DNA from: Planctomycetota bacterium
GTDB lineage: Bacteria > Planctomycetota > Phycisphaerae > UBA1845
Direction: 5' to 3'
Length of the DNA: 64,000 nucleotides
Assembly: GCA_029558835.1 (NCBI GenBank)
Contig: JAKQDH010000066.1
Span: forward strand, 1 to 64,000
Below are positions 1-64,000 of the stretch, piece by piece. Each line of letters begins with the position of its first letter. Positions within the stretch are counted from its first letter, which is position 1. The notes under the pieces are model-generated. The model was not told where the DNA came from and made no database searches. It was given only the letters and a program-made list of their open reading frames with translations. A program made the translations under genes and the position numbers.

Positions 1-1
1 G

Positions 2-64
2 CACCGTCTGGGACTGACGATCCCGCAACGGCTCCGCTACCTGGAGGAAGTCGCACAAATGTAG
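2..64 (+). CDS. 3' end of an unidentified gene (partial)
   Basis: An open frame enters from the left edge and ends at TAG 62-64, giving a 20-residue tail ending in RLRYLEEVAQM. The pattern 'RLRYLEEV' near a C-terminus is common in small proteins paired with nucleotidyltransferases or toxin-antitoxin systems, but 20 residues are too few to assign a family. It could also be chance open frame. Nothing else gene-like follows before the tRNA. Confidence 0.3.
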   Translation, partial: HRLGLTIPQRLRYLEEVAQM

Positions 65-505
65 TGGAAACTTCGGCCCGCCAACCCCCTTCCCGGGGTC
101 GCTAGGGCCGTTTAGGCTCGACAGGTGTCTAACTTGGGCTAGCGATGCCACGAGGTTCGCCGGAGGTTCACAGACCGCGTGGCGTGATCGAGACTGGAAG
201 GATCGCTGTCCGGAGTTGCGCGAAATCAACCACGGTCGGGGCAACCCCGTTTACAGGGTCAGACGTCTGCGCGTGCCGCCTACTAGGCCGAGTACTGGAG
301 GATGCCCTCCGGCGTCCGCAACTGCGGAGTTCGAGGTGCCCCCGTTCGGGACGCCGGACGGCGCCTCGCAGACGCAGACTGCGGCCTCCAGGCGGGTAAC
401 GCCCAACGTCCCCTGCTTCTCGGACTTGCGACCATCGTCGCCGGCGGTGATTTCGCGGCCAGTCGCCAACAAACAGGCCACCGGAGTTACCGGTGGCCGG
501 GTGAT
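65..505. other. intergenic, no feature recognised
   Basis: About 440 bases between the edge-truncated frame and the tRNA. Open frames here overlap on both strands, start without a ribosome site and show no recognisable motif. I see no gene, repeat or RNA in it. Confidence 0.5.
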
Positions 506-578
506 CTCCCCGACTAGGATTCGAACCTAGAACCTAGCGGTTAACAGCCGCTCGCTCTGCCGATTGAGCTATCGGGGA
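506..578 (-). tRNA. tRNA-Asn (anticodon GTT)
   Basis: Read on the minus strand, positions 578 to 506 fold as a 73-nt cloverleaf. The 7-bp acceptor stem TCCCCGA/TCGGGGA is followed by discriminator G. The D-loop has AGCTC..., the anticodon loop is CTGTTAA (anticodon GTT, Asn), and the T-arm contains GGTTCGAATCC. CCA is not encoded. The gene stands alone, without rRNA or other tRNAs nearby. Confidence 0.96.
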
Positions 579-1111
579 TACGTCGCGTCCGCCTCGTTCC
601 TCACTCCCGGTCGCGGCCGCCCGACTCATCTGAGCCGCTTCGTCTACAGCGACTGGGGTCTAAGTCCTTATGGAGACTCGATTTACGGGGCACGACGACC
701 CAGGGCGGCGCCCCTAACGCGTTGTGCTTTATATCGGCTATGTCTGGGACAAGTCAAGCCCCAGCCGAGTGGGGTGTGCGTGCTCTCGAGAAGGGGGCCG
801 CCTGCGGTGTCTTCCGGGCCCGGTTGCTCGTTGCGGGGCGGTCGGACCGCCTCGAACACCGGCGCGTGCCAACCGGGTCCAGGGCGACTGCTGGGGGCCG
901 ATGTGGCTTGCCCGGCGGGCTGCCAACCGCGCCTCGGGAGCCGCATGCCGTCCGGGGGCGGCCGCGCTGCTCCGCCGCCACTGCACCCCCCGGGGCAGGC
1001 CGCCCCCAGAGGCCCGCAGTGCCAGCGGCCACCACCACCGGAGGATCGGTGCGTCGCACCGCAGGCCGACGGGCGGTTACGACAACCTCCACGTCCCGCC
1101 AACTGGCCGCG
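579..1111. other. intergenic, GC-rich, no gene recognised
   Basis: This stretch lies between the tRNA and the stop codon of the efflux pump gene. Overlapping open frames on both strands reflect high GC rather than coding. It would hold the downstream end of the efflux operon, but I see no clear hairpin followed by a T-run. Confidence 0.5.
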
Positions 1112-4100
1112 TCAACTGCCGCGCGACGTGTCACTCGTCCTGGCGCCCGCCGCATCAGGCCGACGTCGCTGCTGCCTGCCGAATGCCTGACATATGACCA
1201 CGAAGAACAGTGGGATGAAGAGAATCGCCAGGAAGGTGGCCGTCGCCATGCCGCCCAGGACCCCCGTTCCAATGGCCGTCTGGGCCCCCGCGCCGGCACC
1301 GGTCGCCAGGGCCAGCGGCAGCACGCCGAAGCCGAAGGCCAGCGAGGTCATGACGATCGGCCGTAGCCTCAATCTCGCCGCCTCGAGCGTGGCCTCGAGC
1401 AAGCCCATCCCCTCGTGCACCTTGGCCAGGGCGAACTGCACGATCAGGATGGCGTTCTTGGTCGTCAGCCCCAGCACCGTGAGCAGGCCGATCTGGAAGT
1501 AGACGTCGTTCGGCAGTCCCCGCCAGGACGTGGCTACCACGCCGCCGATGACGCCCAGCGGCAGCGCGAGCATGATGGATATCGGCACGGTCCAGCTCTC
1601 GTACAGGGCCGCCAGGCAGAGGAAGATCACGATGATCGAGAAGGCGTACAGCACGGGGGCCTGCGAGGTCGCCATCCGCTCCTGATAGGAAACACCCGTC
1701 CAGTCATGGCCGATGCCCTGGGGCAGCCTGGCGACGATCTCCTCCATCGCCTGCATCGCTTCGCCGGAGCTTCTTCCGGGCGGCGGTTCGCCCAGGATGT
1801 TCATGGCCGGAAAAGCATTGAAACGCTGCAGGTTCGGAGAACCGTAGCTCCAGCGCCCGCTGGCAAAGGACGTGAACGGCGTCATCCTGCCTGTGTTATT
1901 GCGTACGTACAGGCGCTCCAGGTCGCCGGGCAACATGCGGTAGGGAGCGTCGGCCTGCACGAACACGCGTTTGACTCGTCCTCCCTGAATGAAGTCGTTA
2001 ACATAAGCACCGCCGAACGCCGCCGAGATGGTGTTGTGGATGGAGTTGATCGGGACTCCCAACGCCCCGGCCTTGTCCCAGTCCACGTCGACTCGATACT
2101 CCGGCACGTCTTCCAGCCCATTGGGTCGCACCTTTGTCAGGCGCGGGTCCTGGGCCGCCATGCCGAGGAGTTGGTTGCGGGCCGCCATCAAAGCCTCGTG
2201 TCCCAGTCCGCCGCGGTCCTGCAACTGGAAGTCGAACCCGCCCGCTGTGCCCAGTTCAACCACGGCCGGCGGTGGGAACGCATACACCATCGCGTCGCGG
2301 ATCTGCGCGAACGCCCCCATCGCCCGCCCGGCGATCGCCGTGACCTTCAGGTTCGGTCGGTCCCGCAGTTTCCAGTCCCTGAGTTTGATGAACGCCATGC
2401 CGTTGTTCTGGCCCGTGCCGGCGAAACTCCGGCCTGCCAGCGTCATGCAGGATTCCACGGCTTCCTTCTCGTGCTCCTCAAGATAGGCGCGGACCTGGGC
2501 CATGACCGCCTCGGTCCGCTCCAAGGTCGCCCCCGCCGGCAGCATGGCCTGTACGAACATGATGCCCTGGTCCTCGTCGGGCAGGTAGGCGGTCGGCATG
2601 CGCTGGAACAGGTACCCCAGGGCCACCACGATCAACACGTAAATAAACAGATACCGCAGCTTCTTCCTGAGAATCCGACCGACCCACGCCTGGTAGCGGT
2701 CCCGAACCCAGTAGAACGCCCGGTCGAACGCGAGGAAGAGCGGTCGCAGCAGGAAGAACCCGCCTTCCGCCGCCTCGTGTCCTTTGGCCACCGGCTTGAG
2801 CAACGCCGCGCACAGCACCGGCGTCAGAATCAGGGCGACCACCACCGACAACAGCATCGCGGCCACCACCGTCACGGAGAACTGCCGGTAAATGACGCCC
2901 GTGGAGCCTCCGAAGAAGGCCATCGGTCCGAACACGGCTGCCAGCACCAGCCCGATGCCGATGAGCGCGCTCGTGATTTCGCGCATGGACTTGCGGGTCG
3001 CCTCGCGCGGGGGCAGCCCCTCCTCGCCCATGACGCGCTCGACGTTCTCCACAACCACGATGGCGTCGTCCACCAGCAGACCGATGGCCAGCACCATCGC
3101 AAACATGGTCAGCATGTTGATCGAGAACCCGAACCAGTCCAGGACCGCGAACGTCCCCAGCAGCACCACGGGCACGGCGATGGTGGGGATCAGCGTCGCG
3201 CGGATGTTGCCCAGGAACAGGTACATTACCAGGAACACCAGCACGATGGCCTCGAGCAGCGTCTTGAGGACCTCCATGATGGCCACCCGCACGAACGGCG
3301 TCGTGTCATACGGATAGATCACCCGCACGCCGGCAGGAAAGTACCCGGACAGCTCCTCCATTTTCTGTTTGACCGCGGCGGCCGTGGCCAGGGCGTTGGC
3401 GCCGGGTGCCTGTCGAATGGCCAGCACGGCGCTTTCCTGGCCGTTGTACATCCCGCTCATTTCATAACGTTCGGTTCCCAGCTCCGCCCGCCCGACGTCG
3501 CGCACGCGCACCATCGAGCCGTCCGGACTAATGCGCAGCGGAATGGCAGCGAACTCCTCCGGTGTCCGCAGCAGGTTCTGGACGACGATGGAGGCGTTGA
3601 GGCGCTGGCCCTGAACCGCGGGCACCGCGCCGAACTGACCAGCGGAAATCTCCACGTTGTACGCGCGGAGGCCGGCGATGACGTCGTCGATCGTGAGCTT
3701 GTAGTCCGTCAACTTGTTCGGGTTCAGCCAGATGCGCATGGCATACTGGGACCCGAAACTCTCGACTTCGCCCACACCGGGCACGCGCGCCAGGACCTTC
3801 TCGATGTTCGCCTGGGCGTAGTCCCGCAGGTCGATGCCGTCCAGGCTGCCGTCCTCCGAGACCAGGCCCACCAGCAGCAGGTAGTTGCGGGTGGATTTGC
3901 TGACCTTCACGCCCTGCCGCTGCACGACGTCCGGCAGGCTTGCCATCGCAAGCTGCAGCTTGTTCTGGACCTGGGCCCAGGCCAGGTCCGGATCGGTCCC
4001 CGCGGTGAACGTCAACTCGATCCGCCCCGCCCCGGAGGCATCGCTGGAGGCGGACATGTACAACAGCTTGTCGAACCCGGTCATCTTCTGCTCGATGATC

Positions 4101-4291
4101 TGGACGACGCTGTTCTCGACCGTCTCCGCCGAGGCCCCGGGATAAAACGCATCGATGGCAATCGAAGGCGGCGCGATCGGTGGATACTGCGAAATCGGTA
4201 GATCGTAGATCGCCAGTCCGCCCGCCAGCATCATGATGATGGCGATGACCCAGGCGAACACCGGGCGGTCCAGGAAGAAGTTGGATAGCAC
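1112..4291 (-). CDS. RND multidrug efflux pump, AcrB/MexB type (HAE1 family)
   Basis: This is the inner-membrane proton/drug antiporter of a tripartite efflux system. It is 1059 residues, the usual length of AcrB. The N-terminus ([18 protein letters not shown]) is classic for HAE1 pumps. [14 protein letters not shown] places paired Asp at about 408/409, and [14 protein letters not shown] places the relay Lys at about 945; these are the AcrB proton-relay residues. The start is GTG at 4291, because GGAG lies 7 bases upstream. It follows the membrane-fusion gene by 12 bases as the last gene of a four-gene set with its own TetR. Substrates cannot be read from sequence, but the intact relay suggests a working pump. 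Confidence 0.95.
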
Positions 4292-4303
4292 CTGCGTACT
4301 CCG

Positions 4304-5500
4304 TTATTCCGGACTCGCCGCCCCGCTGCTGGCGTTACCGGCTGCCTGCTGCTTGCGGGCGGCACCGTGCGGAACAACCTTCACCGCAGTTCCCGGCCGC
4401 GCCCTGAGCGTACCTTCGACGATCAGTTGGTCGCCCGCCGTGAGGCCCGCAGAGACCAGCCACTGGTTCCCCAGGGCACGGCTGAGCGTCAGCATCCGTT
4501 GCTGGACCTTCCCCTCACCGTCCACCACCAGTGCGACAGCCTCACCCTTGGGATTGCGGCTGACGGCTTCCTGCGGCACGAGAATGGCCTGGGTGGCCGT
4601 GCCCTCCTGGATGATCGCCCTGACGAACATACCCGGCAGCAGCAGATGCTCCGGATTCGCAAACACGATGCGCAGGGTGTAAGACCCGGTGGTTGGCTCC
4701 ACGGTGATATCGCGGAACTGCAGGGCGCCCTCCAGCGGGTACGGCGTCCCGTCCTCGAGAAGCAGTCGCACGGTGCGCTGGTCGCCGTTTGCGCTGAGCG
4801 TACCGCTCTCGAAAGCCCGCTTCAGACGCAGCAACTCCGCCGATGACTGCGTGACATCTACATAGATCGGGTCAAACTGGCGGATCGTAGCCAGCGGGCT
4901 CGGCTGGTTGGCGGTGACCAGTGCGCCGACCGTCACGTCTGACTTTCCGATCCGCCCGGAAATCGGGGCCGTGATGCTGGTGTACGACAAGTCGATGCGT
5001 GCGCTTTCCACCTCGGCCGCCCGCAGGGCTACGGTCGCCTCGCCCTGTTTGAGGGCCGCGGCGGCCTCGTCGTAATCCTGCTGGCTGACCGCCCGCTCCG
5101 GCAGGGCCTTCGCGTGACGTTCCGCCCGGGCCCGCAACGCCGGAACCTGCGCCTCCGCGACGGCTAGGGCCGCCTGGGCTTGTTCGTAGACCGCCTGGTA
5201 CCGGGCGGGGTCGAGCTGGTACAAAACGTCGCCCGCGACGACGTCCTGCCCCTCTTCAAAGCGCCGGGACTGGATGATGCCGCTTACTTGCGGACGGACC
5301 TCGGCTTCCAGGTACGCCGACGTGCGACCGGGCAACTCGGTCGTCAGGGACACCGGGGTCGGCGAAACGCTAATCACTGCAACTTCCGGCGCCACCTGCG
5401 GCGGCGAAGGTGGCGGCCCGGAGTTGCATCCGGCCAGCACCGACCCAACCAGGAGATACGTCACCGTTGCTACGACCTGAAACCTAATAGTTCTGCACAT
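4304..5500 (-). CDS. RND efflux membrane-fusion (periplasmic adaptor) lipoprotein, AcrA/MexA type
   Basis: The 398-residue adaptor links the pump to the outer-membrane channel. The start MCRTIRFQVV gives a lipoprotein signal peptide with lipobox LAGC around residue 25, as expected for AcrA-type proteins. The order is lipoyl half-motif (LPGRTSAYLEAEVRPQVSG), alpha-helical hairpin rich in Ala and Glu (about residues 95-165), second lipoyl half (SYTSITAPISGRIGKSDVTVG), beta-barrel (LLLPGMFVRAII) and C-terminal membrane-proximal domain. The frame is open further upstream, but that extension overlaps the outer-membrane gene and lacks a signal sequence. It sits 65 bases after the NodT gene and 12 before the pump. 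Confidence 0.93.
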   Translation of the reverse strand: MCRTIRFQVVATVTYLLVGSVLAGCNSGPPPSPPQVAPEVAVISVSPTPVSLTTELPGRTSAYLEAEVRPQVSGIIQSRRFEEGQDVVAGDVLYQLDPARYQAVYEQAQAALAVAEAQVPALRARAERHAKALPERAVSQQDYDEAAAALKQGEATVALRAAEVESARIDLSYTSITAPISGRIGKSDVTVGALVTANQPSPLATIRQFDPIYVDVTQSSAELLRLKRAFESGTLSANGDQRTVRLLLEDGTPYPLEGALQFRDITVEPTTGSYTLRIVFANPEHLLLPGMFVRAIIQEGTATQAILVPQEAVSRNPKGEAVALVVDGEGKVQQRMLTLSRALGNQWLVSAGLTAGDQLIVEGTLRARPGTAVKVVPHGAARKQQAAGNASSGAASPE

Positions 5501-5565
5501 CCAATGCCTCACCCTGCAATCAGACCAGGAGATGACGGCTCTCGGCTGCGGGCCTCCACGCGGCC

Positions 5566-7293
5566 TCACTCCTCCTTCACCGCAGTTGCATCCCCATCTG
5601 CCCCGTGCTCCGGCCCCGATTCCCACGGCAGGGCCACGTTCCCGCCCGACAGGAAGAAGCCGACCGGGTCCGCCAGCACACCGAAACCGTTGTCGAGGTA
5701 CCTCCCCTGGGGGACCTTGTCCGGTGACCAGCCGCCGCCCAGCGCCTTGTAGACCGCAACCAGGTTGACGGCCACCTGCCCCTGACTCTGCGCGACGGCA
5801 TTGTCCAGCGTTACCAGGGACCGCTGGGCATCCAGCACGCTCTGGAAATCGGCCAGACCGTCCTCGTAACGCGTCCGGGCAAGGCGTACTGCGCTGCGTG
5901 CGGCCTCGTCGGCACGCACCAGGGCGTCCCGCCGAACCTGTTCGCTCTTGTAGGCCACCAGCGCACTCTCGACGTCCTGCAGCGCGACCAGCAGCGCCTG
6001 CTGGTACGATACGTACGCCTGGTGCGTCGCCGCCTCCTGGGCGGCGATCCGATTCAGGTTCCGCAGTCCGTCGAAGATGTTCCACCGCACGGCCGGGCCG
6101 AAACCGTAGGTCACACTCCGGCCGTCAAAGGCGTGATTGATGTCCGTCGCCTCTAATCCCAGAGTCCCGGCGAGCGTGAGGCGCGGGTACAGTTCGGCGG
6201 CTGCAACGCCGATTCGCGCGGTTTGCGCCGCCAGCCGACGCTCGGCCGCCCGCAGATCGGGCCGACGCCGCAGGATATCCGCGGGAACACCGACAAACGT
6301 CTTCTCCGGTACCTGGGGAAGAGTCCCTGGAGCAGACAGTTCATCGCGCAGCGCGGCCGGCTCCAGACCGAGCAGTACCCCCAAGCGATAGACCGCGATG
6401 GCCACGCCGGTCTCCAGCACCGGCAGGCCCGCTTCCGTTGTCGCCAGGTTCGTCAGTGCCTGATGCACGTCCAGCTCCGACGTCAATTCAGCCTCGAAGC
6501 GGGCCCGCGTCAGAACCAGCGTTTGCTTCTGGAGATCAATGTTGTGTCGGCTGGCATCAATCTGAGCTTGCAGCGCCCGCAGATCAATGTACGTCGTTGC
6601 CACTTCGGCCAGCAGGCTGACCAGTACGCCGCGATAGTCCTCAACCGCAGCGGCCAGCTCGGCATCCGCGGCCTCAACGCCGCGCCGCGTGCCGCCGAAT
6701 ACGTCTAACTCCCACGAAGCGTCGAAACCGGTGACGAAGAGGTCCATCGCGTCCGTGTCGCCCCTCTCGGTCCGACTGGGCACCAAGCCCACGAGGCCGC
6801 TCGCCGCCGAGTTCGTCAGGGCCGGCGCGCCGGGCAACGCAGTGCCCAAGCCTTGGGCCACCGCACCGCTGCTCGTGCCCCGCCCCACTGCCTCGGCGAA
6901 CTGCGCACCCCTGCCGGGGCCCTCCGCCCTGCCGCCCATCGCCCCGTTCGCGCTCGCCTTGTACCGCTGGTAGCTCTTCTGCCCGGCCAGAGTCGGCAAG
7001 AGCCCGCCGGCGGCCACGCCGCGCAGCGCACGCGCCTGCCGAATCCGAAGCACCGCCATGCGCAGATCGAGATTCCCCTCGGCCGCCCGCCCGATCAGAC
7101 TGGAAAGCGTGTCATCCGCAAACACTTGCCACCACGCCTGCACGTCAGCGTCGCCGGCCGCGAGCCCTGTCTCGGCCGGCTCGTGCCACGCCTCGGGAAC
7201 CTCGAGCGTGGGCGGCTGATACCTCGGCCCGACGGCACAGCCCGACAGCAAGCAACCCGCTCCAAGAACCACGCTGGCGGTCCACCGTTTCAT
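5566..7293 (-). CDS. outer-membrane efflux lipoprotein, NodT/OprM family
   Basis: The 575-residue trimeric outer-membrane channel completes the efflux complex. MKRWTASVVLGAGCLLSGCAVGPRYQPP is a lipoprotein signal with lipobox LSGC followed by the VGPxYxxP motif typical of NodT proteins. Two outer-membrane-efflux repeats follow, the first with LDVFGG and the second with NLNRIAAQEA and DFQSVLDAQRSLV. It is about 90 residues longer than the common 470-490 because of a Gly/Ala/Ser-rich insert near residues 110-190. The frame is open upstream into the TetR gene, but the signal peptide fixes the start at 7293. TetR ends 20 bases upstream. Confidence 0.92.
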   Translation of the reverse strand: MKRWTASVVLGAGCLLSGCAVGPRYQPPTLEVPEAWHEPAETGLAAGDADVQAWWQVFADDTLSSLIGRAAEGNLDLRMAVLRIRQARALRGVAAGGLLPTLAGQKSYQRYKASANGAMGGRAEGPGRGAQFAEAVGRGTSSGAVAQGLGTALPGAPALTNSAASGLVGLVPSRTERGDTDAMDLFVTGFDASWELDVFGGTRRGVEAADAELAAAVEDYRGVLVSLLAEVATTYIDLRALQAQIDASRHNIDLQKQTLVLTRARFEAELTSELDVHQALTNLATTEAGLPVLETGVAIAVYRLGVLLGLEPAALRDELSAPGTLPQVPEKTFVGVPADILRRRPDLRAAERRLAAQTARIGVAAAELYPRLTLAGTLGLEATDINHAFDGRSVTYGFGPAVRWNIFDGLRNLNRIAAQEAATHQAYVSYQQALLVALQDVESALVAYKSEQVRRDALVRADEAARSAVRLARTRYEDGLADFQSVLDAQRSLVTLDNAVAQSQGQVAVNLVAVYKALGGGWSPDKVPQGRYLDNGFGVLADPVGFFLSGGNVALPWESGPEHGADGDATAVKEE

Positions 7294-7313
7294 GGGAGTA
7301 CCCCGGTTCGTCC

Positions 7314-7985
7314 CTAACGGCTCCGCCCTTCGCTTGGACGACCGTACCTGTATGCCCGCTCCTCGTCCGTGAGGATGCCGCGGAACGCGATGTCGATGAT
7401 GCTCGCCGCCTGTTGCTCCGGCGGCAGGTTCCGCCGCGCAAAGTAGTTCGTGAACATCGTGCCGTACAGCAAATCGCCGATCACCTCGAAGACGCCCTCG
7501 ACCGGCATGTCGCGCACCCGCCCCGCCGCGATCAGTCCCTGGACGATTCCCGCCCAGCGCTGCCGGTTCTGCTCCTGGTACAGGAAGTACGTCGGTTTCT
7601 CCCGATCGCGGCACTCCGCCCGCTCCTGGATCAGCAGCTCGACCATGTCCGCGTTGTCGTGGAAGAACCTCAGATACGCCTGAGTGGCCGCGCACATCTG
7701 CTCGACCGGGTCAGCCTCCCCGACCAGCACGGCATCAATCCGCTCCGTGAGTTGGCGCATGCCCCGGTCGACTGCGGCCAGGAACAAGTCACGCTTGGTT
7801 GGGAAGTAGCGGTAGACAGTGCCCTTGCCAACGCCCACCTCGTCGGCAAGTTCCTGCACGTCCATGACGGGAAAGCCGCGTTGCGCAAACAAGCGCGTCG
7901 CGGCCGAGAGAATCTCCTCGCGCCGCCGCGCAGCACGCTCCTCGTCCCGCGGTCTCCCACGCCGAACTCGCCGCACCTCAGTCAT
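7314..7985 (-). CDS. TetR/AcrR-family transcriptional repressor
   Basis: This 223-residue protein has an N-terminal helix-turn-helix at about residues 20-68 (EEILSAATRLFAQRGF...VGVGKGTVYRYFPTKRDLFLAAV), the standard TetR DNA-binding domain. The C-terminal ligand-binding half resembles AcrR/FadR-type regulators. It is the first gene of the efflux operon, 20 bases before the NodT gene, so it most likely represses its own operon and is released by a pump substrate. The operator should lie in the region just above 7985, but I could not single out a palindrome there. Confidence 0.94.
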   Translation of the reverse strand: MTEVRRVRRGRPRDEERAARRREEILSAATRLFAQRGFPVMDVQELADEVGVGKGTVYRYFPTKRDLFLAAVDRGMRQLTERIDAVLVGEADPVEQMCAATQAYLRFFHDNADMVELLIQERAECRDREKPTYFLYQEQNRQRWAGIVQGLIAAGRVRDMPVEGVFEVIGDLLYGTMFTNYFARRNLPPEQQAASIIDIAFRGILTDEERAYRYGRPSEGRSR

Positions 7986-8464
7986 TGCGCTGCTCTACGG
8001 CACTCGCGGATTCCCTACCGCAGTCCCGGCCGGCCGCACCGCACACGAGTCCGGCACGAATCAGCGCGGGCTGAAGCCCGCAGCTCACTACGCAAGACCC
8101 GCACGAATCCACGAGGTCTGAAGCCCGCCGCTCACTACGCGAGACCGCAGCATCCGCGAGTGCCATCGGTCCGCGTTCATTTCCCGGACGGGCGCGTCCG
8201 TCACCGATATCATCGACCAAGCTGCCGCCGCTGTCAAGGCGTCAACCGCCACACCTACCCGCTTATGAGGTTCCTACCCCAGCGGGTTCGGCGCTGCCGA
8301 TGACATATTGGCCAAGCGACTCCGCGTGCTGGTGCACTCGCATCCGTCATACCCCGAGACACCGTCTGAGCGTGGGGCGAGTGTGCCACGCTTGTGGGCC
8401 AAGACGGCCGGGCAATGGCGCAGCGCCTGCCCCAGGGCCCGAGACGCTGGCGGAGTGTGTGCCG
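7986..8464. other. intergenic region between divergent genes, holding a tandem repeat
   Basis: This is the region between the TetR start and the start of the DUF3592-like gene. It should contain the efflux operon promoter. The only clear structure is the two-copy 47-bp repeat at 8054-8147. The frame of the downstream gene is open back to 8300, but that segment is Cys/Arg/His-rich and has no ribosome site. Confidence 0.5.
8054..8147. repeat. two tandem copies of a 47-bp repeat with a CGGGCTGAAGCCCG palindrome
   Basis: Copies at 8054-8100 and 8101-8147 both run GCACGAAT..., CTGAAGCCCG, then CTCACTACGC and AGACC. The first contains a perfect inverted repeat around CTGAAG (CGGGCTGAAGCCCG), while the second is degenerate on the left arm. 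This fits an interspersed palindromic repeat, not a CRISPR, because there are no spacers. Confidence 0.7.
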
Positions 8465-8962
8465 GTGAGGAAGAAACACCGCAGGCAGCTTATCGTCACC
8501 GGAGCCGTGGTTGGCATCTTCTGCCTCGCGGGTGTGGGCCTCATTCTGCTCGGCGTTCAGAAGTACCGTGGTTCGCGTGCCTTCCAGGCAGAGGCGTCCA
8601 CCGCCACGGGCACGGTGATCGGTTTTGAGCACTGGGACGCGCCGGGGTCCGATCCACAGGACGATATCGTGTATGCGGTGGTGCGGTTCAGTACTGAAAC
8701 CTGCCAAGAGATTCGGTTTCGCGGGCCCTCGCAAGCGGGGCTCGAACATTACCACCGAGGTGACGGCGTGCGGGTCCTCTACCACCCCGACCGGCCTGAG
8801 GAGGCCAGGATCGACTCGTTCATGGGGCTGTGGTTTGCAGCTACCATGCTCATCACCCTGGGCGTCGCAGCCATCTTCGTGCCGTTGCTGACCCTGAGGC
8901 AGGCATGGAAGTGGGCCTGTGTCCAAGACGGAGGTGACCGTGTCCGGGCCGATTACGTCTGA
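8465..8962 (+). CDS. DUF3592-like membrane protein
   Basis: A 165-residue protein of unknown function. One membrane segment lies near the N-terminus (LIVTGAVVGIFCLAGVGLILLGV) and one near the C-terminus (LWFAATMLITLGVAAIFVPLLTL). Between them is a small soluble domain with ATGTVIGFE..., VYAVVRFST and VRVLYHPDRPEEARIDSF, the pattern of DUF3592 proteins (a TGxVv motif, then VxYxPxxPxxarid). I chose GTG 8465 because GGAG lies 9 bases upstream and the membrane segment follows directly. It overlaps the next gene by 44 bases, so the two are probably translated together. Confidence 0.75.
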   Translation: MRKKHRRQLIVTGAVVGIFCLAGVGLILLGVQKYRGSRAFQAEASTATGTVIGFEHWDAPGSDPQDDIVYAVVRFSTETCQEIRFRGPSQAGLEHYHRGDGVRVLYHPDRPEEARIDSFMGLWFAATMLITLGVAAIFVPLLTLRQAWKWACVQDGGDRVRADYV

Positions 8963-9794
8963 GCCCCAAGGACGCAGAGGTCGCGGGCCGTTGCTGGTCG
9001 CTCTGGTCGCGGCCGGCGCGGGTCTGCTGGCGGCGACGGTCTTCGCATTGCACCACTTCACCGGGGAAGGATGCGGCTTGGTCCGCTTCTACGAACGACT
9101 CGTTGGGATCAGCGTGTTGGGGGCATGGCTGCTGGGAAGTGTCGCTGGGTTCGCCTTGGTCATGTATGGGCGCAGGCGCGCGGCCCGATGCGTCTGGCCC
9201 GGCACGGCAATCACAGTCCTCGCCAACGCCGCCATGCTGACGATCGCGCTGGGCACGGTGCGCGCAGCCTGGGCCGCGGACTACGCGCGAAAGAGCACCG
9301 AGCTGCTCATCCGACTGGTCGAGAGCGGCACGCTCGACGAACAGAAGTACGCTGCCCTGGAACTCGGCAATCGCCGGGTCGCCGGCGCCGTGCCGCTGCT
9401 CTGCGCAGTTGCCGAAGACGGACGCTCAGACATCAATCTCCGATTCATCGCCGTGGCTGCGCTGGGGAAGATCTGCACACCGTCAGAAGCCGGCACAGCC
9501 GTGGACGAGCGCGCGGTGGCGGCCCTCGTGCACACCCTCTCGGCGGCCGAGGAGTTCCTTCCCGATGAGGCCTGCCACGCCCTAACCGCAATGAAGGCAA
9601 CCAGCGCCGTGGAGCCCCTCACCCGGCTGCTCAACGACGCCGCCCGGCCTACGGAGACCCGCGAAGCCGCCGCCCGCGCGCTGGTGAGCATCGCGGGACC
9701 GGGAGCGCGGGACATCTTGCAGGCAGCCCGCGCCAACTGCCGGGACGAACACCTGGCTGTTGCGCTCGACCGCCTGCTGTTCAACCACCCCTGA
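8919..9794 (+). CDS. membrane protein with HEAT-like repeat domain
   Basis: A 291-residue protein starting at GTG 8919 inside the 3' end of the preceding gene. Three hydrophobic segments (LLVALVAAGAGLLAATVFAL, ISVLGAWLLGSVAGFALVMY, and TAITVLANAAMLTIALG) are followed by a soluble half (from about residue 125). That half has repeated helical units resembling HEAT/PBS lyase repeats: AALELGNRRVAGAVPLLCAV, RFIAVAALGKIC and REAAARALVSIAGPGARDIL. HEAT domains bind proteins, so a scaffold role at the membrane is plausible. No catalytic motif is visible. The overlap with the DUF3592-like gene suggests a shared function. Confidence 0.75.
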   Translation: MSKTEVTVSGPITSEPQGRRGRGPLLVALVAAGAGLLAATVFALHHFTGEGCGLVRFYERLVGISVLGAWLLGSVAGFALVMYGRRRAARCVWPGTAITVLANAAMLTIALGTVRAAWAADYARKSTELLIRLVESGTLDEQKYAALELGNRRVAGAVPLLCAVAEDGRSDINLRFIAVAALGKICTPSEAGTAVDERAVAALVHTLSAAEEFLPDEACHALTAMKATSAVEPLTRLLNDAARPTETREAAARALVSIAGPGARDILQAARANCRDEHLAVALDRLLFNHP

Positions 9795-9804
9795 ACACAA
9801 GAAC

Positions 9805-10224
9805 CTACTGACCGAACCCCAATTGGTACGCCGCGAAGTCCTCCAGGTCCACGTCTAAGTCACCGTCGGCATCGGCGCACTCACAGTCGGGAGCGTACGC
9901 AACGCCGGGACCCCCGAGGCAACCGGCAACCGCGGGCCAGTCGTCGAGGTCCACGTTACCGTCGCCGTCGCAGTCGCCCGCCACGGCCGGGCAGGCCCCT
10001 GCCCAGAAGCCACCGACCAGCTCGAAGTCTCCGCCTGACATCACCACGACGCTCGCGTCGGGTTGACCAATGGTACCGGAAAGCTCGAAGTCCCCGCCGC
10101 TGCACCACATCACCCCCCCGCCATCGACGGTGTACCAGTCGATGTCAAAGTCCTGCATCGACACGGCACGACCCGCGGCAGCCAGGCACGCGAGGACGAC
10201 CACAAGTATTGAAAGACGTTTCAT
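9805..10224 (-). CDS. small secreted protein with dockerin-like repeats
   Basis: A 139-residue exported protein. The signal peptide is MKRLSILVVVLACLAAAGRA. A short domain with twin GGDFEL motifs (residues about 38-70: GGDFELSGTIGQPDAS, GGDFELVGGFWAG) follows. The tail has two dockerin-like calcium loops (GDCDGDGNVDLDDWPAVAGC, and CADADGDLDVDLEDF). The twin-GGDFEL, C-then-dockerin layout is a small-protein class common in planctomycetes. The start at 10224 is set by an AGGAGG site 9 bases upstream; the frame is open further but leaves the signal peptide internal. It follows the 828-residue repeat protein by 13 bases and is likely cotranscribed with it. Confidence 0.85.
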   Translation of the reverse strand: MKRLSILVVVLACLAAAGRAVSMQDFDIDWYTVDGGGVMWCSGGDFELSGTIGQPDASVVVMSGGDFELVGGFWAGACPAVAGDCDGDGNVDLDDWPAVAGCLGGPGVAYAPDCECADADGDLDVDLEDFAAYQLGFGQ

Positions 10225-10237
10225 CGCTGGCCTCCTC

Positions 10238-12724
10238 TTACTCGCGCTCAGCGCCTGTCTGCTGGCCACCGGACTCAACCGCCACGGCCGGTTTGGCGTG
10301 CAGGTGGCGGTACGTCAGCCCCAACTCGGCAGACTGGCCGCACGCCTCCGGGTGCAGGTACGTTCCGCGCTCGTCCGCGGGCTTGTCCACCTCCACGGGG
10401 ATGCGACTGGTCTCAGCCTGGGCGTCCTGACGAATACCGGTCACTTGCCACGAGACCTTCATTCCCGCCTTGCCGCCGGCGATTTCGAAGCGGTTGTCGG
10501 CGATCTCCGTAGCAATGTGCAAGTCCGGAGCGGCTCCTCCGATCGGCGTAAGCTGATAGCGGAAGTCGCGGTTGAGCGCTCCGAACCACTCAGGGAGCTG
10601 TACCCACGCGCGCCCGATCGCGTCGAGCGTGACGACGCCGTCATACACGTTTTTCATATCCGGGCTTTCGACGAAACTGTGGTAGAGATACTTGTTCGGA
10701 GGATCGAGAGGATGATCAATCACGAAACCGCCGCCGCTCTTGTACGTGTATCCCTGCACCCAGACGTCGCCGGCGAAGTAGCCAGCGTAGCCGCCGCTGC
10801 TGTAGCCGTACACGCCCGACGCGCTACCGTAGTTGACGCCGAAGAGGGCAGCCCAGTTGCTGCCGCTGGAGGAGTTGCTGTAGGCGCGCAGACCATCGCC
10901 GGTGCCGATGTTGTCAACCTCAGCGCCGCGAGCCGAGTTGTTGGTAATGCCGAAGATGCCGTTGCTGGCCCGCACGTTGAAGGTGTAGTCCCCGTTGGAG
11001 TAGAAGTTCCCCATGGTCGCGTCCGCCCAGACGAAGGCACCACGATGCTGGGCAATGCCGCCCCAGCCGGCCGCGAAGCTGTAGTCGCCCTGGGCCATGT
11101 TCTGCGCCCCACCGGGGACAACCGAGTATTCGCCGCTGGCCTCGTTGAGCCACCCGCCGCCGACGGCGCCGTAACTGCCGGTGGCGCTGTTGGAGTTGCC
11201 CCCGCCCACGGTCGCCGCCTCGGTGGCGTAGTTCCAGAGGCCCCCGCCGACGGTGGCACCCGATGCCGCAGCGGTGTTCACCGATCCGCCAGCCACCGTC
11301 GAGTGCTCGGCGCGGGCAATGTTGTGCGATCCGCCACCGACGACAGCGCAGGTCGTATCGTTCGCAGGTTCCACGTCGTTGCCGGCCCGGTTGCTCAATC
11401 CACCCGCGACGACGCAGAAATCGTCGGTCACGCGGTTCGGGTAGGCAGGTTCACCACCACCGGACACCGTTCCCCCGGTGACACCCATGGTCACGGCGTT
11501 GGACCCGCAGCCCGCCACGATGCTCGGTGCCAGAAGCCCCGCGTAGGGCGGGATGCGCAGCCCGCCGGCGTAGGGATCAGTTTCGACCCGCAACCCGCCG
11601 TAGGCGCGGACCGCGAACTCCCCGTCAGCGGAGGAGGAGAAGTCCGCCTCGGTGGAATCGGCCCAGACAAAGGCGCCCGTGTGGAGTGCCTTGGCCCGGT
11701 AGCCGGCCGCCAGGCTCCTGGCGCCGGCGGCGTCGTTGTACTCGCCGCCTGCCACTACGGCATTGGGGCCGTCGGCGTTGTTCGAGTCGCCGCCCGCGAC
11801 GACCGAGGCGGTGCCGTCCGCGCTGTTGTTGGCGCCGCCGGCGATGACGGAGTAGCTGCCGAAGGCCTGGTTTCCATAACCGCCGCCCACAGTTGCGTAG
11901 TAGTCCGCTGTCTGGCTGAGCGAACCGCCGGCAATGGTGGACCACTGGCCCCAGGCAGCGTTGCCATAGCCGCCGCCCACGCTCGACGACCAGCCAACGG
12001 CACTATTGGACCGTCCGCCGGCCACCGTGGAGGCGGCACTGGCGGCCTGGTTGTCCGCACCGCCTCCAACGGTCGCGCTTTCAGCACCGGCATGGTTGTT
12101 CGCCCCGCCGCCGATGGTGGCACCTTGCGCGCTGTACACGTCCCCGTCTTCGCTACCGGCATGGTTGCCCCATCCACCGCCGACGGCGCCGAAATGATCC
12201 GTGACCACATTGAGGTACGCGCTCTGTCCGCCGCCGGCGATCGTCGCCCCGAACGCACCGGAAGTTACGGCGTTGCCGCTGTAGCCGCCGATGAGGTTGG
12301 GGCTCATCTCGCGCTGCTGCGTCCAAAGCCCCGGCAGCGCCAGGGCATACGGCGCCGGCGTAAGCTCCTGTCGCGGCGTCAGTGTCGTGTAGCCGCCGCC
12401 GCCTGCCGGCGCGCGAACCGCAATTTGCAGCCAGCGGGAACCGCCCGTGAAGATGTCCTCACCATCGGGACCGAAGTCGAGGGCAACCGTGAACAGGCCA
12501 CCGACGACCTCGACGTCCTCCACCGACACCGTCTGGCCGATCTGCACGCCGGGCGGGGTCGTGGCGGCGTCCCACAACGTGAAGACAAAGTCCGCCGTGT
12601 TCGTCACCGGCTGCCCGTCCTGCTTGAGTTGTCCCTGGTACGTGAAAGCGTTGCCAAGCGCGGCTTGCGCAAAGGCGGGCGCGCTCAGCAGCATGCCGAT
12701 ACAGATACCGCGCGTCGCAGTCAT
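10238..12724 (-). CDS. large secreted protein with two YadA-head-like repeat blocks
   Basis: An 828-residue surface or secreted protein. The signal peptide (MTATRGICIGMLLSAPAFA) is followed by an N-terminal domain with FTYQGQLKQDGQPV...ADFVFTLWDA, a common lead-in for bacterial repeat-rich secreted proteins. Two blocks (about residues 130-385 and 395-650) of short beta-solenoid repeats of the form VGGGxxNxAxGxxSTVAGG resemble YadA/Hep_Hag heads. Each block ends with AFVWAD and NFxxNGxYxFNVRA-type sequence. The C-terminal part (about 690-828) is soluble and reads like an intramolecular chaperone or tail domain. ATG 12724 is preferred over 12730 because AAGGAGG then has a 7-base spacing. No YadA membrane anchor is seen. 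Confidence 0.8.
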   Translation of the reverse strand: MTATRGICIGMLLSAPAFAQAALGNAFTYQGQLKQDGQPVTNTADFVFTLWDAATTPPGVQIGQTVSVEDVEVVGGLFTVALDFGPDGEDIFTGGSRWLQIAVRAPAGGGGYTTLTPRQELTPAPYALALPGLWTQQREMSPNLIGGYSGNAVTSGAFGATIAGGGQSAYLNVVTDHFGAVGGGWGNHAGSEDGDVYSAQGATIGGGANNHAGAESATVGGGADNQAASAASTVAGGRSNSAVGWSSSVGGGYGNAAWGQWSTIAGGSLSQTADYYATVGGGYGNQAFGSYSVIAGGANNSADGTASVVAGGDSNNADGPNAVVAGGEYNDAAGARSLAAGYRAKALHTGAFVWADSTEADFSSSADGEFAVRAYGGLRVETDPYAGGLRIPPYAGLLAPSIVAGCGSNAVTMGVTGGTVSGGGEPAYPNRVTDDFCVVAGGLSNRAGNDVEPANDTTCAVVGGGSHNIARAEHSTVAGGSVNTAAASGATVGGGLWNYATEAATVGGGNSNSATGSYGAVGGGWLNEASGEYSVVPGGAQNMAQGDYSFAAGWGGIAQHRGAFVWADATMGNFYSNGDYTFNVRASNGIFGITNNSARGAEVDNIGTGDGLRAYSNSSSGSNWAALFGVNYGSASGVYGYSSGGYAGYFAGDVWVQGYTYKSGGGFVIDHPLDPPNKYLYHSFVESPDMKNVYDGVVTLDAIGRAWVQLPEWFGALNRDFRYQLTPIGGAAPDLHIATEIADNRFEIAGGKAGMKVSWQVTGIRQDAQAETSRIPVEVDKPADERGTYLHPEACGQSAELGLTYRHLHAKPAVAVESGGQQTGAERE

Positions 12725-13121
12725 GAGCATTCCTCCTTAGATGAACTGAAACTGAGAAGGTGGATTGTTCCGGTTGGCGAAGTGCTTCCCGACAAGCTGC
12801 CGTGCCCAGTCGGTACGATGCCCGACCGGATCTACAAGAGCGGTCCCGCGCCCGGCACGAAGCCGGGAGTCGCACTCGTCTCCATTGAGCATACCGAAAC
12901 GCGGCGGTCAAATCAAGCAGTGGCGCGGGTTGTGAGGCCGCCACGGCGCAAGCTGATGCGCCCCATGGCTTTGCCTCCCGCTGCCCGGCGCACAGCCGCC
13001 CGGTTGACCCGCACGGCCGCAGCCGCTGGGAAGTCGATGACCGGTGAGGATGCCGCCGACACCCGGTGCCGTCGAGCCCACCCCGCCGTGCGGAGAGAGA
13101 CAGGATGTAGGCCGGCGCCTG
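12725..13121. other. intergenic, no gene recognised
   Basis: About 400 bases between the start of the repeat protein and the stop of the RluA-type gene, both on the minus strand. It should hold the promoter for the repeat protein. The only structure seen is a short palindromic patch near 13105-13135 (GGCCGGCGCCTGTCACCGGCC) close to the RluA stop. Confidence 0.5.
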
Positions 13122-13862
13122 TCACCGGCCGTGACGCCGAAGCTGCTTCAAGGCGAACTGCAGGTCGTCGGGCAAGCGAGACTCAATGGTCAACGGCCCA
13201 TGCGTGACAGGATGGTCGAGCGTAAGGCTCTGAGCGTGCAGGGCCAGACGGCTGAGCAGGGGCGGCTCGGGGTCATCACTGCGCCGCTTGTAGCCGCGTT
13301 TGAAATCCGAGAGGAACAAGGGGCGGCCATCGCCGTAGAGGGCATCCCCCACAACAGGGCAGCCAAGGTGAGCGAGGTGCACGCGGACCTGGTGCGTGCG
13401 GCCGGTTTTCGGAAACGCGCGCAGCAGGGCGTGGCCACATGCCCAACTCTCCACCACCTCGACCACCGTCTCGCTGGGCTTGCCCTCGGGCGTGGCACAC
13501 ATCCGGCCGGGTCGCTGCGGGTCCGCAGCAAGTGCCGCAGTAATCGCGATAGGCGAGTTCTCCGGGCAACCACGGGTCAGAGCCACGTAGCGTTTCTCAA
13601 CCCGATGCATCTCAAACAGGTCGGTCAGAGCCGTCAGTGTGTCCTTGGTTTTCGCGCACAGCAGCACCCCGCTGGTGTCGCGGTCGAGGCGGTGGACGTT
13701 GAACCACTCCGGCGACCCGCATCGGTGCACGAGGTCCATAAGACAGACGGCGTCCGCATCCCAGCGGTCCGGCACGACCCGCAGACCGCTGGGCTTGTCG
13801 AACGCGGTCAGCGTCTCGTCCTCGTACAAGACGGGCGGCAGGCATGCGGTGGACCGCGCCAT
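13122..13862 (-). CDS. RluA-family pseudouridine synthase
   Basis: This 246-residue enzyme isomerises uridine to pseudouridine in rRNA or tRNA. The catalytic motif HRLDRDTSGVLLCAKT (Asp at about residue 60) is the RluA/RsuA signature. FDKPSGLRVVPDR near the N-terminus and GRTHQVRVHLAHLGCPVVGDALYG near the C-terminus complete the PseudoU_synth_2 fold. There is no S4 RNA-binding domain at the N-terminus, so it resembles the short RluA/TruC-type members. The exact RNA site cannot be told. No strong ribosome site is visible before ATG 13862. Confidence 0.92.
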   Translation of the reverse strand: MARSTACLPPVLYEDETLTAFDKPSGLRVVPDRWDADAVCLMDLVHRCGSPEWFNVHRLDRDTSGVLLCAKTKDTLTALTDLFEMHRVEKRYVALTRGCPENSPIAITAALAADPQRPGRMCATPEGKPSETVVEVVESWACGHALLRAFPKTGRTHQVRVHLAHLGCPVVGDALYGDGRPLFLSDFKRGYKRRSDDPEPPLLSRLALHAQSLTLDHPVTHGPLTIESRLPDDLQFALKQLRRHGR

Positions 13863-13932
13863 GGGAACCTACACAACGGGAGGCACGAATCGCGCACGCC
13901 AACCGGTGGCCGCGGACGCGACCCGCTGAGTC

Positions 13933-15390
13933 TTAACCGCCCGTGAAAACGAGCTCGAAGCCCGCGAAATCCTTAAGGTCCACGTCAGTATCCGCGTCGA
14001 GATCGGCCCGCGCGAAGTCGCTCCCGTCGCATCCGGGCGGCGGCGTGCTGACCTGGGGCCCCGCCAGGCACATGGCGAAGATCGCGAAATCGTCTGCATC
14101 GACGTCCTCGTCGCCGTCCAGGTCGCCCGGCACGACCGGCGGCTGTGCGTAGAAGACGACCACGCAAGGCTGCCCCGAGTAGCCGATCACCAGGTCCGGC
14201 CAATGATCGCCGTTGATGTCTCCGAAAGCGATGGCCGTCCCCACCGCCGCTGAGCCGTACGTCCAGGAGGCCGTCGCCGACAGAACGCCGTTGTCGTTCA
14301 GATAGATGTGCGTCTGCCCGTTGGAGAAGTGGACCTCAGCCAGGTCCTCATCGCCGTCACGGTCCACATCGAGGAAGCGCAGCTCGCTGTGCCCGAAGTA
14401 CGCGCCGCTCGCCGACCAGGTGAGTGACAGGACACCGCCGTTGTTGCCGTACAGCAGCGTCGGGTCGTGTCCCAGCGCCAGGTCCGGCCAGCCGTTGTGG
14501 TCCACATCCGCCCAGGCAACGCCCTTGTCCGTGTCGTCGTCGCCCGTGGTCCAGACTGGCGTGGTCTGCAGGCTGCCGCTGACATTCTTGTAGATGCCGC
14601 TCTCGAAGTTGGCCCACTTAGAGACGGCCAGGTCCTCCCAGCCGTCGCCATCGTAGTCCGCGAAGTCCAGGAAGTTCTGGATCGACGTCTCCGCCGACTG
14701 CCAGGTGGGCACGGTGGGCAGCGTGCCGCCGTTATTGCGGAAGGCGAACATCGGGCGATAGGGGTCGCTCGTGGAGTTGCCCTGGTTGGCAGTCACGACA
14801 TCCAGGTCGTTGTCATGATCGAAGTCGAACAGGATCGCGTAGTTGTTCCAGGCGTTGCCGGGTTCCTGACTGTACCAGCCGGGTGTGGTGCTGGGCCCCG
14901 TGGGGCTGCCCCAGTAGATGACCGACGGCGACATGCCGTAGCCGCCGTTGGCCGCGAAGATGTCGGGGTAGCCGTCGCCGTTGATGTCGCCGACCTGGAT
15001 GTCACCCGTGGAGACTTCGTCCGTGGACACCCAGGACGGGCTCGCCTCGAGAGCGCCGCCCGTGTTGTAGTAGATCAGATTCTCCCAGTCCGGGTACGGC
15101 GGGTAACTCTGCGACGAGTAACAGCCGACGACGACGTCCGCCCAGCCGTCGCCGTTCAGGTCGGCCACTTGCAGCGCACCGACCTGCATACGCAGCGTGT
15201 TCTGCCAGCTCGGCGCGGTGCCGTAGAGCACACCACGGCCGGTGGCGATCACTTGCGCCCCGACGTCTGCGTCGCCGAGCACGACGACTTCCTGGCCGTC
15301 GTCGGACGCCTCAATGCGTTCTTGCGCGCCGGCGGGCGGGGCCAGGGCCAGACAGAAACCGACGGTCAGAATGAACTGAATGCGCTGCAT
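13933..15390 (-). CDS. secreted FG-GAP/VCBS beta-propeller protein with dockerin-like tail
   Basis: A 485-residue exported protein. The signal peptide is MQRIQFILTVGFCLALAPPAGAQ. At least six FG-GAP/VCBS repeats (VADLNGDGWADVVVG, VGDINGDGYPDIF, FADYDGDGWEDLAVS, WADVDHNGWPDLALG, FLDVDRDGDEDLAEV, FGDINGDHWPDLVIG) would form an integrin-alpha-like propeller with calcium-binding loops. The tail carries two dockerin-like loops (GDLDGDEDVDADDFAIFAMC and ADLDADTDVDLKDF). The role is unknown; such proteins are usually extracellular adhesion or matrix proteins. Two flanking genes are also minus-strand but spacing does not suggest an operon. Confidence 0.9.
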   Translation of the reverse strand: MQRIQFILTVGFCLALAPPAGAQERIEASDDGQEVVVLGDADVGAQVIATGRGVLYGTAPSWQNTLRMQVGALQVADLNGDGWADVVVGCYSSQSYPPYPDWENLIYYNTGGALEASPSWVSTDEVSTGDIQVGDINGDGYPDIFAANGGYGMSPSVIYWGSPTGPSTTPGWYSQEPGNAWNNYAILFDFDHDNDLDVVTANQGNSTSDPYRPMFAFRNNGGTLPTVPTWQSAETSIQNFLDFADYDGDGWEDLAVSKWANFESGIYKNVSGSLQTTPVWTTGDDDTDKGVAWADVDHNGWPDLALGHDPTLLYGNNGGVLSLTWSASGAYFGHSELRFLDVDRDGDEDLAEVHFSNGQTHIYLNDNGVLSATASWTYGSAAVGTAIAFGDINGDHWPDLVIGYSGQPCVVVFYAQPPVVPGDLDGDEDVDADDFAIFAMCLAGPQVSTPPPGCDGSDFARADLDADTDVDLKDFAGFELVFTGG

Positions 15391-15785
15391 GGCTTTTCCC
15401 TGACAGGACTCCCTGATGACCGAGAAGCTGCATTATACCGCCGTGCCCGGTCGCAGACAATACCGGCGCGCGACCCACGCCCGCTCCGGCGTGCCCTCCA
15501 GTTCATGGTGTGCGTAAGAGGTTGTCGGGCCGAGTCACCGTGCGCGATTCGGCGCCGGAGATCCGAACTGCGGTCGTGAGGGAGCGGCCGAACCACACCA
15601 CCGCTGGCGCGTGCTCGCGCACAGCCAGGCAGGCAGGCACGGCGTAGCCGCCGGGCCCGGCCCCGAGCAACGCGGCGAGCGAGGCTCTCGACTAAGCCAG
15701 TGACGATGCCCGGAGGCGCAGTTGGCAGGAAGGCACCATTCGGTCACAATGCACCACGTCGACCGTCCGAATCGGGAGGTGAATC
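15391..15785. other. intergenic region between divergent genes, no feature recognised
   Basis: 395 bases between the start of the FG-GAP gene and the start of the DUF2891 gene. Promoters for both should be here. A GGAGGT ribosome site ends the region just before 15786. I see no repeat or RNA. Confidence 0.5.
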
Positions 15786-16910
15786 ATGCGGCGAACGCTC
15801 ACCAGCGGGAAGATGCTCGGCGGTGTTTCAGCCTTGCTCTTGTACTGCGTCGGGGCAATGGCGCAGCCGACAAACCCGGGTTCACACCACGCTGACCTGG
15901 ACGTGACTACAGTGGCCCGCTTCGCGGAGTTGGCCCTGACCTGCGTTCATCGGGAGTACCCCAACAAGATATCGCACGTGCTCAACTCGGCCGAGGATGC
16001 CAGGCCGCCGCGGGAGCTGACGCCGGTGTTCTGTGGGTGCTTCGACTGGCACTCGGCCGTGCATGGACACTGGCTGCTCGTACGGCTCTGCCGCACCTAT
16101 CCCCAGGCCCCTTTCGTCGCTCAGGCCCGGGCCGCGCTCGCCGAGAGCTTCACGCCCGACAAGGTGGCCGTGGAGGTCGCGTACATCAACGGCCCGGGAC
16201 GCAGCACCTTTGAGCGACCTTACGGACTCGCGTGGCTGCTGCAGCTCGGTGCTGAACTGCACGAATGGGATGATCCGCAGGCCCGCCAATGGGCGGCCAC
16301 TCTCGAACCGCTGGAACAGGAGGCGGCCCGGCGTTTCCAGGCCTGGCTGCCGAAACTGTCGCACCCCGTGCGTACCGGCGAGCATACGCAGACCGCGTTC
16401 GCGCTGGGTCTCGTGCTGGACTGGGCGCGCAGCCGCGGCGACGCCGATATGGGCATGCTGGTGTCCAGCCGGGCACGCGATTACTTCCTGGCCGACCGCG
16501 GCGCGAGCCTGCGTTTCGAGCCGGGCGGCGAGGACTTCCTCTCGCCGGTCCTGGCCGAGGCGGACGTCATGCGCCGCGTGTTGCCGCCGGCGGAGTTTGC
16601 GACGTGGCTTACGGGTTTTCTGCCCGAGGTGCCAACGGGTGGATCTGCGAACTGGCTGCGACCCGGCGTGGTCACCGATCGCGCCGATGGCAAGCTCGTG
16701 CACCTGGACGGCCTGAATCTCTCGCGCGCCTGGATGCTCGAAGGGATCATGGCGGGCTTGCCGGCGAACGATCCGCGTCTGCCCGCGTTACGGGCGGCCG
16801 CCGGCGAGCACCGCCGAGCCGGGTTGGAGGCTCTCACCGGGCAGCAGTACGAGGGCGGCCACTGGCTCGGCAGCTTCGCTACGTACCTCGTGACCCGGCG
16901 GGGGCTATGA
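15786..16910 (+). CDS. DUF2891 protein, secreted
   Basis: A 374-residue protein of the DUF2891 family, whose function is unknown. The signal peptide is MRRTLTSGKMLGGVSALLLYCVGAMA. The family block is clear: FAELALTCVHREYPNKISHV, then CGCFDWHSAVHGHWLLVRLCR, and later ERPYGLAWLLQLGAELHEW and GEDFLSPVLAEADVMRRVL. The FDWHSxVHGHW motif and alpha/alpha-barrel-like helices resemble carbohydrate-active (alpha/alpha)6 proteins, but that is an inference. The start is well fixed by GGAGGT 7 bases upstream of ATG. It stands alone. Confidence 0.9.
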   Translation: MRRTLTSGKMLGGVSALLLYCVGAMAQPTNPGSHHADLDVTTVARFAELALTCVHREYPNKISHVLNSAEDARPPRELTPVFCGCFDWHSAVHGHWLLVRLCRTYPQAPFVAQARAALAESFTPDKVAVEVAYINGPGRSTFERPYGLAWLLQLGAELHEWDDPQARQWAATLEPLEQEAARRFQAWLPKLSHPVRTGEHTQTAFALGLVLDWARSRGDADMGMLVSSRARDYFLADRGASLRFEPGGEDFLSPVLAEADVMRRVLPPAEFATWLTGFLPEVPTGGSANWLRPGVVTDRADGKLVHLDGLNLSRAWMLEGIMAGLPANDPRLPALRAAAGEHRRAGLEALTGQQYEGGHWLGSFATYLVTRRGL

Positions 16911-17412
16911 CAAGAGCACGCACCGGATCGGCTGGCGGAATACAGTCGTCATGGTGCCCTGCCGCACCCGGAGACCATGAGCAGCCACTTGGCGTCGTCA
17001 GCCCGCACTGACGAGGACTCCGACTTCTCACGGCAGAAAGGGGCAACGCCGACCGTCCCGCCGGCCACGTTCTGCCCGGCTCTGGAAGGGCCGAAGTCGG
17101 CAGCCAGGGGTGTCGACCCCTGGGAAGAGGCCGGCTCCATTCCCGTCCCCCGCCCCGGCCGGGCGGCGGAGATACCAAGAGAGCGCTGGACCGCGATCCC
17201 CAGGGTTGCCACCCGGGGCTAACGACTTCGACCCCTCCGGGGTCGCACCAGCGGTTTCGTCAGCCCATGCTGACGAGGACCACGACGTCCCCAAGCAGAA
17301 GGAAGACAGCAGAATGCAGAAAGGTCCTCCGTGCTCTCCGCTTTCTGAATTCTGACTTCTACATTCGTGGTCGGTTCGCGATCGCGGCTCGGGTGCGCCT
17401 GCGATTTCTGTT
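16911..17412. other. intergenic region rich in short palindromes
   Basis: Several small inverted repeats stand between the DUF2891 stop and the rsmH stop. Two matching 24-bp palindromes of the form CGTCAGCCCxxxCTGACGAGG occur near 16995-17020 and 17260-17283. There is also a CCCCTGG-type pair around the words 'GTCGACCCC' and a GACCCCTCCGGGGTCG hairpin near 17230-17247. The segment near 17340-17360 (CTGAATTCTGACTTCTAC) is AT-richer low-complexity sequence. No gene is supported. Confidence 0.55.
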
Positions 17413-18555
17413 TCACCCGCGCGTCCGGCGTGCCCAGCGAAACAGGGCCGAACGGCTGCGGGGGTTCGACGCCACTTCGTGCGGCGTGGGACGGATCGGC
17501 TCGTCCGCCGTCGCGTACACGCCTTCCTCCAAACCACATCGGAACGCTTCCGCCACCCGCCGATCCTCACCCGAATGGAAGGAGATGATGCCGATTCGTC
17601 CCTCCGGCCGCAGACAGTAGGGAGCAACACGCAGCAACTGTTCCAACGCGTGCAGTTCGTCGTTGACGAGGATCCGCAAGGCTTGAAAAGTCCGCGCCGC
17701 CGGGTGCAGGGCAGTGGGCTGGTCGGCACGTTGCCGGCGCCACGCCTCTTGGGTAAGCCCCTTGGCCCGCAGCACCAGGCCTACCAGTTGCCGCGTACGC
17801 GTCAGCGGTGCGCGTCCTCGCCCGGTCATGACCAGTCGCGCGATGCGCTCATGGTCCGGCTCGTCGGCCAGTTCCCAAAGAGCGGCCGACAACTCGTCTT
17901 CGGCGAGCGACGCCAGGAGGTCAGCGGCGGTACGGCCGGCGCGTTCGTCCATGCGCATGTCCAGGGGTCCATCATGCTTGAAGCCGAAACCCCGGCGCGG
18001 GTCGTCAAGCTGCATGCTCGACACGCCAAGGTCGGCGAAGACCACGTCGAAACCGGTCAGTCCCTCGCTACGAAGCACCTTACCCAGGCCTGCGAAGTGA
18101 CAGCGATGCAGGCTGACGAGCGCTGCGGTCACAGGGCCCGCCGCGGCGTCCGGGGATTCCGGCCCCCGCACCGCAAGCCCGGCCTGTTTCAGCCGGCGGG
18201 CAGTGGCCCAGAGTTGCTCGCCGTCCACGTCCAGACCGACCAGGCGTCCGGCCGGCCCGATCCGCTGAAGAAACTCCGACGCGTGCCCCCCGGAGCCCAG
18301 CGTGCAGTCGGCGACGAGTTCCCCCGCCGCCGGCGCGAGGGCCGAGATGATCTCGTCCACCAACACCGGCACGTGCGTCCCCGCGGGCGTACGTCCCTGC
18401 GCGCGCACGTGGGCCTGCATGCCCGGGTAGTCGTCGGGCTGCAGCTCCTTGTAGCGCTGCTCATAACGACGCGGGTGGGTGCCCGAGTATCGTCGCCGCC
18501 GCGGGCGGGGATGCTCCGCCGCAGAGTCTTCCGGTTGCGGGGGTTCGCCGGCCAT
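17413..18555 (-). CDS. rsmH: 16S rRNA (cytosine(1402)-N(4))-methyltransferase RsmH
   Basis: This 380-residue SAM-dependent enzyme methylates N4 of C1402 in 16S rRNA. HVPVLVDEII, then DCTLGSGGHASEFLQRIGP (SAM-binding loop), FADLGVSSMQLDDPRRGFGF, DGPLDMRMD, LHPAARTFQALRILVNDEL and IISFHSGEDRRVAEAF are all RsmH signatures. It is longer than the typical 310 because of about 60 basic, Tyr-rich residues (RRRRYSGTHPRRYEQRYKEL) before the catalytic domain; similar extensions occur in planctomycete RsmH. ATG 18555 is chosen because the sequence further up is Arg/Gly-rich without motif. It is not next to ftsL/ftsI, so the usual cell-division cluster is broken up here. Confidence 0.96.
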   Translation of the reverse strand: MAGEPPQPEDSAAEHPRPRRRRYSGTHPRRYEQRYKELQPDDYPGMQAHVRAQGRTPAGTHVPVLVDEIISALAPAAGELVADCTLGSGGHASEFLQRIGPAGRLVGLDVDGEQLWATARRLKQAGLAVRGPESPDAAAGPVTAALVSLHRCHFAGLGKVLRSEGLTGFDVVFADLGVSSMQLDDPRRGFGFKHDGPLDMRMDERAGRTAADLLASLAEDELSAALWELADEPDHERIARLVMTGRGRAPLTRTRQLVGLVLRAKGLTQEAWRRQRADQPTALHPAARTFQALRILVNDELHALEQLLRVAPYCLRPEGRIGIISFHSGEDRRVAEAFRCGLEEGVYATADEPIRPTPHEVASNPRSRSALFRWARRTRG

Positions 18556-18805
18556 CACGAGTCGGATTCTACGTCGTCCAGACCGCCGCGACACCCTGGG
18601 GCGACGTGCGGTGTCGGCACATCCCCCAGGGGCGCGTCCACCCGCGGAAGTGGCGTCCCTGCGACGAGCCACTCGGCCGCCTCCCTTACGCCCGAAGCGT
18701 GTCTCCCGCGCCGGCGCCTGGCGTTTGGCTTATCGACCGGTTAGACTCTGACCGATGTAGAAGCTACGTTGTGGAGGCCCGTGTCCCGCTCGCCAGGAGG
18801 CTACC

Positions 18806-19162
18806 ATGACCACGCAGCAGCTTTCGAAGTACGTGCAGGACGGCCCGATCCGCCAACTCATCTGTCCGGACATCGAGGAACCGCTGCCCACGACGCCCGC
18901 GTCGCCCGAACGCCGTGCCGGTTACCGCTACGCTCGCCACCTGCCCGGCACAATGACGATCGGCAAGGCAGACCACCGCGTCACCTGCCTCGACATCGGG
19001 TATGGCGGGGCGAGGGTGATAACGTCCGGGTGCCTGCAAGTGGCCCCCGGTACGCCTGCGGAACTGCGGATCACGCTCGGCCAGCGGTCCTACCGTGACC
19101 GCTTTGCCGTGGTCCAGGCGGAGCCGGTTGCGGACGGCACGGCCGTGCACTTGGCACTGTAG
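18806..19162 (+). CDS. PilZ-like domain protein
   Basis: A 118-residue cytoplasmic protein. RRAGYRYAR... supplies an RxxxR pair (R-A-G-Y-R) and CLDIGYGGARV stands where PilZ has [DN]xSxxG; here the Ser is Gly, so c-di-GMP binding is uncertain. The rest (APGTPAELRITLG...FAVVQAEPVADGTAVHLAL) fits the PilZ beta-barrel. GGAGG stands 7 bases upstream of ATG 18806. It is a single gene between rsmH and a dockerin protein on the opposite strand. A divergent or non-binding PilZ domain is the best call. Confidence 0.7.
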   Translation: MTTQQLSKYVQDGPIRQLICPDIEEPLPTTPASPERRAGYRYARHLPGTMTIGKADHRVTCLDIGYGGARVITSGCLQVAPGTPAELRITLGQRSYRDRFAVVQAEPVADGTAVHLAL

Positions 19163-19363
19163 CCGTGCCGGGCACGTGGTCAGGCCAGGGTCCGCCCCAC
19201 CACGAAGCACGCTGCGGAGGCGCTTTCGCCGCCGCACGCGCCAGGTGACGCCCGTCCTCGCTCGACGCGCGGACTGCGGCGGTTCAGCCTCAATCAGCCC
19301 GGAGCCTCTGCACTGCGGCGGTTGCTGAAGCCACCCGCACCACTCGGCAGCCCCCGGCCCCAC

Positions 19364-20662
19364 CTACGGCTGGAGCAGCAGTTCCCACCGGGCAAAGTCC
19401 CTGAAGTCCACGTCGCCGTCGGCGTCCCGGTCCGCCACGCGGCACTCGGCCGGCAGCGGTTCCTCCGGTGAGCGCTCGTAGAACGCAACGAACCGAGCGT
19501 AGTCGCGCAGGTCGACATCCGTGTCCCCGTCGAGGTCCTTGGCCGAACACGGACCCGTAGCCACGACCCCCGGCCCGTGGAAGCAACCGAGCCAGGCAGC
19601 CAAGTCGTCCCAGTCTACGTCCGCGTCATCGTCGAAGTCTGCGGGGCCGATTTCCAGCGGCCCCGCCAGGCACCCAGCCAGGACGATGTAGTCGTCCGTG
19701 TCCACGTCGCCGTCATCGTCGAGATCACCGGGCAGCACCAGGTCGCCCAGGTAGATGCCGTCGTTCTCCACCCACGCAATCTGCCTGTCGTGAAAGCTCG
19801 GGTAGTTGCCGCCCGTGGTGCGCAGGGCCCGAACCAGTTGCCCGTCCCAGAAGTACAGGCGATGCGGCTGCAGCGGACCTGCGGTCATGCGGCCCCAGAC
19901 GACCATGTCCTGCCACACCCGCGGGTTGGCATCGCCGATGCCGGGGGCCGGGTCGTTCGTCAAGCGCGTCGTCACCCCGTTCTTCCAGTAGAAGATCTCG
20001 GTATTGACAAACAGTCCGCCGGGCCCCTCCCCCATCCAGGCCACCGCCCCGTCCCACAGGGAGGGAAAAGCCCCCATGCTGGCGCCCACCGCCAGCGTGT
20101 GCGTCACCGTCCCGTCGTAGTACTTGACCTCATACGTGCTGGGGTCCTGATACGCATACGTCTTGGTGCCGTTCGGGCGGATGAACAACGAAGGCAGTTG
20201 CCCGCTCACGCCGAGCGAGGTCACCTGCCCCGTGGCGTTGTTGTAATACATGAGTTGCGTGTAGTTGCGACTCCACAGGATATCACCGTTGCGGCCCAGC
20301 GACGGCGTACAGTCGCTCACGTCCGCGCCGTTGGAGATGTTCACCACCGTCTGGCCGTTCCAACGGTAAATGTCATTGACCCAGGCACGACTGCGGCGGT
20401 TCCGCCAGGCCACGTACCCGTTCGCCGTCGCGGGCTCGTAGTTGTACTGCTCCGCGCCGTAGACGGTCACGACCTCGAAGCCGTCGTAGTACATCAGGGG
20501 TCCGCCGCTGCCATACAGAAAGGCAACCTTGCCGTCCCATAGACTCGGTTGCGTTCCGAACGCCGCGATCGCTCGGACGTTCTGCAACTGCCAATCCGCC
20601 CCCGCGACGGGTGCCACCAGCACCAGCGCCGCCCAAACTGCTCGTGAGACCGACCGCACCAT
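19364..20662 (-). CDS. secreted beta-propeller-like protein with four dockerin-like loops
   Basis: A 432-residue exported protein. The signal peptide MVRSVSRAVWAALVLVAPVAGA is followed by repeats of the TolB/propeller kind with 'PSLWDGKVAFLYG', 'PSLGRNGDILWSR', 'PSLFIRPNGTKTYAY', 'PSLWDGAVAWMG', 'PRVWQDMVVWGR' and 'PSFHDRQIAWVE', each of about 45-50 residues. The C-terminal 120 residues hold four dockerin-like Ca loops (GDLDDDGDVDTDDYIVL, ADFDDDADVDWDDLAAW, KDLDGDTDVDLRDYARF, DRDADGDVDFRDFARW). The start at 20662 has AAGGAAGGAG 9 bases upstream. Function unknown; probably cell-surface or extracellular. Confidence 0.85.
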   Translation of the reverse strand: MVRSVSRAVWAALVLVAPVAGADWQLQNVRAIAAFGTQPSLWDGKVAFLYGSGGPLMYYDGFEVVTVYGAEQYNYEPATANGYVAWRNRRSRAWVNDIYRWNGQTVVNISNGADVSDCTPSLGRNGDILWSRNYTQLMYYNNATGQVTSLGVSGQLPSLFIRPNGTKTYAYQDPSTYEVKYYDGTVTHTLAVGASMGAFPSLWDGAVAWMGEGPGGLFVNTEIFYWKNGVTTRLTNDPAPGIGDANPRVWQDMVVWGRMTAGPLQPHRLYFWDGQLVRALRTTGGNYPSFHDRQIAWVENDGIYLGDLVLPGDLDDDGDVDTDDYIVLAGCLAGPLEIGPADFDDDADVDWDDLAAWLGCFHGPGVVATGPCSAKDLDGDTDVDLRDYARFVAFYERSPEEPLPAECRVADRDADGDVDFRDFARWELLLQP

Positions 20663-21195
20663 GCGCCAATACTCCTTCCTTTCGACTGTGCTGCGCCCAG
20701 GCAGGCGCACGCCACAACCGCCCCGCTCCGCCACGCGAGTTCACGCCCCGCGGCCCCGAATGTGTTGCCAAGACTGGAAATGTCAGGGAAGGCCTCTTCC
20801 TGTCTCCCGCTCTCCCCTGTCCGAATACCTTCATCCTACCGAAATCGCGCAGCGGGTGCAACGGGAAATCGACGGCGAACGCGCCTCCGTTCAGCGTGTC
20901 TGGCCATGTGTATGCCACGCTTTCGCGCTTTGCTGATGACGCACCGCATGCGAGTGCCGGGTGTCCCTCGCAGATCGCCATGCAACCCGGAGCAGCCGTC
21001 ACCTCGGGGAGTGCGTGCCTTGCGTTCACCCGCTGCTGACCGAGGTCGACGTGTGTTCGGGATGCGCCGAGCTGCGCTTCCCGATGGCGCGCCGGTATCG
21101 AACCGCGGGCGTGCTCCCCTTGACGCCGAGTGTCAAGCGCAGCCCGCGCGGTGCTGCGTTACCCTGAATTGACGCACGGGCGCGCACGCCCGTGT

Positions 21196-21330
21196 GCAGC
21201 GGACCGCGCCAACGGGAAACCGCGAGGGTGGCATACGCAAGCCGAAGACGCCCGCATGCTGTCGCAACAGCCACCCGTCGGCGCGAAGGCATGGCGGCGC
21301 TGCGCTTGGCCGTGCCACCCTGGACTCGCT
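21196..21330. repeat. interspersed repeat family A, copy 1 (two-armed palindrome)
   Basis: The left arm (about 21226-21259, GGTGGCAT...AAGCCGAAG...GCATGC) and the right arm (21289-21320, GCATGGCGGCGCTGCGCTTG...GCCACCC) are imperfect inverted copies. The flank GCGGACCGCGCCAACGGGAAACC matches the flank of the copy at 50140-50265, so the unit is about 130 bp. Other copies lie at 28383-28494 and 52405-52503. Confidence 0.75.
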
Positions 21331-21510
21331 ATCGGTTTCTCCATGGTGTGGAGCCATTCAACTTACGACCGAACCCGAGCACCGCCGGCACCTGTCTGCG
21401 TACACCCCTGCACTCGCTTCCCGCGCCCGGAGTTGCGGTTGGGCGCGGGCGTTCGCGCGCGGGTCGTCTCACTACCGCGCCGCCCGCGCCTGGCCGCCCA
21501 GCGCAAGCAA

Positions 21511-21541
21511 CGGGGGCGCCGCGTCGTCCGCGGCGCCCCCG
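21511..21541 (-). terminator. hairpin terminator for the 702-residue protein gene
   Basis: A 13-bp perfect GC stem (21511-21523 pairing with 21529-21541) with a 5-nt loop lies 16 bases past the stop at 21558. On the minus strand it is followed by GTTGCTT, a weak T-rich run. The stem core CGGGGGCGCCGCG also appears in the terminator of the paralogous gene (24225-24252). Confidence 0.7.
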
Positions 21542-21557
21542 TCATGGCACAGCCGGC

Positions 21558-23666
21558 TCAACGCACTCGGTCTGTGCGGCCGCTGAGCGGGGCAGGTGTT
21601 GGGGTCACGCGCTGGACCCGCTGGAAAGCTACATCCGTATCAGGGGCGCCGGGCAGCAAGGGCAATTCCGGCGGCGGCTCCTGCAAGTCGTAGGTTATGC
21701 GGCCTGACTCGAAGCCCATCCCCACCGGGGTGAGGCCCGTAGCTTCATAGTCTGCCGGGCCGACCGTCAGGAACGTCAGCAGCTTGGCGGCCACGCCCAG
21801 CAGCGGGACATTCACGCTTTCCTGGCCGCAGACCACCGCGCTGGCCATCCCCTCAATCCGCGCCTTGCCCTTGTTCGTCTGCAAGTGCTGGCGCAGGAAG
21901 TGGTTCGGCGTCTGGTACAAGCTCAGCCACTGCTGGTCCCAGAACGTGATGCACCGCTCGGTGTTCGAGAACTTCACCTCATTCTGGTTCCAGATGTCGA
22001 ACTTCGCCTTGGTCGTCACCGGCCCGCCGTTGTCCTGGCGCACGTCGATCCACATCGGCAACAGCGTCAGGTCGGTATCGCTAATGACCTCCACGTCGTG
22101 CCCACCGCTGAGAGCGTGCGAACCCGAGGCGTAGAAGTCCAACAGCAGCAGACTCGGGCAGGCATCGTATTCGATACCGTCCAGGAGCAGCTCACCCGGC
22201 GAGCCGGTCGGCTCACCGTGCGCGGCGCAGGTAACCGCCTGGAATGCCCAAGCGTTGTACTCCCAGGCCAGCGTGTCGTCGTAGTCAAGCACGAGCGCAT
22301 CGCCCTTCAGGTGGTTCCAGCGGATTTCGACGCCGTCCGCGTTGACCGCCCAGGCCAGCACGAAGCCGCGCAGCACGCGGTCCCCACTGCCGTCATTCGC
22401 CGGCCGACCAGGCCAAGTGTTCGGATCGGCCGGGTTGAACGGCCCCGCCGGCGGATCGAGCACCGTGAACGGCGAGACGCCCTTCTCCAGGCCCGTTAAC
22501 GCGGACCAGAACGCCGGCTCGTTGCCTGTCAACGTGATTTCGTTATCCACCCAGTTGTAGCCGGGGTGCTCGCGTTCGAGGAGGGTAGCGCCATCGTAGA
22601 CGGCCGGCGCCGGCGGATCGCCGTTCACGAAGTACATCAGCACCAACACCAGCCCGGGGTAGTCATTGGTCAGATCGACGAAGGTATCCTGGATCAGGTT
22701 CCCCGTGGCCGCGTCCCACCGCAACTCCACCTTCGGGAAGACCACCAAGCTGCCCTTCTGAGACGTCCCCCCACGCGTGGCGGGCGCCGGCGAGCAGTTG
22801 TTTCCGAACTGCACAACGGCCGTGCCGCTCTGGTCCCCAATCGCGATGACTTGCGGATTCGGCGTCGTCACCTGGCACCCCGCCTGGGTGATCTCGGTGA
22901 TCGTATATTCACCGCCCATCAGACTGTCCAAGGAGACGGTCCCGCTGGCACCGGTCGTGACTGTCGTATCGAAGCCGCAGGGCCCCGTAACGTGGAACTG
23001 CCAGCCGCCGGCCAACCCCTCACCGCCGTCGAGGGCGCCGTTGCCGTTCGCGTCGAGGAACTTCACGATCTGCAAATCAGCCGGCGTCTGGATGCCGGTG
23101 GCGTCCGTCAGGACGTTATCCACAATCCAGTAATTGCCGGAGTCGTGCACGAGAACGTAGGCAATCGTCTCCCCCGGTGGCGCGTCCACGCGCACCGTGC
23201 CCGGGCCGCCTCCATTGCCGTGCAGGAACCGCAAGTTCGCAGGCCCCATGTCGGTGTCCAGGAGTACGTCGCCGGCGTTGTAGGCCTCCAGGTAGAAGGC
23301 TGAGTACGAGCTGTAGTTGATCTGGACGAACGTGGCGTCCTGGTTGTCGAACGCGATTTTCCCGTCATCGCCGGCCACCGAGGTCCAGGCGGCGGCGAAT
23401 TCGTTAATCCAGTAGTTGCCCGTGCCCCAACTCTGGCCTGTCGGCCAGGACGAAGCGTTGTAGTTGCCCGTCGTCACATCGGAGTAGTACCAGGGGAACC
23501 CCGAGGTCGCGCTCTGGAACGTGATCCCCGAGTACTGGGTGTTGATGATGCCGCCGTCATTCCCGACGCCTTCCTCGAATGTCACCAGCACGCCCTGCGC
23601 CGGCGCGCCGCCCACCAGGACCATCGCGGCCAAAGTCAACCCTACGATCCCAATCGTGCGTGTCAT
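21558..23666 (-). CDS. large secreted protein of an unrecognised family, with SdrD_B-like domain
   Basis: A 702-residue exported protein. The signal peptide is MTRTIGIVGLTLAAMVLVGGAPAQG. Residues about 25-195 look like a beta-sandwich (VLVTFEEGVGNDGGIINTQY...). Residues about 200-275 form an SdrD_B/prealbumin-like unit (IVKFLDANGNGALDGGEGLAGGWQF...GGEYTITEI). Residues about 295-670 form a conserved block shared with the neighbour at 24359-26368: KGSLVVFPKVELRW, DTFVDLTNDYPG, YFVNGDPPAPAVY, EPAFWSALTGLEKG, DRVLRGFVLAWAVN, LTPVGMGFESG. I do not recognise this block as a named domain. No catalytic motif or anchor is evident. It is followed by a hairpin terminator. Confidence 0.8.
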   Translation of the reverse strand: MTRTIGIVGLTLAAMVLVGGAPAQGVLVTFEEGVGNDGGIINTQYSGITFQSATSGFPWYYSDVTTGNYNASSWPTGQSWGTGNYWINEFAAAWTSVAGDDGKIAFDNQDATFVQINYSSYSAFYLEAYNAGDVLLDTDMGPANLRFLHGNGGGPGTVRVDAPPGETIAYVLVHDSGNYWIVDNVLTDATGIQTPADLQIVKFLDANGNGALDGGEGLAGGWQFHVTGPCGFDTTVTTGASGTVSLDSLMGGEYTITEITQAGCQVTTPNPQVIAIGDQSGTAVVQFGNNCSPAPATRGGTSQKGSLVVFPKVELRWDAATGNLIQDTFVDLTNDYPGLVLVLMYFVNGDPPAPAVYDGATLLEREHPGYNWVDNEITLTGNEPAFWSALTGLEKGVSPFTVLDPPAGPFNPADPNTWPGRPANDGSGDRVLRGFVLAWAVNADGVEIRWNHLKGDALVLDYDDTLAWEYNAWAFQAVTCAAHGEPTGSPGELLLDGIEYDACPSLLLLDFYASGSHALSGGHDVEVISDTDLTLLPMWIDVRQDNGGPVTTKAKFDIWNQNEVKFSNTERCITFWDQQWLSLYQTPNHFLRQHLQTNKGKARIEGMASAVVCGQESVNVPLLGVAAKLLTFLTVGPADYEATGLTPVGMGFESGRITYDLQEPPPELPLLPGAPDTDVAFQRVQRVTPTPAPLSGRTDRVR

Positions 23667-24358
23667 TGCCTTCTCTCCCGAACGCCAAATCTCGCTTCCC
23701 GTCGCCCGCTCCGCTGGATGCACCAGTCCCGCGCGTCGCGTCTGCCTGCGCGCCGCGCTGGTGGTCGGCACCGTGCGTCACGCCCCGTTGCCTCATGCTC
23801 CCCGAGTACCGTCGGTTACCGGCTGCGGGGCGCCGCCCCTCGAGATGTTCCTTCATCACGACTCATCGACCGGCGGACCTGCGCGAACGTTCGCTTGGTT
23901 GGGGCTGCTCTGCCGGCAGCACCGCCACGCCTCACTTCTTCCCGTTCCTCCGCTGACCGACGCTCAGTGCCAACTCCGGGTTACTACGTCCTAAAACCAC
24001 GGAGCGCCTGGGCTGCATTTTATCGAACCCAACATCTGAAAGTCAATCCACATTCCCATAATCGGATCAACTGGAAAAAGCCTATGCAGAACTACAGACA
24101 TGCTGCACTTTATAGTCCATATCAGCTATTGACCGCAACGAATACGCGTGCCCCCCGTTGGGCGACCGCCGTACCGAGACGGGCTCACCAGTGACTTCGC
24201 AAAGGGCTGCCCGCTCCCAAAAGCGGGGGGCGCCGCTGTAGCGGCGCCCCCCTTTGCCGTTGGGCTTGCGCCCCCGGGCCCCCGTGCCCATGCTGTGAGC
24301 GGCGGTCGGACTCACCGGCCGCAGGCCCGCGAACCCCGTGCCTTCCAGCCCGTAAGCC
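23667..24358. other. intergenic region between paralogous genes
   Basis: About 690 bases between the two paralogues. It holds the terminator at 24225-24252. The segment around 23990-24130 is clearly less GC-rich than its surroundings (e.g. AACATCTGAAAGTCAATCCA) and is the likely promoter and leader of the 21558-23666 gene. Confidence 0.55.
24225..24252 (-). terminator. intrinsic terminator of the 669-residue protein gene
   Basis: A 13-bp perfect stem (24225-24237 with 24240-24252, GGGGGGCGCCGCT) with a 2-nt loop lies about 105 bases past the stop at 24359. Minus-strand sequence after the stem is GCTTTTGG, a short T-run. A is enriched on the other side, so it could act on both strands. Confidence 0.75.
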
Positions 24359-26368
24359 CTACGGCGCGGGGGCCTCCGGCGGAATCGAGTTGGGATCGGG
24401 GTCGTAGAGGATGGCTCCCAGCTCGTAGCCCATGCCCACGGGGGTAAGGCCGGCCGTCTCGTAGTCCGTCACGCCCTGGTTGACGAAGGTCAGGACCTTG
24501 GCGGCCACAGCCAGCAGCGGAGCGCTCACGCTGCCGGGACCGCACACGGCCGCGCTGGCCACGCCGTCAATCCGCGCCTTGCCCTTGTTGGTCTGCAGGT
24601 ACTGTCGCAGGAAGTGGTTGGGCACGCCGTACAGGCTCAGCAACTGCTGGTCCCACAGCGTAAGGCAACGAGTCGTGTTGGAGAACTTGACCTCGTTCTG
24701 GTTCCAGATATCGAACTTGGCCTTGGTGAGTACGGGGCCCAGTGTATCCTGACGCTCATCGATCAACATGGGCAGCAGCGTCAGGTCGGTGTCACCGGTG
24801 ACATCCACGTTATTGCCGCCGCTCAGAGCGTGTGTGCCCGAGGCGTAGAAGTCCAGCAGGAGCATGCTGGGACAGGCCTCGTACTCGATGCCGTCCAGGC
24901 TTAGTTCGCCAGGTGTACCCGTCGGGTCACCCTGGGGCACGTCGACCAGCGCCGCGAATGCCCAGGCGTTGTATTCCCACGCCATGGTGTCGAGGTAGTC
25001 AATCAGCAGGGCATCGCCGCTCAGGTGGTTCCAGCAGATCTCCTCGGCAAGTTCGTTGACTGCCCAGGCCAGTACAAAACCGCGCAACACGCGATCCCCG
25101 CTGCCGTCGTCCGCCGGCCGGCCGGGCCAGGTGCTGGGATCCGCGGGGTTGAACGGCCCGGACGGCGGGTCGAGCACCGTGAACGACTCCACACCCTTCT
25201 CCTGGCCGGTGAAAGCGGACCAGAATGCCGGCTCGTCCTGGTGATTGACATTGCTCAGCCAGATTGCGTTGCCCACCCAGTTGTAGCCGGGATGGGCTCG
25301 CTCGACCAGCGTGGCACCATTGTAGACGGCCGGGGCCGGCGGATCACCGTTGACGAAATACAACTGCACGGCCACCGACGCGGGGTAGTCATTGGTCAAA
25401 TCAATGAACGTATCCTGCTTCAGGTTCCCCGTGCCCGCCTGCCACCGCAACTCCACCTTCGGGTACACGATCAGGCTGCCCTTCTCAGAGGTGCTCGCGC
25501 GCTGCGTGGGCGCGACGCCGCTGCTGATCAGGAACGGAAGATCCTGCGGGGCCTGTGCCTGGCCGTCGTCAATCACCGCGGCCCAATGGTCCGAAAGCCA
25601 CTGCAGCGCATTAGCGCCCGGCTTGCCCGTTTGCCCCAGGATGGTCACGGGCGGAACCCACGGACCGGTGTACACGGCGCTCCCCGTGAGACTCATCTCC
25701 ACCCAGTACGTACCCGGTCCCAGGATGACCCCTCCCAGGTCGGCCACCACCACCTGAATCTGACGCGTACAGTCGATCGTAGGTGGCGACCGGTAGATTC
25801 CCGAGAACGTCACAGGCGGTACCAGCCGGTTGGTTGCCATGTTGCCCCAGATGACGCTACCGCCTGCGTTCGGTGGCCCATCCCAGATCTGGACGTACAC
25901 ACCAGTGATTGTCGGCGCGGGCGCGCCGGTCTCGTACACAAAGAACGTGGCCGTGCCCAACACGCGGCTCTCGGTCAACGTGAAGTCGTCGGCCAAGTGG
26001 ATCCCGTTGGCGATGTCAGCGCCGAAACCAATGATGTTCAGACCCAGACCCGTTTGCAGCTGGCTGATGTCGCCACCACAACCGCCGCCGGGATGCGTAA
26101 CCAGCGGACCATTGTCATAGAAGACGCCACGGTCACCTCCGGCAAGCGGGCTCCCCTGCATTGCGTCGCCAAGCTGGCCCGCCACCTCGGATGCAAGCCC
26201 GTCGAGTCCGGCGCCCGGCGTGCCGTTGTCCGTGCTTGCTGGTCGTGCCGCGCGCGCCAAGTCCACTCTGTCCGCGACGTTCGCGTCAGGCGGAGCGCTG
26301 GCGTACAGAAGTCCGCTGCTCAGCAGCAGCGCTCCACACACCTTGATTCCCCACCACATAGTCTTCAT
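24359..26368 (-). CDS. large secreted protein, paralogue of the 21558-23666 product
   Basis: A 669-residue exported protein. The signal peptide is MKTMWWGIKVCGALLLSSGLLYASA, with GGAGG 7 bases upstream of ATG 26368. The N-terminal half (about residues 100-310) is different from its neighbour: a beta-rich segment with DDFTLTESRVLGTATFFVYET, GVYVQIWDGPPNAGG and PGTYWVEMSLTG, resembling secreted carbohydrate-type beta-sandwiches. The C-terminal half (about 310-665) carries the shared block: KGSLIVYPKVELRW, DTFIDLTNDYP, YFVNGDPPAPAVY, WSAFTGQEKGVE, RVLRGFVLAWAVN, GLTPVGMGYELG. Tandem duplication with replacement of the N-terminal domain is the simplest reading. No known function. Confidence 0.8.
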   Translation of the reverse strand: MKTMWWGIKVCGALLLSSGLLYASAPPDANVADRVDLARAARPASTDNGTPGAGLDGLASEVAGQLGDAMQGSPLAGGDRGVFYDNGPLVTHPGGGCGGDISQLQTGLGLNIIGFGADIANGIHLADDFTLTESRVLGTATFFVYETGAPAPTITGVYVQIWDGPPNAGGSVIWGNMATNRLVPPVTFSGIYRSPPTIDCTRQIQVVVADLGGVILGPGTYWVEMSLTGSAVYTGPWVPPVTILGQTGKPGANALQWLSDHWAAVIDDGQAQAPQDLPFLISSGVAPTQRASTSEKGSLIVYPKVELRWQAGTGNLKQDTFIDLTNDYPASVAVQLYFVNGDPPAPAVYNGATLVERAHPGYNWVGNAIWLSNVNHQDEPAFWSAFTGQEKGVESFTVLDPPSGPFNPADPSTWPGRPADDGSGDRVLRGFVLAWAVNELAEEICWNHLSGDALLIDYLDTMAWEYNAWAFAALVDVPQGDPTGTPGELSLDGIEYEACPSMLLLDFYASGTHALSGGNNVDVTGDTDLTLLPMLIDERQDTLGPVLTKAKFDIWNQNEVKFSNTTRCLTLWDQQLLSLYGVPNHFLRQYLQTNKGKARIDGVASAAVCGPGSVSAPLLAVAAKVLTFVNQGVTDYETAGLTPVGMGYELGAILYDPDPNSIPPEAPAP

Positions 26369-27182
26369 CGATGCGCCTCCTTCATGTGCGACATGCAGCG
26401 CCACGCGCGCAGCCACAAGCGGCCATCCCTCTCGCGCTTCCGCGTGCGTGTGAGATTGCGTCTTCGACCCCGGAGCCCCCCGCGCCACGGCGGCCTCCGA
26501 GTCGACCTCGTCCGCGCCGTTGATGCCGGGGCCCGGATCGGACGTGGCCCCGCGCATACAAGCTGCAACTCTAAGGCGCCCTGCGCCATTCAGTCAATAC
26601 GCGCTTGGATGCGGCAGTACTGCTTCCCCCAAAACCAGCACCTACAGTATCACTGGAATCCATCAGCGATTGCCGCACACGTCGGTCTGCCAGCGCTGAG
26701 TGCCACCGGAGCTCTGCGGCTCGCGCCCGCCGAGCGGGCTCGGCGTTGCCACTGGTCGGCGTGGCGCGTGGAACCCACCCTGCGCGGGTCGTATACGCGG
26801 ACACGATCCGGACGCAGGGCGGGCTCTGCCCGCCGCGAGGGCCAATCCCGACATGGCCGAACCCGACACGGCCGGTGGAACCCGCCCCACATGTGGTAGC
26901 GAGCGCGATCGCGCGGCGTCCACGTCGAGGACCTGCACCGGAACGGGGTGCCTTGCGTACCAAACGGCCGGGACCGATGGCCGAGAGCTATACTCCCACG
27001 GCCGGGACCGGCGTCATTACGATGCCGAGCTCGTTCTGGAGACGGCGTGCCGCATCCGGACGACAGGCGCCCGGAGCCGCGGCTATACTGCCCGGCGCAC
27101 GAGGGCTGCGGAGACGCGTACGGAGAGAACGCTGCGCGTCGGGCAGCGGCGGCGGACGACGTGCCACCACTGAGGCGGGCGC
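26369..27182. other. intergenic region between divergent genes
   Basis: About 810 bases. Overlapping open frames run on both strands but none has a ribosome site or recognisable motif. There are small GC palindromes (for example GGGCGGGCTCTGCCCGCC near 26817-26834). Promoters of the secreted protein and of the phosphoesterase should lie here. Confidence 0.45.
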
Positions 27183-28046
27183 ATGAGCAACTGGTTCTTC
27201 GTCTCTGATCTGCACGGACGCGCGGAGCGCTATCGCAAGCTCTGGGAGGCGGTGGCGGCCGAGCAGCCCGAGGTGCTGCTGCTCGGCGGCGATTTGCTGC
27301 CGCACGCGTTCGCGTCGAGCCATTCAACGACCGGGGACGGCGACGATTACATTCACGATTTCCTGGCGGCCGGCTTCGCTCGGGTGCGAGAGGTCCTCGG
27401 CGGCGCGTACCCGCGCGTGCTGGTGATCCTCGGGAACGACGATGGCCGGAGCGCTGAGGCTTCGTTGCTGGAGGCGGCCGCCGACGGTCTCTGGGAGTAC
27501 ATTCATTTTCGCCGGGTGAGCGTCGGCGATTATCACGTATTCGGGTACAGCTTCGTGCCGCCCACGCCGTTCCTGTTAAAGGACTGGGAACGCTACGACG
27601 TGTCGCGCTACGTAGACCCCGGCTGCGTGCCACCCGAGGCCGGGTATCACAGCGTGGCGGTAACGGAATCCCAGTTGCGAGCGGCCACGATTGCCGCAGA
27701 TCTGGTGAACCTCGCGGACCTGGACGACCTTGGACACGCGGTCTTTCTGCTCCACGGCCCCCCCTACCGCACGAGCCTGGACCGCGCGGCCCTGGACGGC
27801 AGGGTGATTGACCACGCTCCGGTCGACGTGCACGTCGGGAGTGTGGCGATGACGCGGTTCATCGAGACCCGTCAGCCGCTGCTCACTCTGCACGGGCACA
27901 TCCACGAGTCGGCGCGGCTATGCGGCACCTGGCGGGAGCAACTGGGAAGGACGTGGATGTTCACGGCCGCGCACGACGGACCGGAGCTGGCGCTCGTACG
28001 CTTCGACCCGGCCCGGCTGGCGGAGGCCACGCGGACGCTGCTTTGA
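27183..28046 (+). CDS. metallophosphoesterase (calcineurin-like)
   Basis: A 287-residue enzyme with a binuclear metal site. The signature motifs are in order: SDLHGRAER (residues 8-16), LLLGGDLLPH (35-44), LVILGNDDGR (about 80-90), HAVFLLHGPPY (about 190-200) and LTLHGHIHESARLCGTWRE (about 237-255). Together these give the DxH...GDx...GNxx...H...GHxH pattern. The fold belongs to the metallophosphatase family that includes YfcE and Icc-type enzymes; the substrate is not evident. There is no signal peptide, so it acts in the cytoplasm. A miniature element begins 16 bases after its stop. Confidence 0.9.
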   Translation: MSNWFFVSDLHGRAERYRKLWEAVAAEQPEVLLLGGDLLPHAFASSHSTTGDGDDYIHDFLAAGFARVREVLGGAYPRVLVILGNDDGRSAEASLLEAAADGLWEYIHFRRVSVGDYHVFGYSFVPPTPFLLKDWERYDVSRYVDPGCVPPEAGYHSVAVTESQLRAATIAADLVNLADLDDLGHAVFLLHGPPYRTSLDRAALDGRVIDHAPVDVHVGSVAMTRFIETRQPLLTLHGHIHESARLCGTWREQLGRTWMFTAAHDGPELALVRFDPARLAEATRTLL

Positions 28047-28062
28047 AACGCACTCTTGTGCC

Positions 28063-28175
28063 TAACAGCCCGTTGAAGAAGTAGCGTCGGCCCCCCGCGA
28101 CCGACGCAGAACGCCCCTGGCACACGGGTCACTGAGGGTCCCGGCGCTAGGCGGGGGTTCTTCAACAGGCTGCTA
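28063..28175. mobile_element. 113-bp miniature inverted-repeat element
   Basis: The ends are 18-bp inverted repeats with 16 matches: TAACAGCCCGTTGAAGAA at 28063-28080 and the complement of TTCTTCAACAGGCTGCTA at 28158-28175. Inside the left end, at 28081-28108, is the GTAGCGTCGGCC...CCGACGC motif of repeat family B. It encodes nothing and resembles a MITE or the remnant of an insertion element. The outer motif AGCxGCCTGTTGAA is similar to ends seen on bacterial transposons, which I state only as a resemblance. Confidence 0.65.
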
Positions 28176-28228
28176 AGCGCCCACCACAGCCAGGGGTTGG
28201 GCCCCGGGCTCGTGTGCGGCCCCGTCGA

Positions 28229-28288
28229 CCAACCCCACATCCACACCGGATCGATGTGTGCCTGAAAGATGATGTGTACCATAATCAT
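28229..28288 (-). pseudogene. N-terminal stub of a GH38 alpha-mannosidase gene
   Basis: From ATG 28288 the frame reads MVHIIFQAHIDPVWMWGW, the first strand and metal-binding HxD motif of glycoside hydrolase family 38 (AHIDPVWLW in family members). A GAGGTG ribosome site stands 5 bases upstream. After 20 codons the family similarity stops and the frame runs on through unrelated sequence and the miniature element. The remaining roughly 800-1000 codons are absent here, so the gene was cut off by a deletion or rearrangement. Confidence 0.7.
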
Positions 28289-29318
28289 CGCGTCACCTCA
28301 CCGCCCGCATCATAACACACCCGCCCTCGTTGTTGCGTCCTGCTTCGGGCGCCCGAGCGGAAGCGACCGGACACTCCGACGGGGTGGCATGGCCAAGCGC
28401 AGCGCCGCCATGCTCTGCGGGCGCCGTCCGAGCCCGAGCGGCAGCGAGTGGGCACTTCGATGGGGTGGCATGGCCAAGCGCAGCGCCGCCATGCTCTGCG
28501 GCGACCGCACATCCGACCCGGACCGGCACCGAGCTGGCACCGTTCCTCACGCACGTCCCGGGCCGTCGTCGCGGGTCTCTCGTGTTGCACGCGCCTCCCA
28601 GTCCACGTCCACCGCCGCCTCGAACCGTCCCGCTATATAACGCGCCTAGCGCTCGCCGACTGCCACAGACCCCGCCCCGGGGCGTCGAGAAAAGCCGGCC
28701 GTTACAGTGCGACTGAACCCGGGCTGCCGGTCGCTGGGCCCGGTGGGTGCATCTTGGCGCCACCAGGGCGTCCATCTCACTGAAGATGTGGTTTCAGCAG
28801 ACGTGGTGTGCCCACGTGCACTGGGCACCGCACGGCGGGCCGCTGCTCGGTGGCGCGGTGGCGGCTCGTCGCCGCTCGCGCGTGCGGAGTACTCCCGCCG
28901 CGAGATTGGCAGCGACCCCGGTCCGACACTGCTCGGGCTGGAGACAGCCCGGACCGGTGGGGTCGACAACGTCGCGGCGACTCATCATCGGCATCTTCCC
29001 GACAAGTCGGTGCCAACGATGGCCTTCGCTGTGCGGCCGGCGCGCCGTCCGGCGGGTGCGGACCAGCGCGGCCCGCTGCCGCTTACACACGTAGGGTGTA
29101 GGCGGGACGGTTGGATGCGTGCCGCTCGACCACACGTATGACCACATGACCATCTCCACAGTTCGTTGGGGGGCTTGCGGCCGACCGCGCGGCGCGGTAG
29201 CCTTCACACAACGGTCGGGGGTTGCCGCGGTGTCGGGGGAAACGAACGCGCAGGCGCCGGCTTGTCACATCGACTCAGAATCGGGTATGCGGCGTCTGCC
29301 TCTATGCGGGAGTCACGC
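28289..29318. other. intergenic region upstream of the CHAT protein, with tandem repeats
   Basis: About 1 kb with no gene supported. It carries the 81-bp tandem repeat at 28353-28503. Past 28690 many small frames overlap on both strands, and the sequence is again GC-rich without motif. The promoter of the CHAT gene should be in the last part. Confidence 0.5.
28353..28503. repeat. 81-bp tandem repeat containing repeat family A arms
   Basis: Two copies of about 81 bp each contain GGTGGCATGGCCAAGCGCAG followed by CGCCGCCATGC (28383-28413 and 28464-28494). This arm is the inverse complement of the right arm of family A at 21289-21320 and 50234-50263. The rest of the unit, GAGCGG(A/C)AGCGA..., is less conserved. 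Confidence 0.75.
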
Positions 29319-32300
29319 GTGCACGCAATCCTACATGTCACCGGTGGATTCCTGGAGTTACACTGCGCCGAAGCCAACTTGAGCGGAGGGCGCCGTGAGC
29401 TGACGCCAGCGCGAGCGGCTGCCGTGCAGGCGCTGGCGGATCGGTATGAGAGGCTCATCGACAGCCGCCCGGGCGGCCCGGCAGTAACTCTGCAAGTCGA
29501 TCTTGAGCGGGCCGCGTTGCTCGAGATCGGCATCGAGCTATTCGCCTGGCTTGACGGCGACGAGGCTTGGCTGCACACGCTGCTCAAAAGCGCGCTGTCG
29601 CCCCTGATCCTCGAAATCCGCAGCGACCTTCGTCCGGAAGGCGCCGCCATGGACGTGCTGCGGGCGCCCTGGGAACTGCTGGCCTTGCCCAAGGGCGTTC
29701 TTCCGGGTCGCGAGGGCTTTCTCGCCGGAGACGTAACGCTCTGCTACGCCCCGTTCCGCTGCCTCGGTGATCCTCTCACGCCCTCGGAGCTGGATGACTA
29801 TCGCCTGGGCGTCGTCTTCATGGCCTCCGCGCCTCGCGGCCCCCGCGAGTTGGACTTCGAGGCAGAGGAGATGGCCATTCTGCGGGCCACCGGCCCGACC
29901 TCCGATCTCGACCTGTTTGGTAGAGGATTCGGGTGACCCGCGGCAACTGGGGAAGGTCATCGCCAGGCTGGCGCAAAAGCCCCCCGTTCTGCACCTGTCC
30001 TGCCATGGGCTTGCCGACAAGCCGCCGGTGCTGCTCATGGAGGACAGCCACGGGGCGCCGCTGCCCGTCAGCGCCACCGACCTGGTTCGGGCGCTCGAGC
30101 CGTATCGCGCCCATTTCACGTTTCTCTCCGCCTGTCTGAGTGCCGCGACGAGTCGCGCCAAGGACGGAGCATCGCCCGACGCCGGCGACTCGGGCCGGAA
30201 TCAGCTTGTAGCGCATTCGCTTGCGACCTCAATGGTCAGCGCGGGCTTTCCCACGGTGCTTGGCTGGGGCGGATCGGTGGCGGATTCCGCGGCAACCCGG
30301 TTCGCGCAGGAGCTCTATGAACGGCTGGCAAGGAGCATGTCCACCCCCGAAGCCGTCGCCAGTGCCCGCGATTGCCTGGTGAATGCGCCAGACGACGTTG
30401 TGGCCGGCGTGGGGGACAAGGACACGCCGGATGACCTCGCGCGCCGGCTCGCCGGCGGGCCGCTGCTGCGGCGCGACTGGCACCTGCCGCGGCTGTGGGT
30501 CGGCCCGCACGGCGGTGGACCGGTGGTGAAGCAGGGCGCGCGGAGGAAGCGCTCGATGCTGCCGCCGGATCACGCCCAGAAGAAGCTGCTGGCCGTGAAG
30601 GAGGGCGAGCGCCTGGAGGTGGCTGATCCGGCGGAATTCGTTGGCCGCCGACGGGAACTTCAGACGGCGCTGTCGATCCTCGGCGGCGGGGAACACGCCG
30701 GGCTGCTGATTCACGGCATGGGCCGGCTGGGTAAGTCGAGCCTAGCGGCCAGGATCAGCAATCGGCTGCCGGACTTCGCGCTCGCCGTCGTGTTCAAGCA
30801 CTACGATGCGCGAAGCATCCTCGAGGCGCTACAGGAGGCGCTCAGCGCAAACGAAGCCGCACAGGGCATTCTCAGACGCGCGATCGAGGAAGTCCGCGAC
30901 CACCCCAACACGTTCGAAGAGCATCTCATCCGACTCCTGGCCGGCCCCTGCAAGGACGCGGCGGATGGCAGGCCCGTGCTGCTGCTGATCGACGACCTGG
31001 AACGCGTGCTGGAAGACGACCCGGCCGGCGGACGGCACCGCGTCCGTGCCGACGTGCGCGAGGCACTGGCGGCTGTGCTCCGGGCTTTCGACCCGGCGCG
31101 ATCGGACAGCCGGCTGTTGGTCACCAGCCGGTTCCCGTTCACGCTGTCACGGCACGACGTGGAGTTGGCAGACAAGCTGACCTCGATTCAGCTCGGCGCC
31201 TTTCACGAGGCGGCGCGCGAGAAGCTCAGCCTCCGGCAGGTTCAGGAAGCGCGGGGTCGCCTGCCGGGCGACCAGTTGAACGACCGCGTCAAGCTGCTGG
31301 CCCACGCACAGCTTTGCGCCAGAGGCAACCCGGGGCTTCAGGACCTACTGGGGCTGAAGATAGCACTGAACCCGGAGGTGCCGGCCAAGGTTACGCAGCG
31401 TTTGCTGGAACAGGTGGAGACCTTCCTGAACCGGGGCGATCTACCGCCGGATGAGCGCGTCCGGGGCTTCCTGGAGAACCTGGCCGTGGATAGCCTGATC
31501 CAGCTCGCCGGCGATGACAACCGCCGGCTTCTGCGCGCCGCGACCGTTTTCGAACTCCCGGTCCCCGCCGGGGCGTTTGCCGGGCTGTCCGACAAGTTCG
31601 GCGGCCGCCTGCCGCGGCTGCAAGACCTGGGGCTGGTCGAGCCGTATGACGACCCGGTCGGTCCGAACCAAACCGCCTGGGCCGTGAACCGGTTCGCCGC
31701 CGGACGGCTTCCGCAGCTCTCGAAAAAGGAGCAATCGCGCGCCGCCGCCTCCGCGGTGAATGCCGTGTTCGCGGATTGGGGAGGTGCCGCCGGCAGAATG
31801 CGTCGCCCGTTCACCGCGGACCTCGAACTCGTCCGGCTGGCGCTGCTGGCGGGTAACGGCAAGGTGGTCCAGGCCTGCGGGGCAGATGCAGCGTTCGGGC
31901 TGGAACGCCGCGGTCAGCCGAAGGCCGCGGCGGGCTTGGCGGTGGCGTGCATCGAGCTTCTCGAAGAACTCGGCCTCATGGTCCCGATCGAGCTGCGGGC
32001 GCGGGCCGCGACCAACCTCGCCACAAGCGGCGACGGTGGCGTGGCCGACGAGCACTTCGCGAAAGGCGCTGCGGCGCTGGAGCAACCAGAGCACGCCGCC
32101 CACGCCGGAGGGCTGGATGTCTTTCTCTTCGAACTCGGCAAGCGCCAGCATCGGGCAGGCAAGCTCGAGGACGCACTGGCGACATTCCAACGCTTCGCCG
32201 TCGTGGTGGGCGACCGTCCCCGCGAAGCCGCGATCGCCAAGGGCCAGATTGCGGACATCCTCCAGGCCCGCGGGCAGCTCGACGAGGCGCTGCGCATCCG

Positions 32301-33174
32301 GCGGGAGGAGCAGCTTCCGGTCTACGAGCGTCTGGGCGACGTGCGGTCGATCGCGGTGGCGAAGGGCAAGATTGCGGACATCCTCCAGGCCCGCGGGCAG
32401 CTCGACGAGGCGCTGCGCAGTTGGCAAGAGGAGGTGATTCCGGCCCTGGAGCGTCTGGGTGACGTGCGGTCGATCGCGGTGGCGAAGGGCAAGATTGCGG
32501 ACATCCTCGAGGCCCGCGGGCAGCTCGACGAGGCGCTGCGCATCCGGCGGGAGGAGGAGCTTCCGGTCTACGAGCGTCTGGGCGACGTGCAGTTGATCGC
32601 GGTGACGAAGGGCCAGATTGCGGACATCCTCCAGGCCCGCGGGCAGCTCGACGAGGCGCTGCGCAGTTGGCAAGAGGAGGTGATTCCGGCCCTGGAGCGT
32701 CTGGGCGATGTGCGGTCGATCGCGGCGGCCAAGGGCAAGATTGCGAACATCCTTTTGGCACAGGGGGACACGGCGAAGGCACGTCGGCTACATGAGGAAA
32801 GGCTGGAGACGAATCGCGCTCTTCAAGACGCCGATGGCATCGCTTCGACTCTCTGGGCGCTGGCGCAACTTGATTTGCAGGACGAGCATTATGAGGCCGC
32901 GGCGCCGCGAGTAGCATTGGCCTACGCGATTGTTGAACACATGGAACGCGCACAAGGCATCGCGGCGATCGGCCCCGTGTTCGCCCAGTTCCTGGCCGCA
33001 GGCGGGCATACGTCGAAGGCGATTGAGGTTCTCCAGCGCAGCCGTGCGGCTGCCGAGCTTCTGGGGATGAATGACCTGCTTTCCCATATCGACGAGCTCG
33101 CTAAGCTGATCCAGCCCCGACGAAAGGACCCAGACTCCGGCGACGACCAGGCAAGCCCCGCGCCGACTCAGTGA
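29319..33174 (+). CDS. CHAT protease-STAND ATPase-TPR protein, split by a one-base frameshift
   Basis: The product would be about 1284 residues. It has an N-terminal CHAT (caspase-like) domain, then a STAND/NB-ARC ATPase, then TPRs. In the first frame (29319-29936) CHAT begins with HAILHVTGGFLELH and ends in a stop right after DLDLFGRGFG. Dropping one G at 29919/29920 continues in the next frame as LFVEDSGDPRQL with HLSCHG (His at 30004-30006) and FLSACLSA (Cys at 30133-30135), the intact CHAT dyad. The ATPase has HGMGRLGKSS (Walker A, about residue 466), LLLIDDLER (Walker B, about 554) and LLVTSRFPF. TPRs fill about 920-1260. GTG 29319 has GGGAG 6 bases upstream. Frameshift could be real decay or a sequencing error. 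The next gene starts 8 bases downstream. Confidence 0.82.
32236..32850 (+). repeat. five 123-bp units coding near-identical TPRs
   Basis: Units at 32236, 32359, 32482, 32605 and 32728 each code 41 residues starting AKG(K/Q)IADIL. They alternate two types: units 1 and 3 have RIRREE(Q/E)LPVYERLGDV, while units 2 and 4 have RSWQEEVIPALERLGDV. Unit 5 is degenerate. Thus a 246-bp pair has been duplicated recently. Confidence 0.9.
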
Positions 33175-33182
33175 GGTGAATT

Positions 33183-33767
33183 ATGCACGAGTTCTTTGGC
33201 TTCCCGAGCGACGCTGTTGTTACGCCCATGCGCAACGTGCCTTCGGGCGAGTGCCTGGAGAAACTTCACCGTCGGCCTGAGAAGAGCGCGGCGCGCGCGG
33301 GCGCCCCGCTGAGCATCGAGGGCGGCGCCGGGTTTGATCTTGCCCGGCAGTTCCTGGTCTTCCAGCTCAGCGCCGCCCCCGATGGCCCGGCCGTGCTGGA
33401 GCCCACTTCCGTCGATCCGGCGATCGCCGGCTCCCCCGACGAGCCCGACGTCCTGATGCGACTTGAGTTGCTCTCTTTTCACGTGGGGTCCGCCGAGGCG
33501 ATCGACCCGCAGACGCGTGCGACACTCCGGATCAACATCGGCAAGGACGAAAGCTCGACCGACAAGAAGTTCGAGACCGCGTTCTTCGCGGCGGCTCGTG
33601 GAACAACAATGCCAGGAACCTGCGTTCCGCGAACCGCAACAGGAACACGCCCGACAACCGCAACGACAACCTCGGGTTTCGGGTTGCGTCGGGGACTTAG
33701 CGCTTTGACCTGTTTTGCTCTTACCCTTTGTTCGCGGCCCGAAAGGCCGCGCAGCGCGCAAAAATGA
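33183..33767 (+). CDS. uncharacterised protein, C-terminus replaced by DGR sequence
   Basis: The open frame codes 194 residues, but only about the first 135 look natural: [20 protein letters not shown]..., [56 protein letters not shown]. From about 33587 this frame runs out of phase through the DGR repeat and the hairpin, giving a Thr/Arg-rich tail that is surely artefact. It starts 8 bases after the CHAT protein with AGGTGA 4 bases upstream, so the pair is an operon. I do not recognise the family; no catalytic motif or signal peptide is seen. I infer that its 3' end was lost when the DGR sequence was joined on. Confidence 0.65.
33587..33700 (+). repeat. DGR template/variable-type repeat (FGE-sulfatase C-terminus with 10 Asn codons)
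   Basis: Read in frame with TGG 33599-33601 this gives [16 protein letters not shown], then Asn/Arg-rich sequence, then [10 protein letters not shown] and TAG at 33698-33700. Ten Asn codons (nine AAC, one AAT) stand where adenine mutagenesis acts in diversity-generating retroelements, and GGSW...GFRV is the C-terminal core of the FGE-sulfatase/C-type-lectin fold that DGRs diversify. All A positions are unmutated, as in a template repeat. Its place directly before avd would also fit a variable repeat that was never diversified. Confidence 0.85.
33733..33751 (+). other. GC hairpin between the DGR repeat and avd
   Basis: CGCGGCC at 33733-33739 pairs with GGCCGCG at 33745-33751 around a 5-nt loop (CGAAA), 32 bases after the TAG of the repeat. 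A GC-rich hairpin or cruciform just downstream of the variable repeat is a known requirement of efficient retrohoming in the Bordetella phage DGR. It could alternatively be a weak terminator, but no T-run follows. Confidence 0.6.
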
Positions 33768-34003
33768 GCAAGAACACCCTGCCCGTGGTTGATCGCACCT
33801 ACGCGTTGCTCAAGTGGTACCTGGGCAGACTGGAGAAGTTCCCGCGCTCGCATCGCTACGGGCTCGGGCAGCGCATTGAAGGCACGTTGTACGGGCTATT
33901 CGAGGGGTTGGTTCGAGCCTGCTATGCGTCAGCGGGCGCCAAGGCTCCGGAGCTTACCGAAGTCAACCTCAAGCTGGAGATCCTCCGGATGCACACGAGG
34001 TTG
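33764..34003 (+). pseudogene. avd: truncated DGR accessory variability determinant (Avd)
   Basis: Avd forms a four-helix pentamer that binds the DGR reverse transcriptase and template RNA. The 80 codons read [20 protein letters not shown], then GRLEKFPRSHRYGLGQRIEG, LYGLFEGLVRACYA and NLKLEILRMHTRL, matching the first two-thirds of Avd (the FPRSHR motif is characteristic). Family members are about 115-130 residues. At 34003/34004 the sequence changes abruptly into the antisense of a kinase gene fragment, so helix 4 is lost and the frame runs on to 34441 by chance. The gene is therefore most likely dead. Confidence 0.85.
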
Positions 34004-34222
34004 CCCGCCCTTTCCGAGCAATCGCTGGATGACGTAAGGCCCGATCTTCTCGGAAAGTGGAACCGTGGCCGGCTCCGGAGCGCTCTCCACAGTCTCGATC
34101 CCCGCTCGAATCTCCGCCGCCTTCGCCCGACACTGCGGGCAAGTGGCCAGGTGCTCCTCGAGTTCGGGAGCATCGCGGTCGATCCAGCTCCAAAGCTGCT
34201 CCTTCGAGACCTTGCAGGACAT
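34004..34222 (-). pseudogene. 5' stub of a zinc-finger Ser/Thr kinase gene
   Basis: From ATG 34222 the minus strand reads 73 codons: MSCKVSKEQLWSWIDRD, an anti-sigma-like zinc finger (HLATCPQC), a linker, and the start of a Hanks-type kinase (EKIGPYVIQRLLGKGG). The glycine loop stops exactly at 34004, where avd sequence begins. A ribosome-like GAGGG lies about 10 bases upstream. The sigma factor at 34480 is divergent from it. In planctomycetes such zf-kinase genes often accompany ECF sigma factors, so this is likely the remnant of a sigma/kinase pair. Confidence 0.8.
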
Positions 34223-34479
34223 GACCGATCCCTCTGCAACTCCGGGGGCCAGAAGGGCGCCAACAGCGCCCAGCCATTGTCTGCTGTGCCTGCCGCCCGT
34301 GAAGCAACCGTTAGGTTCTGGAAAGCCGCGCACACCCTCAGCAGGTCGGAGCCGGCCAGGCGTGAAGCGGCACTGAACGCCGGCGACAGGCGGCCCCTTG
34401 CACACGTCGATGTAGGGCAGTTCAATATCGCACACAGGTGAGCGCGCCCCGTCCACCCGGAACCTTCGGGAGTACCACA

Positions 34480-35103
34480 GTGGCGTCTGTGAAGGACGAC
34501 CTCCTGATGCAAGCCATCGATGGTGACGCCGAAGCGCTGGCCGCCGTCCTGCGCCGAGAAGCGCCGGCCGTGCGGCAGCAGCTTGCCGGTCAGATCCCGG
34601 CCCGCTGGCAGTCCGTGCTCTCCGTCGACGACGTCATGCAGGAGACGTACGTCGACGCGTTCCTCGACATCGCCCGTTTTGAGCCGCAACAAGAAAGCTC
34701 GCTCACCGCCTGGCTGGTGTGCATCGCCAAACGCAATCTGCTCGACGCCATCCGCATGCTGGACACCGAGAAACGCGGCGGCAACTGGCACCGGCTCGAC
34801 CCGCCGGCCGGCGACGACTCATTCCTGGCCCTGTTCGAGCATCTCGGCGGCAGCGGGAGCACCCCCAGCAGGACCGCAGCCAGAGCGGAGGCGCGGAGCA
34901 TGCTGGGCCACGCCTTAGCCCAACTGCCACCGGCGTACCGCCAAGTTGTGGAGACGTACGACCTGGAAGGGCGGCCCGTAGAGGAAGTCGCCCAGAAGCT
35001 GAAACGCACCCCCGGGGCGGTTTACATGCTGCGGGCACGGGCTCATCGCCGGCTGGCGGAGCTCTTGGGGACGGCCTCCCAGTTTCTGACGAAATCGACG
35101 TGA
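34480..35103 (+). CDS. ECF-type RNA polymerase sigma factor
   Basis: A 207-residue sigma-70 family protein with region 2 (DDLLMQAIDGDAEALAAVL... through VDDVMQETYVDAFLDIARFEP...LTAWLVCIAKRNLLDAIR) and region 4 (ALAQLPPAYRQVVETYDLEG, then RTPGAVYMLRARAHRRLAELL). It lacks regions 1.1 and 3. GTG 34480 is chosen for the GGGAG 7 bases upstream; the frame is open to GTG 34438. The large kinase gene starts 215 bases downstream on the same strand, with an inverted repeat between. That pairing is common in planctomycetes, where kinase and ECF sigma act in one signalling pathway. Confidence 0.9.
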   Translation: MASVKDDLLMQAIDGDAEALAAVLRREAPAVRQQLAGQIPARWQSVLSVDDVMQETYVDAFLDIARFEPQQESSLTAWLVCIAKRNLLDAIRMLDTEKRGGNWHRLDPPAGDDSFLALFEHLGGSGSTPSRTAARAEARSMLGHALAQLPPAYRQVVETYDLEGRPVEEVAQKLKRTPGAVYMLRARAHRRLAELLGTASQFLTKST

Positions 35104-35184
35104 GTTCCGGCCGCCGCCTACGCTTGTCTCTTTGAGCAGACCGCGGTCCGCGTCGGAACCGCGGCGACGGAGGGCGTCGAGGAT

Positions 35185-35265
35185 GTAGCGTCGGCCCCTT
35201 GCGGCCGACGCAGGTTTCTCGGGGCGGCGCTAACAACCACGTCGCCCGCGGGGGGCCGACGCTAC
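35185..35265. repeat. interspersed repeat family B, copy upstream of the kinase gene
   Basis: The ends GTAGCGTCGGCC (35185) and GGCCGACGCTAC (to 35265) are exact inverted repeats. They enclose a second pair of arms (GCGGCCGACGC and CGTCGCCCGCG) in an 81-bp unit that ends 53 bases before the kinase start. Related sequences lie at 28081-28108 and 50028-50130. Confidence 0.75.
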
Positions 35266-35318
35266 AGTGGTGCCAATCGCGTTACGTGCGTGGGGATCCG
35301 GGGCGATGGAGGCGGGTC

Positions 35319-38300
35319 ATGAGCGGTGAGCCGGACAGTGGGGCGCACAGCGACGCCGAGCAGAAGATGATCGAGGCGGCGCAGCGGGAGGCGGCGGAGG
35401 TGGCTGCGGCCGGGGGTCCTGCTCCACCGCTGCCGGCCGTACCCGGCTACAAGATCATCCGCGAGCTGGGCAAGGGCGGCATGGGGATCGTCTACGAGGC
35501 CCTCCAGGAGCAGCCCAAGCGCTCGGTGGCCTTGAAGGTGGTCCGCGGCGGGGCCTTCGTCGATGAGCATCGCCTGCGGCTCTTTCAACGCGAGATTCAG
35601 ACCCTCGCCCGCCTGAAGCACCCGGCCATCGCTGCCATCTACGAGGCCGGTCGCACCCAGGATGGCCAGCACTTCTTCGCCATGGAGCTGATCCGGGGCA
35701 CGCCGCTGACCCAGTATGCCGGGCAGCATCAACTGGACCTCGCCGCTCGCCTGGAGCTGTTCCGCCGGATTTGCCAGGGCGTCAACTATGCTCACCAGCG
35801 CGGCGTGATTCATCGGGACCTGAAGCCCTCCAACATCCTGGTCGACAGCGATGGCAACCCGAAAATCCTGGACTTCGGGCTGGCCCGCATCACCGATGCG
35901 GACGTGGCCGTCACCACGACGATGACGGCCGTCGGCAACGTCATCGGGACGCTGGCCTACATGAGTCCCGAGCAGGCCCGGGGCAACCCCGACGAGATCG
36001 ACGTGCGCAGCGACGTCTACTCGCTGGGCGTCATTCTCTACGAGTTGACCACTGGGCAACTGCCCTACGACCTCAATCGTCTGATGTTGCACGAGGCCGT
36101 GCGCGTGATCTCCGAGGACGTGCCGCACCGGCCCAGCACGATCAACCGCATTCTGCGCGGGGACGTCGAGACGATCGCGCTGAAAGCGCTGGAGAAGGAG
36201 CCGTCGCGGCGCTACGCGCACGCGGCCGCGTTGGCGGAAGACGTTGAGCGCTATCTGACCGGCCGAGCGATCCTGGCCCATCCGCCCAGCGCCCTCTACC
36301 AGTTCCGCAAGCTGGCCGCCCGTTACAAGCTGCCGCTGGCCTTTGCCGTGACGGTCTTCGTGCTGGTGACAGTCTTCGCCGTGGTAGCCACCGTGCAGGG
36401 TGTGCGCATCGCCGAGCACCGCGATCGGATCATCGAGCAGCAAGGGCAGATCCTCACCGAACGCGACCGCGCGGTCGCAGCAGGGCAGGAAGCCCAGCGC
36501 GAGCGTGATCGAGCTCTGGCCGCTGAGACAGCGGCCCGCGACGCGCAGGAAGCTGAGGTCGGGCAACGCCGGCTCGCCGAACAAAGGACCCGCGAAACCG
36601 AAGAGCACGCCGAGAACCTCCGGCGGAGCTTGTACGCCAACCGGATTGCGCTCGCGCAGATGGCGTGTGAGCGCGAGGACACGAAACGGGCGAAGGAACT
36701 CCTGGCCCAATGTCCGGACGACCTGCGCGGCTGGGAATGGTACCATCTGCTGTACGTGGCCGATCGAAGCCAGCGTACTTTCTACCTCGACGAGCAGGCT
36801 TCGACCATGGCGGCAAGCGCCGACGGAACGCAGATCGCCGTTGTCACCAGGGGTAACGATGTCAAGATACTTGACGGGATCACGGGGGAGACGCTGCGCG
36901 TCTTCAAAGGGCAGGCAGGGCAGTTGCATTCGATCGCTTTCAGTCCCGACGGCAAGAGCCTCGCCGTGGGCGGGAACGAAGTGGCACTCAAGGTGTGGGA
37001 CACACTAACGGGGCGCGAGCAATTGAGCGTCCGCGGCAAAGATCTCTGGTGGTATGCCCAGTGCCTGCTGCTCAGTTTCTCTGGCGATGGTCGCCAGCTC
37101 ATTGGCGTCTGGGCTTGCGGCCCGGAGCCAGGACCGATGAGGCGACTACTTAAGGTCTGGGACTTGCCCACGAACCAGGAGCTGGAACACTTGCTGGATG
37201 ACCGCGCCGCGTTCCAAGATGTGTTGTCAGGTCTCGACCACAGACAGCCACTCGCGCACCGCGACAATAAGCTGTTTGTGATTCGGACCGAACCGAATGA
37301 GCGCATGGCGACAACCCCCGACGACATCCTGGTCGAGAGGATCGTGTTGACCTGCAGCGGGAATCGCTTCATGCAGACATTTCCATATGACCCTGTGGAT
37401 AATGAGGAATACCCAATACAGGATGCGCGAACCGGAGAGGAATCGACACGTCTTGTCACCCCTGGCACAATGACGGCTGCGGCTTTCTCGCCAGACGACA
37501 CTCGAGTTGCCACAGGTAGCCGTGATGGCAGCATACACGTCTGGGACGCGAGCACGGGCCAGGAGTTGCATACACTGCGTGGACATTTGGGGACTGTCCG
37601 GGCTTTGGCATTCGGCCAGAACGGGACAAAAGTTACTTCGCTTGCTACGGACAAAACAATTAAGGTGTGGGAAACTGAGCATGCCCCCAAGTTGGACATC
37701 CACGGTTCCAGGGGCTACGGTGGATTCGCGCTAAGTCCGGATGGTGTGCACTTAGTGCTGCGGGAACCTGTCACCAACGCGATGACAATCTGGGATACGG
37801 TATTGAACTGCGAAGTCACAACGTTGTCGGGATGCCCGGCGACGGCATCGCCCCTTGAACGCGGCGCGATCAGCTTGAGCTCTGGCTCGCTGGCGTATTA
37901 CCTTCCCTGCGAACGTGCCGCGTGGAGTCCCGATGGCCGATGGATTGCCGCGTCTGACGCTGAGGCCGGCACGACATGCCTATGGGATGCACGGTCCCAT
38001 CAGGAAGTCGCCGTACTCGGCTTCGGGGCCGACTTCTTGGGCTTCGACCAGCGTGGCCGCGTGCTAGCCCTGGCTTCGCGCGCGCGTCGTGAGACCACCT
38101 TCGCCGACGGCTCGAAGAGTATCGTGGTTGGTTCACCGCGCGATCCAGAGGTGCGCACAGTATACCCCGCGGATCCGTCTGCCTCTCAGGAGCCGTCGAC
38201 AACCGAATCACCCGCCGTGATCCGCATTTGGGACATTACGTCCGCGCAAGTGATTTCATCCGTGCCGTGTCCCGCCGAGATCCGGTCTTTCGCTTTGAGC

Positions 38301-40184
38301 CCCGACGGGCGGGACGTCGCATGGGCGAGCGGTCCGTGCATAGAGGTCTGCGACGCAAGCAGCGGTGAAACACTTCTGTCCCGGACGGGTGATCAGACAA
38401 TGCTCGCTGTTGCTTTTGTCGGAGGCGGCGATGTGATCATGGGCGTCGGTTCAGACGGGACTATCGCAACCTGGAGCGCGGCCACAGGAGAAGCCCTAGC
38501 TACTCTTGACAGGCATTTGCCGGCGCTCGGCGATTCATATGTTGCAATCAGCCCGGACGGGAAGCGGGTTGCCTGTGGAAGACGACGTGGTGAAGGTGGA
38601 ATCCGTCTCTATGAAGTGACCAGTGGGCTTGAGCTTCTGACCCTTGAAAAAGGTGATTTCTTCGCGGCGGGGCTGACCTTCGGGCCAAGTGGGAATCAAC
38701 TGCTGTCCGTTGGGTGCGGCTGCACACGCGTGTGGCAAGCAGCAACGACGCGGCAAGCTGCAGCCTTCATGCGCTGGGCTGACGCCAAACAGCGCCGTCC
38801 GGAAATCAAACAGGGCGCGCAGGACGTAGTTGACGCCGCATTTCGCCACGTGGACACGGTGGACGAAGCGATTCACTACATACAGAGCGATGACTCGCTG
38901 AGCGACTCTGTGCGCGAACGCGCCCTGCTGCTAACCCAGGATCACTCTCACGAAATGGAAGAGACCAACGACAGCGTCTGGTTGGAACTCTCAGGTGGCG
39001 AGCGGAGCAGATGGACGCCCAGTCTCCCGCAAGGGTCGCCTTTGCGGGAAGAGCGTCCTCGGGTAATGGCTGACTTCGAACCGCAGTTGGACGCAGCTCT
39101 AAGCCTCTGCCGTTTCGATCCGAAAAGCGGGGTATATCGTAGAACGCTGGGCGTCGCTCAGTACCGCGTGGGCAGATACGCGGATACCTTGTCCACGTTG
39201 ATTCGTGCAGACGAAATCAACTCTGCAAACGGCGACAGGTACCCGGCGGATGTCGCCTTTCTGGCGATGGCGCATTATCGCCTCGGGCACCTTGAGCAAG
39301 CCCAGGCGGAGCTTGAGCAGTTGCGTCAGCTTATGCAGGACCCGAAGTACGCCCAGGATGAGGAGGCGCAGGGGTTCCTCAAGGAAGCGGAAGACTTGAT
39401 CGGCACCGCCGGGTGGCGGGGTTACGGGCAGCGCTACGCCATCATCGTGATGGGCGGGCACGCTCCTGCGGACACCAAGCATTACGGCTGGTACTGGAAC
39501 GACACCTTCGGCATGTACGAGGAACTGAAGGCGCGCGGGTTCAGCGACGAGAACATCTACTTCCTCTCGTATGGACCGAAGGCCGCGGAGCATCCCGAGG
39601 CCGTGGACGCCGAGAGTACGACGGAGAACATCCGGGCCGCCTACCGCTGGGCACGCGAGAAGTGCACCGCGGACGATCTGCTGTACGTCTACTGGGTCGA
39701 TCACGGCGGGGCGAATGACTTCCAGACCTATGACGGCAACATCACGCACGCGGAGCTGGGCGAGCTAACGAAGGCGATCACGGCCCGGCAGATCATCGGG
39801 GCCTACAACCCGTGCTTCAGCGGCGCGGTGATCGACGATCTCTCGCGCGAGGGCGTCATTACGATCACCTCGCAGGATGCCACGCACGGCAACTCCTGGG
39901 GCTGGGCCGGCCAGTGGCGGGAGGCGCTGCGGGGTGGCACAGCCGACGACCGTAGTGATACTAACGGCGACGGCCATATCTCCATGACGGAAGCCTACGC
40001 GTGGGTCGCCGCGAAATCCCAGGCCGCCGGCGAGCACTCGTTGATGGACGACAACGGCGACGGCCTGGGCAGCGAATGGCAGACGCCGGCGTTCGACCCC
40101 CAGGACCCGGCCAAGGACGGCTCCCGCGGCAAGTCGTACTCCCTCGACGGCTGGTTCCAGCCTCCCGATTCTCAAAGTCACTAA
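35319..40184 (+). CDS. Ser/Thr kinase-WD40 protein with C-terminal caspase-like protease domain
   Basis: A 1621-residue membrane protein. Residues 43-310 form a complete Hanks kinase: GKGGMGIVYE, VALK (K73), HRDLKPSN (about 164-171), DFGLA (about 184-188) and an APE-like SPEQ. A single TM segment (about 340-362, LPLAFAVTVFVLVTVFAVVA) is followed by a coiled coil (about 370-460), then WD40-type repeats to about 1140 (VWDTLTGRE, IHVWDASTGQELHTLRGH and others). A short TPR-like part (about 1250-1350) precedes a domain that starts RYAIIVMGGHAP (about 1371). It carries VYWVDHGG (His 1462) and IGAYNPCFSG (Cys 1499), the dyad of C13/C14-type cysteine proteases, and ends with EF-hand-like DTNGDGHIS and DDNGDGLG. 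ATG 35319 has GGAGG 6 bases upstream. Confidence 0.9.
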   Translation: MSGEPDSGAHSDAEQKMIEAAQREAAEVAAAGGPAPPLPAVPGYKIIRELGKGGMGIVYEALQEQPKRSVALKVVRGGAFVDEHRLRLFQREIQTLARLKHPAIAAIYEAGRTQDGQHFFAMELIRGTPLTQYAGQHQLDLAARLELFRRICQGVNYAHQRGVIHRDLKPSNILVDSDGNPKILDFGLARITDADVAVTTTMTAVGNVIGTLAYMSPEQARGNPDEIDVRSDVYSLGVILYELTTGQLPYDLNRLMLHEAVRVISEDVPHRPSTINRILRGDVETIALKALEKEPSRRYAHAAALAEDVERYLTGRAILAHPPSALYQFRKLAARYKLPLAFAVTVFVLVTVFAVVATVQGVRIAEHRDRIIEQQGQILTERDRAVAAGQEAQRERDRALAAETAARDAQEAEVGQRRLAEQRTRETEEHAENLRRSLYANRIALAQMACEREDTKRAKELLAQCPDDLRGWEWYHLLYVADRSQRTFYLDEQASTMAASADGTQIAVVTRGNDVKILDGITGETLRVFKGQAGQLHSIAFSPDGKSLAVGGNEVALKVWDTLTGREQLSVRGKDLWWYAQCLLLSFSGDGRQLIGVWACGPEPGPMRRLLKVWDLPTNQELEHLLDDRAAFQDVLSGLDHRQPLAHRDNKLFVIRTEPNERMATTPDDILVERIVLTCSGNRFMQTFPYDPVDNEEYPIQDARTGEESTRLVTPGTMTAAAFSPDDTRVATGSRDGSIHVWDASTGQELHTLRGHLGTVRALAFGQNGTKVTSLATDKTIKVWETEHAPKLDIHGSRGYGGFALSPDGVHLVLREPVTNAMTIWDTVLNCEVTTLSGCPATASPLERGAISLSSGSLAYYLPCERAAWSPDGRWIAASDAEAGTTCLWDARSHQEVAVLGFGADFLGFDQRGRVLALASRARRETTFADGSKSIVVGSPRDPEVRTVYPADPSASQEPSTTESPAVIRIWDITSAQVISSVPCPAEIRSFALSPDGRDVAWASGPCIEVCDASSGETLLSRTGDQTMLAVAFVGGGDVIMGVGSDGTIATWSAATGEALATLDRHLPALGDSYVAISPDGKRVACGRRRGEGGIRLYEVTSGLELLTLEKGDFFAAGLTFGPSGNQLLSVGCGCTRVWQAATTRQAAAFMRWADAKQRRPEIKQGAQDVVDAAFRHVDTVDEAIHYIQSDDSLSDSVRERALLLTQDHSHEMEETNDSVWLELSGGERSRWTPSLPQGSPLREERPRVMADFEPQLDAALSLCRFDPKSGVYRRTLGVAQYRVGRYADTLSTLIRADEINSANGDRYPADVAFLAMAHYRLGHLEQAQAELEQLRQLMQDPKYAQDEEAQGFLKEAEDLIGTAGWRGYGQRYAIIVMGGHAPADTKHYGWYWNDTFGMYEELKARGFSDENIYFLSYGPKAAEHPEAVDAESTTENIRAAYRWAREKCTADDLLYVYWVDHGGANDFQTYDGNITHAELGELTKAITARQIIGAYNPCFSGAVIDDLSREGVITITSQDATHGNSWGWAGQWREALRGGTADDRSDTNGDGHISMTEAYAWVAAKSQAAGEHSLMDDNGDGLGSEWQTPAFDPQDPAKDGSRGKSYSLDGWFQPPDSQSH

Positions 40185-40255
40185 CGCAACCCTCCTCCCT
40201 GCCAGGGAGGGGTCGGGGGAGGGTCGAAGCGCCGGGGCATCCCCCCCTCACCCTA

Positions 40256-40285
40256 CCCTCTCCCCCAAAAGGGGAGAGGGGTTTT
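40256..40285 (+). terminator. intrinsic terminator after the kinase-protease gene
   Basis: A 10-bp stem (CCCTCTCCCC at 40256-40265 with GGGGAGAGGG at 40271-40280), loop CAAAA, then GTTTT. It is 72 bases past the stop. The same sequence type recurs at 58213-58241 without the T-run, so this is also a member of an interspersed repeat. Confidence 0.75.
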
Positions 40286-40689
40286 GTTAGGCGCTCTCGA
40301 CGAAATCCACGTGAGTTCGGCCCGCCGCCTACGCTTGTCTCTATGAGCACAGGCCGTGGTCCACCCCGAAACCCGGGGCAATGAAGCGACGGCCGGTCAG
40401 GCGCCGAAAGCGGCCGGTCGCGCGCAAAGGCCGACCGGCTAGGCGCAAAGAGCAACCGGGCCCCGCAGAAAGCGGCCGGTCAGGCACGGAAGGCCGGCGA
40501 TGTCCCCGTCGAAGCCAGGTCGGCGGTGTCCAATCTGAGGGGGGACTGGATCGAGCGAGGCCTCTTGCGAAAAAGGAGTACCGTCATGCCCCCAGCGAAA
40601 CCGACGTGGAAAGGGAACAGAACCTCGCCTGCGGAGGACGCTGGGGGCGCTCACCGGCAGGCCGACCTCAAGTGGGTCACCCGCGGGGG
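40286..40689. other. intergenic region with short GGCCGGTC tandem words
   Basis: No gene is supported. A run near 40380-40500 repeats the word GCGGCCGGTC or close variants four to five times with 'CGCAAAG' between. An Arg-rich open frame spans it (40381-40788) but has no ribosome site and its composition is that of the repeat. Confidence 0.5.
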
Positions 40690-40935
40690 GTGCGTGTGCG
40701 TCAGACCAGAAGGCCCCGCAATCCGGAAAAAAGAAAAAAAACGGCCGACGCGCGTAAGATCGCGTGTCCCCGAGGCACTGTCAGGTGACGCGACCAGGAG
40801 AATCGCGCCGGCCGGCTGCGGTGCCCGGCCTGAGGGCGCGTTGACGCCCTTCCCTCTGAGGACAAAGGGCCCCGCCTGATGGCCCGGGCAGGTCCAGACC
40901 GCTCACAGAACCAGGGCCGGTAGGGAGGACTCCCG
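40690..40935 (+). repeat. conserved leader cassette, copy 1 (before the propeller gene)
   Basis: This leader matches 42455-42693 and 46441-46588. The shared blocks in order are GTGTGCGTCAG..., GACGCGCGTAAGATCGCGT, CGACCAGGAGAATCGCGCCG, GCCCGGCCTGAGG, GAGGACAAAGGGCCCCGC and GATGGCCCGGGC, then GTAGGGAGGACT before the ATG. GGCC-rich segments can form hairpins. It ends at the start codon, so it is the transcribed leader or promoter of the gene. Confidence 0.75.
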
Positions 40936-42390
40936 ATGTACACATCTCCCCAAAATACTCACGTGTCGTATAGGTTGCTGTCCGGTTGGGTCTTCTTCGG
41001 ATTCCTTGCCGCAACGAACGCCGGGGCGGGCAGAATTCCCGGCACGCCGGCGTACCATGCGCCATCGGATGTGAGTGCGGGCGAGGCCCTTGGCGTGCTG
41101 GCCCAGGACTGTGACTGGTTGCCGGGCGAGAGCGTGGGGACCAATGCGCCTGCATGCGCTGTCACTACGTGGGACCCCGATGGGCCCGGGCCGCAGGCCG
41201 AACTGCTTGTTGTCGGGGGGGACTTCACAGTTGCGGGCGACATCTTCGCAAACAAGATCGCGGCGTGGGACGGCAGCGCCTGGCACCCACTGGGGTCGGG
41301 TATGAGCGGTGCTGACTACCCGCGGGTGTACGCCCTGACAGCCTACAACGGCGAGCTGATCGCGGGGGGCCTGTTCACGACCGCTGGCGGCGTCACGTGC
41401 AACTACATTGCCCGCTGGAACGGCAGTGCGTGGCAGCCGCTGGGGTCCGGGATGAACAACGCCGTATGCGCCTTGGTGGTCTGCAACGGCGAACTGACTG
41501 CAGGGGGCTACTTCACGACCGCCGGCGGCGTGACGTGCAACAGGATCGCCCGCTGGAATGGCGGTGCGTGGCAGCCGCTGGGGTCGGGGATGAACAGCGG
41601 GGTGTACGCCCTGACGGTCTACAATGGCGAGCTCATCGCCGGGGGCAATTTCACGACCGCCGGCGGCGTCACGTGCAACTACATTGCCCGCTGGAACGGC
41701 AGCGCCTGGGAGCCACTGGGGTCAGGGATTGCCGGTGCTAACCCACACGTATCCGCGCTGTCGGTCTACAATGGCGAGCTGATCGTGGGCGGCGGGTTCT
41801 CGACCGCCGGCGGCGAGCAGTGCAGGATGATCGCTCGTTGGAACGGCAGCGCCTGGCAGCCAGTGGGGGGGGAAATGAACGACCACGTGCTTGCCCTGAC
41901 CGTCTACAACGGCGAGTTGATCGCGGGGGGCGTGTTCGGGAACGCCGGCGGCGTCACGTGCAGCAGAATTGCCCGCTGGAACGGCGGCGCCTGGCAGCCG
42001 CTGGGGTTGGGCATGAACAACTGGGTACTGGACCTGACGGTGCACAACGGCGAGCTCATCGCCGGGGGCTACTTCACGACCGCCGGCGGGTACGTCTCGT
42101 GCTACTGGGCGCGCTGGGCTTGCGATGTCACGTGCGACCTCGACGCCGACGGCGACGTGGACGAAGACGACTTCTGGATTCTCGTCAGCGCGTTCGGCAC
42201 CTGCACGGGCGAACCCGGCTTCCTCTTTGAGGCTGACTTCGACGGCGACGGCTGCATCACTCTCTTCGACTATGGCCGCTGGCTGCAGTGCTACGTCGAC
42301 ACCAACGGCCGGGACTTCGTCCCGCCGATTGTCCGCCCCGCGCAGGCGGTGCCTGTCGACACCGGTCGTGTTGCCGACAGAGATGATTAA
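40936..42390 (+). CDS. secreted 46-residue-repeat beta-propeller protein with dockerin-like tail
   Basis: A 484-residue exported protein. The N-terminus (MYTSPQNTHVSYRLLSGWVF...ATNAGAG) is the signal peptide and shares the cassette with the M14 protein. Six units of 46 residues (138 bp; repeat starts at about 41332, 41470, 41608, 41755, 41893 and 42031) read ALTVYNGELIAGGxFTTAG followed by GVTCNYIARWNGSAWQPLGS, a Kelch-like blade pattern. The tail (CDLDADGDVDEDDFWILVSA and ADFDGDGCITLFDYGRWLQC) is dockerin-like. GGAGGACTCCCG precedes the ATG. Function unknown; probably exported cell-surface or matrix protein. Confidence 0.85.
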   Translation: MYTSPQNTHVSYRLLSGWVFFGFLAATNAGAGRIPGTPAYHAPSDVSAGEALGVLAQDCDWLPGESVGTNAPACAVTTWDPDGPGPQAELLVVGGDFTVAGDIFANKIAAWDGSAWHPLGSGMSGADYPRVYALTAYNGELIAGGLFTTAGGVTCNYIARWNGSAWQPLGSGMNNAVCALVVCNGELTAGGYFTTAGGVTCNRIARWNGGAWQPLGSGMNSGVYALTVYNGELIAGGNFTTAGGVTCNYIARWNGSAWEPLGSGIAGANPHVSALSVYNGELIVGGGFSTAGGEQCRMIARWNGSAWQPVGGEMNDHVLALTVYNGELIAGGVFGNAGGVTCSRIARWNGGAWQPLGLGMNNWVLDLTVHNGELIAGGYFTTAGGYVSCYWARWACDVTCDLDADGDVDEDDFWILVSAFGTCTGEPGFLFEADFDGDGCITLFDYGRWLQCYVDTNGRDFVPPIVRPAQAVPVDTGRVADRDD

Positions 42391-42454
42391 CTCGGACGGC
42401 GGCGCGCGCCACTGCCGTCCCGGTACGCCGACCTCGGGCGGGTTGCCTGCGGGG

Positions 42455-42693
42455 GAGTACGTGTACGTCAGGCCAACGAGCGCCGCAACCCGGAAGAAAA
42501 ACAGCAGACGCGCGTAAGATCGCGTCCGCCTGAAGCACTACCAGATGCGGACAGCAAAGGAATACGGCGGTCGGCCGTGTGGCCGGACCGAGGACGCGCT
42601 GACGCAGGTTTTTCTGAGGCCTGAGGGCCCCGCTGGATGGCCCGGGCGGGAGTACGCCCTCGTTGAAACCAGCGGCGGTACGGAGAAACACCA
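42455..42693 (+). repeat. conserved leader cassette, copy 2 (before the M14 gene)
   Basis: It aligns with the leader at 40690-40935 block by block: GTGTACGTCAG, GACGCGCGTAAGATCGCGTC, GGACGCGCTGACGCAGG and GAGGGCCCCGCTGGATGGCC. It ends at the ATG of the carboxypeptidase gene. Confidence 0.75.
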
Positions 42694-45600
42694 ATGTGCA
42701 CATCTCTCCACAAGACACACGTGTCATGTTGGTCGGTGTTAGTTTGGGTTTCCTTCGGGTTCTTCGTTACAGCGAACGCCAGCACGGGCGGGATCCCCGG
42801 CACGCCGGTGTACCACGCACCATCGGATGTGGGTGTGGGCGAGGGCTCTACCGTGCTGGCCCAGGATTGTGACTGGTTGCCGGCCAAGGGCACGCCGGGG
42901 ACCAACGGGTACGTCTATGCGACTACTACATCGGACCCCGATAGCCCGGGACCGCAGCCGGAGCGGCTGGTAACCGGGGCTCCGGCGTACGGCGCCGCCA
43001 AGCTGCTCACGCCGACTCACCCGGTGGGCTACGAGGGCTACCAGTTGGTTCGCATCGAGGTGGCTGGCGAGGCGCAACTCCAGACGCTGCTGGCGCTCGA
43101 TGCTGCGGCGCGCGACCTGGAGATCTGGTCGGAGGTGGTCCGCGTCGGGCCGGTGGAAGCTCGCGTCTCGCCCGCTCACCGTCGGGCCCTGGAGGCCGCC
43201 GGCTTGCGCTACGAGGTTCTGATCGAAGACCTGCAAGAGCACTACAACACCATTTACGGCGTGGGAGGACCTGAGAGTCGCGGCTTCTTCGATGTCTACC
43301 GAACGTACGACGAGCACGTCGCCTTCCTGAATAACCTGGCAGCTACGTACCCAAACCTAGCCCAGATGGTCAACATCGGCACGTCGGTCCAGGGGCGCAC
43401 GATGTGGGCGATTCGGATCACAGGCCCAGGTGAGAACAAGCCCGGTGCCATGTATCACGGCGCGCAGCACGGCAACGAGATCATGGGCGCCTGCGTGGTC
43501 GCCTATGCCGCCGAGTACCTCCTGACGCAGTATGGGCAGATCCCCGAGATCACGGAGCTGGTGGACGAGGTCGAGTGGTATCTGCTGCCGATCATGAACC
43601 CCGACGGGTACGTCCAGGGTAACCGCTACAATGCCAACGGGTACGACCTGAACCGCAACTGGGGCGGTCCCGGCTGCTACCCCAATCCGTTCTCGCAGCC
43701 GGAAACCGCCGCCATGCGCGATTTCTTCCTCGCGCACCCGAATGTGCGGGCCTACATTGACTTCCACAGTGCCGGCTACATGATCATGTGGCCTTGGGGG
43801 TACACTTCCGCCTGGTGTCCGGACCACTGGACTTTCAACGACATAGCCCAGGAACTGCGCGCGCGCATCCTGGTCGTGCGCGGTACGGACTATGGCCACC
43901 TGGGACCGATCTACAGCACCATCTACCCCGTCCAGGGCGGATCGGTCGACTACACCTACGGCGTGCACGGAATCTGCGCGCTGACCTTCGAGCTGGGCTA
44001 CGCCCATCTTATGCCCCCTGACGAGATCCTCCCGACGTGCCAGGAAATCTTCCCCGCGATGATCTACCTCGCCGCCTGGCTTCCCGCCTGGGTTCAGGAC
44101 TGCAACGGCAACGGGGTCCACGACCCGTTCGATATCGCCTGGGGAAGCAGCCTCGACTGTAACGAGAACGGGATACCTGACGAGTGCGATCTGGCCGAGG
44201 GGAGCAGTCCGGATACAGACGGCAACGGCGTCCCGGACGAGTGTGAGGTTGTACGTCTGTACGTGGACGCCCAGGCCACGGGGGCGGGCCATGGGCTGGA
44301 CTGGGAGAACGCTTGCCCGCAGTTGCGTCGCGCTCTGGCAATGGCCAGTCACCTGGGTAACCTCGTCGCGGAGATCTGGGTGGCGGAAGGCACCTATCGC
44401 CCTGGGACGGCCCGCGATGCCTCATTTCGCTTAACCAGCGGCGTGGGCCTGTACGGCGGGTTCGCCGGCGGTGAGCAGGAGCTTAGCCAACGAGATCCCT
44501 ACGCGCACCCGACGGTTCTTTCCGGTGACCTCCTCGAAAATGACGCACCCAACGATAGTGATTGCTGCCGGCCGCATTATGGCCCCGGATGTCACGACGA
44601 CGCTTGCGAGGCCTTGGTCTGCGCCGAGGACCCCTCCTGCTGTTCCGACTACTGGGGCAGGTGGTGCGAAGAACTGGCCTTTGAGCTCTGCGACGGCGTC
44701 TGCGGTGGGCTTGAGGACAACGCTCTAACGGTTGTGATGGCGGCCAACTGTGACGAGACCACGGTACTCGATGGGTTCGTTGTCACCGCGGGGTATGGTT
44801 GCGACGAGGACGGCGATTCGTACTACACCCCGGGACTGCGCATCGCCGGATCCGCGCCAACATGGTCCAGCAGCCTTCTTGTGGCCAACTGCACCTTCAC
44901 GAAGAACCGCAGTTCGTGCCCTGCGGTGGCGATTGTCAGTGGCACGACGATGTCTCCTAGTTCCTTCACCCATTGCGCCTTCACGCTGAATGGAGGAGCA
45001 CCGACGTCCTCGGATCGTCGCGGCGGAGGCGCGCTCGGGGCGCGTCCGCTCGCCTGCAGCGTAGTCGTTAACAACTGCATCTTCACTGGGAACTGGGGAA
45101 TTGCCTCGCCCTACAGCCCCATCTTTTGCGGTGATGGGCGACCGGTGCACCTGCGTGCTGATGCTGTTCTTGCCAACTGCACGCTCGTCCACAACTGCAC
45201 TTTCCCACCGAATCCAGGAGACGAGGCGAGGGGAGGAGCAGGACTGTCGTATGTCGGTGGCCCCATCACCAACTGCATTCTCTGGGGGAACCGCGATTCC
45301 GTCGGTACTGACGAGACGGCGCAAATCCGCGATATGCAGCCAAACTACTCCTGCGTCCAGGGCTGGACGGGTAACCTCGGTGGCGTCGGGAACTTCGGGG
45401 ATGATCCGCTCTTTGTGAACGCGCTGGGCCCTGACGGTGTGGCCGGTTCGCCCGATGATGACGTGCATCTGCTCCCGCTGTCACCCTGCATCGACACGGG
45501 TGACCCGACGTACGACTTCAGCCTCGAGCCCGAGCCCGACGGCGGGCGCATCAACATCGGCGCCTACGGCAACACGCCGGAGGCCGCCACGCGCGGCTGG

Positions 45601-45897
45601 CTGTACATCGAAGACTACGCCCTGGTCGCGCAGCGCCGGGTCGGCCGGACTACGTTCGAGTATGAGATGTCGGTGATTCTGAGCAATCGCAGCGATCGGG
45701 ACGCCCCCAACGTGATCCTCGAGCTGCTGGCCGTGCCGGAGGACGTGACCATCATCAGCGGCGCCGAGCTCACCGTCGCCCCGGTGGCTGCCGGCGCGAC
45801 CGTCACCAGCGTTACGAACTTCGTCATCCAGGTGGACCGCACCACGCCGGTCTCGCCGTTGGGCTTCAGTTGGCGCGTAGTGCAGATGGGAGATTGA
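42694..45897 (+). CDS. M14-family zinc carboxypeptidase with Cys-rich and beta-helix regions
   Basis: A 1067-residue exported protein. The first 60 residues (MCTSLHKTHVSCW...GIPGTPVYHAPSDVGVG) share the N-terminal cassette. The M14 catalytic domain covers about residues 205-465: HGAQHGNE (H259, E262), DLNRNW (Arg 321), FHSAG (H358) and TFELGY (E433), which are the zinc ligands and the substrate/catalytic residues. The next segment has thrombospondin-3-like DCNGNGVHD and DCNENGIPDECD loops. The remainder (about 530-1000) is a beta-helix-like region (VVNNCIFTGN, VANCTFTKN) with an inserted Cys-rich block (about 625-670). It probably trims extracellular peptides and binds carbohydrate. Confidence 0.9.
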   Translation: MCTSLHKTHVSCWSVLVWVSFGFFVTANASTGGIPGTPVYHAPSDVGVGEGSTVLAQDCDWLPAKGTPGTNGYVYATTTSDPDSPGPQPERLVTGAPAYGAAKLLTPTHPVGYEGYQLVRIEVAGEAQLQTLLALDAAARDLEIWSEVVRVGPVEARVSPAHRRALEAAGLRYEVLIEDLQEHYNTIYGVGGPESRGFFDVYRTYDEHVAFLNNLAATYPNLAQMVNIGTSVQGRTMWAIRITGPGENKPGAMYHGAQHGNEIMGACVVAYAAEYLLTQYGQIPEITELVDEVEWYLLPIMNPDGYVQGNRYNANGYDLNRNWGGPGCYPNPFSQPETAAMRDFFLAHPNVRAYIDFHSAGYMIMWPWGYTSAWCPDHWTFNDIAQELRARILVVRGTDYGHLGPIYSTIYPVQGGSVDYTYGVHGICALTFELGYAHLMPPDEILPTCQEIFPAMIYLAAWLPAWVQDCNGNGVHDPFDIAWGSSLDCNENGIPDECDLAEGSSPDTDGNGVPDECEVVRLYVDAQATGAGHGLDWENACPQLRRALAMASHLGNLVAEIWVAEGTYRPGTARDASFRLTSGVGLYGGFAGGEQELSQRDPYAHPTVLSGDLLENDAPNDSDCCRPHYGPGCHDDACEALVCAEDPSCCSDYWGRWCEELAFELCDGVCGGLEDNALTVVMAANCDETTVLDGFVVTAGYGCDEDGDSYYTPGLRIAGSAPTWSSSLLVANCTFTKNRSSCPAVAIVSGTTMSPSSFTHCAFTLNGGAPTSSDRRGGGALGARPLACSVVVNNCIFTGNWGIASPYSPIFCGDGRPVHLRADAVLANCTLVHNCTFPPNPGDEARGGAGLSYVGGPITNCILWGNRDSVGTDETAQIRDMQPNYSCVQGWTGNLGGVGNFGDDPLFVNALGPDGVAGSPDDDVHLLPLSPCIDTGDPTYDFSLEPEPDGGRINIGAYGNTPEAATRGWLYIEDYALVAQRRVGRTTFEYEMSVILSNRSDRDAPNVILELLAVPEDVTIISGAELTVAPVAAGATVTSVTNFVIQVDRTTPVSPLGFSWRVVQMGD

Positions 45898-45928
45898 TCG
45901 ACGGGCGCCCTCAAGCAGGAGACGGACC

Positions 45929-46441
45929 ATGATTCGTAGACGCAACCTTGCAGCACTGTTGCTGTCGATTCTGCTGCCGGCGTCCCTCTGCGCGGCCGCC
46001 CCCGTGAACATCTATTACGAAGCCACCCCGCTGGGCGGGAACGAATGGCAGTGCGTGTACGACGTCGCCAACAACTCGCTGGCGACGCCCATCGAGGAGT
46101 TCACGATCTGGTTTGCGCTCGGCCAGTACGCGCAACTGGCTCTGGAGACACCGGACCCGCCCGCCACCGCGTGGGACGAGCTGGTCGTCGAGCCCGATCC
46201 GCTCCTGCACGCCGATGGCTTCTACGATGCGCTGACGCTGGCAACCGGCATCCCTGCGGGCGAGCATCAGAGCGGTTTCACCGTCCGCTTCGAGTGGCTC
46301 GGGACGGGAGAGCCCGGCGGCCAGCCGTTTGAGATCATCGACCCGGTGACGTTCGGGACGATCTGGGCCGGCACCACGGTGCCCGAGCCCTCGACCGCAG
46401 GGTTGCTCCTGATCGCGCTCGCCTGGGCGTCTAAGAGGTGA
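45929..46441 (+). CDS. PEP-CTERM sorted secreted protein
   Basis: A 170-residue exported protein. The signal peptide is MIRRRNLAALLLSILLPASLCAAA. A short beta-rich domain has VYDVANNSLATPIEEFTIWF and a Trp/Gly-rich middle. The C-terminus is VPEPSTAGLLLIALAWASKR: a PEP motif, a hydrophobic segment and basic end, the classic exosortase substrate signal. No exosortase gene is in the window, so it must be elsewhere. It follows the M14 gene by 31 bases. Confidence 0.9.
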   Translation: MIRRRNLAALLLSILLPASLCAAAPVNIYYEATPLGGNEWQCVYDVANNSLATPIEEFTIWFALGQYAQLALETPDPPATAWDELVVEPDPLLHADGFYDALTLATGIPAGEHQSGFTVRFEWLGTGEPGGQPFEIIDPVTFGTIWAGTTVPEPSTAGLLLIALAWASKR

Positions 46442-46588
46442 GGCGACCAGAAGAACCGCGCCGGCCGGCCGGGGTGGCCGGCCTGAGGCCGCCTTAACGC
46501 ATGTCCTTATAGAGGACAGAGGGCCCCGCCGGATGGCCCGGGCGGGCGTACGCCGGCGACGAACCAGGACCACTAGGGAGGACTACCA
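46441..46588 (+). repeat. conserved leader cassette, copy 3 (before the truncated remnant)
   Basis: It matches copies 1 and 2: GGCGACCAGAAGAACCGCGC, GGTGGCCGGCCTGAGG, GAGGACAGAGGGCCCCGCCG and GATGGCCCGGGCGGGC, then CTAGGGAGGACTACCA before ATG 46589. It overlaps the PEP-CTERM stop codon region. Confidence 0.75.
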
Positions 46589-46738
46589 ATGCCCGCATTT
46601 CACCCTAATGCGCATGTGTTACACAGGATCCTGTTAGTCTCGGTTCCCCTCGGCTTTCTTGGTACAACGAATGTCGACGCAGGCGGCCTGCCGGGCGCCG
46701 GCGCAACGTCCGGTGCCGCATGGCCTACCCGCTCGGGC
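46589..46738 (+). pseudogene. truncated third cassette gene (signal peptide only)
   Basis: ATG 46589 opens MPAFHPNAHVLHRILLVSVP, then LGFLGTTNVDAGGLPGAG, homologous to the signal peptides of the propeller and M14 proteins (MYTSPQNTHVSYRLL... and MCTSLHKTHVSCWS...). After about 36 codons the similarity stops, and the reading frame continues only into the antisense of the PPDK-like gene whose stop is at 46740. The body of the gene is lost. Confidence 0.75.
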
Positions 46739-46739
46739 G

Positions 46740-49700
46740 CTACTTGGATGCGGCGTTGCCGCGGTTGCCTTGGGGGCCCACCGGCAGCAGTCGGGCGGCG
46801 TCGGTGACGGCGTCGATCTTGGCGGCGTAGCTGCTGCGTTGGGCGATGTCCTCGTCCGTGACCAGGTGCACGTCCAGCAGGCCGGCGGTACGGGCGCCGG
46901 TGCGCAGGTAGTTCATCTCGCTGAGGCAGAGGCTCCAACCCTCGAACCACTGCAGCAGCGCGGCCCGCTGCGCCTCGGTGCCGCGGAAGTGCACCAGCAG
47001 GTCGATGTCGCTGGCAGGGCCGGCCGTGGCGTTCTTGGTGCTGCCGAAGACGTACAACGCCACGACGCCGAAACGGGACGGCTCCAACTGCTCGGCCACG
47101 CGCTCCGCCATGCGCATCCGCCAGCGCCAATGGTCCTCCGGCTCGGTGCCCGCGTACGGGCGTCCGTCGGTAGCGGGCCTGGACGTGGAGGCCGGATCAG
47201 CCAGGATGCCCACGGCCTCCTCGAGATCAGCGTTCATCAACACCCGCAGAACCTTGCCCCGGGTCACCCGCGGCACGTCGATGACGCGCACGCAGTTCTC
47301 CAGGGCCGCGTATTCCGGCGCCACGCTGGAGAGCACGTTCGGCGATTGCGTCAGGAACTGGTGGTTGAAGATGATGCCTTCGTCGTCGGGATAGAGCGGC
47401 AGATAGCGAATGGACGCCTCCACCAGGTCCTGGAAGAAGTGCGTGCCGAAGGAAAGATCAGGAACGTAGTTGCCTTTCTTGCGCGCGATCTCAATGAGGA
47501 CGGCCGTGTTGTTGATGTCCGAGTAGGTCACTTTGACGCCGAGCTTCACGTCGCCGCGGCTGCCCCAGCGGCCCGGTCCCATGAGCACGAACTGGTGCTT
47601 GGGCAGCACGGCGTTGAGCTTGCCAACCGCCCGCCCGACGGCCACCAGGCCTTGCAGGTCGGCGATTTCGGCGTAGGCATCGGGATCGATGTAGACGATG
47701 TGGGTCACATCGGGCACCCGGCCGTTGGAGACATAGCGGTTAGCCGAGAAGATGATCTGTTCCCTGGACAGGTCCCGGGGAATGGCGGCCGGCATGGCCT
47801 GGGTGGTGTGGCTCTGGGCCCGGCATTGCAGGAGATACAGGTACTTGCCGTCGGAGGCAAACTCAATGTCCACCGGCGTGCCGAGACCGTCCTCGAGGGC
47901 CTGCAGCAGCGCGTGAATCTGCTTGATGAACGGGGTGCGTTGCACCAACCCGTTGCAGGTCACCACGACGTCGCGGGGGTCGCATTCGAGGTGCCCCCCG
48001 ACGGGCTCGCGGATGATGTCGCGGTCACACACGGAGACCAGTTGCCCGAGACCGGGCAGTTGGTGCCCGCCCTGGCGCAGGAAGTCGGTGACGGAAATCG
48101 TCTCAAAGGCGTTGTTATCGAGGTTGATGACGTCCAGTTGGGTCGGGGCATAGCGGATGACCTCATCAACGGTGACATTGACGCGCAGGCCCGGCTGCCC
48201 GGGGGCCAGCAGGATCGGATAATCGTCCGAGAGGCGGTCCACGGCCCGGGTGCCCAGGCCCGGTACGATCCGCACCAGCCCGTCCTCGCGTTTGATGCGC
48301 GGGGACCAGCGGAACTCGTTGTGGCTGAAGGCCACGCCCGCGAAGGTCGGCAGGTAGTACTTGCCCACCCGTGTGCCGACCACCTCCTGGACCATGATGC
48401 CCATGCCTTCCTGGAAATCGAGGAGGTTGCGCTCGGCCCGGTATTCGATCGGGTCGGGGCTGAAGGTGGAGGCATAGACCTCGGCAATGGCGTCAAGGAG
48501 GGCGTTGAGGCGTTCCTGCTTGGAGCCCTGGTTGGCCAGGAAGAGGCTCTTGTACTTGCCGGAGAAAGCCGCCCCGATGCGGTCCTCCAGCAGGCTCGAG
48601 CTGCGCACGATCAGCGGCACCGTGCCGAACTCATCCATCGCCACCGAGAGCCCCTTGGCAATCTCCGGGGAGAACTGGGAGTGCTTGAACACCTGGATGA
48701 TGTGGGGGTATTCCTGGCGGACCTGGTTGATCTCCTTGTACTTCTGGGTGAAGACGTCCTCGAGGTTGTTGCGGTGGACGAAGTCGTGCAGGCCGTCGGA
48801 GGTGATGTACCAGCTCTGCGGCGTCCGCACCGCGGCGAACAGCTCGGCGTGCTCCTTTGACCGCCGAATGACCTGCTCCGCCAGGAACAGCCCCGAGCTC
48901 TTACCGCCGAGCTTGCCATATCCTCGCGCCGGGCAGATCAGGCGATGCAATAAGTCGTGGAAGCTCTCGATGGACACGTACTGCTTGGCGACGTTGATGT
49001 AGTCGAGTTGATCGGTCAGGAAGCGTCGGATCAGGGAGACGGCCAACCCCTTCAGGGTGGAAAGCGGCAGCTCGACCTCGCCGGGGGCGGTGTGGTGGAA
49101 GCGGGTCAGGGCGTCGCCGATTTCCACGAGCGAGGCATACGGCGTCTCCAGCGTGGTGACGAGGAAGCCCGCCCGGTCCTCCCGGATCCAGCGCTGGATG
49201 CAGGTGACGATCTCGCGGTTGCTGAGGTGCTGCGCGGCGATGCGAAACGTCTCTTCCACGAGGTTGGCCGAGGCGGGAAACTGCCCCTTGCGTCGGGGGC
49301 GGTTGCTTTCCATCTGGACCTGCTCGTCGCCGGTCTGCCCGCCGGCGCCGAAGCGGGCGAGCAGCGCCTGGGCCTCGCTCACCCCGCTCCAGCCCAGGTG
49401 GTTGAGCATCTTGCGGGTGACGCGGAGCAACAGACTCTGGTCGCTGTGCCGCAGCAGGTCGAGGATGACGCGCCACTCGCCGGTGCGCGACTTGGCCAGT
49501 TCCTCGCGGGCCGCCCGCCAGTCCTCCAGGGCGTCGACCAACACGCGGTGGACGATGAAGCTGCTGACCCGATCGGCGATCGTAATGATGAGCTTGCGTT
49601 CTTCCTTCAGGAACGGCCCTTCGTCGGCGTTGGGCATCTGCTGGGTGTAGAAGAGTTCGATCGAACCCACGCGGTCGCCCTGCACCACCACGTCGGCCGC

Positions 49701-49949
49701 CAGGACCCAGGGAGACTCCTCAAAGCGCGGCGAGGTGAACACTGAATCCCAGAGCTTGATGCGCACCTGGGCGATGTCCGGGTATTGCACGCCGGCCGGC
49801 AGCGCCGCGATGATCTTGGGAATGATGTCCTCCGCCGTTGCGTCCGGGCTGCTGACCAGCTTCTCGATCTCGTACAGGCAGTTGAGCTCCTTGGCCCGCT
49901 CGAGCAGGTCCGCGAGGATGTTCTCAATGGGTTTGCTCAGGTCGGTCAT
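46740..49949 (-). CDS. PEP/pyruvate-binding (PPDK-N) protein with GAF-like N-terminus and nucleotidyltransferase C-terminus
   Basis: A 1069-residue cytoplasmic protein. Residues about 10-150 form a GAF-like region. Residues about 340-700 resemble the ATP-grasp/PEP-binding domain of pyruvate, phosphate dikinase (LGGKSSGLFLAEQVI, VRSSSLLEDRIGAAFSGKYK, GIMVQEVVG). The phosphohistidine and TIM-barrel domains are missing, so it is not a full PEP synthase. Residues about 900-1060 have VVALYVFGSTKNATAG and SDIDLLVHF, the GSxxxG/DxD motif of minimal nucleotidyltransferases. Start ATG 49949. It shares this layout partly with the paralogue at 50286-52061. Function unknown; the fusion hints at regulatory nucleotidylation or PEP signalling. 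Confidence 0.85.
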   Translation of the reverse strand: MTDLSKPIENILADLLERAKELNCLYEIEKLVSSPDATAEDIIPKIIAALPAGVQYPDIAQVRIKLWDSVFTSPRFEESPWVLAADVVVQGDRVGSIELFYTQQMPNADEGPFLKEERKLIITIADRVSSFIVHRVLVDALEDWRAAREELAKSRTGEWRVILDLLRHSDQSLLLRVTRKMLNHLGWSGVSEAQALLARFGAGGQTGDEQVQMESNRPRRKGQFPASANLVEETFRIAAQHLSNREIVTCIQRWIREDRAGFLVTTLETPYASLVEIGDALTRFHHTAPGEVELPLSTLKGLAVSLIRRFLTDQLDYINVAKQYVSIESFHDLLHRLICPARGYGKLGGKSSGLFLAEQVIRRSKEHAELFAAVRTPQSWYITSDGLHDFVHRNNLEDVFTQKYKEINQVRQEYPHIIQVFKHSQFSPEIAKGLSVAMDEFGTVPLIVRSSSLLEDRIGAAFSGKYKSLFLANQGSKQERLNALLDAIAEVYASTFSPDPIEYRAERNLLDFQEGMGIMVQEVVGTRVGKYYLPTFAGVAFSHNEFRWSPRIKREDGLVRIVPGLGTRAVDRLSDDYPILLAPGQPGLRVNVTVDEVIRYAPTQLDVINLDNNAFETISVTDFLRQGGHQLPGLGQLVSVCDRDIIREPVGGHLECDPRDVVVTCNGLVQRTPFIKQIHALLQALEDGLGTPVDIEFASDGKYLYLLQCRAQSHTTQAMPAAIPRDLSREQIIFSANRYVSNGRVPDVTHIVYIDPDAYAEIADLQGLVAVGRAVGKLNAVLPKHQFVLMGPGRWGSRGDVKLGVKVTYSDINNTAVLIEIARKKGNYVPDLSFGTHFFQDLVEASIRYLPLYPDDEGIIFNHQFLTQSPNVLSSVAPEYAALENCVRVIDVPRVTRGKVLRVLMNADLEEAVGILADPASTSRPATDGRPYAGTEPEDHWRWRMRMAERVAEQLEPSRFGVVALYVFGSTKNATAGPASDIDLLVHFRGTEAQRAALLQWFEGWSLCLSEMNYLRTGARTAGLLDVHLVTDEDIAQRSSYAAKIDAVTDAARLLPVGPQGNRGNAASK

Positions 49950-50027
49950 GATGGCCCTCGCAACTGTCCGGGTGCTGCGCCCATCGGCGATGGTGTGGCT
50001 CGCCGGCGGCAGCGTCCCTCACCGGCG

Positions 50028-50265
50028 GTGGCGTCGCCCCCCCGTGGCCGACGCCGGACGCCGCGCAGCATCGTCATTTCACATCGCAACGTCGGCGTCT
50101 CCTGTGTCGCCCGCGGGGGGGCGACGCTGCGCTGCTGCACAGGACCGCACCAAGGGGAAACCGCCGGGGTGGCATGCCCAAGCCGAAGGCGCCAGCATGC
50201 GGTAACGAACGGCGGCCTGTCGGTTGCGGGGGAGCATGGCGGCGCTGCGCTTGGCCATGCCACCC
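50028..50265. repeat. repeat family B and family A copies, back to back
   Basis: Family B (about 50028-50130) has GTGGCGTCGCCCCCCCGTGG and a mirrored GTGTCGCCCGCGGGGGGGCG. Family A follows (about 50140-50265) with both arms: GGGTGGCATGCCCAAGCCGA... and GCATGGCGGCGCTGCGCTTG.... These fill the whole 336-base gap between two PPDK-like genes, which are both on the minus strand. Confidence 0.75.
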
Positions 50266-50285
50266 GCTCCCCACCTGTGGTTGCC

Positions 50286-52061
50286 CTATGGCGTGGACGC
50301 ATTGAGCGTTGCACCCCCCTGCAAGATGACCCCGCGTCCGGTGCGGGCGTCGACCTTCACCAGCAGCGGGTGTACCAGCGCCACGTGGCGCACAAACGTC
50401 AGGTCGTGCCGTCCCGGCTGGTCGGCCAGCCATTGCCAGTTGATCGCCTGCCCCGTCGCGTGCGGCACGGCCAGGTAGCTTACCCGGAAGCTGGAGATGT
50501 TGTGGAAGAAGTGGGACCCCTGGCTGAGTTCCACGTTCATATTCTCCAGGGTGGCCTCGACGATCACGCGGGCCCCGGAAATCTGCGGCCAGACCACCGG
50601 AGTGCCCAGCCACGGGTCGCTGCTGCCCCAGCGTCCGAAGCCGATGAGCACGTAGGGTCGGTGTTGCTCCACCAGCACGCGGTTCACTTCCTCCAACTCG
50701 CCGGCGATCCGCGGCGTGTGCCGCGCCTCGAAGGCGTCCGGCTTAACGTAAACAACGTCCCGCAGGGTGTCGACAATGCCGTTGCCGAGCACCGCCTCGG
50801 AGGCGACCACCGCCTGCGGGCCATGAAACTCATCGTCCGTGATCCGCACCTCTTCGTCGGACACCAGCATGGGCCGGACCTGGAGGAAACCGAACCGGGC
50901 GGGCAGCCCCCTCTCCGGATCGAGCTTGACCGCAAACTCCATCTCCACGTCCGCGCGCAGCACCTTCTTGCAGACGGCCAGCAAACGGCGAAGCAGCGGC
51001 GTGAGCGGGACGTCCTCCAGCTCCAGCAGCGGGCCGAACGTCAGCGCCCGAGGGCCGGGCACGCCCATGCCCAGCGCCAACCGGTCCGAACCGGGCTCGT
51101 ACGTCGACACAAGGTAACGCAGCGTGCCATCCTGCTCGGCGTCGAGCAGCGTTCCCTTGACCAGATACTCCGTCTCGTGAATCGGGTCATACGCCGGCGG
51201 CGGCCCCATGTTCACCGCCCAGAACTCGCTCTGCGTGTTGCGCAACAGGTCGGTGTTTGAGGCAAACGGCGGGCGACGCGTCGGATGGGCGGGTGAGTAC
51301 GTCCAGCACACCCCGCCGTCCACGATCGTCTTGCCCAGCCCCAGTGCCAGGTTGACCACGCCCTCCTCCGGCCGGGCCGGCCGCGCGGGGTAGTAGTTGT
51401 ACGAGCGCGCCACGCCGGCCATCGTCGGATAGAAGCGTTCCCCGTGCCGCTGCCCGACGACCTCCTGAATGATGACGGCCATCTTCTCGTCCCGGCTCGT
51501 ATAGTCGGTGACGCGAACGTACTGCTTGGCCGCCTGGAAGAACGTCGAGGCCCAGACGAACTTGATCGCCTCCGCCAGCTTCCGAAAGCGCGTGTCCACG
51601 TCGAGCTGGTTGTTGGGGATCATCTTGGTAGCGTAGGTCCCGGCGAAGGGGTGCTTCAGGGCATCCTCAAGCAGGCTGGAGGAACGGATGGCCAGTGGTG
51701 TGTGCATCTGGGCAATCAGGGCACGCAGGTCGCCGACGATGCCGACCGGCAGTTCCGCCTTCTGGAAGGCGTGGGCGATTCGATCGTCGGGCAGGTCCGA
51801 GTAAGCCACCTCGCCGAGCTGGTTGAGCTTCATAAACCGATCAAACACGTCGGTGGCCACCACGGTCATGGTGGGGATCGTCACCGTCAGGTCTGGAAAC
51901 TCGGCCGGGTCGAAGTGGGCGGCCAGCGTCTCCTTGATGAAGGCCAGACCGCGGGCTTTGCCGCCTAAGGCACCGGTCCCGATTAGACTGAAGCTGACGT
52001 CGCCGTCGAAGAAGTTGCGGTTAAACGGCGGATACGTGCTGTCGTCCACGGGAACGGTCAT
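50286..52061 (-). CDS. PEP/pyruvate-binding (PPDK-N) protein, paralogue of 46740-49949
   Basis: A 591-residue protein containing the PPDK N-terminal ATP/PEP-binding fold: LGGKARGLAFIKETLA, then LAIRSSSLLEDALKHPFAGT, MAVIIQEVVGQRHGERFYP and GVVNLALGLGKTIVDGG. The C-terminal half (about 400-590) has LQVRPMLV, which ends the swivel, plus a segment resembling the middle of the paralogue (SGARVIVEATLENMNVELSQ...). Neither GAF-like nor nucleotidyltransferase domains are present. ATG 52061. It stands upstream of the larger paralogue with 336 bases between, so possibly one operon. Confidence 0.85.
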   Translation of the reverse strand: MTVPVDDSTYPPFNRNFFDGDVSFSLIGTGALGGKARGLAFIKETLAAHFDPAEFPDLTVTIPTMTVVATDVFDRFMKLNQLGEVAYSDLPDDRIAHAFQKAELPVGIVGDLRALIAQMHTPLAIRSSSLLEDALKHPFAGTYATKMIPNNQLDVDTRFRKLAEAIKFVWASTFFQAAKQYVRVTDYTSRDEKMAVIIQEVVGQRHGERFYPTMAGVARSYNYYPARPARPEEGVVNLALGLGKTIVDGGVCWTYSPAHPTRRPPFASNTDLLRNTQSEFWAVNMGPPPAYDPIHETEYLVKGTLLDAEQDGTLRYLVSTYEPGSDRLALGMGVPGPRALTFGPLLELEDVPLTPLLRRLLAVCKKVLRADVEMEFAVKLDPERGLPARFGFLQVRPMLVSDEEVRITDDEFHGPQAVVASEAVLGNGIVDTLRDVVYVKPDAFEARHTPRIAGELEEVNRVLVEQHRPYVLIGFGRWGSSDPWLGTPVVWPQISGARVIVEATLENMNVELSQGSHFFHNISSFRVSYLAVPHATGQAINWQWLADQPGRHDLTFVRHVALVHPLLVKVDARTGRGVILQGGATLNASTP

Positions 52062-52560
52062 GTACGCTCACCACGCGGATGCCCTGGGGCTTGCTACGCC
52101 TCCCGCGTACCGCGAGGAGACTGGGAGGCCGGGCGAATCACCGGTACGCTTCGCCCTCCCCCGGCCCCTCCGGAGCAGACCCCCCTCTTTTCCCCCCCGG
52201 TCCATGGGATTGTAACGGGCCACCCCGCAAACGGCCATCGCCCGGGGGGTAGGCGGATGGGTGGCATCGAACTTGCATGCTGGTGTGGGGTTCCGGTGGT
52301 GGGGCTTCGCCCGGCCGGCGTGCGACTGCTTCCGAACCGGCTCGCCGCGCGGGCAGGGGCAGCGCAGTGCCGCGTGGGCCCACGCCGCCCGGCCCTGTGC
52401 TTTTGGGGGGGCAACTTGTCGGTGCCGAAGGGCCCCGGCATGCTGGACGGGCGGCCGTGCTCGTGTCGGAGGAGCCTGGCGGCGCCGGGCTTGGCCACGC
52501 CACCCGCTTCGACTGCGACTTTCGATGTGACGTAGACTCTCTGAAGGAACGGCAAGAACC
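52062..52560. other. intergenic region between divergent genes
   Basis: About 500 bases that should hold promoters for gdhA and the PPDK-like genes. A repeat family A copy is at 52405-52503. Overlapping open frames on both strands are not supported. Confidence 0.5.
52405..52503. repeat. repeat family A, degenerate copy upstream of gdhA
   Basis: The right arm (about 52470-52503) reads GCCTGGCGGCGCCGGGCTTG, then GCCACGCCACCC, close to the family arm GCATGGCGGCGCTGCGCTTG. The left part (GTGCCGAAGGGCCCCGGCATGC) matches more weakly. It lies about 60 bases before the gdhA ATG. Confidence 0.55.
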
Positions 52561-53847
52561 ATGACTGCGAAATCGTTCAACGCGTTTGCGATGGCCCAGG
52601 CACAGTTCGACAAGGTGGCGGGCGTGCTCGATCTGGACGAGGCGACCCGCGAGTTGCTGCGGTATCCGTTGCGCGAATTTTCGTTTGCCATTCCGGTGCG
52701 TATGGATGACGGGCGGGCGCGCGTCTTCCGCGGCTTTCGCGTGCAGCACAACGACGCCCGCGGGCCGGGCAAGGGCGGCATCCGCTTCCACCCCCACGAG
52801 ACCATCGACACCGTCCGCGCCCTGGCCACGTGGATGACGTGGAAGTGCGCCGTGGTGGAAATCCCCCTGGGCGGCAGCAAGGGCGGCGTCGTCTGCGAGC
52901 CGCACAACCTCAGTACCCGCGAGCAGGAGCAGATCTGCCGCGGCTGGGTGCGCCAGGTGGTCCGCAACGTCGGTCCCGTGCTCGACGTGCCTGCGCCGGA
53001 CGTGATGACCAGCGCCCAGCACATGCTGTGGATGCTCGACGAGTTCGAGACCATCACCGGCGGCAAGTACCCCGGCTTCATCACCGGCAAGCCCGTCGGC
53101 ATGGGGGGCTCGCTGGGACGCACCGAGGCGACCGGCTTCGGCGTCGTCTTCACCGTGCGCGAGGCCCTCAAGGAACTTAACCTCAAGCCGGAGAACACCA
53201 CCGCCAGCGTGCAGGGCTTCGGCAACGTCGCGCAGTATGCCGTTCGCCTGTATGAGCAGATGGGCGGCAAGGTCACTTGTGTCGCCTGCTGGGACCAGCA
53301 GGACCAACAGGCCTACTCCTATTGCCGGCGCGACGGCATCGACTTCGATCAACTGCTGGGCATCACCGACCGCTTCGGCGGCATCGACAAGACCAAGGCC
53401 AAGCAGCTCGGCTATGAGATCCTGCCGGGTGATGACTGGCTGGCGCAGGACGTCGACATCCTCATCCCGGCCGCCCTGGAGAACCAGATCACCGGGGAGA
53501 ACGTCGGGCGGATCAACAAACGCGTCAAGATCATCGCCGAGGGCGCCAACGGTCCCACCACGCCCGAGGCGGACCACGTTATTCACGAGCGCGGCATTTT
53601 CGTCATCCCGGACTTCCTGGCCAACGCCGGGGGCGTCACGTGCAGCTACTTCGAGCAGGTCCAGAGTAACATGAACTATTACTGGGAGAAGGACGAAGTG
53701 CTCGGCAAGCTGGACGTGAAGATGACCTCCGCGTACATCGCGGTCAGCGAACTGGCCCGCAAGCGCAACCTCTACATGCGCGACGCCGCCTACGTGATTG
53801 CGATAGGCCGGGTGGCCCAGGCCTGCCGCGACCGCGGCTGGGTGTAG
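52561..53847 (+). CDS. gdhA: Glu/Leu/Phe/Val dehydrogenase, glutamate dehydrogenase type
   Basis: This 428-residue NAD(P)-dependent oxidoreductase interconverts glutamate and 2-oxoglutarate with ammonia. RVFRGFRVQHNDARGPGKGGIRFHP and VEIPLGGSKGG with Lys 107 are the substrate/catalytic motifs. GFGNVAQYAV begins the Rossmann domain. ANGPTTPEAD and FLANAGGVTCSYFEQVQ follow as in GDHs. The length fits the small hexameric GDH-II class. ATG 52561 follows a weak AAGGAA at 13 bases. Coenzyme choice cannot be told from these motifs. A hairpin terminator follows at 53930-53951. Confidence 0.95.
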   Translation: MTAKSFNAFAMAQAQFDKVAGVLDLDEATRELLRYPLREFSFAIPVRMDDGRARVFRGFRVQHNDARGPGKGGIRFHPHETIDTVRALATWMTWKCAVVEIPLGGSKGGVVCEPHNLSTREQEQICRGWVRQVVRNVGPVLDVPAPDVMTSAQHMLWMLDEFETITGGKYPGFITGKPVGMGGSLGRTEATGFGVVFTVREALKELNLKPENTTASVQGFGNVAQYAVRLYEQMGGKVTCVACWDQQDQQAYSYCRRDGIDFDQLLGITDRFGGIDKTKAKQLGYEILPGDDWLAQDVDILIPAALENQITGENVGRINKRVKIIAEGANGPTTPEADHVIHERGIFVIPDFLANAGGVTCSYFEQVQSNMNYYWEKDEVLGKLDVKMTSAYIAVSELARKRNLYMRDAAYVIAIGRVAQACRDRGWV

Positions 53848-54200
53848 GAACGGCGAATTGCGAATAGCGAAGAGCGAATGAAGGGTGCGGCCGGCGGCGC
53901 GCACCACGAAGCTGAGCAGTATGCACGAAGGGGAATCCGGTCGGATTCCCCTCCGTGTTTTTCGTGCTCTTCGTGGTGAGTGGCCGGCGGAAGGGGCACC
54001 ACCAAGACACCCGAACACCAGGCACGAGACAGTATGGAGCACCCCGGGGGACGGGCGCAGCCCGCATCAGCGGCGCCCGTTTTCGGATGACACGGGTCCG
54101 CGGAGGCGGGCGCGTGCCACCCGCCGCGACCGACGCGCGCGTACCGTCAGCCGCGTCGTCGCCCCTCCCGGACCGGTGCTGCTGCGCGTCGTGCCCCGCG
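53848..54200. other. intergenic region between convergent genes
   Basis: 353 bases containing the gdhA terminator hairpin. Around it are low-complexity words seen elsewhere in the window (CACCACGAAG, CACCAAGACACC near 54000, and GCGAATAGCGAAGAGCGAATG near 53860-53880). No gene is supported. Confidence 0.5.
53930..53951 (+). terminator. hairpin terminator after gdhA
   Basis: A 9-bp stem (53930-53938, GGGGAATCC, with 53943-53951) and loop GGTC lies about 80 bases past the gdhA stop, followed by a GTTTTTCG run a few bases later. Confidence 0.65.
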
Positions 54201-55985
54201 CTACTTGCCCGGAACGCAAACACAACTTGAGTCAATCGACACGTCGGCGCGGGACCAGGTCTTGCGGAAGCGCTGCTCGGCCTGGCCCGCTTCCTCCAGC
54301 GCCCCGCGCGCCTGCAAGCAGCGACTCAGCCCGTGGAGCGACCAACCGTTCTCCGGCCACTGCTCCAGGTCCGCGCGGTAGACCTGTTCCGCTTCCTCAT
54401 AGCGACCGGTGCTCAGCAGTATTGCCCCCAGCGTGTGCCTTACGGGCTGCATCCACTCCGGAGGCTCCATGTAGCGCAACTGGTCCTCCAGGGCGATCGC
54501 CTTCTGCAGCGCGCGGATCGCCGTCTCCGCGTCCCCGTGGCGATACGCGATCTCGCCGTCAAGGAAGTGCTGCGCGATCTTGAGGATGCTCTGCGCCGGG
54601 TTGATCGCCATCATGGCGTCCTCCGGCACCTGGGCGGCCGCCTGCTGAAACGCGGCGCGCTCCTGCTCGGCCAGGGCTGTGTCACCCTTCGCCGCGTAAG
54701 CCACGGCACGATTCATCCGCCACATAGCCGTCGTAATCGGCAGGTAGGAAGGCGGCGGCGGTTCCTTCAGGACGTCGTCCCAGCGTCCGAACCGCTTGAG
54801 GGCATCGTACACGGCGCCCATGTACGGATCGACCAGGGCGGCGTTCTCGCGGCGGTAGTCGTCGGGCACGCTCTCGACGGCCCCGCGGGCGGCCCGGATG
54901 GCCACCGCGCTGCGCCCCTCCATCATCGAGGCAAAGGACAACATGTGATGGTTGTGCAGCATGTACACGTGGTAGAAGCCCTGCTGCGGGGAGCGCTTGC
55001 GGTAGGCGCGGTCCGCCTCGATGGCGCGTTCGTTCTGCAGGGCGGCCTCGGCCCAGCGCCCGGTGAGCACGTAGATGTGCGACGGCATGTGCACCAGGTG
55101 TCCGGAAACGGGCACCAGATCGCACAGCCGCTGGGCTGCGAGGTTTGCCTTCTGGGGCTCTTTCGACGGCTCGACCGCGTGAATGTACAGGTGGTTGGCA
55201 CCCGGGTTGTCCGGATCCAGATGCAGCACCTCTTCGAGCACCTCAACGATCCGCAACGTCCCCGGCTGGGGACGCTGATCCTGCGTCCAGAGGTCCCACG
55301 GACGCAGGTCCATCAGCGCTTCCGCGTACAGAGTACCGACGTCCGGGTCGCGCGGGTACTCCGCCCACACCTTGGCCATCGCTTCCGCGTACGCGGCGTC
55401 CAACGCGGCGCGGTCGGCCGGGGCGGGATCGGCGTAACGCTGCCCCAGCGCCCGGATCAGCGCCTGTTCGACCGGCAAGACGCGGGCCTGGGCGGCGTTC
55501 GCCTTCTGCCATGCCTTCCAGGCGGCGGCGGCGCGCTCCGGCGACACGGCGGGATTGTTGATGTGCGGCCCGTTGCACAGCGCGATGCCCCACCAGGCCA
55601 TCGCGCAGTCGGGGTCGAGTTCCGCCGCCTTCCGGAACGCTCGAATGGCCTCATCATGGTTAAACGCATACGCCCAGATCAACCCCTGATCGAAGTACTT
55701 CTGGGCACGGGGTGACGAAGTGGTCACCTCCCGATGGTGTTTTCCCAGACCGTTGTACAGGGGAACGTCGAGTTCGCCGCCCGCGCGCACGACCGGTGAA
55801 GCAGCGAATACGACAATCAGCGTCACCGCCAGGGCCTTGGCACGACCACGGTTCGGTTCCCTCCCCCGCCACGGCAATGGCATGGTACCGGCGTCTGACC
55901 GAGGGACCCACCGGCGAGACACCCGTGCCCCATTGCGGACCGCGGACAACACCCGCGCCGGGCAGTTGAGCATTCGCGTGTACAT
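54201..55985 (-). CDS. TPR-repeat protein, exported
   Basis: A 594-residue protein with an N-terminal export signal that is unusually long: about 45 basic and mixed residues come before the hydrophobic stretch ALAVTLIVVFAASPVVRAGG. TPRs follow: AQKYFDQGLIWAYAFNHDEAI, AAELDPDCAMAWWGIALCNG, LYAEALMDLRPWDLW, then LVHMPSHIYVLTGRWAEAAL, and C-terminal PVRHTLGAILLSTGRYEEAE. The His-rich patch HVYMLHNHHMLSFASMMEG is typical of a TPR family common in planctomycetes and proteobacteria whose function is unknown. GGGAGG lies 8 bases upstream of ATG 55985. It starts 45 bases after the SBP56-like gene stops, so the two likely form an operon. Confidence 0.88.
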   Translation of the reverse strand: MYTRMLNCPARVLSAVRNGARVSRRWVPRSDAGTMPLPWRGREPNRGRAKALAVTLIVVFAASPVVRAGGELDVPLYNGLGKHHREVTTSSPRAQKYFDQGLIWAYAFNHDEAIRAFRKAAELDPDCAMAWWGIALCNGPHINNPAVSPERAAAAWKAWQKANAAQARVLPVEQALIRALGQRYADPAPADRAALDAAYAEAMAKVWAEYPRDPDVGTLYAEALMDLRPWDLWTQDQRPQPGTLRIVEVLEEVLHLDPDNPGANHLYIHAVEPSKEPQKANLAAQRLCDLVPVSGHLVHMPSHIYVLTGRWAEAALQNERAIEADRAYRKRSPQQGFYHVYMLHNHHMLSFASMMEGRSAVAIRAARGAVESVPDDYRRENAALVDPYMGAVYDALKRFGRWDDVLKEPPPPSYLPITTAMWRMNRAVAYAAKGDTALAEQERAAFQQAAAQVPEDAMMAINPAQSILKIAQHFLDGEIAYRHGDAETAIRALQKAIALEDQLRYMEPPEWMQPVRHTLGAILLSTGRYEEAEQVYRADLEQWPENGWSLHGLSRCLQARGALEEAGQAEQRFRKTWSRADVSIDSSCVCVPGK

Positions 55986-56030
55986 TCAGGTATCCTCCCT
56001 GCTTTCGTGAAGATTGACCATGACCAGTGG

Positions 56031-57479
56031 CTACCCGAAGATATCCGACGTGCAATCCCCGCCGGGATACCGCATCTCGTGGGCCCGGGCAGGCCCGGCC
56101 GGTTCCGCACCGAAATCAACGAAGAAGTTGTTGTTCATCGTAAGACCGCCGCGCTGCGTGTCGCAGTCCACCTGAATCAGGTAAGAACCCTGCTCCGCGA
56201 TCTGGGGATAGAACTGGTTGTCCCAGGTGCTCAAGAGCGAGTTCGTCACGTACAGGCGCCGGCCGTCGAGGCTGAGCTGCAGCATCTGCGGACCACCGAC
56301 AAGCGGCTTCCCCCGCACCTCGGCCGTCTTGCCGATGAGCCCGCCGCACCAGACCCGCCCGACGAGCCGCGGCCGACCCGGGTCCGTGATGTCGTATTGG
56401 CGGATGTCGCCGTGGAGCCAGTTGGAGAAGTACAGGAACCGGTCATCCATGGACACGACCAGGTCGGTGATGAGTCCGGGCACCGGGAACGGCCAGCCCT
56501 CGACCTTAACCGGGTCCACCGCGATGACCTTCTCGACCGCCCAGTCGCCGCTACGTCGGTGCCAGTGCCACATCGTGCTGCTCAGGGCTGCGCCCGCGTA
56601 GCCGTGCGAACTGTCGGGATCGTGATGGAAGCGTACCTCCAGCGGGATCATACCGGTCGGCCCCAGATCGACGGTCTTGACGAGCCGGCGCGCCGACCAG
56701 TCCCAGAAGTGCAATTGCGACCCGTACTTGCCGGCCTCCACGTCCTTCGGCTCGAAACCGCCCACGTAGGTGCGCGGCGCCGCCCACTCGCTGCTGACCA
56801 TCACGTTGTGCCGGGGCTGGTACCAGAAGTCGTAATTGTACGCCATCCCATTCGCGTCGCGCTCCCAGCGACCGAGGATATCGAAACGGTCGTCGAGGGC
56901 GAGAAAGCCGCCGGGGCCGTACCCCTCCCGGTCCCCCAGCATGGAGATCATCACCGTGCCGTCGGCCAGGCAGTGCACCGTGTGCGGCGCGGAAAGGTTG
57001 ACCTTGCGCGCGACTTCCTCGGGTTCAATGACCGTGTGCAGCGTCGGCCGGTGCGGGTTCATCGTGTCCACGACGTGGATGCGCCCGGACTTCAGGCCGG
57101 GCAGCACCATGTAGCGCCGCACCTTGCCGGCATCGCCGTGGCAACTGCTGCACGTGTTCCAGCCGAAGTGGTGCAGCTCATCGCCGACGCGCGGCATGGG
57201 CAGGCGATGCACGACCTGCGAGTACGTGGGCGAAGCCGGGTCCACGTCCACGGTGGCCAGGTAGTCCGGCTCCTGGACCTTCGTCCCTGTGTAGATCGCT
57301 GTGGTGTACAACAGACGTTCGCGGGGGCCCGCCATGGCCGCCTTGGGGCTGGCGTAGCCCGGGCCGCCCTGGGGCCGCGGGCAGCACTCCTCCGCGCGAC
57401 TTGCCGGCCAGCGCCGCCCGGCACAGCCGGGCAGAAACGCAGTGGCCGCCGTAACTGCAAGAAACTCCCTTCGTCGCAT
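56031..57479 (-). CDS. selenium-binding protein 56/methanethiol oxidase-like, Tat-exported lipoprotein
   Basis: A 482-residue protein of the SBP56 family. Bacterial methanethiol oxidase belongs to it and turns methanethiol into formaldehyde, H2S and H2O2 with copper. The N-terminus [19 protein letters not shown] has a twin-arginine motif and lipobox [18 protein letters not shown] is the conserved CxxC region of SBP56. [26 protein letters not shown] and [15 protein letters not shown] follow in order. Start ATG 57479 has GGAGG 7 bases upstream. It is followed by the TPR gene after 45 bases. Selenium binding versus methanethiol oxidation cannot be decided from sequence. Confidence 0.9.
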
Positions 57480-58293
57480 GACCCATCCTCCATACTGGAC
57501 TCTCAGGAAGGTGGCACGCGTCCTCCGCGCGCGCGTCGGGGGGATGGTAGAGGTGCCGTGCGCGAAGCTCAAACGATATTCGCGTTACAATCCGGCGCGC
57601 GCCCCGCAGGTGAAATGGGGCACGATGAGGAGCAACAAGCGAATGAGGCGGACTCGACCGTATTCTATTCGTTGCGCGTCGTGTCCTTCGCGGGGAGCAG
57701 CATGTCGAAGGTGCACCACCAAGACACCAGGACACCGACAGGACCGAGCGGACCAGGTACACCGATCGGAACCGCGAGCGTGAGCGAGCGGCCACCGGTG
57801 TTCGCAGCCCGACGCGAGGCGTGGATCGCCGACTATGGTGCACCACGGAGACACTGGGAACACGGAGAGGAGAACTGGACTCGAGGGCCGTTGTCCTCTC
57901 GGCGGCCTTCGTACTACTAACGTTTGGTTTCTTCGCACCCCAGGAAGATTCCGCCGACCCGCGCCCGCAGGGCACAGTGCGTGCATGAGTTGTGGGCGAA
58001 GCCCGCGCTGAGACTCCGTGGTGCATTCCTGCCGCGATGACGAATGAGCGCGTGCTGACCCAAGCCGTCCCGACATACGTCGGAAAAGGGGGCGGCCGGC
58101 GGCGCAACCGTTGCCGGAGGGCCGAAGGCGGTGTATTCTGAACCTCCGGCACAATCCTCCGGCTTGCGAGTGCGGGATTGGAGAGAACCGAACGCCCGCG
58201 GCGTTCCCCCTCACCCTGCTCTCTCCCCCAAGGGGGAGAGGGGTTCGGTCCGGTGCCCATGGTGGGGTGCGTGTTGTGTCCAGGGATCAGACC
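57480..58293. other. intergenic region between divergent genes, with low-complexity and repeat words
   Basis: About 810 bases. Words like CACCACCAAGACACC (near 57714) and CACCACGGAGACACTGG (near 57841) are low-complexity repeats. CCTCACCCTGCTCTCTCCCC with GGGGGAGAGGGG (58209-58241) is a hairpin of the type seen at 40256-40285. Promoters of SBP56-like and zinc-ribbon genes should be here. No gene is supported. Confidence 0.5.
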
Positions 58294-59166
58294 GTGAAGC
58301 CTGAGCCCGCCATTGCATACGACGTGCTTTGCCCCGCCTGCGGGTACAACCTCTACTCACTGACGAGCAACAAGTGCCCGGAGTGCGGGTTTGACTTGAC
58401 CGGTCTGCGCGACCCTGCGCCGCAGCTTCCCTGGGCACGGCGGAAAGCGATCGGCCGTTTCAAGGCGTACTGGCAGACAATCTGGTGGGTGCGCTTTCGG
58501 CACCGCCAGTTCTGCGCCGAGATGGGCCGGCCGGTCAGTTACGCCGACGCGCAACGGTTCCGCTGGGTAACGATCCTGCACGCGATGGCGGGCGTGGTGT
58601 GGTGCACCGTGATGCTCTGGGCGGGGACGCCGCGACCAGTGACACAATACTACCCCTTCAGTGACACGATCTTCTGGATAGGTGCTCCCGGCGTAACGGT
58701 TGCCGTCTATCGTGCGCAGATGGTACACGGGATCTGGCCGATGGTGCTGGCCAATGTCAGTATCCTGCTCTGCCTGGCGGTGGCCACCGGCGTACCAAGT
58801 TACTTCTTCCACCCGCGTTCTCGGCCAGTCGAACTGCAAAACCGGGCGGTCGCCCTCAGCTACTACACGGGCGGCGTCCTTGCCGTGCTGGGCGCCCTGC
58901 TGCTGGTGGTGCCGTCATGCCTGCTCGGCCTGCCAACGGTGGGGCAGGCCGTCGTGCTTGCTCTGAGCCCCGTGGGGCTGGTGGGATTCGTGTGGTGGAG
59001 AGACCTGGTGCGCACGCTGCGCGTGGTTCATCGGCCCCGCGCGCCGCGCATGCTGAGTCTGGGCCTGGGCGTACCGCTGCTGTGGGTCCTGACGGGATTG
59101 CTCACGCTACTGGGCTTCCCGGTCTTGGTTCTCTTGCTGCTGACCGTCTGCGTCAGCCTTGCCTGA
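58294..59166 (+). CDS. zinc-ribbon membrane protein, uncharacterised
   Basis: About 290 residues. The N-terminus has a double-CxxC zinc ribbon: LCPACGYNLYSLTSNKCPEC, then GFDLTGL. Five or six hydrophobic segments follow (ILHAMAGVVWCTVMLWAG, IFWIGAPGVTVAVY, VLANVSILLCLAVATGVPSY, GGVLAVLGALLLVVPSCLLG, and LGLGVPLLWVLTGLLTLLGF). This head-plus-membrane layout is frequent in planctomycetes and has no assigned function. The start GTG 58294 is a choice: AGGGA is 7 bases upstream; GTG 58276 is an alternative. Its 3' end overlaps the opposite-strand gene by 60 bases. Confidence 0.75.
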   Translation: MKPEPAIAYDVLCPACGYNLYSLTSNKCPECGFDLTGLRDPAPQLPWARRKAIGRFKAYWQTIWWVRFRHRQFCAEMGRPVSYADAQRFRWVTILHAMAGVVWCTVMLWAGTPRPVTQYYPFSDTIFWIGAPGVTVAVYRAQMVHGIWPMVLANVSILLCLAVATGVPSYFFHPRSRPVELQNRAVALSYYTGGVLAVLGALLLVVPSCLLGLPTVGQAVVLALSPVGLVGFVWWRDLVRTLRVVHRPRAPRMLSLGLGVPLLWVLTGLLTLLGFPVLVLLLLTVCVSLA

Positions 59167-60729
59167 CGACGCAGCGCTGCCGTCGTCGGATTCCCCGGCG
59201 AGCGGCGGCGCGAGGAAGAACAGCATGTCGTCGCGGTGACCCCGCTGCCTATCGGCCGGTGCCACATGCGTCGTTCCACCGTCGTCGATTCCGTTCTCGC
59301 CAACGCTGTAGAGCACCGGACGGCGTTCCGCCGGGCAATAGCGAAGCGCGCTCCCGTCGGACGCGAGTGGATCCAGCGGCACCGCAGGCAGGTAGCCCGG
59401 CACGAGTTCCTCCAGCGTGGTGGGTCGCCCTCCATGATCCACTGCGTACCATCGAATCGCCAATGCCGTCGCGGCCAGGCGCCGCCGCGCCAGGGAGCGG
59501 TAATAAGAAGACGGCGCGCTGGAGATGTCTTCGTCATAGGGCAATCGGAGCGGCGCGTTCCATCGCTCCCACGGGGAAGTACCGCGGCGCTCATGCAGCA
59601 GACGTCCGCGCGCCGCCGGGTAGGTCGGCTCGATCATCGCCTGAGCAATCGCGCGGTCTAATCTCATGCCCGCCACCACCTCCAGAACGTAGGAGGGATT
59701 CACCGCCCAGGCCACCAACCGTCGCCCCATCGTCAACGGACGTGGACCACCCGCCCCTCCCGACAAGTCCAGACCGTGACCCGCTGCTTCGACAAGCAGT
59801 GCACGCTCTCCCAGGAACCCTCTCACGGCTCCCTCTTGCCACGGCGCATCATCAAGGAGCTCCGCGATCACGCCCCGAACCCGCTCGCGCTGGTACGGTG
59901 GTTTCGGCTCGCCTTGCGGCACGTCACCAGACCACAGGTCTGGAATGATCTCCTCGATGAGCGACGCATGCAGGCCCGCGCAGGCAGAAGCCACAAGCTG
60001 ACTGATGTGCAACGGCTGTCGCGCAATGGCTCGGGCATGAGCCACGGCAGCAGCCATGATCACCAGCGCCCGGCCGTCGTCGCCGTGTTCGTGATGGTGC
60101 CACGCCGCCAGGTACGCGAGCCTGCTGAGATTGCGATGCGCTTGAAAAGTAGTGAAGACTCCGCCTGTGGCAGTGTCAAAGCAGGCCGCGTTGGGGACAA
60201 TGTTCCAGCCGACCGTCGGCCGGGTGCGGGCCTGCTCGAGCAGAAGGAACACTTCCGCGTTAGCCTCAACAAGTTCCCTCACCTCGGCAGGGCGATCGCG
60301 AAAGGTCTCGGGCCAGCCGAGCAGGTCATCGAGCGAAACGCCGCCGGCCGTGGTCAGAACCAGCTTCTGTAGTGCTCTGTCGTATACCCTGGCCGCGTTG
60401 TCTTCGTCGGGGACCTGCTCGGTGAGGAAGTCCTCCGGAAAGACGGGCTCGCCCGCGGCCCGGTAGGCGGCGATGGCCGCGTCGAAACGCCGCTGGGCTT
60501 CCCAGCCCCACCAGAGGCGCAGGCCGAGCAGTGCCAGCAGCAGCACGAGCACGGCGACGACGATGCGCTTGAGCCACCAGAACCGCGGCGGGAAGGGCTG
60601 GGCTACGGGCGGAGCCACCGTCGTTGGCGGCGGCGGGCCGACGCTCGTTGGAGCATGCGGCGTGCCGCCCACCGGCGCAGGGGTTGCGCCGTTCGTCGGC
60701 AACATCGAAGAAGTCTGTCCGTATGACAT
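59107..60729 (-). CDS. single-pass membrane protein, uncharacterised
   Basis: A 540-residue protein of unknown function. A Pro-rich N-terminal tail (about residues 1-48, GPPPPTTVAPPVAQPF) precedes one TM segment (WLKRIVVAVLVLLLALLGLRLWW). A large helical domain follows with QAHRNLSRLAYLAAWHHHEHGDDGRAL and RPLTMGRRLVAWAVNPSYVL. It ends with RYCPAERRPVLYSVGENGIDDGG, similar to the tail of pilin-like/DUF1559-neighbour proteins of planctomycetes. It overlaps the zinc-ribbon gene tail to tail. Confidence 0.75.
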   Translation of the reverse strand: MSYGQTSSMLPTNGATPAPVGGTPHAPTSVGPPPPTTVAPPVAQPFPPRFWWLKRIVVAVLVLLLALLGLRLWWGWEAQRRFDAAIAAYRAAGEPVFPEDFLTEQVPDEDNAARVYDRALQKLVLTTAGGVSLDDLLGWPETFRDRPAEVRELVEANAEVFLLLEQARTRPTVGWNIVPNAACFDTATGGVFTTFQAHRNLSRLAYLAAWHHHEHGDDGRALVIMAAAVAHARAIARQPLHISQLVASACAGLHASLIEEIIPDLWSGDVPQGEPKPPYQRERVRGVIAELLDDAPWQEGAVRGFLGERALLVEAAGHGLDLSGGAGGPRPLTMGRRLVAWAVNPSYVLEVVAGMRLDRAIAQAMIEPTYPAARGRLLHERRGTSPWERWNAPLRLPYDEDISSAPSSYYRSLARRRLAATALAIRWYAVDHGGRPTTLEELVPGYLPAVPLDPLASDGSALRYCPAERRPVLYSVGENGIDDGGTTHVAPADRQRGHRDDMLFFLAPPLAGESDDGSAASSGKADADGQQQENQDREAQ

Positions 60730-60906
60730 CGCACCGGCCGCCGATGGCCAATCTCGAATCTCAGATTGCAGATGGCAGGATACTTCGTTGCTGACTGCAG
60801 CACAAGGGATGCGGACGTCGAGTCACGAAGAAGCGAACTCCCAGGCCGTGTTCGTGCGCCCTTCCGGGCGCGAGCGGGGAGAGGAGGAAGAAGGATGAGG
60901 TCGCCT

Positions 60907-60928
60907 GCCAGGGACTGAAGTCCCTGGC
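60907..60928. repeat. perfect palindrome GCCAGGGACTGAAGTCCC...
   Basis: A 22-bp hairpin (GCCAGGGACT-GA-AGTCCCTGGC) appears here and in inverted form at 61102-61123 (GCCAGGGACTTCAGTCCCTG). Both copies are flanked by related words (GGTTGCCAGG or TGGCAACG). It is the same word style as the CGGGCTGAAGCCCG repeat at 8054-8147. Confidence 0.75.
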
Positions 60929-60996
60929 AACGCTCACCCGTCCTCCGGACGAAGACACTCGTTCACCCTGCGGCTGAACGTGACGCTCACTGTCCT

Positions 60997-61100
60997 CCCC
61001 GAGACGTTGACTCTTCGCCCGAGGACATTAACTACTCGCCCGAGGACGTTGACTCTTCGTCCGGAGGGACCCGCTCTTCGCCCGGAGGGCGAACGATGGT
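60997..61100. repeat. 21-bp tandem repeat of TTGACTCTTCGCCCGAGGAC type
   Basis: Four to five units of about 21 bp: CGTTGACTCTTCGCCCGAGG, CATTAACTACTCGCCCGAGG, CGTTGACTCTTCGTCCGGAG, CCCGCTCTTCGCCCGGAGGG. Units diverge at the last two. No spacers, so not a CRISPR. Confidence 0.7.
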
Positions 61101-61101
61101 T

Positions 61102-61123
61102 GCCAGGGACTTCAGTCCCTGGT
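61102..61123. repeat. palindrome GCCAGGGACTTCAGTCCCTG, second copy
   Basis: Inverse partner of the palindrome at 60907-60928, 174 bases away across the tandem repeat. The pair brackets that repeat. Confidence 0.7.
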
Positions 61124-61301
61124 GACGCCCACCCCCTTCTTATCTCCTCACGTCTCGCCCGGAGGGCGAACGAATCACACCAAAGGCTCGTTACTGGTGG
61201 CAGTCATGCACGCGACGCGGCTACGGCATCGCCGGGTGACCCGCGGCCGGCGCCTTGGCTCTCTCTGCCCGGTGACCGGGCATGCGAGCGCGCCGGCACG
61301 C

Positions 61302-64000
61302 CTACTTCTCATCGACCGGCTTGTCGGCCTCCAACTGCTGGGCCAACGTCACCGTCGGCCGGCCCGGCAGGTGCCGGCGCTGCACGAACTTCTGCACAAA
61401 CAGCGAGTTGGGCACCGTAACGCGCTCGCCGTCGTCGTTCTTGAGCAGCGTGAACATGAAGTTGATGTCCACGACCTCGCCGGCGATACCCTCGGGCTGA
61501 ATCTGGATGCGCTCGCCGACGTTGAAGGGCCGCCAGATGAGAATCACCAGCGTCGCGGTGATGTTGCACAACACGCTCCAGACCGCGAAGAAGCCGATGG
61601 CAACCATCGCGATGAGGCCGGCCAGCAACGCCCAGATGCCCACGATGTCAAAGCCGGCGAGGGCAATCAGCACCAGGCCCACCACGACGACGAGAAGCCC
61701 GCGCAGCCACCGGCGGAGGATGCTCTCTGTGCTGGCGGGGATGCGCTCGGCCGTCCGCAAAGTGTACAGGGCAGCGTACACCGCGCGATCCACAATCAAC
61801 CCTATGACCACGACGAGGGCCGCGAGCCCGATCTGCCGCCACGCGATCTGGTAGCCCAGCACCCCCACCCCCCAGACGCGCAGGATGAGCACGCCCGTCA
61901 CCAGTACGCCCATCAGGCGCAGCACGAGCTTGCCGAGACGCACCGCATGCACGACGACGCCGCCCCCCGGCTCGTCCACCGCGGTCGGGCCGGACGCTTC
62001 CACCCCCGCACGCCGGGCTTCCGGCAGGCGGGCGGCCCTCTCCAGCAGGTCGCATACGTACTCGACGAGCACGCCGGCCAGAACCAGCAGGACGATACTG
62101 GCGAGCAGGCCCGTGCCGATGAACTCCACCAGCACGCCGTAGCCGACGATCTGCAACACCAGCAGCACGAGCACGCCAATGAACACCACGGGATACAGGG
62201 CAGCGGCCAGCGTCGACACCCAATGCTGGTACCGGCTCCCGACGACGCCCAGGGCACGCTCCCGGCGCAACAGGAAGCCCAGCAGCATCAGCAACAGCCC
62301 GGTCTTGAATACCTCCAGCAGGGCACCGCGCACGGCCGGCGCCACGTCCAGCGCGTACAGACACAGCGGCAGCGCGCCAACCACCAGCGCGAAGATCAAC
62401 AGAGCCGCAAGCCAGCGGCGGTAGTGCCGCGCCACGGTCTCACTGCACGGCAGAACCCGCTGCTCGGGCTCCTCCGTTGCGAACACGTGATGGACCAGGA
62501 TCAACACGATCACGCCGGCCACCAGGAACCCAACGCCGGTCAGAATCAGGCTGCGGGCTGCGTCACCCAGATCGAGGACCTCGACGAGCACCCATGCTCC
62601 TGCACCCACCGCCAGGGGCAGCGAAGCGCCCTGTGTCAAGCGCCAGCCCAGCAGATTGAGCCGTTCGCTAAGCCGGTGCTCGTCTTCCCCGGCTGCGTTT
62701 GTTGGTGAGTGCCGAAAGCCCGACGCCAGGCGCAGAGTCCGACGCCGGGCGTAGCGGCGCAGCCACTCCGCGGCCACGGCCAGGATGAACAGCACGATGC
62801 CCAGCACGCCCCAGGACTCGCGTCCCACCTGCACGAAATCGCCGGCGAAGGCATCCAGCTTCCGCGCGAGCTGGTGACGCACGTTGGGGCGAATCCCGAG
62901 CAGTTCGTCGAACTCATCCTCCAGCGTCCCCGCGTCAGCCGCCGTTGGCGATCGGAGGACGTGCAGTCCCAGCAGTTGGCTCACTTCCAGGCGGATGGCG
63001 GGGAAATCCAGGCCCGCCAACCCCGATTCCCGCCGCTGCACGGCCGACCAGTATGCCTCCTGCTCGACCTGCCGCAGCTTTGCCACGTACTCGTTGTGGA
63101 GCTTGAGCGATTCCTTCAGGCGGGCGACGAGATCGCGGGCGTCCCGGATGGTCTCCGCCATCGCCTGGTACAGACCCGAACGCAGGGTGGTCGCTTCCGT
63201 TTCCAGGCGGGTGTGCTCGGCCGGGTTCGCCCCCTCCAGTGCTGTCGTCAGTTCCTGCGCCAGGCTCCGGAAGTGCCGGAGGACCTTCTCCCGCAACACC
63301 TGTAAGTCGTACAGTTCGGAGACGGTCTCGGTGAGCTTCGCCTGCACCTGCACACGTTCCGTTTCGTACGCCCGGCGTTCCTCGCGGGCGCGGGCGCGCA
63401 GTTCCATGGCCTCCTGCCCGGTACGCTGTTCGAGCGAGGCGGACAACTCGTCCCAGGTCGCCGTGGACAGAGCGATCCGATCACGAACGCGGTCCAGCGC
63501 GGCGCTGGAGAACCTCTGCTGCAAAGCCGTCAGCAGCGCCTGGTTCTTGAAGTACTTCAGCAGCACCCGCTCGCGGAAGCCCTGCAACTTCAGGAACGCC
63601 TGGTCGTGCACCGTGGTGGCCCGGGCCTGTTGGGCGGCAATGTCCTGAAGTGTCTTCGTGCGGCGTGCCTCGGTCAGGGTGGCCAGGCGCTCCTGCAACG
63701 CTGCCACGTAGGTGCGCAGGGCCGCGACGTACTGCTCCGCGTGCGTCGCTTCCAGCCGGTTAGCCTGGTAGCGCAAGGGCACGCCTTTGAGCACCAGTTC
63801 CGTCCGCGCGATCTGGACGTCGAGGAGGCGGCGCTGCAAGTCCCGGCGCTCCATTTCGCCCGCCGCCGCCGACGTCCCGTCCGACATGGGCACCTGGAAC
63901 TTCTGGCGTTGCTCGCGCAGGTCGGTGAGTTCGGCCTCGCGCGCCTCGCGCTCCTGCCTCAGACCAACGGTCAGTTCCGCGGTGCGCTGCGCTTGCTGCT
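61302..64000 (-). CDS. MscS/MscK-type mechanosensitive channel, large (5' end beyond the window)
   Basis: The gene has its stop at 61302 and is open to the right edge. At 63894-64000 the frame continues upstream with coiled-coil sequence (EREAREAELTDLREQRQKF), so ATG 63893 is not the real start. The visible 899 residues have a long coiled-coil periplasmic part rich in RxxE repeats, then about nine hydrophobic segments (e.g. SWGVLGIVLFILAVAAEW, LILTGVGFLVAGVIVLIL, ALYPVVFIGVLVLLVLQIV, LARGLLASIVLLVLAGVLVE-like). The MscS core is near the end: WALLAGLIAMVAIGFFAVWS, then RPFNVGERIQIQPEGIAGEV and VTVPNSLFVQKFVQ. MscK/KefA-type channels guard against osmotic shock. Confidence 0.9.
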   Translation of the reverse strand, partial: QQAQRTAELTVGLRQEREAREAELTDLREQRQKFQVPMSDGTSAAAGEMERRDLQRRLLDVQIARTELVLKGVPLRYQANRLEATHAEQYVAALRTYVAALQERLATLTEARRTKTLQDIAAQQARATTVHDQAFLKLQGFRERVLLKYFKNQALLTALQQRFSSAALDRVRDRIALSTATWDELSASLEQRTGQEAMELRARAREERRAYETERVQVQAKLTETVSELYDLQVLREKVLRHFRSLAQELTTALEGANPAEHTRLETEATTLRSGLYQAMAETIRDARDLVARLKESLKLHNEYVAKLRQVEQEAYWSAVQRRESGLAGLDFPAIRLEVSQLLGLHVLRSPTAADAGTLEDEFDELLGIRPNVRHQLARKLDAFAGDFVQVGRESWGVLGIVLFILAVAAEWLRRYARRRTLRLASGFRHSPTNAAGEDEHRLSERLNLLGWRLTQGASLPLAVGAGAWVLVEVLDLGDAARSLILTGVGFLVAGVIVLILVHHVFATEEPEQRVLPCSETVARHYRRWLAALLIFALVVGALPLCLYALDVAPAVRGALLEVFKTGLLLMLLGFLLRRERALGVVGSRYQHWVSTLAAALYPVVFIGVLVLLVLQIVGYGVLVEFIGTGLLASIVLLVLAGVLVEYVCDLLERAARLPEARRAGVEASGPTAVDEPGGGVVVHAVRLGKLVLRLMGVLVTGVLILRVWGVGVLGYQIAWRQIGLAALVVVIGLIVDRAVYAALYTLRTAERIPASTESILRRWLRGLLVVVVGLVLIALAGFDIVGIWALLAGLIAMVAIGFFAVWSVLCNITATLVILIWRPFNVGERIQIQPEGIAGEVVDINFMFTLLKNDDGERVTVPNSLFVQKFVQRRHLPGRPTVTLAQQLEADKPVDEK

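Follow-up and report, generated by a model that had tools for sequence, protein, structure and literature searches.

Planctomycetes carry very many transmembrane Ser/Thr kinases, the inputs of which are unknown. As described in the main text of a survey of these proteins (PMC11032199), such kinases can combine a kinase domain, one TM helix and a C-terminal region with WD40 and TPR-like parts, with a cytoplasmic location predicted for the kinase and a mostly periplasmic one for the WD40/TPR parts. Other enzyme-like periplasmic domains known on these kinases include the sulfatase-modifying-factor type and DUF1080, and the words "peptidase" and "caspase" are absent from the main text of the survey (PMC11032199). 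A caspase-like dyad and WD40 repeats occur together in a single chain in some prokaryotic metacaspases/orthocaspases (PMC3501461). On the side of the protease, the relevant group is peptidase family C13 (legumain, GPI8; PF01650).

Here we describe a protein of 1621 residues, encoded in the window (the whole stretch of 64,000 nucleotides analysed), in which parts of these systems are found in one chain. The protein resembles the surveyed planctomycete kinases in its kinase, its one TM helix and its WD40 and TPR-like region, but differs from those treated in the survey's main text by a C13-like peptidase after the TPR module. It shares a caspase-like dyad and WD40 repeats with those metacaspases/orthocaspases. 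A caspase-like dyad also occurs in six large proteins (L035-L040) from a 9.5-Mb genome of the phylum, G107, and WD40 repeats follow it in both of the two that were scanned with Pfam. In the G107 proteins, however, the dyad lies towards the N-terminus and a kinase motif is absent. Its likeness to family C13 lies in a profile match above cut-off, the His/Cys dyad and the fold, while an EF-hand-type loop within the domain and the fusion to a kinase set it apart.

Domain layout of the protein

The gene and its features are as follows:

34438..35103, +: ECF-type sigma factor gene, directly upstream (PF04542, PF08281, PF07638)
35319..40184, +: whole gene, 1621 aa (open frame, ATG start)
35448..36236, +: Hanks-type Ser/Thr kinase, residues 44-306, catalytic motifs intact (PF00069, E 2.2e-47; motifs)
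36330..36386, +: single TM helix, residues 338-356, preceded by a positive stretch, N-in (hydropathy peak 2.72)
36765..38828, +: WD40 repeat region, about residues 483-1170, limits approximate (PF00400, E 1.2e-26, and other beta-propeller models)
39066..39398, +: TPR-like module, residues 1250-1360 (relatives among planctomycete proteins)
39414..40154, +: C13 (legumain)-like peptidase domain, residues 1366-1612 (PF01650, 26.7 bits; predicted fold)
39702..39704, +: codon of the predicted catalytic His1462, in VYWVDHGG (4/4 family members; pairs with the metacaspase His-Gly)
39813..39815, +: codon of the predicted catalytic Cys1499, in NPCFSG (4/4 family members; pairs with the Ala of Yca1 C276A, 4f6p)
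39957..39992, +: EF-hand-type loop DTNGDGHISMTE, residues 1547-1558, inside the peptidase domain (shared with relatives)
40047..40064, +: second acidic loop DDNGDG, residues 1577-1582 (invariant in 4/4 family members)

The frame has no internal stops and matches Pfam models for kinase, WD40 and C13. The kinase domain retains the motifs GKGGMG, VALK, HRDLKPSN, DFG and SPEQ, and the intact kinase domain is followed by a single TM helix and then by WD40 and TPR-like parts, which is the layout of a receptor-type Hanks kinase. The initial annotation had read the protein as an intact Hanks kinase, a TM segment and WD40 repeats fused to a protease at an unusual C-terminus. This domain anatomy is right, with the addition of a TPR-like module between the WD40 region and the protease, and the combination is real and unusual. 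The PADLOC matches of the kinase are generic and were not counted as evidence for a role in defence.

The C-terminal peptidase domain

The last 264 residues alone match Peptidase_C13 (PF01650) at 26.7 bits against a curated cut-off of 22.8 bits (E 5e-6), in a partial alignment that spans profile positions 106-190 of 258. Each of the four proteins in the close subfamily matches the same profile at a reporting limit of E up to 10 (best 1.7e-7), and at that limit no match to C14 (PF00656) was reported for any of them. The domain had been annotated as a C13/C14-type protease; profile comparison thus upholds C13, above the cut-off though over part of the model, and does not uphold C14.

An AlphaFold model of the domain, built on three sequences, has a mean pLDDT of 56.8; the first 140 residues are mostly fair to good, and the pocket half, after about residue 141, is poor or weak. 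Legumains were the best matches of this model in a Foldseek search against the PDB (E 6.9e-7), with about 16% identity in the structural alignment, and a second structure aligner scored legumain and metacaspase 4 equally, at Z 14.5. A GPI transamidase subunit and peptide ligases were also among the fold matches of the model, weak as it is in the pocket half. At the level of sequence, a profile of the subfamily matches metacaspases weakly (best Yca1, E 0.012), and in this alignment the subfamily His-Gly and Cys pair with the metacaspase dyad, and the position aligned with the Cys reads Ala in the C276A mutant chain of Yca1 (4f6p). The residues are those originally proposed as the dyad, and the surroundings of both are unchanged across the four subfamily members. 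The fold matches, the C13 profile and the dyad alignment together place the region among caspase-like folds, and from sequence and model the domain has the appearance of an intact cysteine protease of the legumain type.

EF-hand-like loops had been placed after the protease. The loop DTNGDGHISMTE instead sits within the domain, 49 residues past the Cys motif, and comparable loops lie 45-63 residues past the Cys motif in four distant C13-like proteins (L021, L022, L090 and L096). The EF-hand-type loop belongs to this kind of peptidase domain and is not a module of its own.

Relatives and rarity of the fusion

The three closest copies of the peptidase domain are 59-67% identical to it over the whole domain, including the dyad and the acidic loops. 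Two of them, found in a single scan of genome contigs, come from one Candidatus Eisenbacteria MAG: L033 (67% identity, 388 aa) has an export-like N-terminus and a FlgD-like tail, and L034 (59% identity, 2503 aa) carries a beta-helix and other parts. The third, L099, is from a genome of the same order (67% identity, 631 aa); it starts with a hydrophobic segment and ends in a dockerin-like tail. By eye, all three begin with a hydrophobic, export-like stretch, and FlgD-like tails were called in two and the dockerin-like tail in one. A kinase is absent from all three; the domain is joined in them to FlgD-like, beta-helix or dockerin-like parts and never to a kinase. No relatives were found in viral contigs, and among plasmids the single match, partial and 27% identical, carries the annotation peptidase C13. 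The window's copy and L099 differ at third codon positions approximately 2.4-2.6 times as frequently as at first and second ones, and their dyad is the same; among the family members compared, the ratio is about 2. The excess of third-position differences and the unchanged dyad fit a domain that is still kept by selection.

The piece between the WD40 region and the peptidase domain, 111 residues long and TPR-like, has no paralogs in its own genome. Eleven other genomes of the phylum contain relatives of it, and in 11 of 11 the chain ends 3-51 residues past the match. A kinase motif is present in the same frame in three of the four TPR-sharing proteins that were examined over the full frame, and the fourth is without one. 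Because the 11 planctomycete proteins stop so soon after the module, the peptidase stands directly behind the normal ending of such proteins. As judged from sequence, a C13-like domain that is secreted elsewhere was probably added to the C-terminus of a planctomycete receptor-type kinase, just after its TPR module.

The same architecture was sought more widely. C13-profile matches were listed at 41 places in 392 genomes of the phylum and at 28 in 397 genomes of the class, and were sorted by frame length; frames longer than about 600 aa were read out, two G107 frames in part only. Across these roughly 790 sampled genomes no second kinase-C13 fusion emerged: none of the frames read out also holds a kinase motif, as judged with a regular expression that a degenerate kinase would escape. 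In the class genomes, the next longest frame with a C13 match has 807 residues. A search of 114 genomes of the order gave no full-length ortholog, and in its own genome the protein holds the single C13 match, with neither C14 proteins nor further C13 proteins found at the limits used. Searches covering open-licence papers found no C13-kinase fusion in the literature. Thus, the domain combination is new, while the kind of protein, a planctomycete receptor kinase, is already known.

Compartment, possible function and neighbourhood

Hydropathy marks only one strongly hydrophobic segment, residues 338-356, and it follows a positively charged stretch. Together with the predicted topology of similarly built kinases in the main text of the survey (PMC11032199), these charges make it most likely that the kinase lies inside and the WD40-TPR-protease part outside. 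The placement of the peptidase agrees with the secreted nature of its relatives, and, with the TM helix between them, the two catalytic domains most likely lie on opposite faces of the membrane. This bears on the initial proposal that the kinase/WD40 part drives proteolysis: such a mechanism within one compartment is unlikely, as the helix splits kinase from protease and the nearest relatives of the protease are secreted. A related scenario, at which the initial wording hints and in which kinase and WD40 sensor activate a cytoplasmic caspase-like protease to kill or remodel the cell, finds some parallel in caspase-fold proteins that do carry WD40 repeats, such as those of G107 and others described previously (PMC3501461). 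Yet an intervening TM helix, export-like N-termini on the closest protease relatives and WD40 parts that the survey's main text predicts to be periplasmic in such kinases (PMC11032199) all speak against it. With the kinase predicted inside and the protease outside, a cytoplasmic, death-type role is unlikely, and we regard an intracellular effector of this kind as quite improbable.

Two further explanations concern the domain and the junction. The protein could be a sensor kinase with an extra ectodomain, the caspase-like domain being silent or serving in binding or as a transpeptidase/ligase. Transpeptidase or ligase activity is found in some legumains and in the GPI transamidase subunit, and the presence of that subunit and of peptide ligases among the fold matches, along with the poorly modelled pocket half, would be compatible with such a module. 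The invariance of His, Cys and their surroundings in 4/4 subfamily members weighs against it, and we consider a non-proteolytic domain unlikely. Alternatively, the assembly may have fused a secreted C13 gene to a kinase-WD40-TPR gene: the genome sequence is a draft in 224 contigs, the junction is known from the assembly alone, the fusion was seen once only in the genomes searched, and GC3 is unequal between the WD40 part, where it falls as low as 0.53, and the C13 part, at 0.87. However, the junction is in frame, at a domain boundary and without a stop, within a contig of 159 kb. Moreover, the C13 part comes close in GC3 to the kinase part (0.81-0.91 by block) and not to the relatives' own genes (0.73-0.74). 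This makes a chimera with a foreign contig less likely, though it does not prove the junction itself. An assembly artefact is the least probable of the explanations considered.

We therefore favour, as reasonably probable on the sequence evidence, a single-pass receptor kinase with a grafted and putatively active C13-like envelope peptidase that may affect the state of the kinase. In such a protein, the peptidase would be active in the envelope, anchored to the membrane through the kinase, and the WD40-TPR region would bind a substrate or partner. Cleavage of the partner or self-cleavage, possibly calcium-dependent, could then alter the state of the kinase, which would signal inside, perhaps to the adjacent ECF sigma factor. 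The coupling of protease to kinase is the least certain step of this proposal. It is conceivable, if rather doubtful, that an extracytoplasmic caspase-clan protease sits on its own receptor kinase so that surface proteolysis is read directly or the ectodomain is released; we found no bacterial precedent for a single protein that would act in this way. A built-in outer enzyme of predictable chemistry would offer a concrete handle on the input of a kinase, and a secreted protease domain common to Planctomycetota and Eisenbacteria would have been recruited to a receptor.

The ECF sigma factor is encoded 215 bp upstream, in the same orientation. In this phylum, WD40 genes often have sigma-70 genes beside them (PMC5587647), which makes the sigma factor a plausible candidate output of the kinase. 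By adjacency only, it is a possible output partner. Beside it, a 175-aa frame (33929-34456, -) has a zf-HC2 zinc finger just below cut-off, followed by a kinase-like first strand and glycine loop (IGPYVIQRLLGKGG), and then ends; it may be a remnant of an anti-sigma/kinase gene.

Further upstream, a CHAT-AAA-TPR gene (29767-33174) stops 2.1 kb short of the kinase gene; about 9 kb separate its CHAT domain from the C13 domain, less than the 11 kb given initially. No link between the two was found beyond proximity, and presumably they have only the fold class in common. Across 29166-33174 (CHAT, AAA_16 and TPR), the alignment to the CHAT profile begins only at position 133 of 289. The N-terminal half of CHAT is either absent or contained in the overlapping frame before it, 29166-29936, which has no Pfam match; a frameshift or truncation is possible.

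On the other side of the kinase gene are a secreted-looking DUF5122 beta-propeller that also matches dockerin weakly (40936-42390) and a secreted-looking M14 zinc carboxypeptidase (42694-45897). These two neighbours resemble each other near the N-terminus (IPGTPxYHAPSDVxxGE...LAQDCDWLP), as if a leader region had been duplicated. Beyond them, two PPDK_N (ATP-binding) genes stand close together (46740-49949 and 50286-52061, -), one of them with a C-terminal nucleotidyltransferase domain.

What the first reader, a model, noticed from the sequence alone, without database searches (positions are those of the whole stretch)
40690..46738. Three copies of a leader plus signal-peptide cassette before unrelated proteins
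The leader (about 200-250 nt) and the first 35-60 codons are shared by a propeller protein, an M14 carboxypeptidase and a truncated third gene, while the downstream parts are unrelated. A mobile 5' cassette that donates promoter, leader and secretion signal would be a route to new secreted proteins. The GGCC-rich, hairpin-forming leader may also be a regulatory RNA.
Basis: partly seen in the sequence, partly recalled or inferred. Interest (0 to 1): 0.55.

Follow-up and report, generated by a model that had tools for sequence, protein, structure and literature searches.

The report
Secretion-signal cassette reused before unrelated proteins
In one bacterial genome, the front end of one secreted-protein gene (promoter region, long untranslated leader, export signal) appears to have been copied and fused in frame onto other, unrelated secreted proteins, a bacterial form of shuffling protein front ends, with no sign so far of a self-moving element.

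Summary
The three window copies (A, B, C) have a fourth, unlinked copy D on another contig of the same genome, before an NlpC/P60-like (C92) hydrolase. A and D form one gapped alignment of 795 columns (promoter-like block, about 590-nt leader, signal peptide, first mature codons). Copy A fuses this 5' end, at the signal-peptide cleavage region, to a propeller protein whose seven paralogues carry other signal peptides. Copy B carries the same 5' end plus about 42 propeller residues, fused to an M14 carboxypeptidase whose relatives carry their own short signal peptides. Copy C is a remnant. I read this as 5'-terminal duplication and in-frame fusion, like terminal reassortment of type III effectors but for apparently Sec-exported proteins. 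Of the four copies only D and A have the promoter-like block. I found no mobile element, and no copy beyond chance in 396 other genomes of the class or 50 of the family (the sets overlap). The leader diverges less than synonymous sites, but folding and covariation do not support a structured RNA. New variant of a known kind; the relatives are Planctomycetota, mostly Phycisphaerae.

The parts
34438..35103 (+). ECF-type sigma factor gene (best NCBIfam match TIGR02984, Planctomycetaceae-specific subfamily, below its cut-off); its 3' end overlaps the shared promoter-like block E
35066..35172 (+). Block E: promoter-like block shared with A (81% over 88 columns) and D (77% over 95 columns), from the end of the ECF sigma gene into the gap before the kinase gene
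35319..40184 (+). Ser/Thr kinase with WD40 repeats, upstream neighbour of copy A
40299..40386 (+). Promoter-like block of copy A (core ACGTGAGT...ACGCTTGTCT at 40309-40340); the first 75 nt differ from D by 21%, the least of the segments compared
40387..40935 (+). Long untranslated leader of copy A; aligned with the leader of D throughout, with one gap region near 40423-40463
40936..42390 (+). Gene A: residues 1-53 cassette (signal peptide + PGTPxxxxPSxVxxG), from residue 56 (base 41101, AQDCDWLPG) a DUF5122-type propeller protein
42420..42693 (+). Leader of copy B, truncated at its 5' side (no promoter-like block)
42694..45897 (+). Gene B: residues 1-53 cassette, 56-97 propeller-derived, then an M14 zinc carboxypeptidase with propeptide (relatives match from residue 86-113 on)
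45929..46441 (+). PEP-CTERM protein gene; its last 31 bases (LIALAWASKR and stop) lie inside cassette copy C
46411..46588 (+). Leader of copy C
46589..46807 (+). Copy C signal-peptide codons and remnant frame of 72 codons; homology to A ends at about 46712 and the frame runs into the convergent PEP-synthase-like gene 46740-49949

Best explanation
The shared stretch is the 5' end of a secreted NlpC/P60-like (C92) hydrolase gene of type D: promoter region, about 590-nt leader, signal peptide and the first strand of its catalytic domain. It was duplicated within the genome and fused in frame to other secreted proteins. First event: the D-type 5' end replaced the native signal peptide of a propeller protein (gene A), joining at the cleavage region AQ-DCDWLPG. 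Second event: the 5' part of an A-like gene (partial leader, cassette, first about 42 propeller residues) was duplicated beside it and replaced the signal peptide of an M14 carboxypeptidase (gene B). Copy C is a later or failed copy with no body. The expected effect is that the recipients keep an export signal and A gains the donor's promoter and leader; B probably depends on transcription from A, since it starts 303 bases after A on the same strand and lacks the promoter-like block. Shown: homology, joints, in-frame fusion, intact M14 motifs. Inferred: direction donor to recipient, order of events, promoter activity, export.
For: Alignments A-D, B-A, C-A. Four leader copies in the genome at E <= 0.1. 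D residues 44-55 SNVRVGDLLFCE match NlpC/P60 chains (SNVKRGDLVFFG in 3npf, E 0.014; MepS from residue 41, E 0.016) and the Pfam C92 match, above its cut-off, starts at residue 46; the cassette end in A and B (PSDVSAGEALG, PSDVGVGEGST) is then a broken piece of that domain, which makes a D-type gene the donor. Five propeller paralogues compared at DNA level match A only from the cleavage region on, and all seven paralogues read have other N-termini. In the family search, M14 relatives of B occur in 44 of 50 other genomes and no listed match from another genome starts before residue 86, while residues 1-97 match own gene A and residues from 48-53 to 97 or more match own propeller paralogues. Of 11 distinct M14 loci read (14 rows, three loci twice), 10 have a start codon 27-33 codons before the shared part. 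HGNE, DFHSAG and FELGY are intact in B (that these are catalytic is recalled).
Against: No relative of D outside this genome keeps its N-terminus: in 396 other class genomes three match and in 113 other order genomes one, all in the PKD-like tail only, so the direction rests on the domain boundary, whose structure matches are weak. B's propeller-derived segment is about as close to paralogue C153 (87% over 54 nt) as A's is (84% over 62 nt), so B may come from a sister of A. The genome is a 224-contig assembly with 3.4% contamination, and D is on another contig. No expression or secretion data; no signal-peptide predictor was run. The model of D (mean pLDDT 44) added nothing.
Confidence: 0.76

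Rival explanations
1. Ordinary tandem duplication of whole genes: A, B and C are copies of one gene whose bodies diverged or decayed.
For: A, B and C lie in one 6-kb block on the same strand; C is a remnant.
Against: The body of B is an M14 peptidase with relatives in 44 of 50 other family genomes and unrelated to the propeller of A; homology of A and B stops at 41218/42979, in mid-gene; D is on another contig with a third kind of body.
Confidence: 0.06
2. A mobile element or recombination cassette carries the leader and signal peptide and inserts before genes.
For: Copies at two loci before unrelated genes.
Against: No inverted repeats of 30 bases or more in 36000-52000; four copies of different extent, 24-43% different in the proximal leader; no match in plasmids or phages by distant blastn; the promoter pattern has no exact match in the genome or viral collections (own genome left out there); no copy beyond chance in relatives. 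Target-site duplications were not looked for.
Confidence: 0.07
3. The leader is a conserved structured regulatory RNA and is the unit under selection; the signal peptide only travels with it.
For: Leader distance is below the synonymous distance in 6 of 6 pairs, bootstrap intervals excluding 1 in 4 of 6; in remnant C the leader is better kept than the codons.
Against: No Rfam match in the leaders; folding z-scores of the proximal leaders 0.55, -0.61, -0.28, -1.55 and of the full leaders of A and D -1.96 and -0.32; covariation term is a penalty and 3 of 34 pairs show a change on both sides; for A-B the leader differs more than the first 36 codons (0.335 against 0.259).
Confidence: 0.2
4. An antigenic- or phase-variation system in which bodies are recombined behind one expressed 5' end.
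For: One copy with the promoter-like block (A) beside copies without it (B, C) recalls expression-site systems.
Against: A, B and C differ by 24-34% in the proximal leader and 26-37% in the first 36 codons, so there is no recent exchange; the bodies are different proteins, not variants of one antigen.
Confidence: 0.03

Closest known systems
Terminal reassortment of type III effectors (Stavrinides, Ma and Guttman 2006; the paper is not held; seen as cited in passages of PMC6460904 and PMC7406222)
   Same: An N-terminal export signal combined with unrelated effector bodies to give chimeric genes (that upstream regulatory sequence goes with it there is recalled, not read)
   Different: Here the signal looks like a Sec signal peptide (by eye), the genome is a planctomycete, the copied part includes a 590-nt leader, and pieces of the donor's domain and of the first recipient travel along
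Paralogy and domain shuffling in Planctomycetes (passages of PMC8567305)
   Same: Duplication and domain shuffling named as sources of new proteins in this phylum
   Different: The passages read speak of domain combinations, not of a transferred promoter-leader-signal unit
NlpC/P60 superfamily, C92 (YaeF/YiiX) hydrolases
   Same: The body of D matches PF05708 and PF00877 above their cut-offs
   Different: Only the first strand, altered, survives in A and B
Expression-site variation of surface proteins (Borrelia Vmp type; search listing only)
   Same: One 5' end used for different bodies
   Different: No recent exchange between copies; bodies unrelated

Membership tests
Terminal reassortment (chimeric secreted proteins by N-terminal exchange) | Same N-terminal export region on non-homologous bodies | tested here: met
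Terminal reassortment (chimeric secreted proteins by N-terminal exchange) | Recipients exist elsewhere without the exchanged N-terminus | tested here: met
   Seven propeller paralogues in the own genome; M14 relatives in 44 of 50 other family genomes, 11 loci read
Terminal reassortment (chimeric secreted proteins by N-terminal exchange) | Upstream regulatory sequence travels with the N-terminus (feature recalled) | tested here: inconclusive
   Promoter-like block present in D and A, absent from B and C; that it is a promoter is not shown
Terminal reassortment (chimeric secreted proteins by N-terminal exchange) | Type III secretion substrate | not tested
   N-termini look like Sec signal peptides by eye and by a crude hydropathy scan; no predictor was run and no secretion system was searched for
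Known structured RNA leader (Rfam) | Match to a family at its gathering score | tested here: not met
   (40200-46900): five matches, all below gathering scores and none within the leaders proper of A, B or C; D was not scanned
Known structured RNA leader (Rfam) | Covariation in support of a common fold | tested here: not met
   covariation term +2.88; four sequences only, so low power
Mobile genetic element | Defined ends, inverted repeats, several near-identical copies | tested here: not met
   target-site duplications not examined
ECF sigma-dependent regulon | Same promoter motif before several genes including the sigma operon | tested here: inconclusive
   Three copies of the block, E, A, D, but the similarity extends into the sigma gene's coding end, so common descent explains it as well

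The most novel reading that the evidence does not exclude
The promoter and 590-nt leader form a transferable regulatory module that puts a secreted protein fused behind it under one ECF sigma factor/kinase pathway: the block between the ECF sigma gene and the kinase gene is the same as the one before A and D, and the leader, which diverges less than synonymous sites, acts in the mRNA (export, translation or localisation).
Probability: 0.15. Interest if true: 0.65.

Novelty: new variant of a known kind. Interest (0 to 1): 0.45.

Why it matters
How new secreted proteins gain an export signal and a promoter in bacteria is seldom seen at several stages at once. Here a putative donor, two recipients, unfused relatives of both recipients and a failed copy can all be read, with a piece of the donor's domain left in the recipients. 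It makes a testable case that front ends of secreted genes are exchanged as units outside type III effectors, and it points to a long conserved 5' leader of unknown function.

Tried and rejected
Rfam with a permissive threshold over 40200-46900: nothing in the leaders. Coding in the leader: differences between A and D show no steady codon phase; a 97-codon frame with a ribosome-site-like motif upstream exists in A only, so a leader peptide is not supported. Weak covariance-model hits: three in other family genomes and four in 396 other class genomes at E 0.006-0.01, about the number expected by chance (one hit is common to both). All six loci were read on the strand of the hit: none shows a cassette-like N-terminus within 50 codons after the hit, and most lie under long open frames (444 codons on the same strand in L062, 556 on the opposite strand in L060; 222-302 codons in L061, L133-L135 give less clear cases). 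One hit of 16.2 bits in L054 was not followed. Weak matches in the own genome to A's leader or N-terminus (E about 0.02 to 0.6; among them C62:75424, C173:46811, C82:33442) were not followed beyond the frames printed. A second shared front end before propeller genes (C27:90717, C134:18028, C195) is ordinary paralogy: these bodies, and that of the extra hit C161:47404, are all propellers. Synteny: of six relatives with full-length orthologues of the convergent gene I fetched five; A, B and the PEP-CTERM protein had no tblastn match at E 1e-4 there. Structure model of D: mean pLDDT 44, not used. A first rate comparison with copy C read in the wrong frame was replaced.

Full report
What is there. 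Copies A (leader 40299-40935, gene 40936-42390), B (leader 42420-42693, gene 42694-45897) and C (46411 to about 46712) are confirmed by alignment. Searches of the whole assembly (5.69 Mb, 224 contigs) with A's leader and N-terminus found a fourth copy, D, on contig C62. A and D give one gapped alignment of 795 columns at 62% (40299-41084 against C62:147859-148604; 229 bits; best of 100 dinucleotide shuffles of D 38.3 bits). A covariance model built from the proximal leaders of A-D finds these four and no others in the genome at E <= 0.1.

The bodies. Gene A is a DUF5122-type propeller protein, gene B an M14 carboxypeptidase with its propeptide, gene D an NlpC/P60-superfamily C92 hydrolase with a PKD-like tail. 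Copy C has no body; its frame runs 72 codons, the last part antisense to the convergent gene 46740-49949.

Where the joints are. Five propeller paralogues compared with A at DNA level match it only from the signal-peptide cleavage region (just before AQDC, A residue 56) onward. Two more, on C27 (AQAC) and C161, have propeller bodies and other N-termini. B residues 1-53 match the cassette; residues from 48-53 to 97 or more match propeller paralogues of this genome. M14 relatives occur in 44 of 50 other family genomes; no listed match from another genome starts before residue 86, and the ten best from other genomes start at 99-113. Of 11 distinct M14 loci read (14 rows), 10 have a start codon 27-33 codons before the shared part; L076 does not. 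B therefore reads: cassette, first stretch of a propeller, M14 enzyme. HGNE, DFHSAG and FELGY are intact (that these are the catalytic motifs is recalled).

Direction. D's SNVRVGDLLFCE aligns with NlpC/P60 proteins of known structure (3npf SNVKRGDLVFFG, E 0.014; MepS from residue 41, E 0.016), and the Pfam C92 match, above its cut-off, begins at residue 46. The corresponding end of the cassette in A and B (PSDVSAGEALG, PSDVGVGEGST) is followed by other proteins, so I take the 5' end to come from a D-type gene. Against this: no other genome examined keeps D's N-terminus; the matches, in 3 of 396 other class genomes and 1 of 113 other order genomes, cover the tail only.

Promoter-like block. The first 75 nt from 40299 differ between A and D by 21%, against 30-46% in the other segments compared. 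The same block lies at 35066-35172, from the end of the ECF sigma gene into the gap before the kinase gene (81% to A over 88 columns, 77% to D over 95). A pattern with up to 3 mismatches finds these three places in the genome. A shorter pattern has no exact match in the collection of 84,980 other species or in viral contigs. The similarity runs into the sigma gene's coding end, so descent from that region explains it at least as well as a shared regulon. B and C lack the block.

Is the leader under selection? Leader distances are below synonymous distances in 6 of 6 pairs; bootstrap intervals exclude 1 in 4 of 6 (A-C, A-D, B-C, C-D), with up to 34 of 500 replicates dropped because the distance was undefined. 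By raw difference the proximal leader is better kept than the first 36 codons in 5 of 6 pairs; A-B is the exception (0.335 against 0.259). Gap placement favours such values: A against 60 shuffles of D's leader gave a median of 0.54 and a minimum of 0.42, so B-D (0.43) lies inside that range and A-D (0.39) is near it. Constraint is thus plausible for A-C and B-C and uncertain for D. Folding is not unusual, and covariation does not support a common fold, with low power from four sequences. No conserved reading frame was found in the leader.

Distribution. No match in 59 relatives by DNA, none beyond chance in 50 other family genomes or 396 other class genomes by covariance model (the sets overlap; the model search uses strict filters), none in plasmids or phages by distant blastn. 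None of the genomes listed shares the genus of this one. Named relatives of the M14 body are four Planctomycetota assemblies, three of them titled Phycisphaerae or Phycisphaerales, and one Myxococcales assembly at 28%. At the locus itself, five relatives with the convergent gene lack A, B and the PEP-CTERM gene, one of them with only about 1 kb to look at.

Reading. This is best read as duplication and in-frame fusion of a 5' gene end that carries an export signal, seen at several stages in one genome. It works like terminal reassortment of type III effectors (passages in PMC6460904 and PMC7406222; the 2006 paper was not held). Searches for the same idea for signal peptides (10 of 10 papers listed; 15 of 45; 8 of 19; open-licence PubMed Central papers only) listed, by title and abstract start, no paper on natural exchange of this kind in bacteria. 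I saw listings only, apart from passages of the papers named, so this is a weak negative.

Noticed in passing
46411-46441: The last 31 bases of the PEP-CTERM gene (encoding LIALAWASKR and the stop) lie inside cassette copy C, so leader-derived DNA supplies part of its membrane segment and basic tail.
   Followed up: partly
42503-42530 (minus strand): In copy B a GC-rich hairpin followed by a run of T on the minus strand looks like an intrinsic terminator for antisense transcription; similar A-rich plus hairpin sequence occurs in A and D by eye.
   Followed up: partly
40256-40280: Terminator-like hairpin with T-run between the kinase gene and the promoter-like block of A (such sites are no more frequent in this region than in shuffles).
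   Followed up: no
35185-35265: Long inverted repeat by eye (GTAGCGTCGGCCCC ... GGGGGCCGACGCTAC) right behind block E, before the kinase gene; looks like a small repeat element.
   Followed up: no
L049 730-5906 and 9457-10455: Copy D lies a few kilobases from ribosomal protein, nusG and tuf-like genes (named by eye from the frames).
   Followed up: no
35319-40184: The kinase-WD40 protein ends in a stretch that looks by eye like a caspase/legumain-type peptidase domain (YAIIVMGGHAPADTKHYGWYWND).
   Followed up: no
own genome C27 (three genes), C134, C153, C161, C195: Seven propeller paralogues; the six compared are 51-68% identical to A or each other, with at least two different signal-peptide/upstream types, so front ends of this family seem to change often.
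   Followed up: partly
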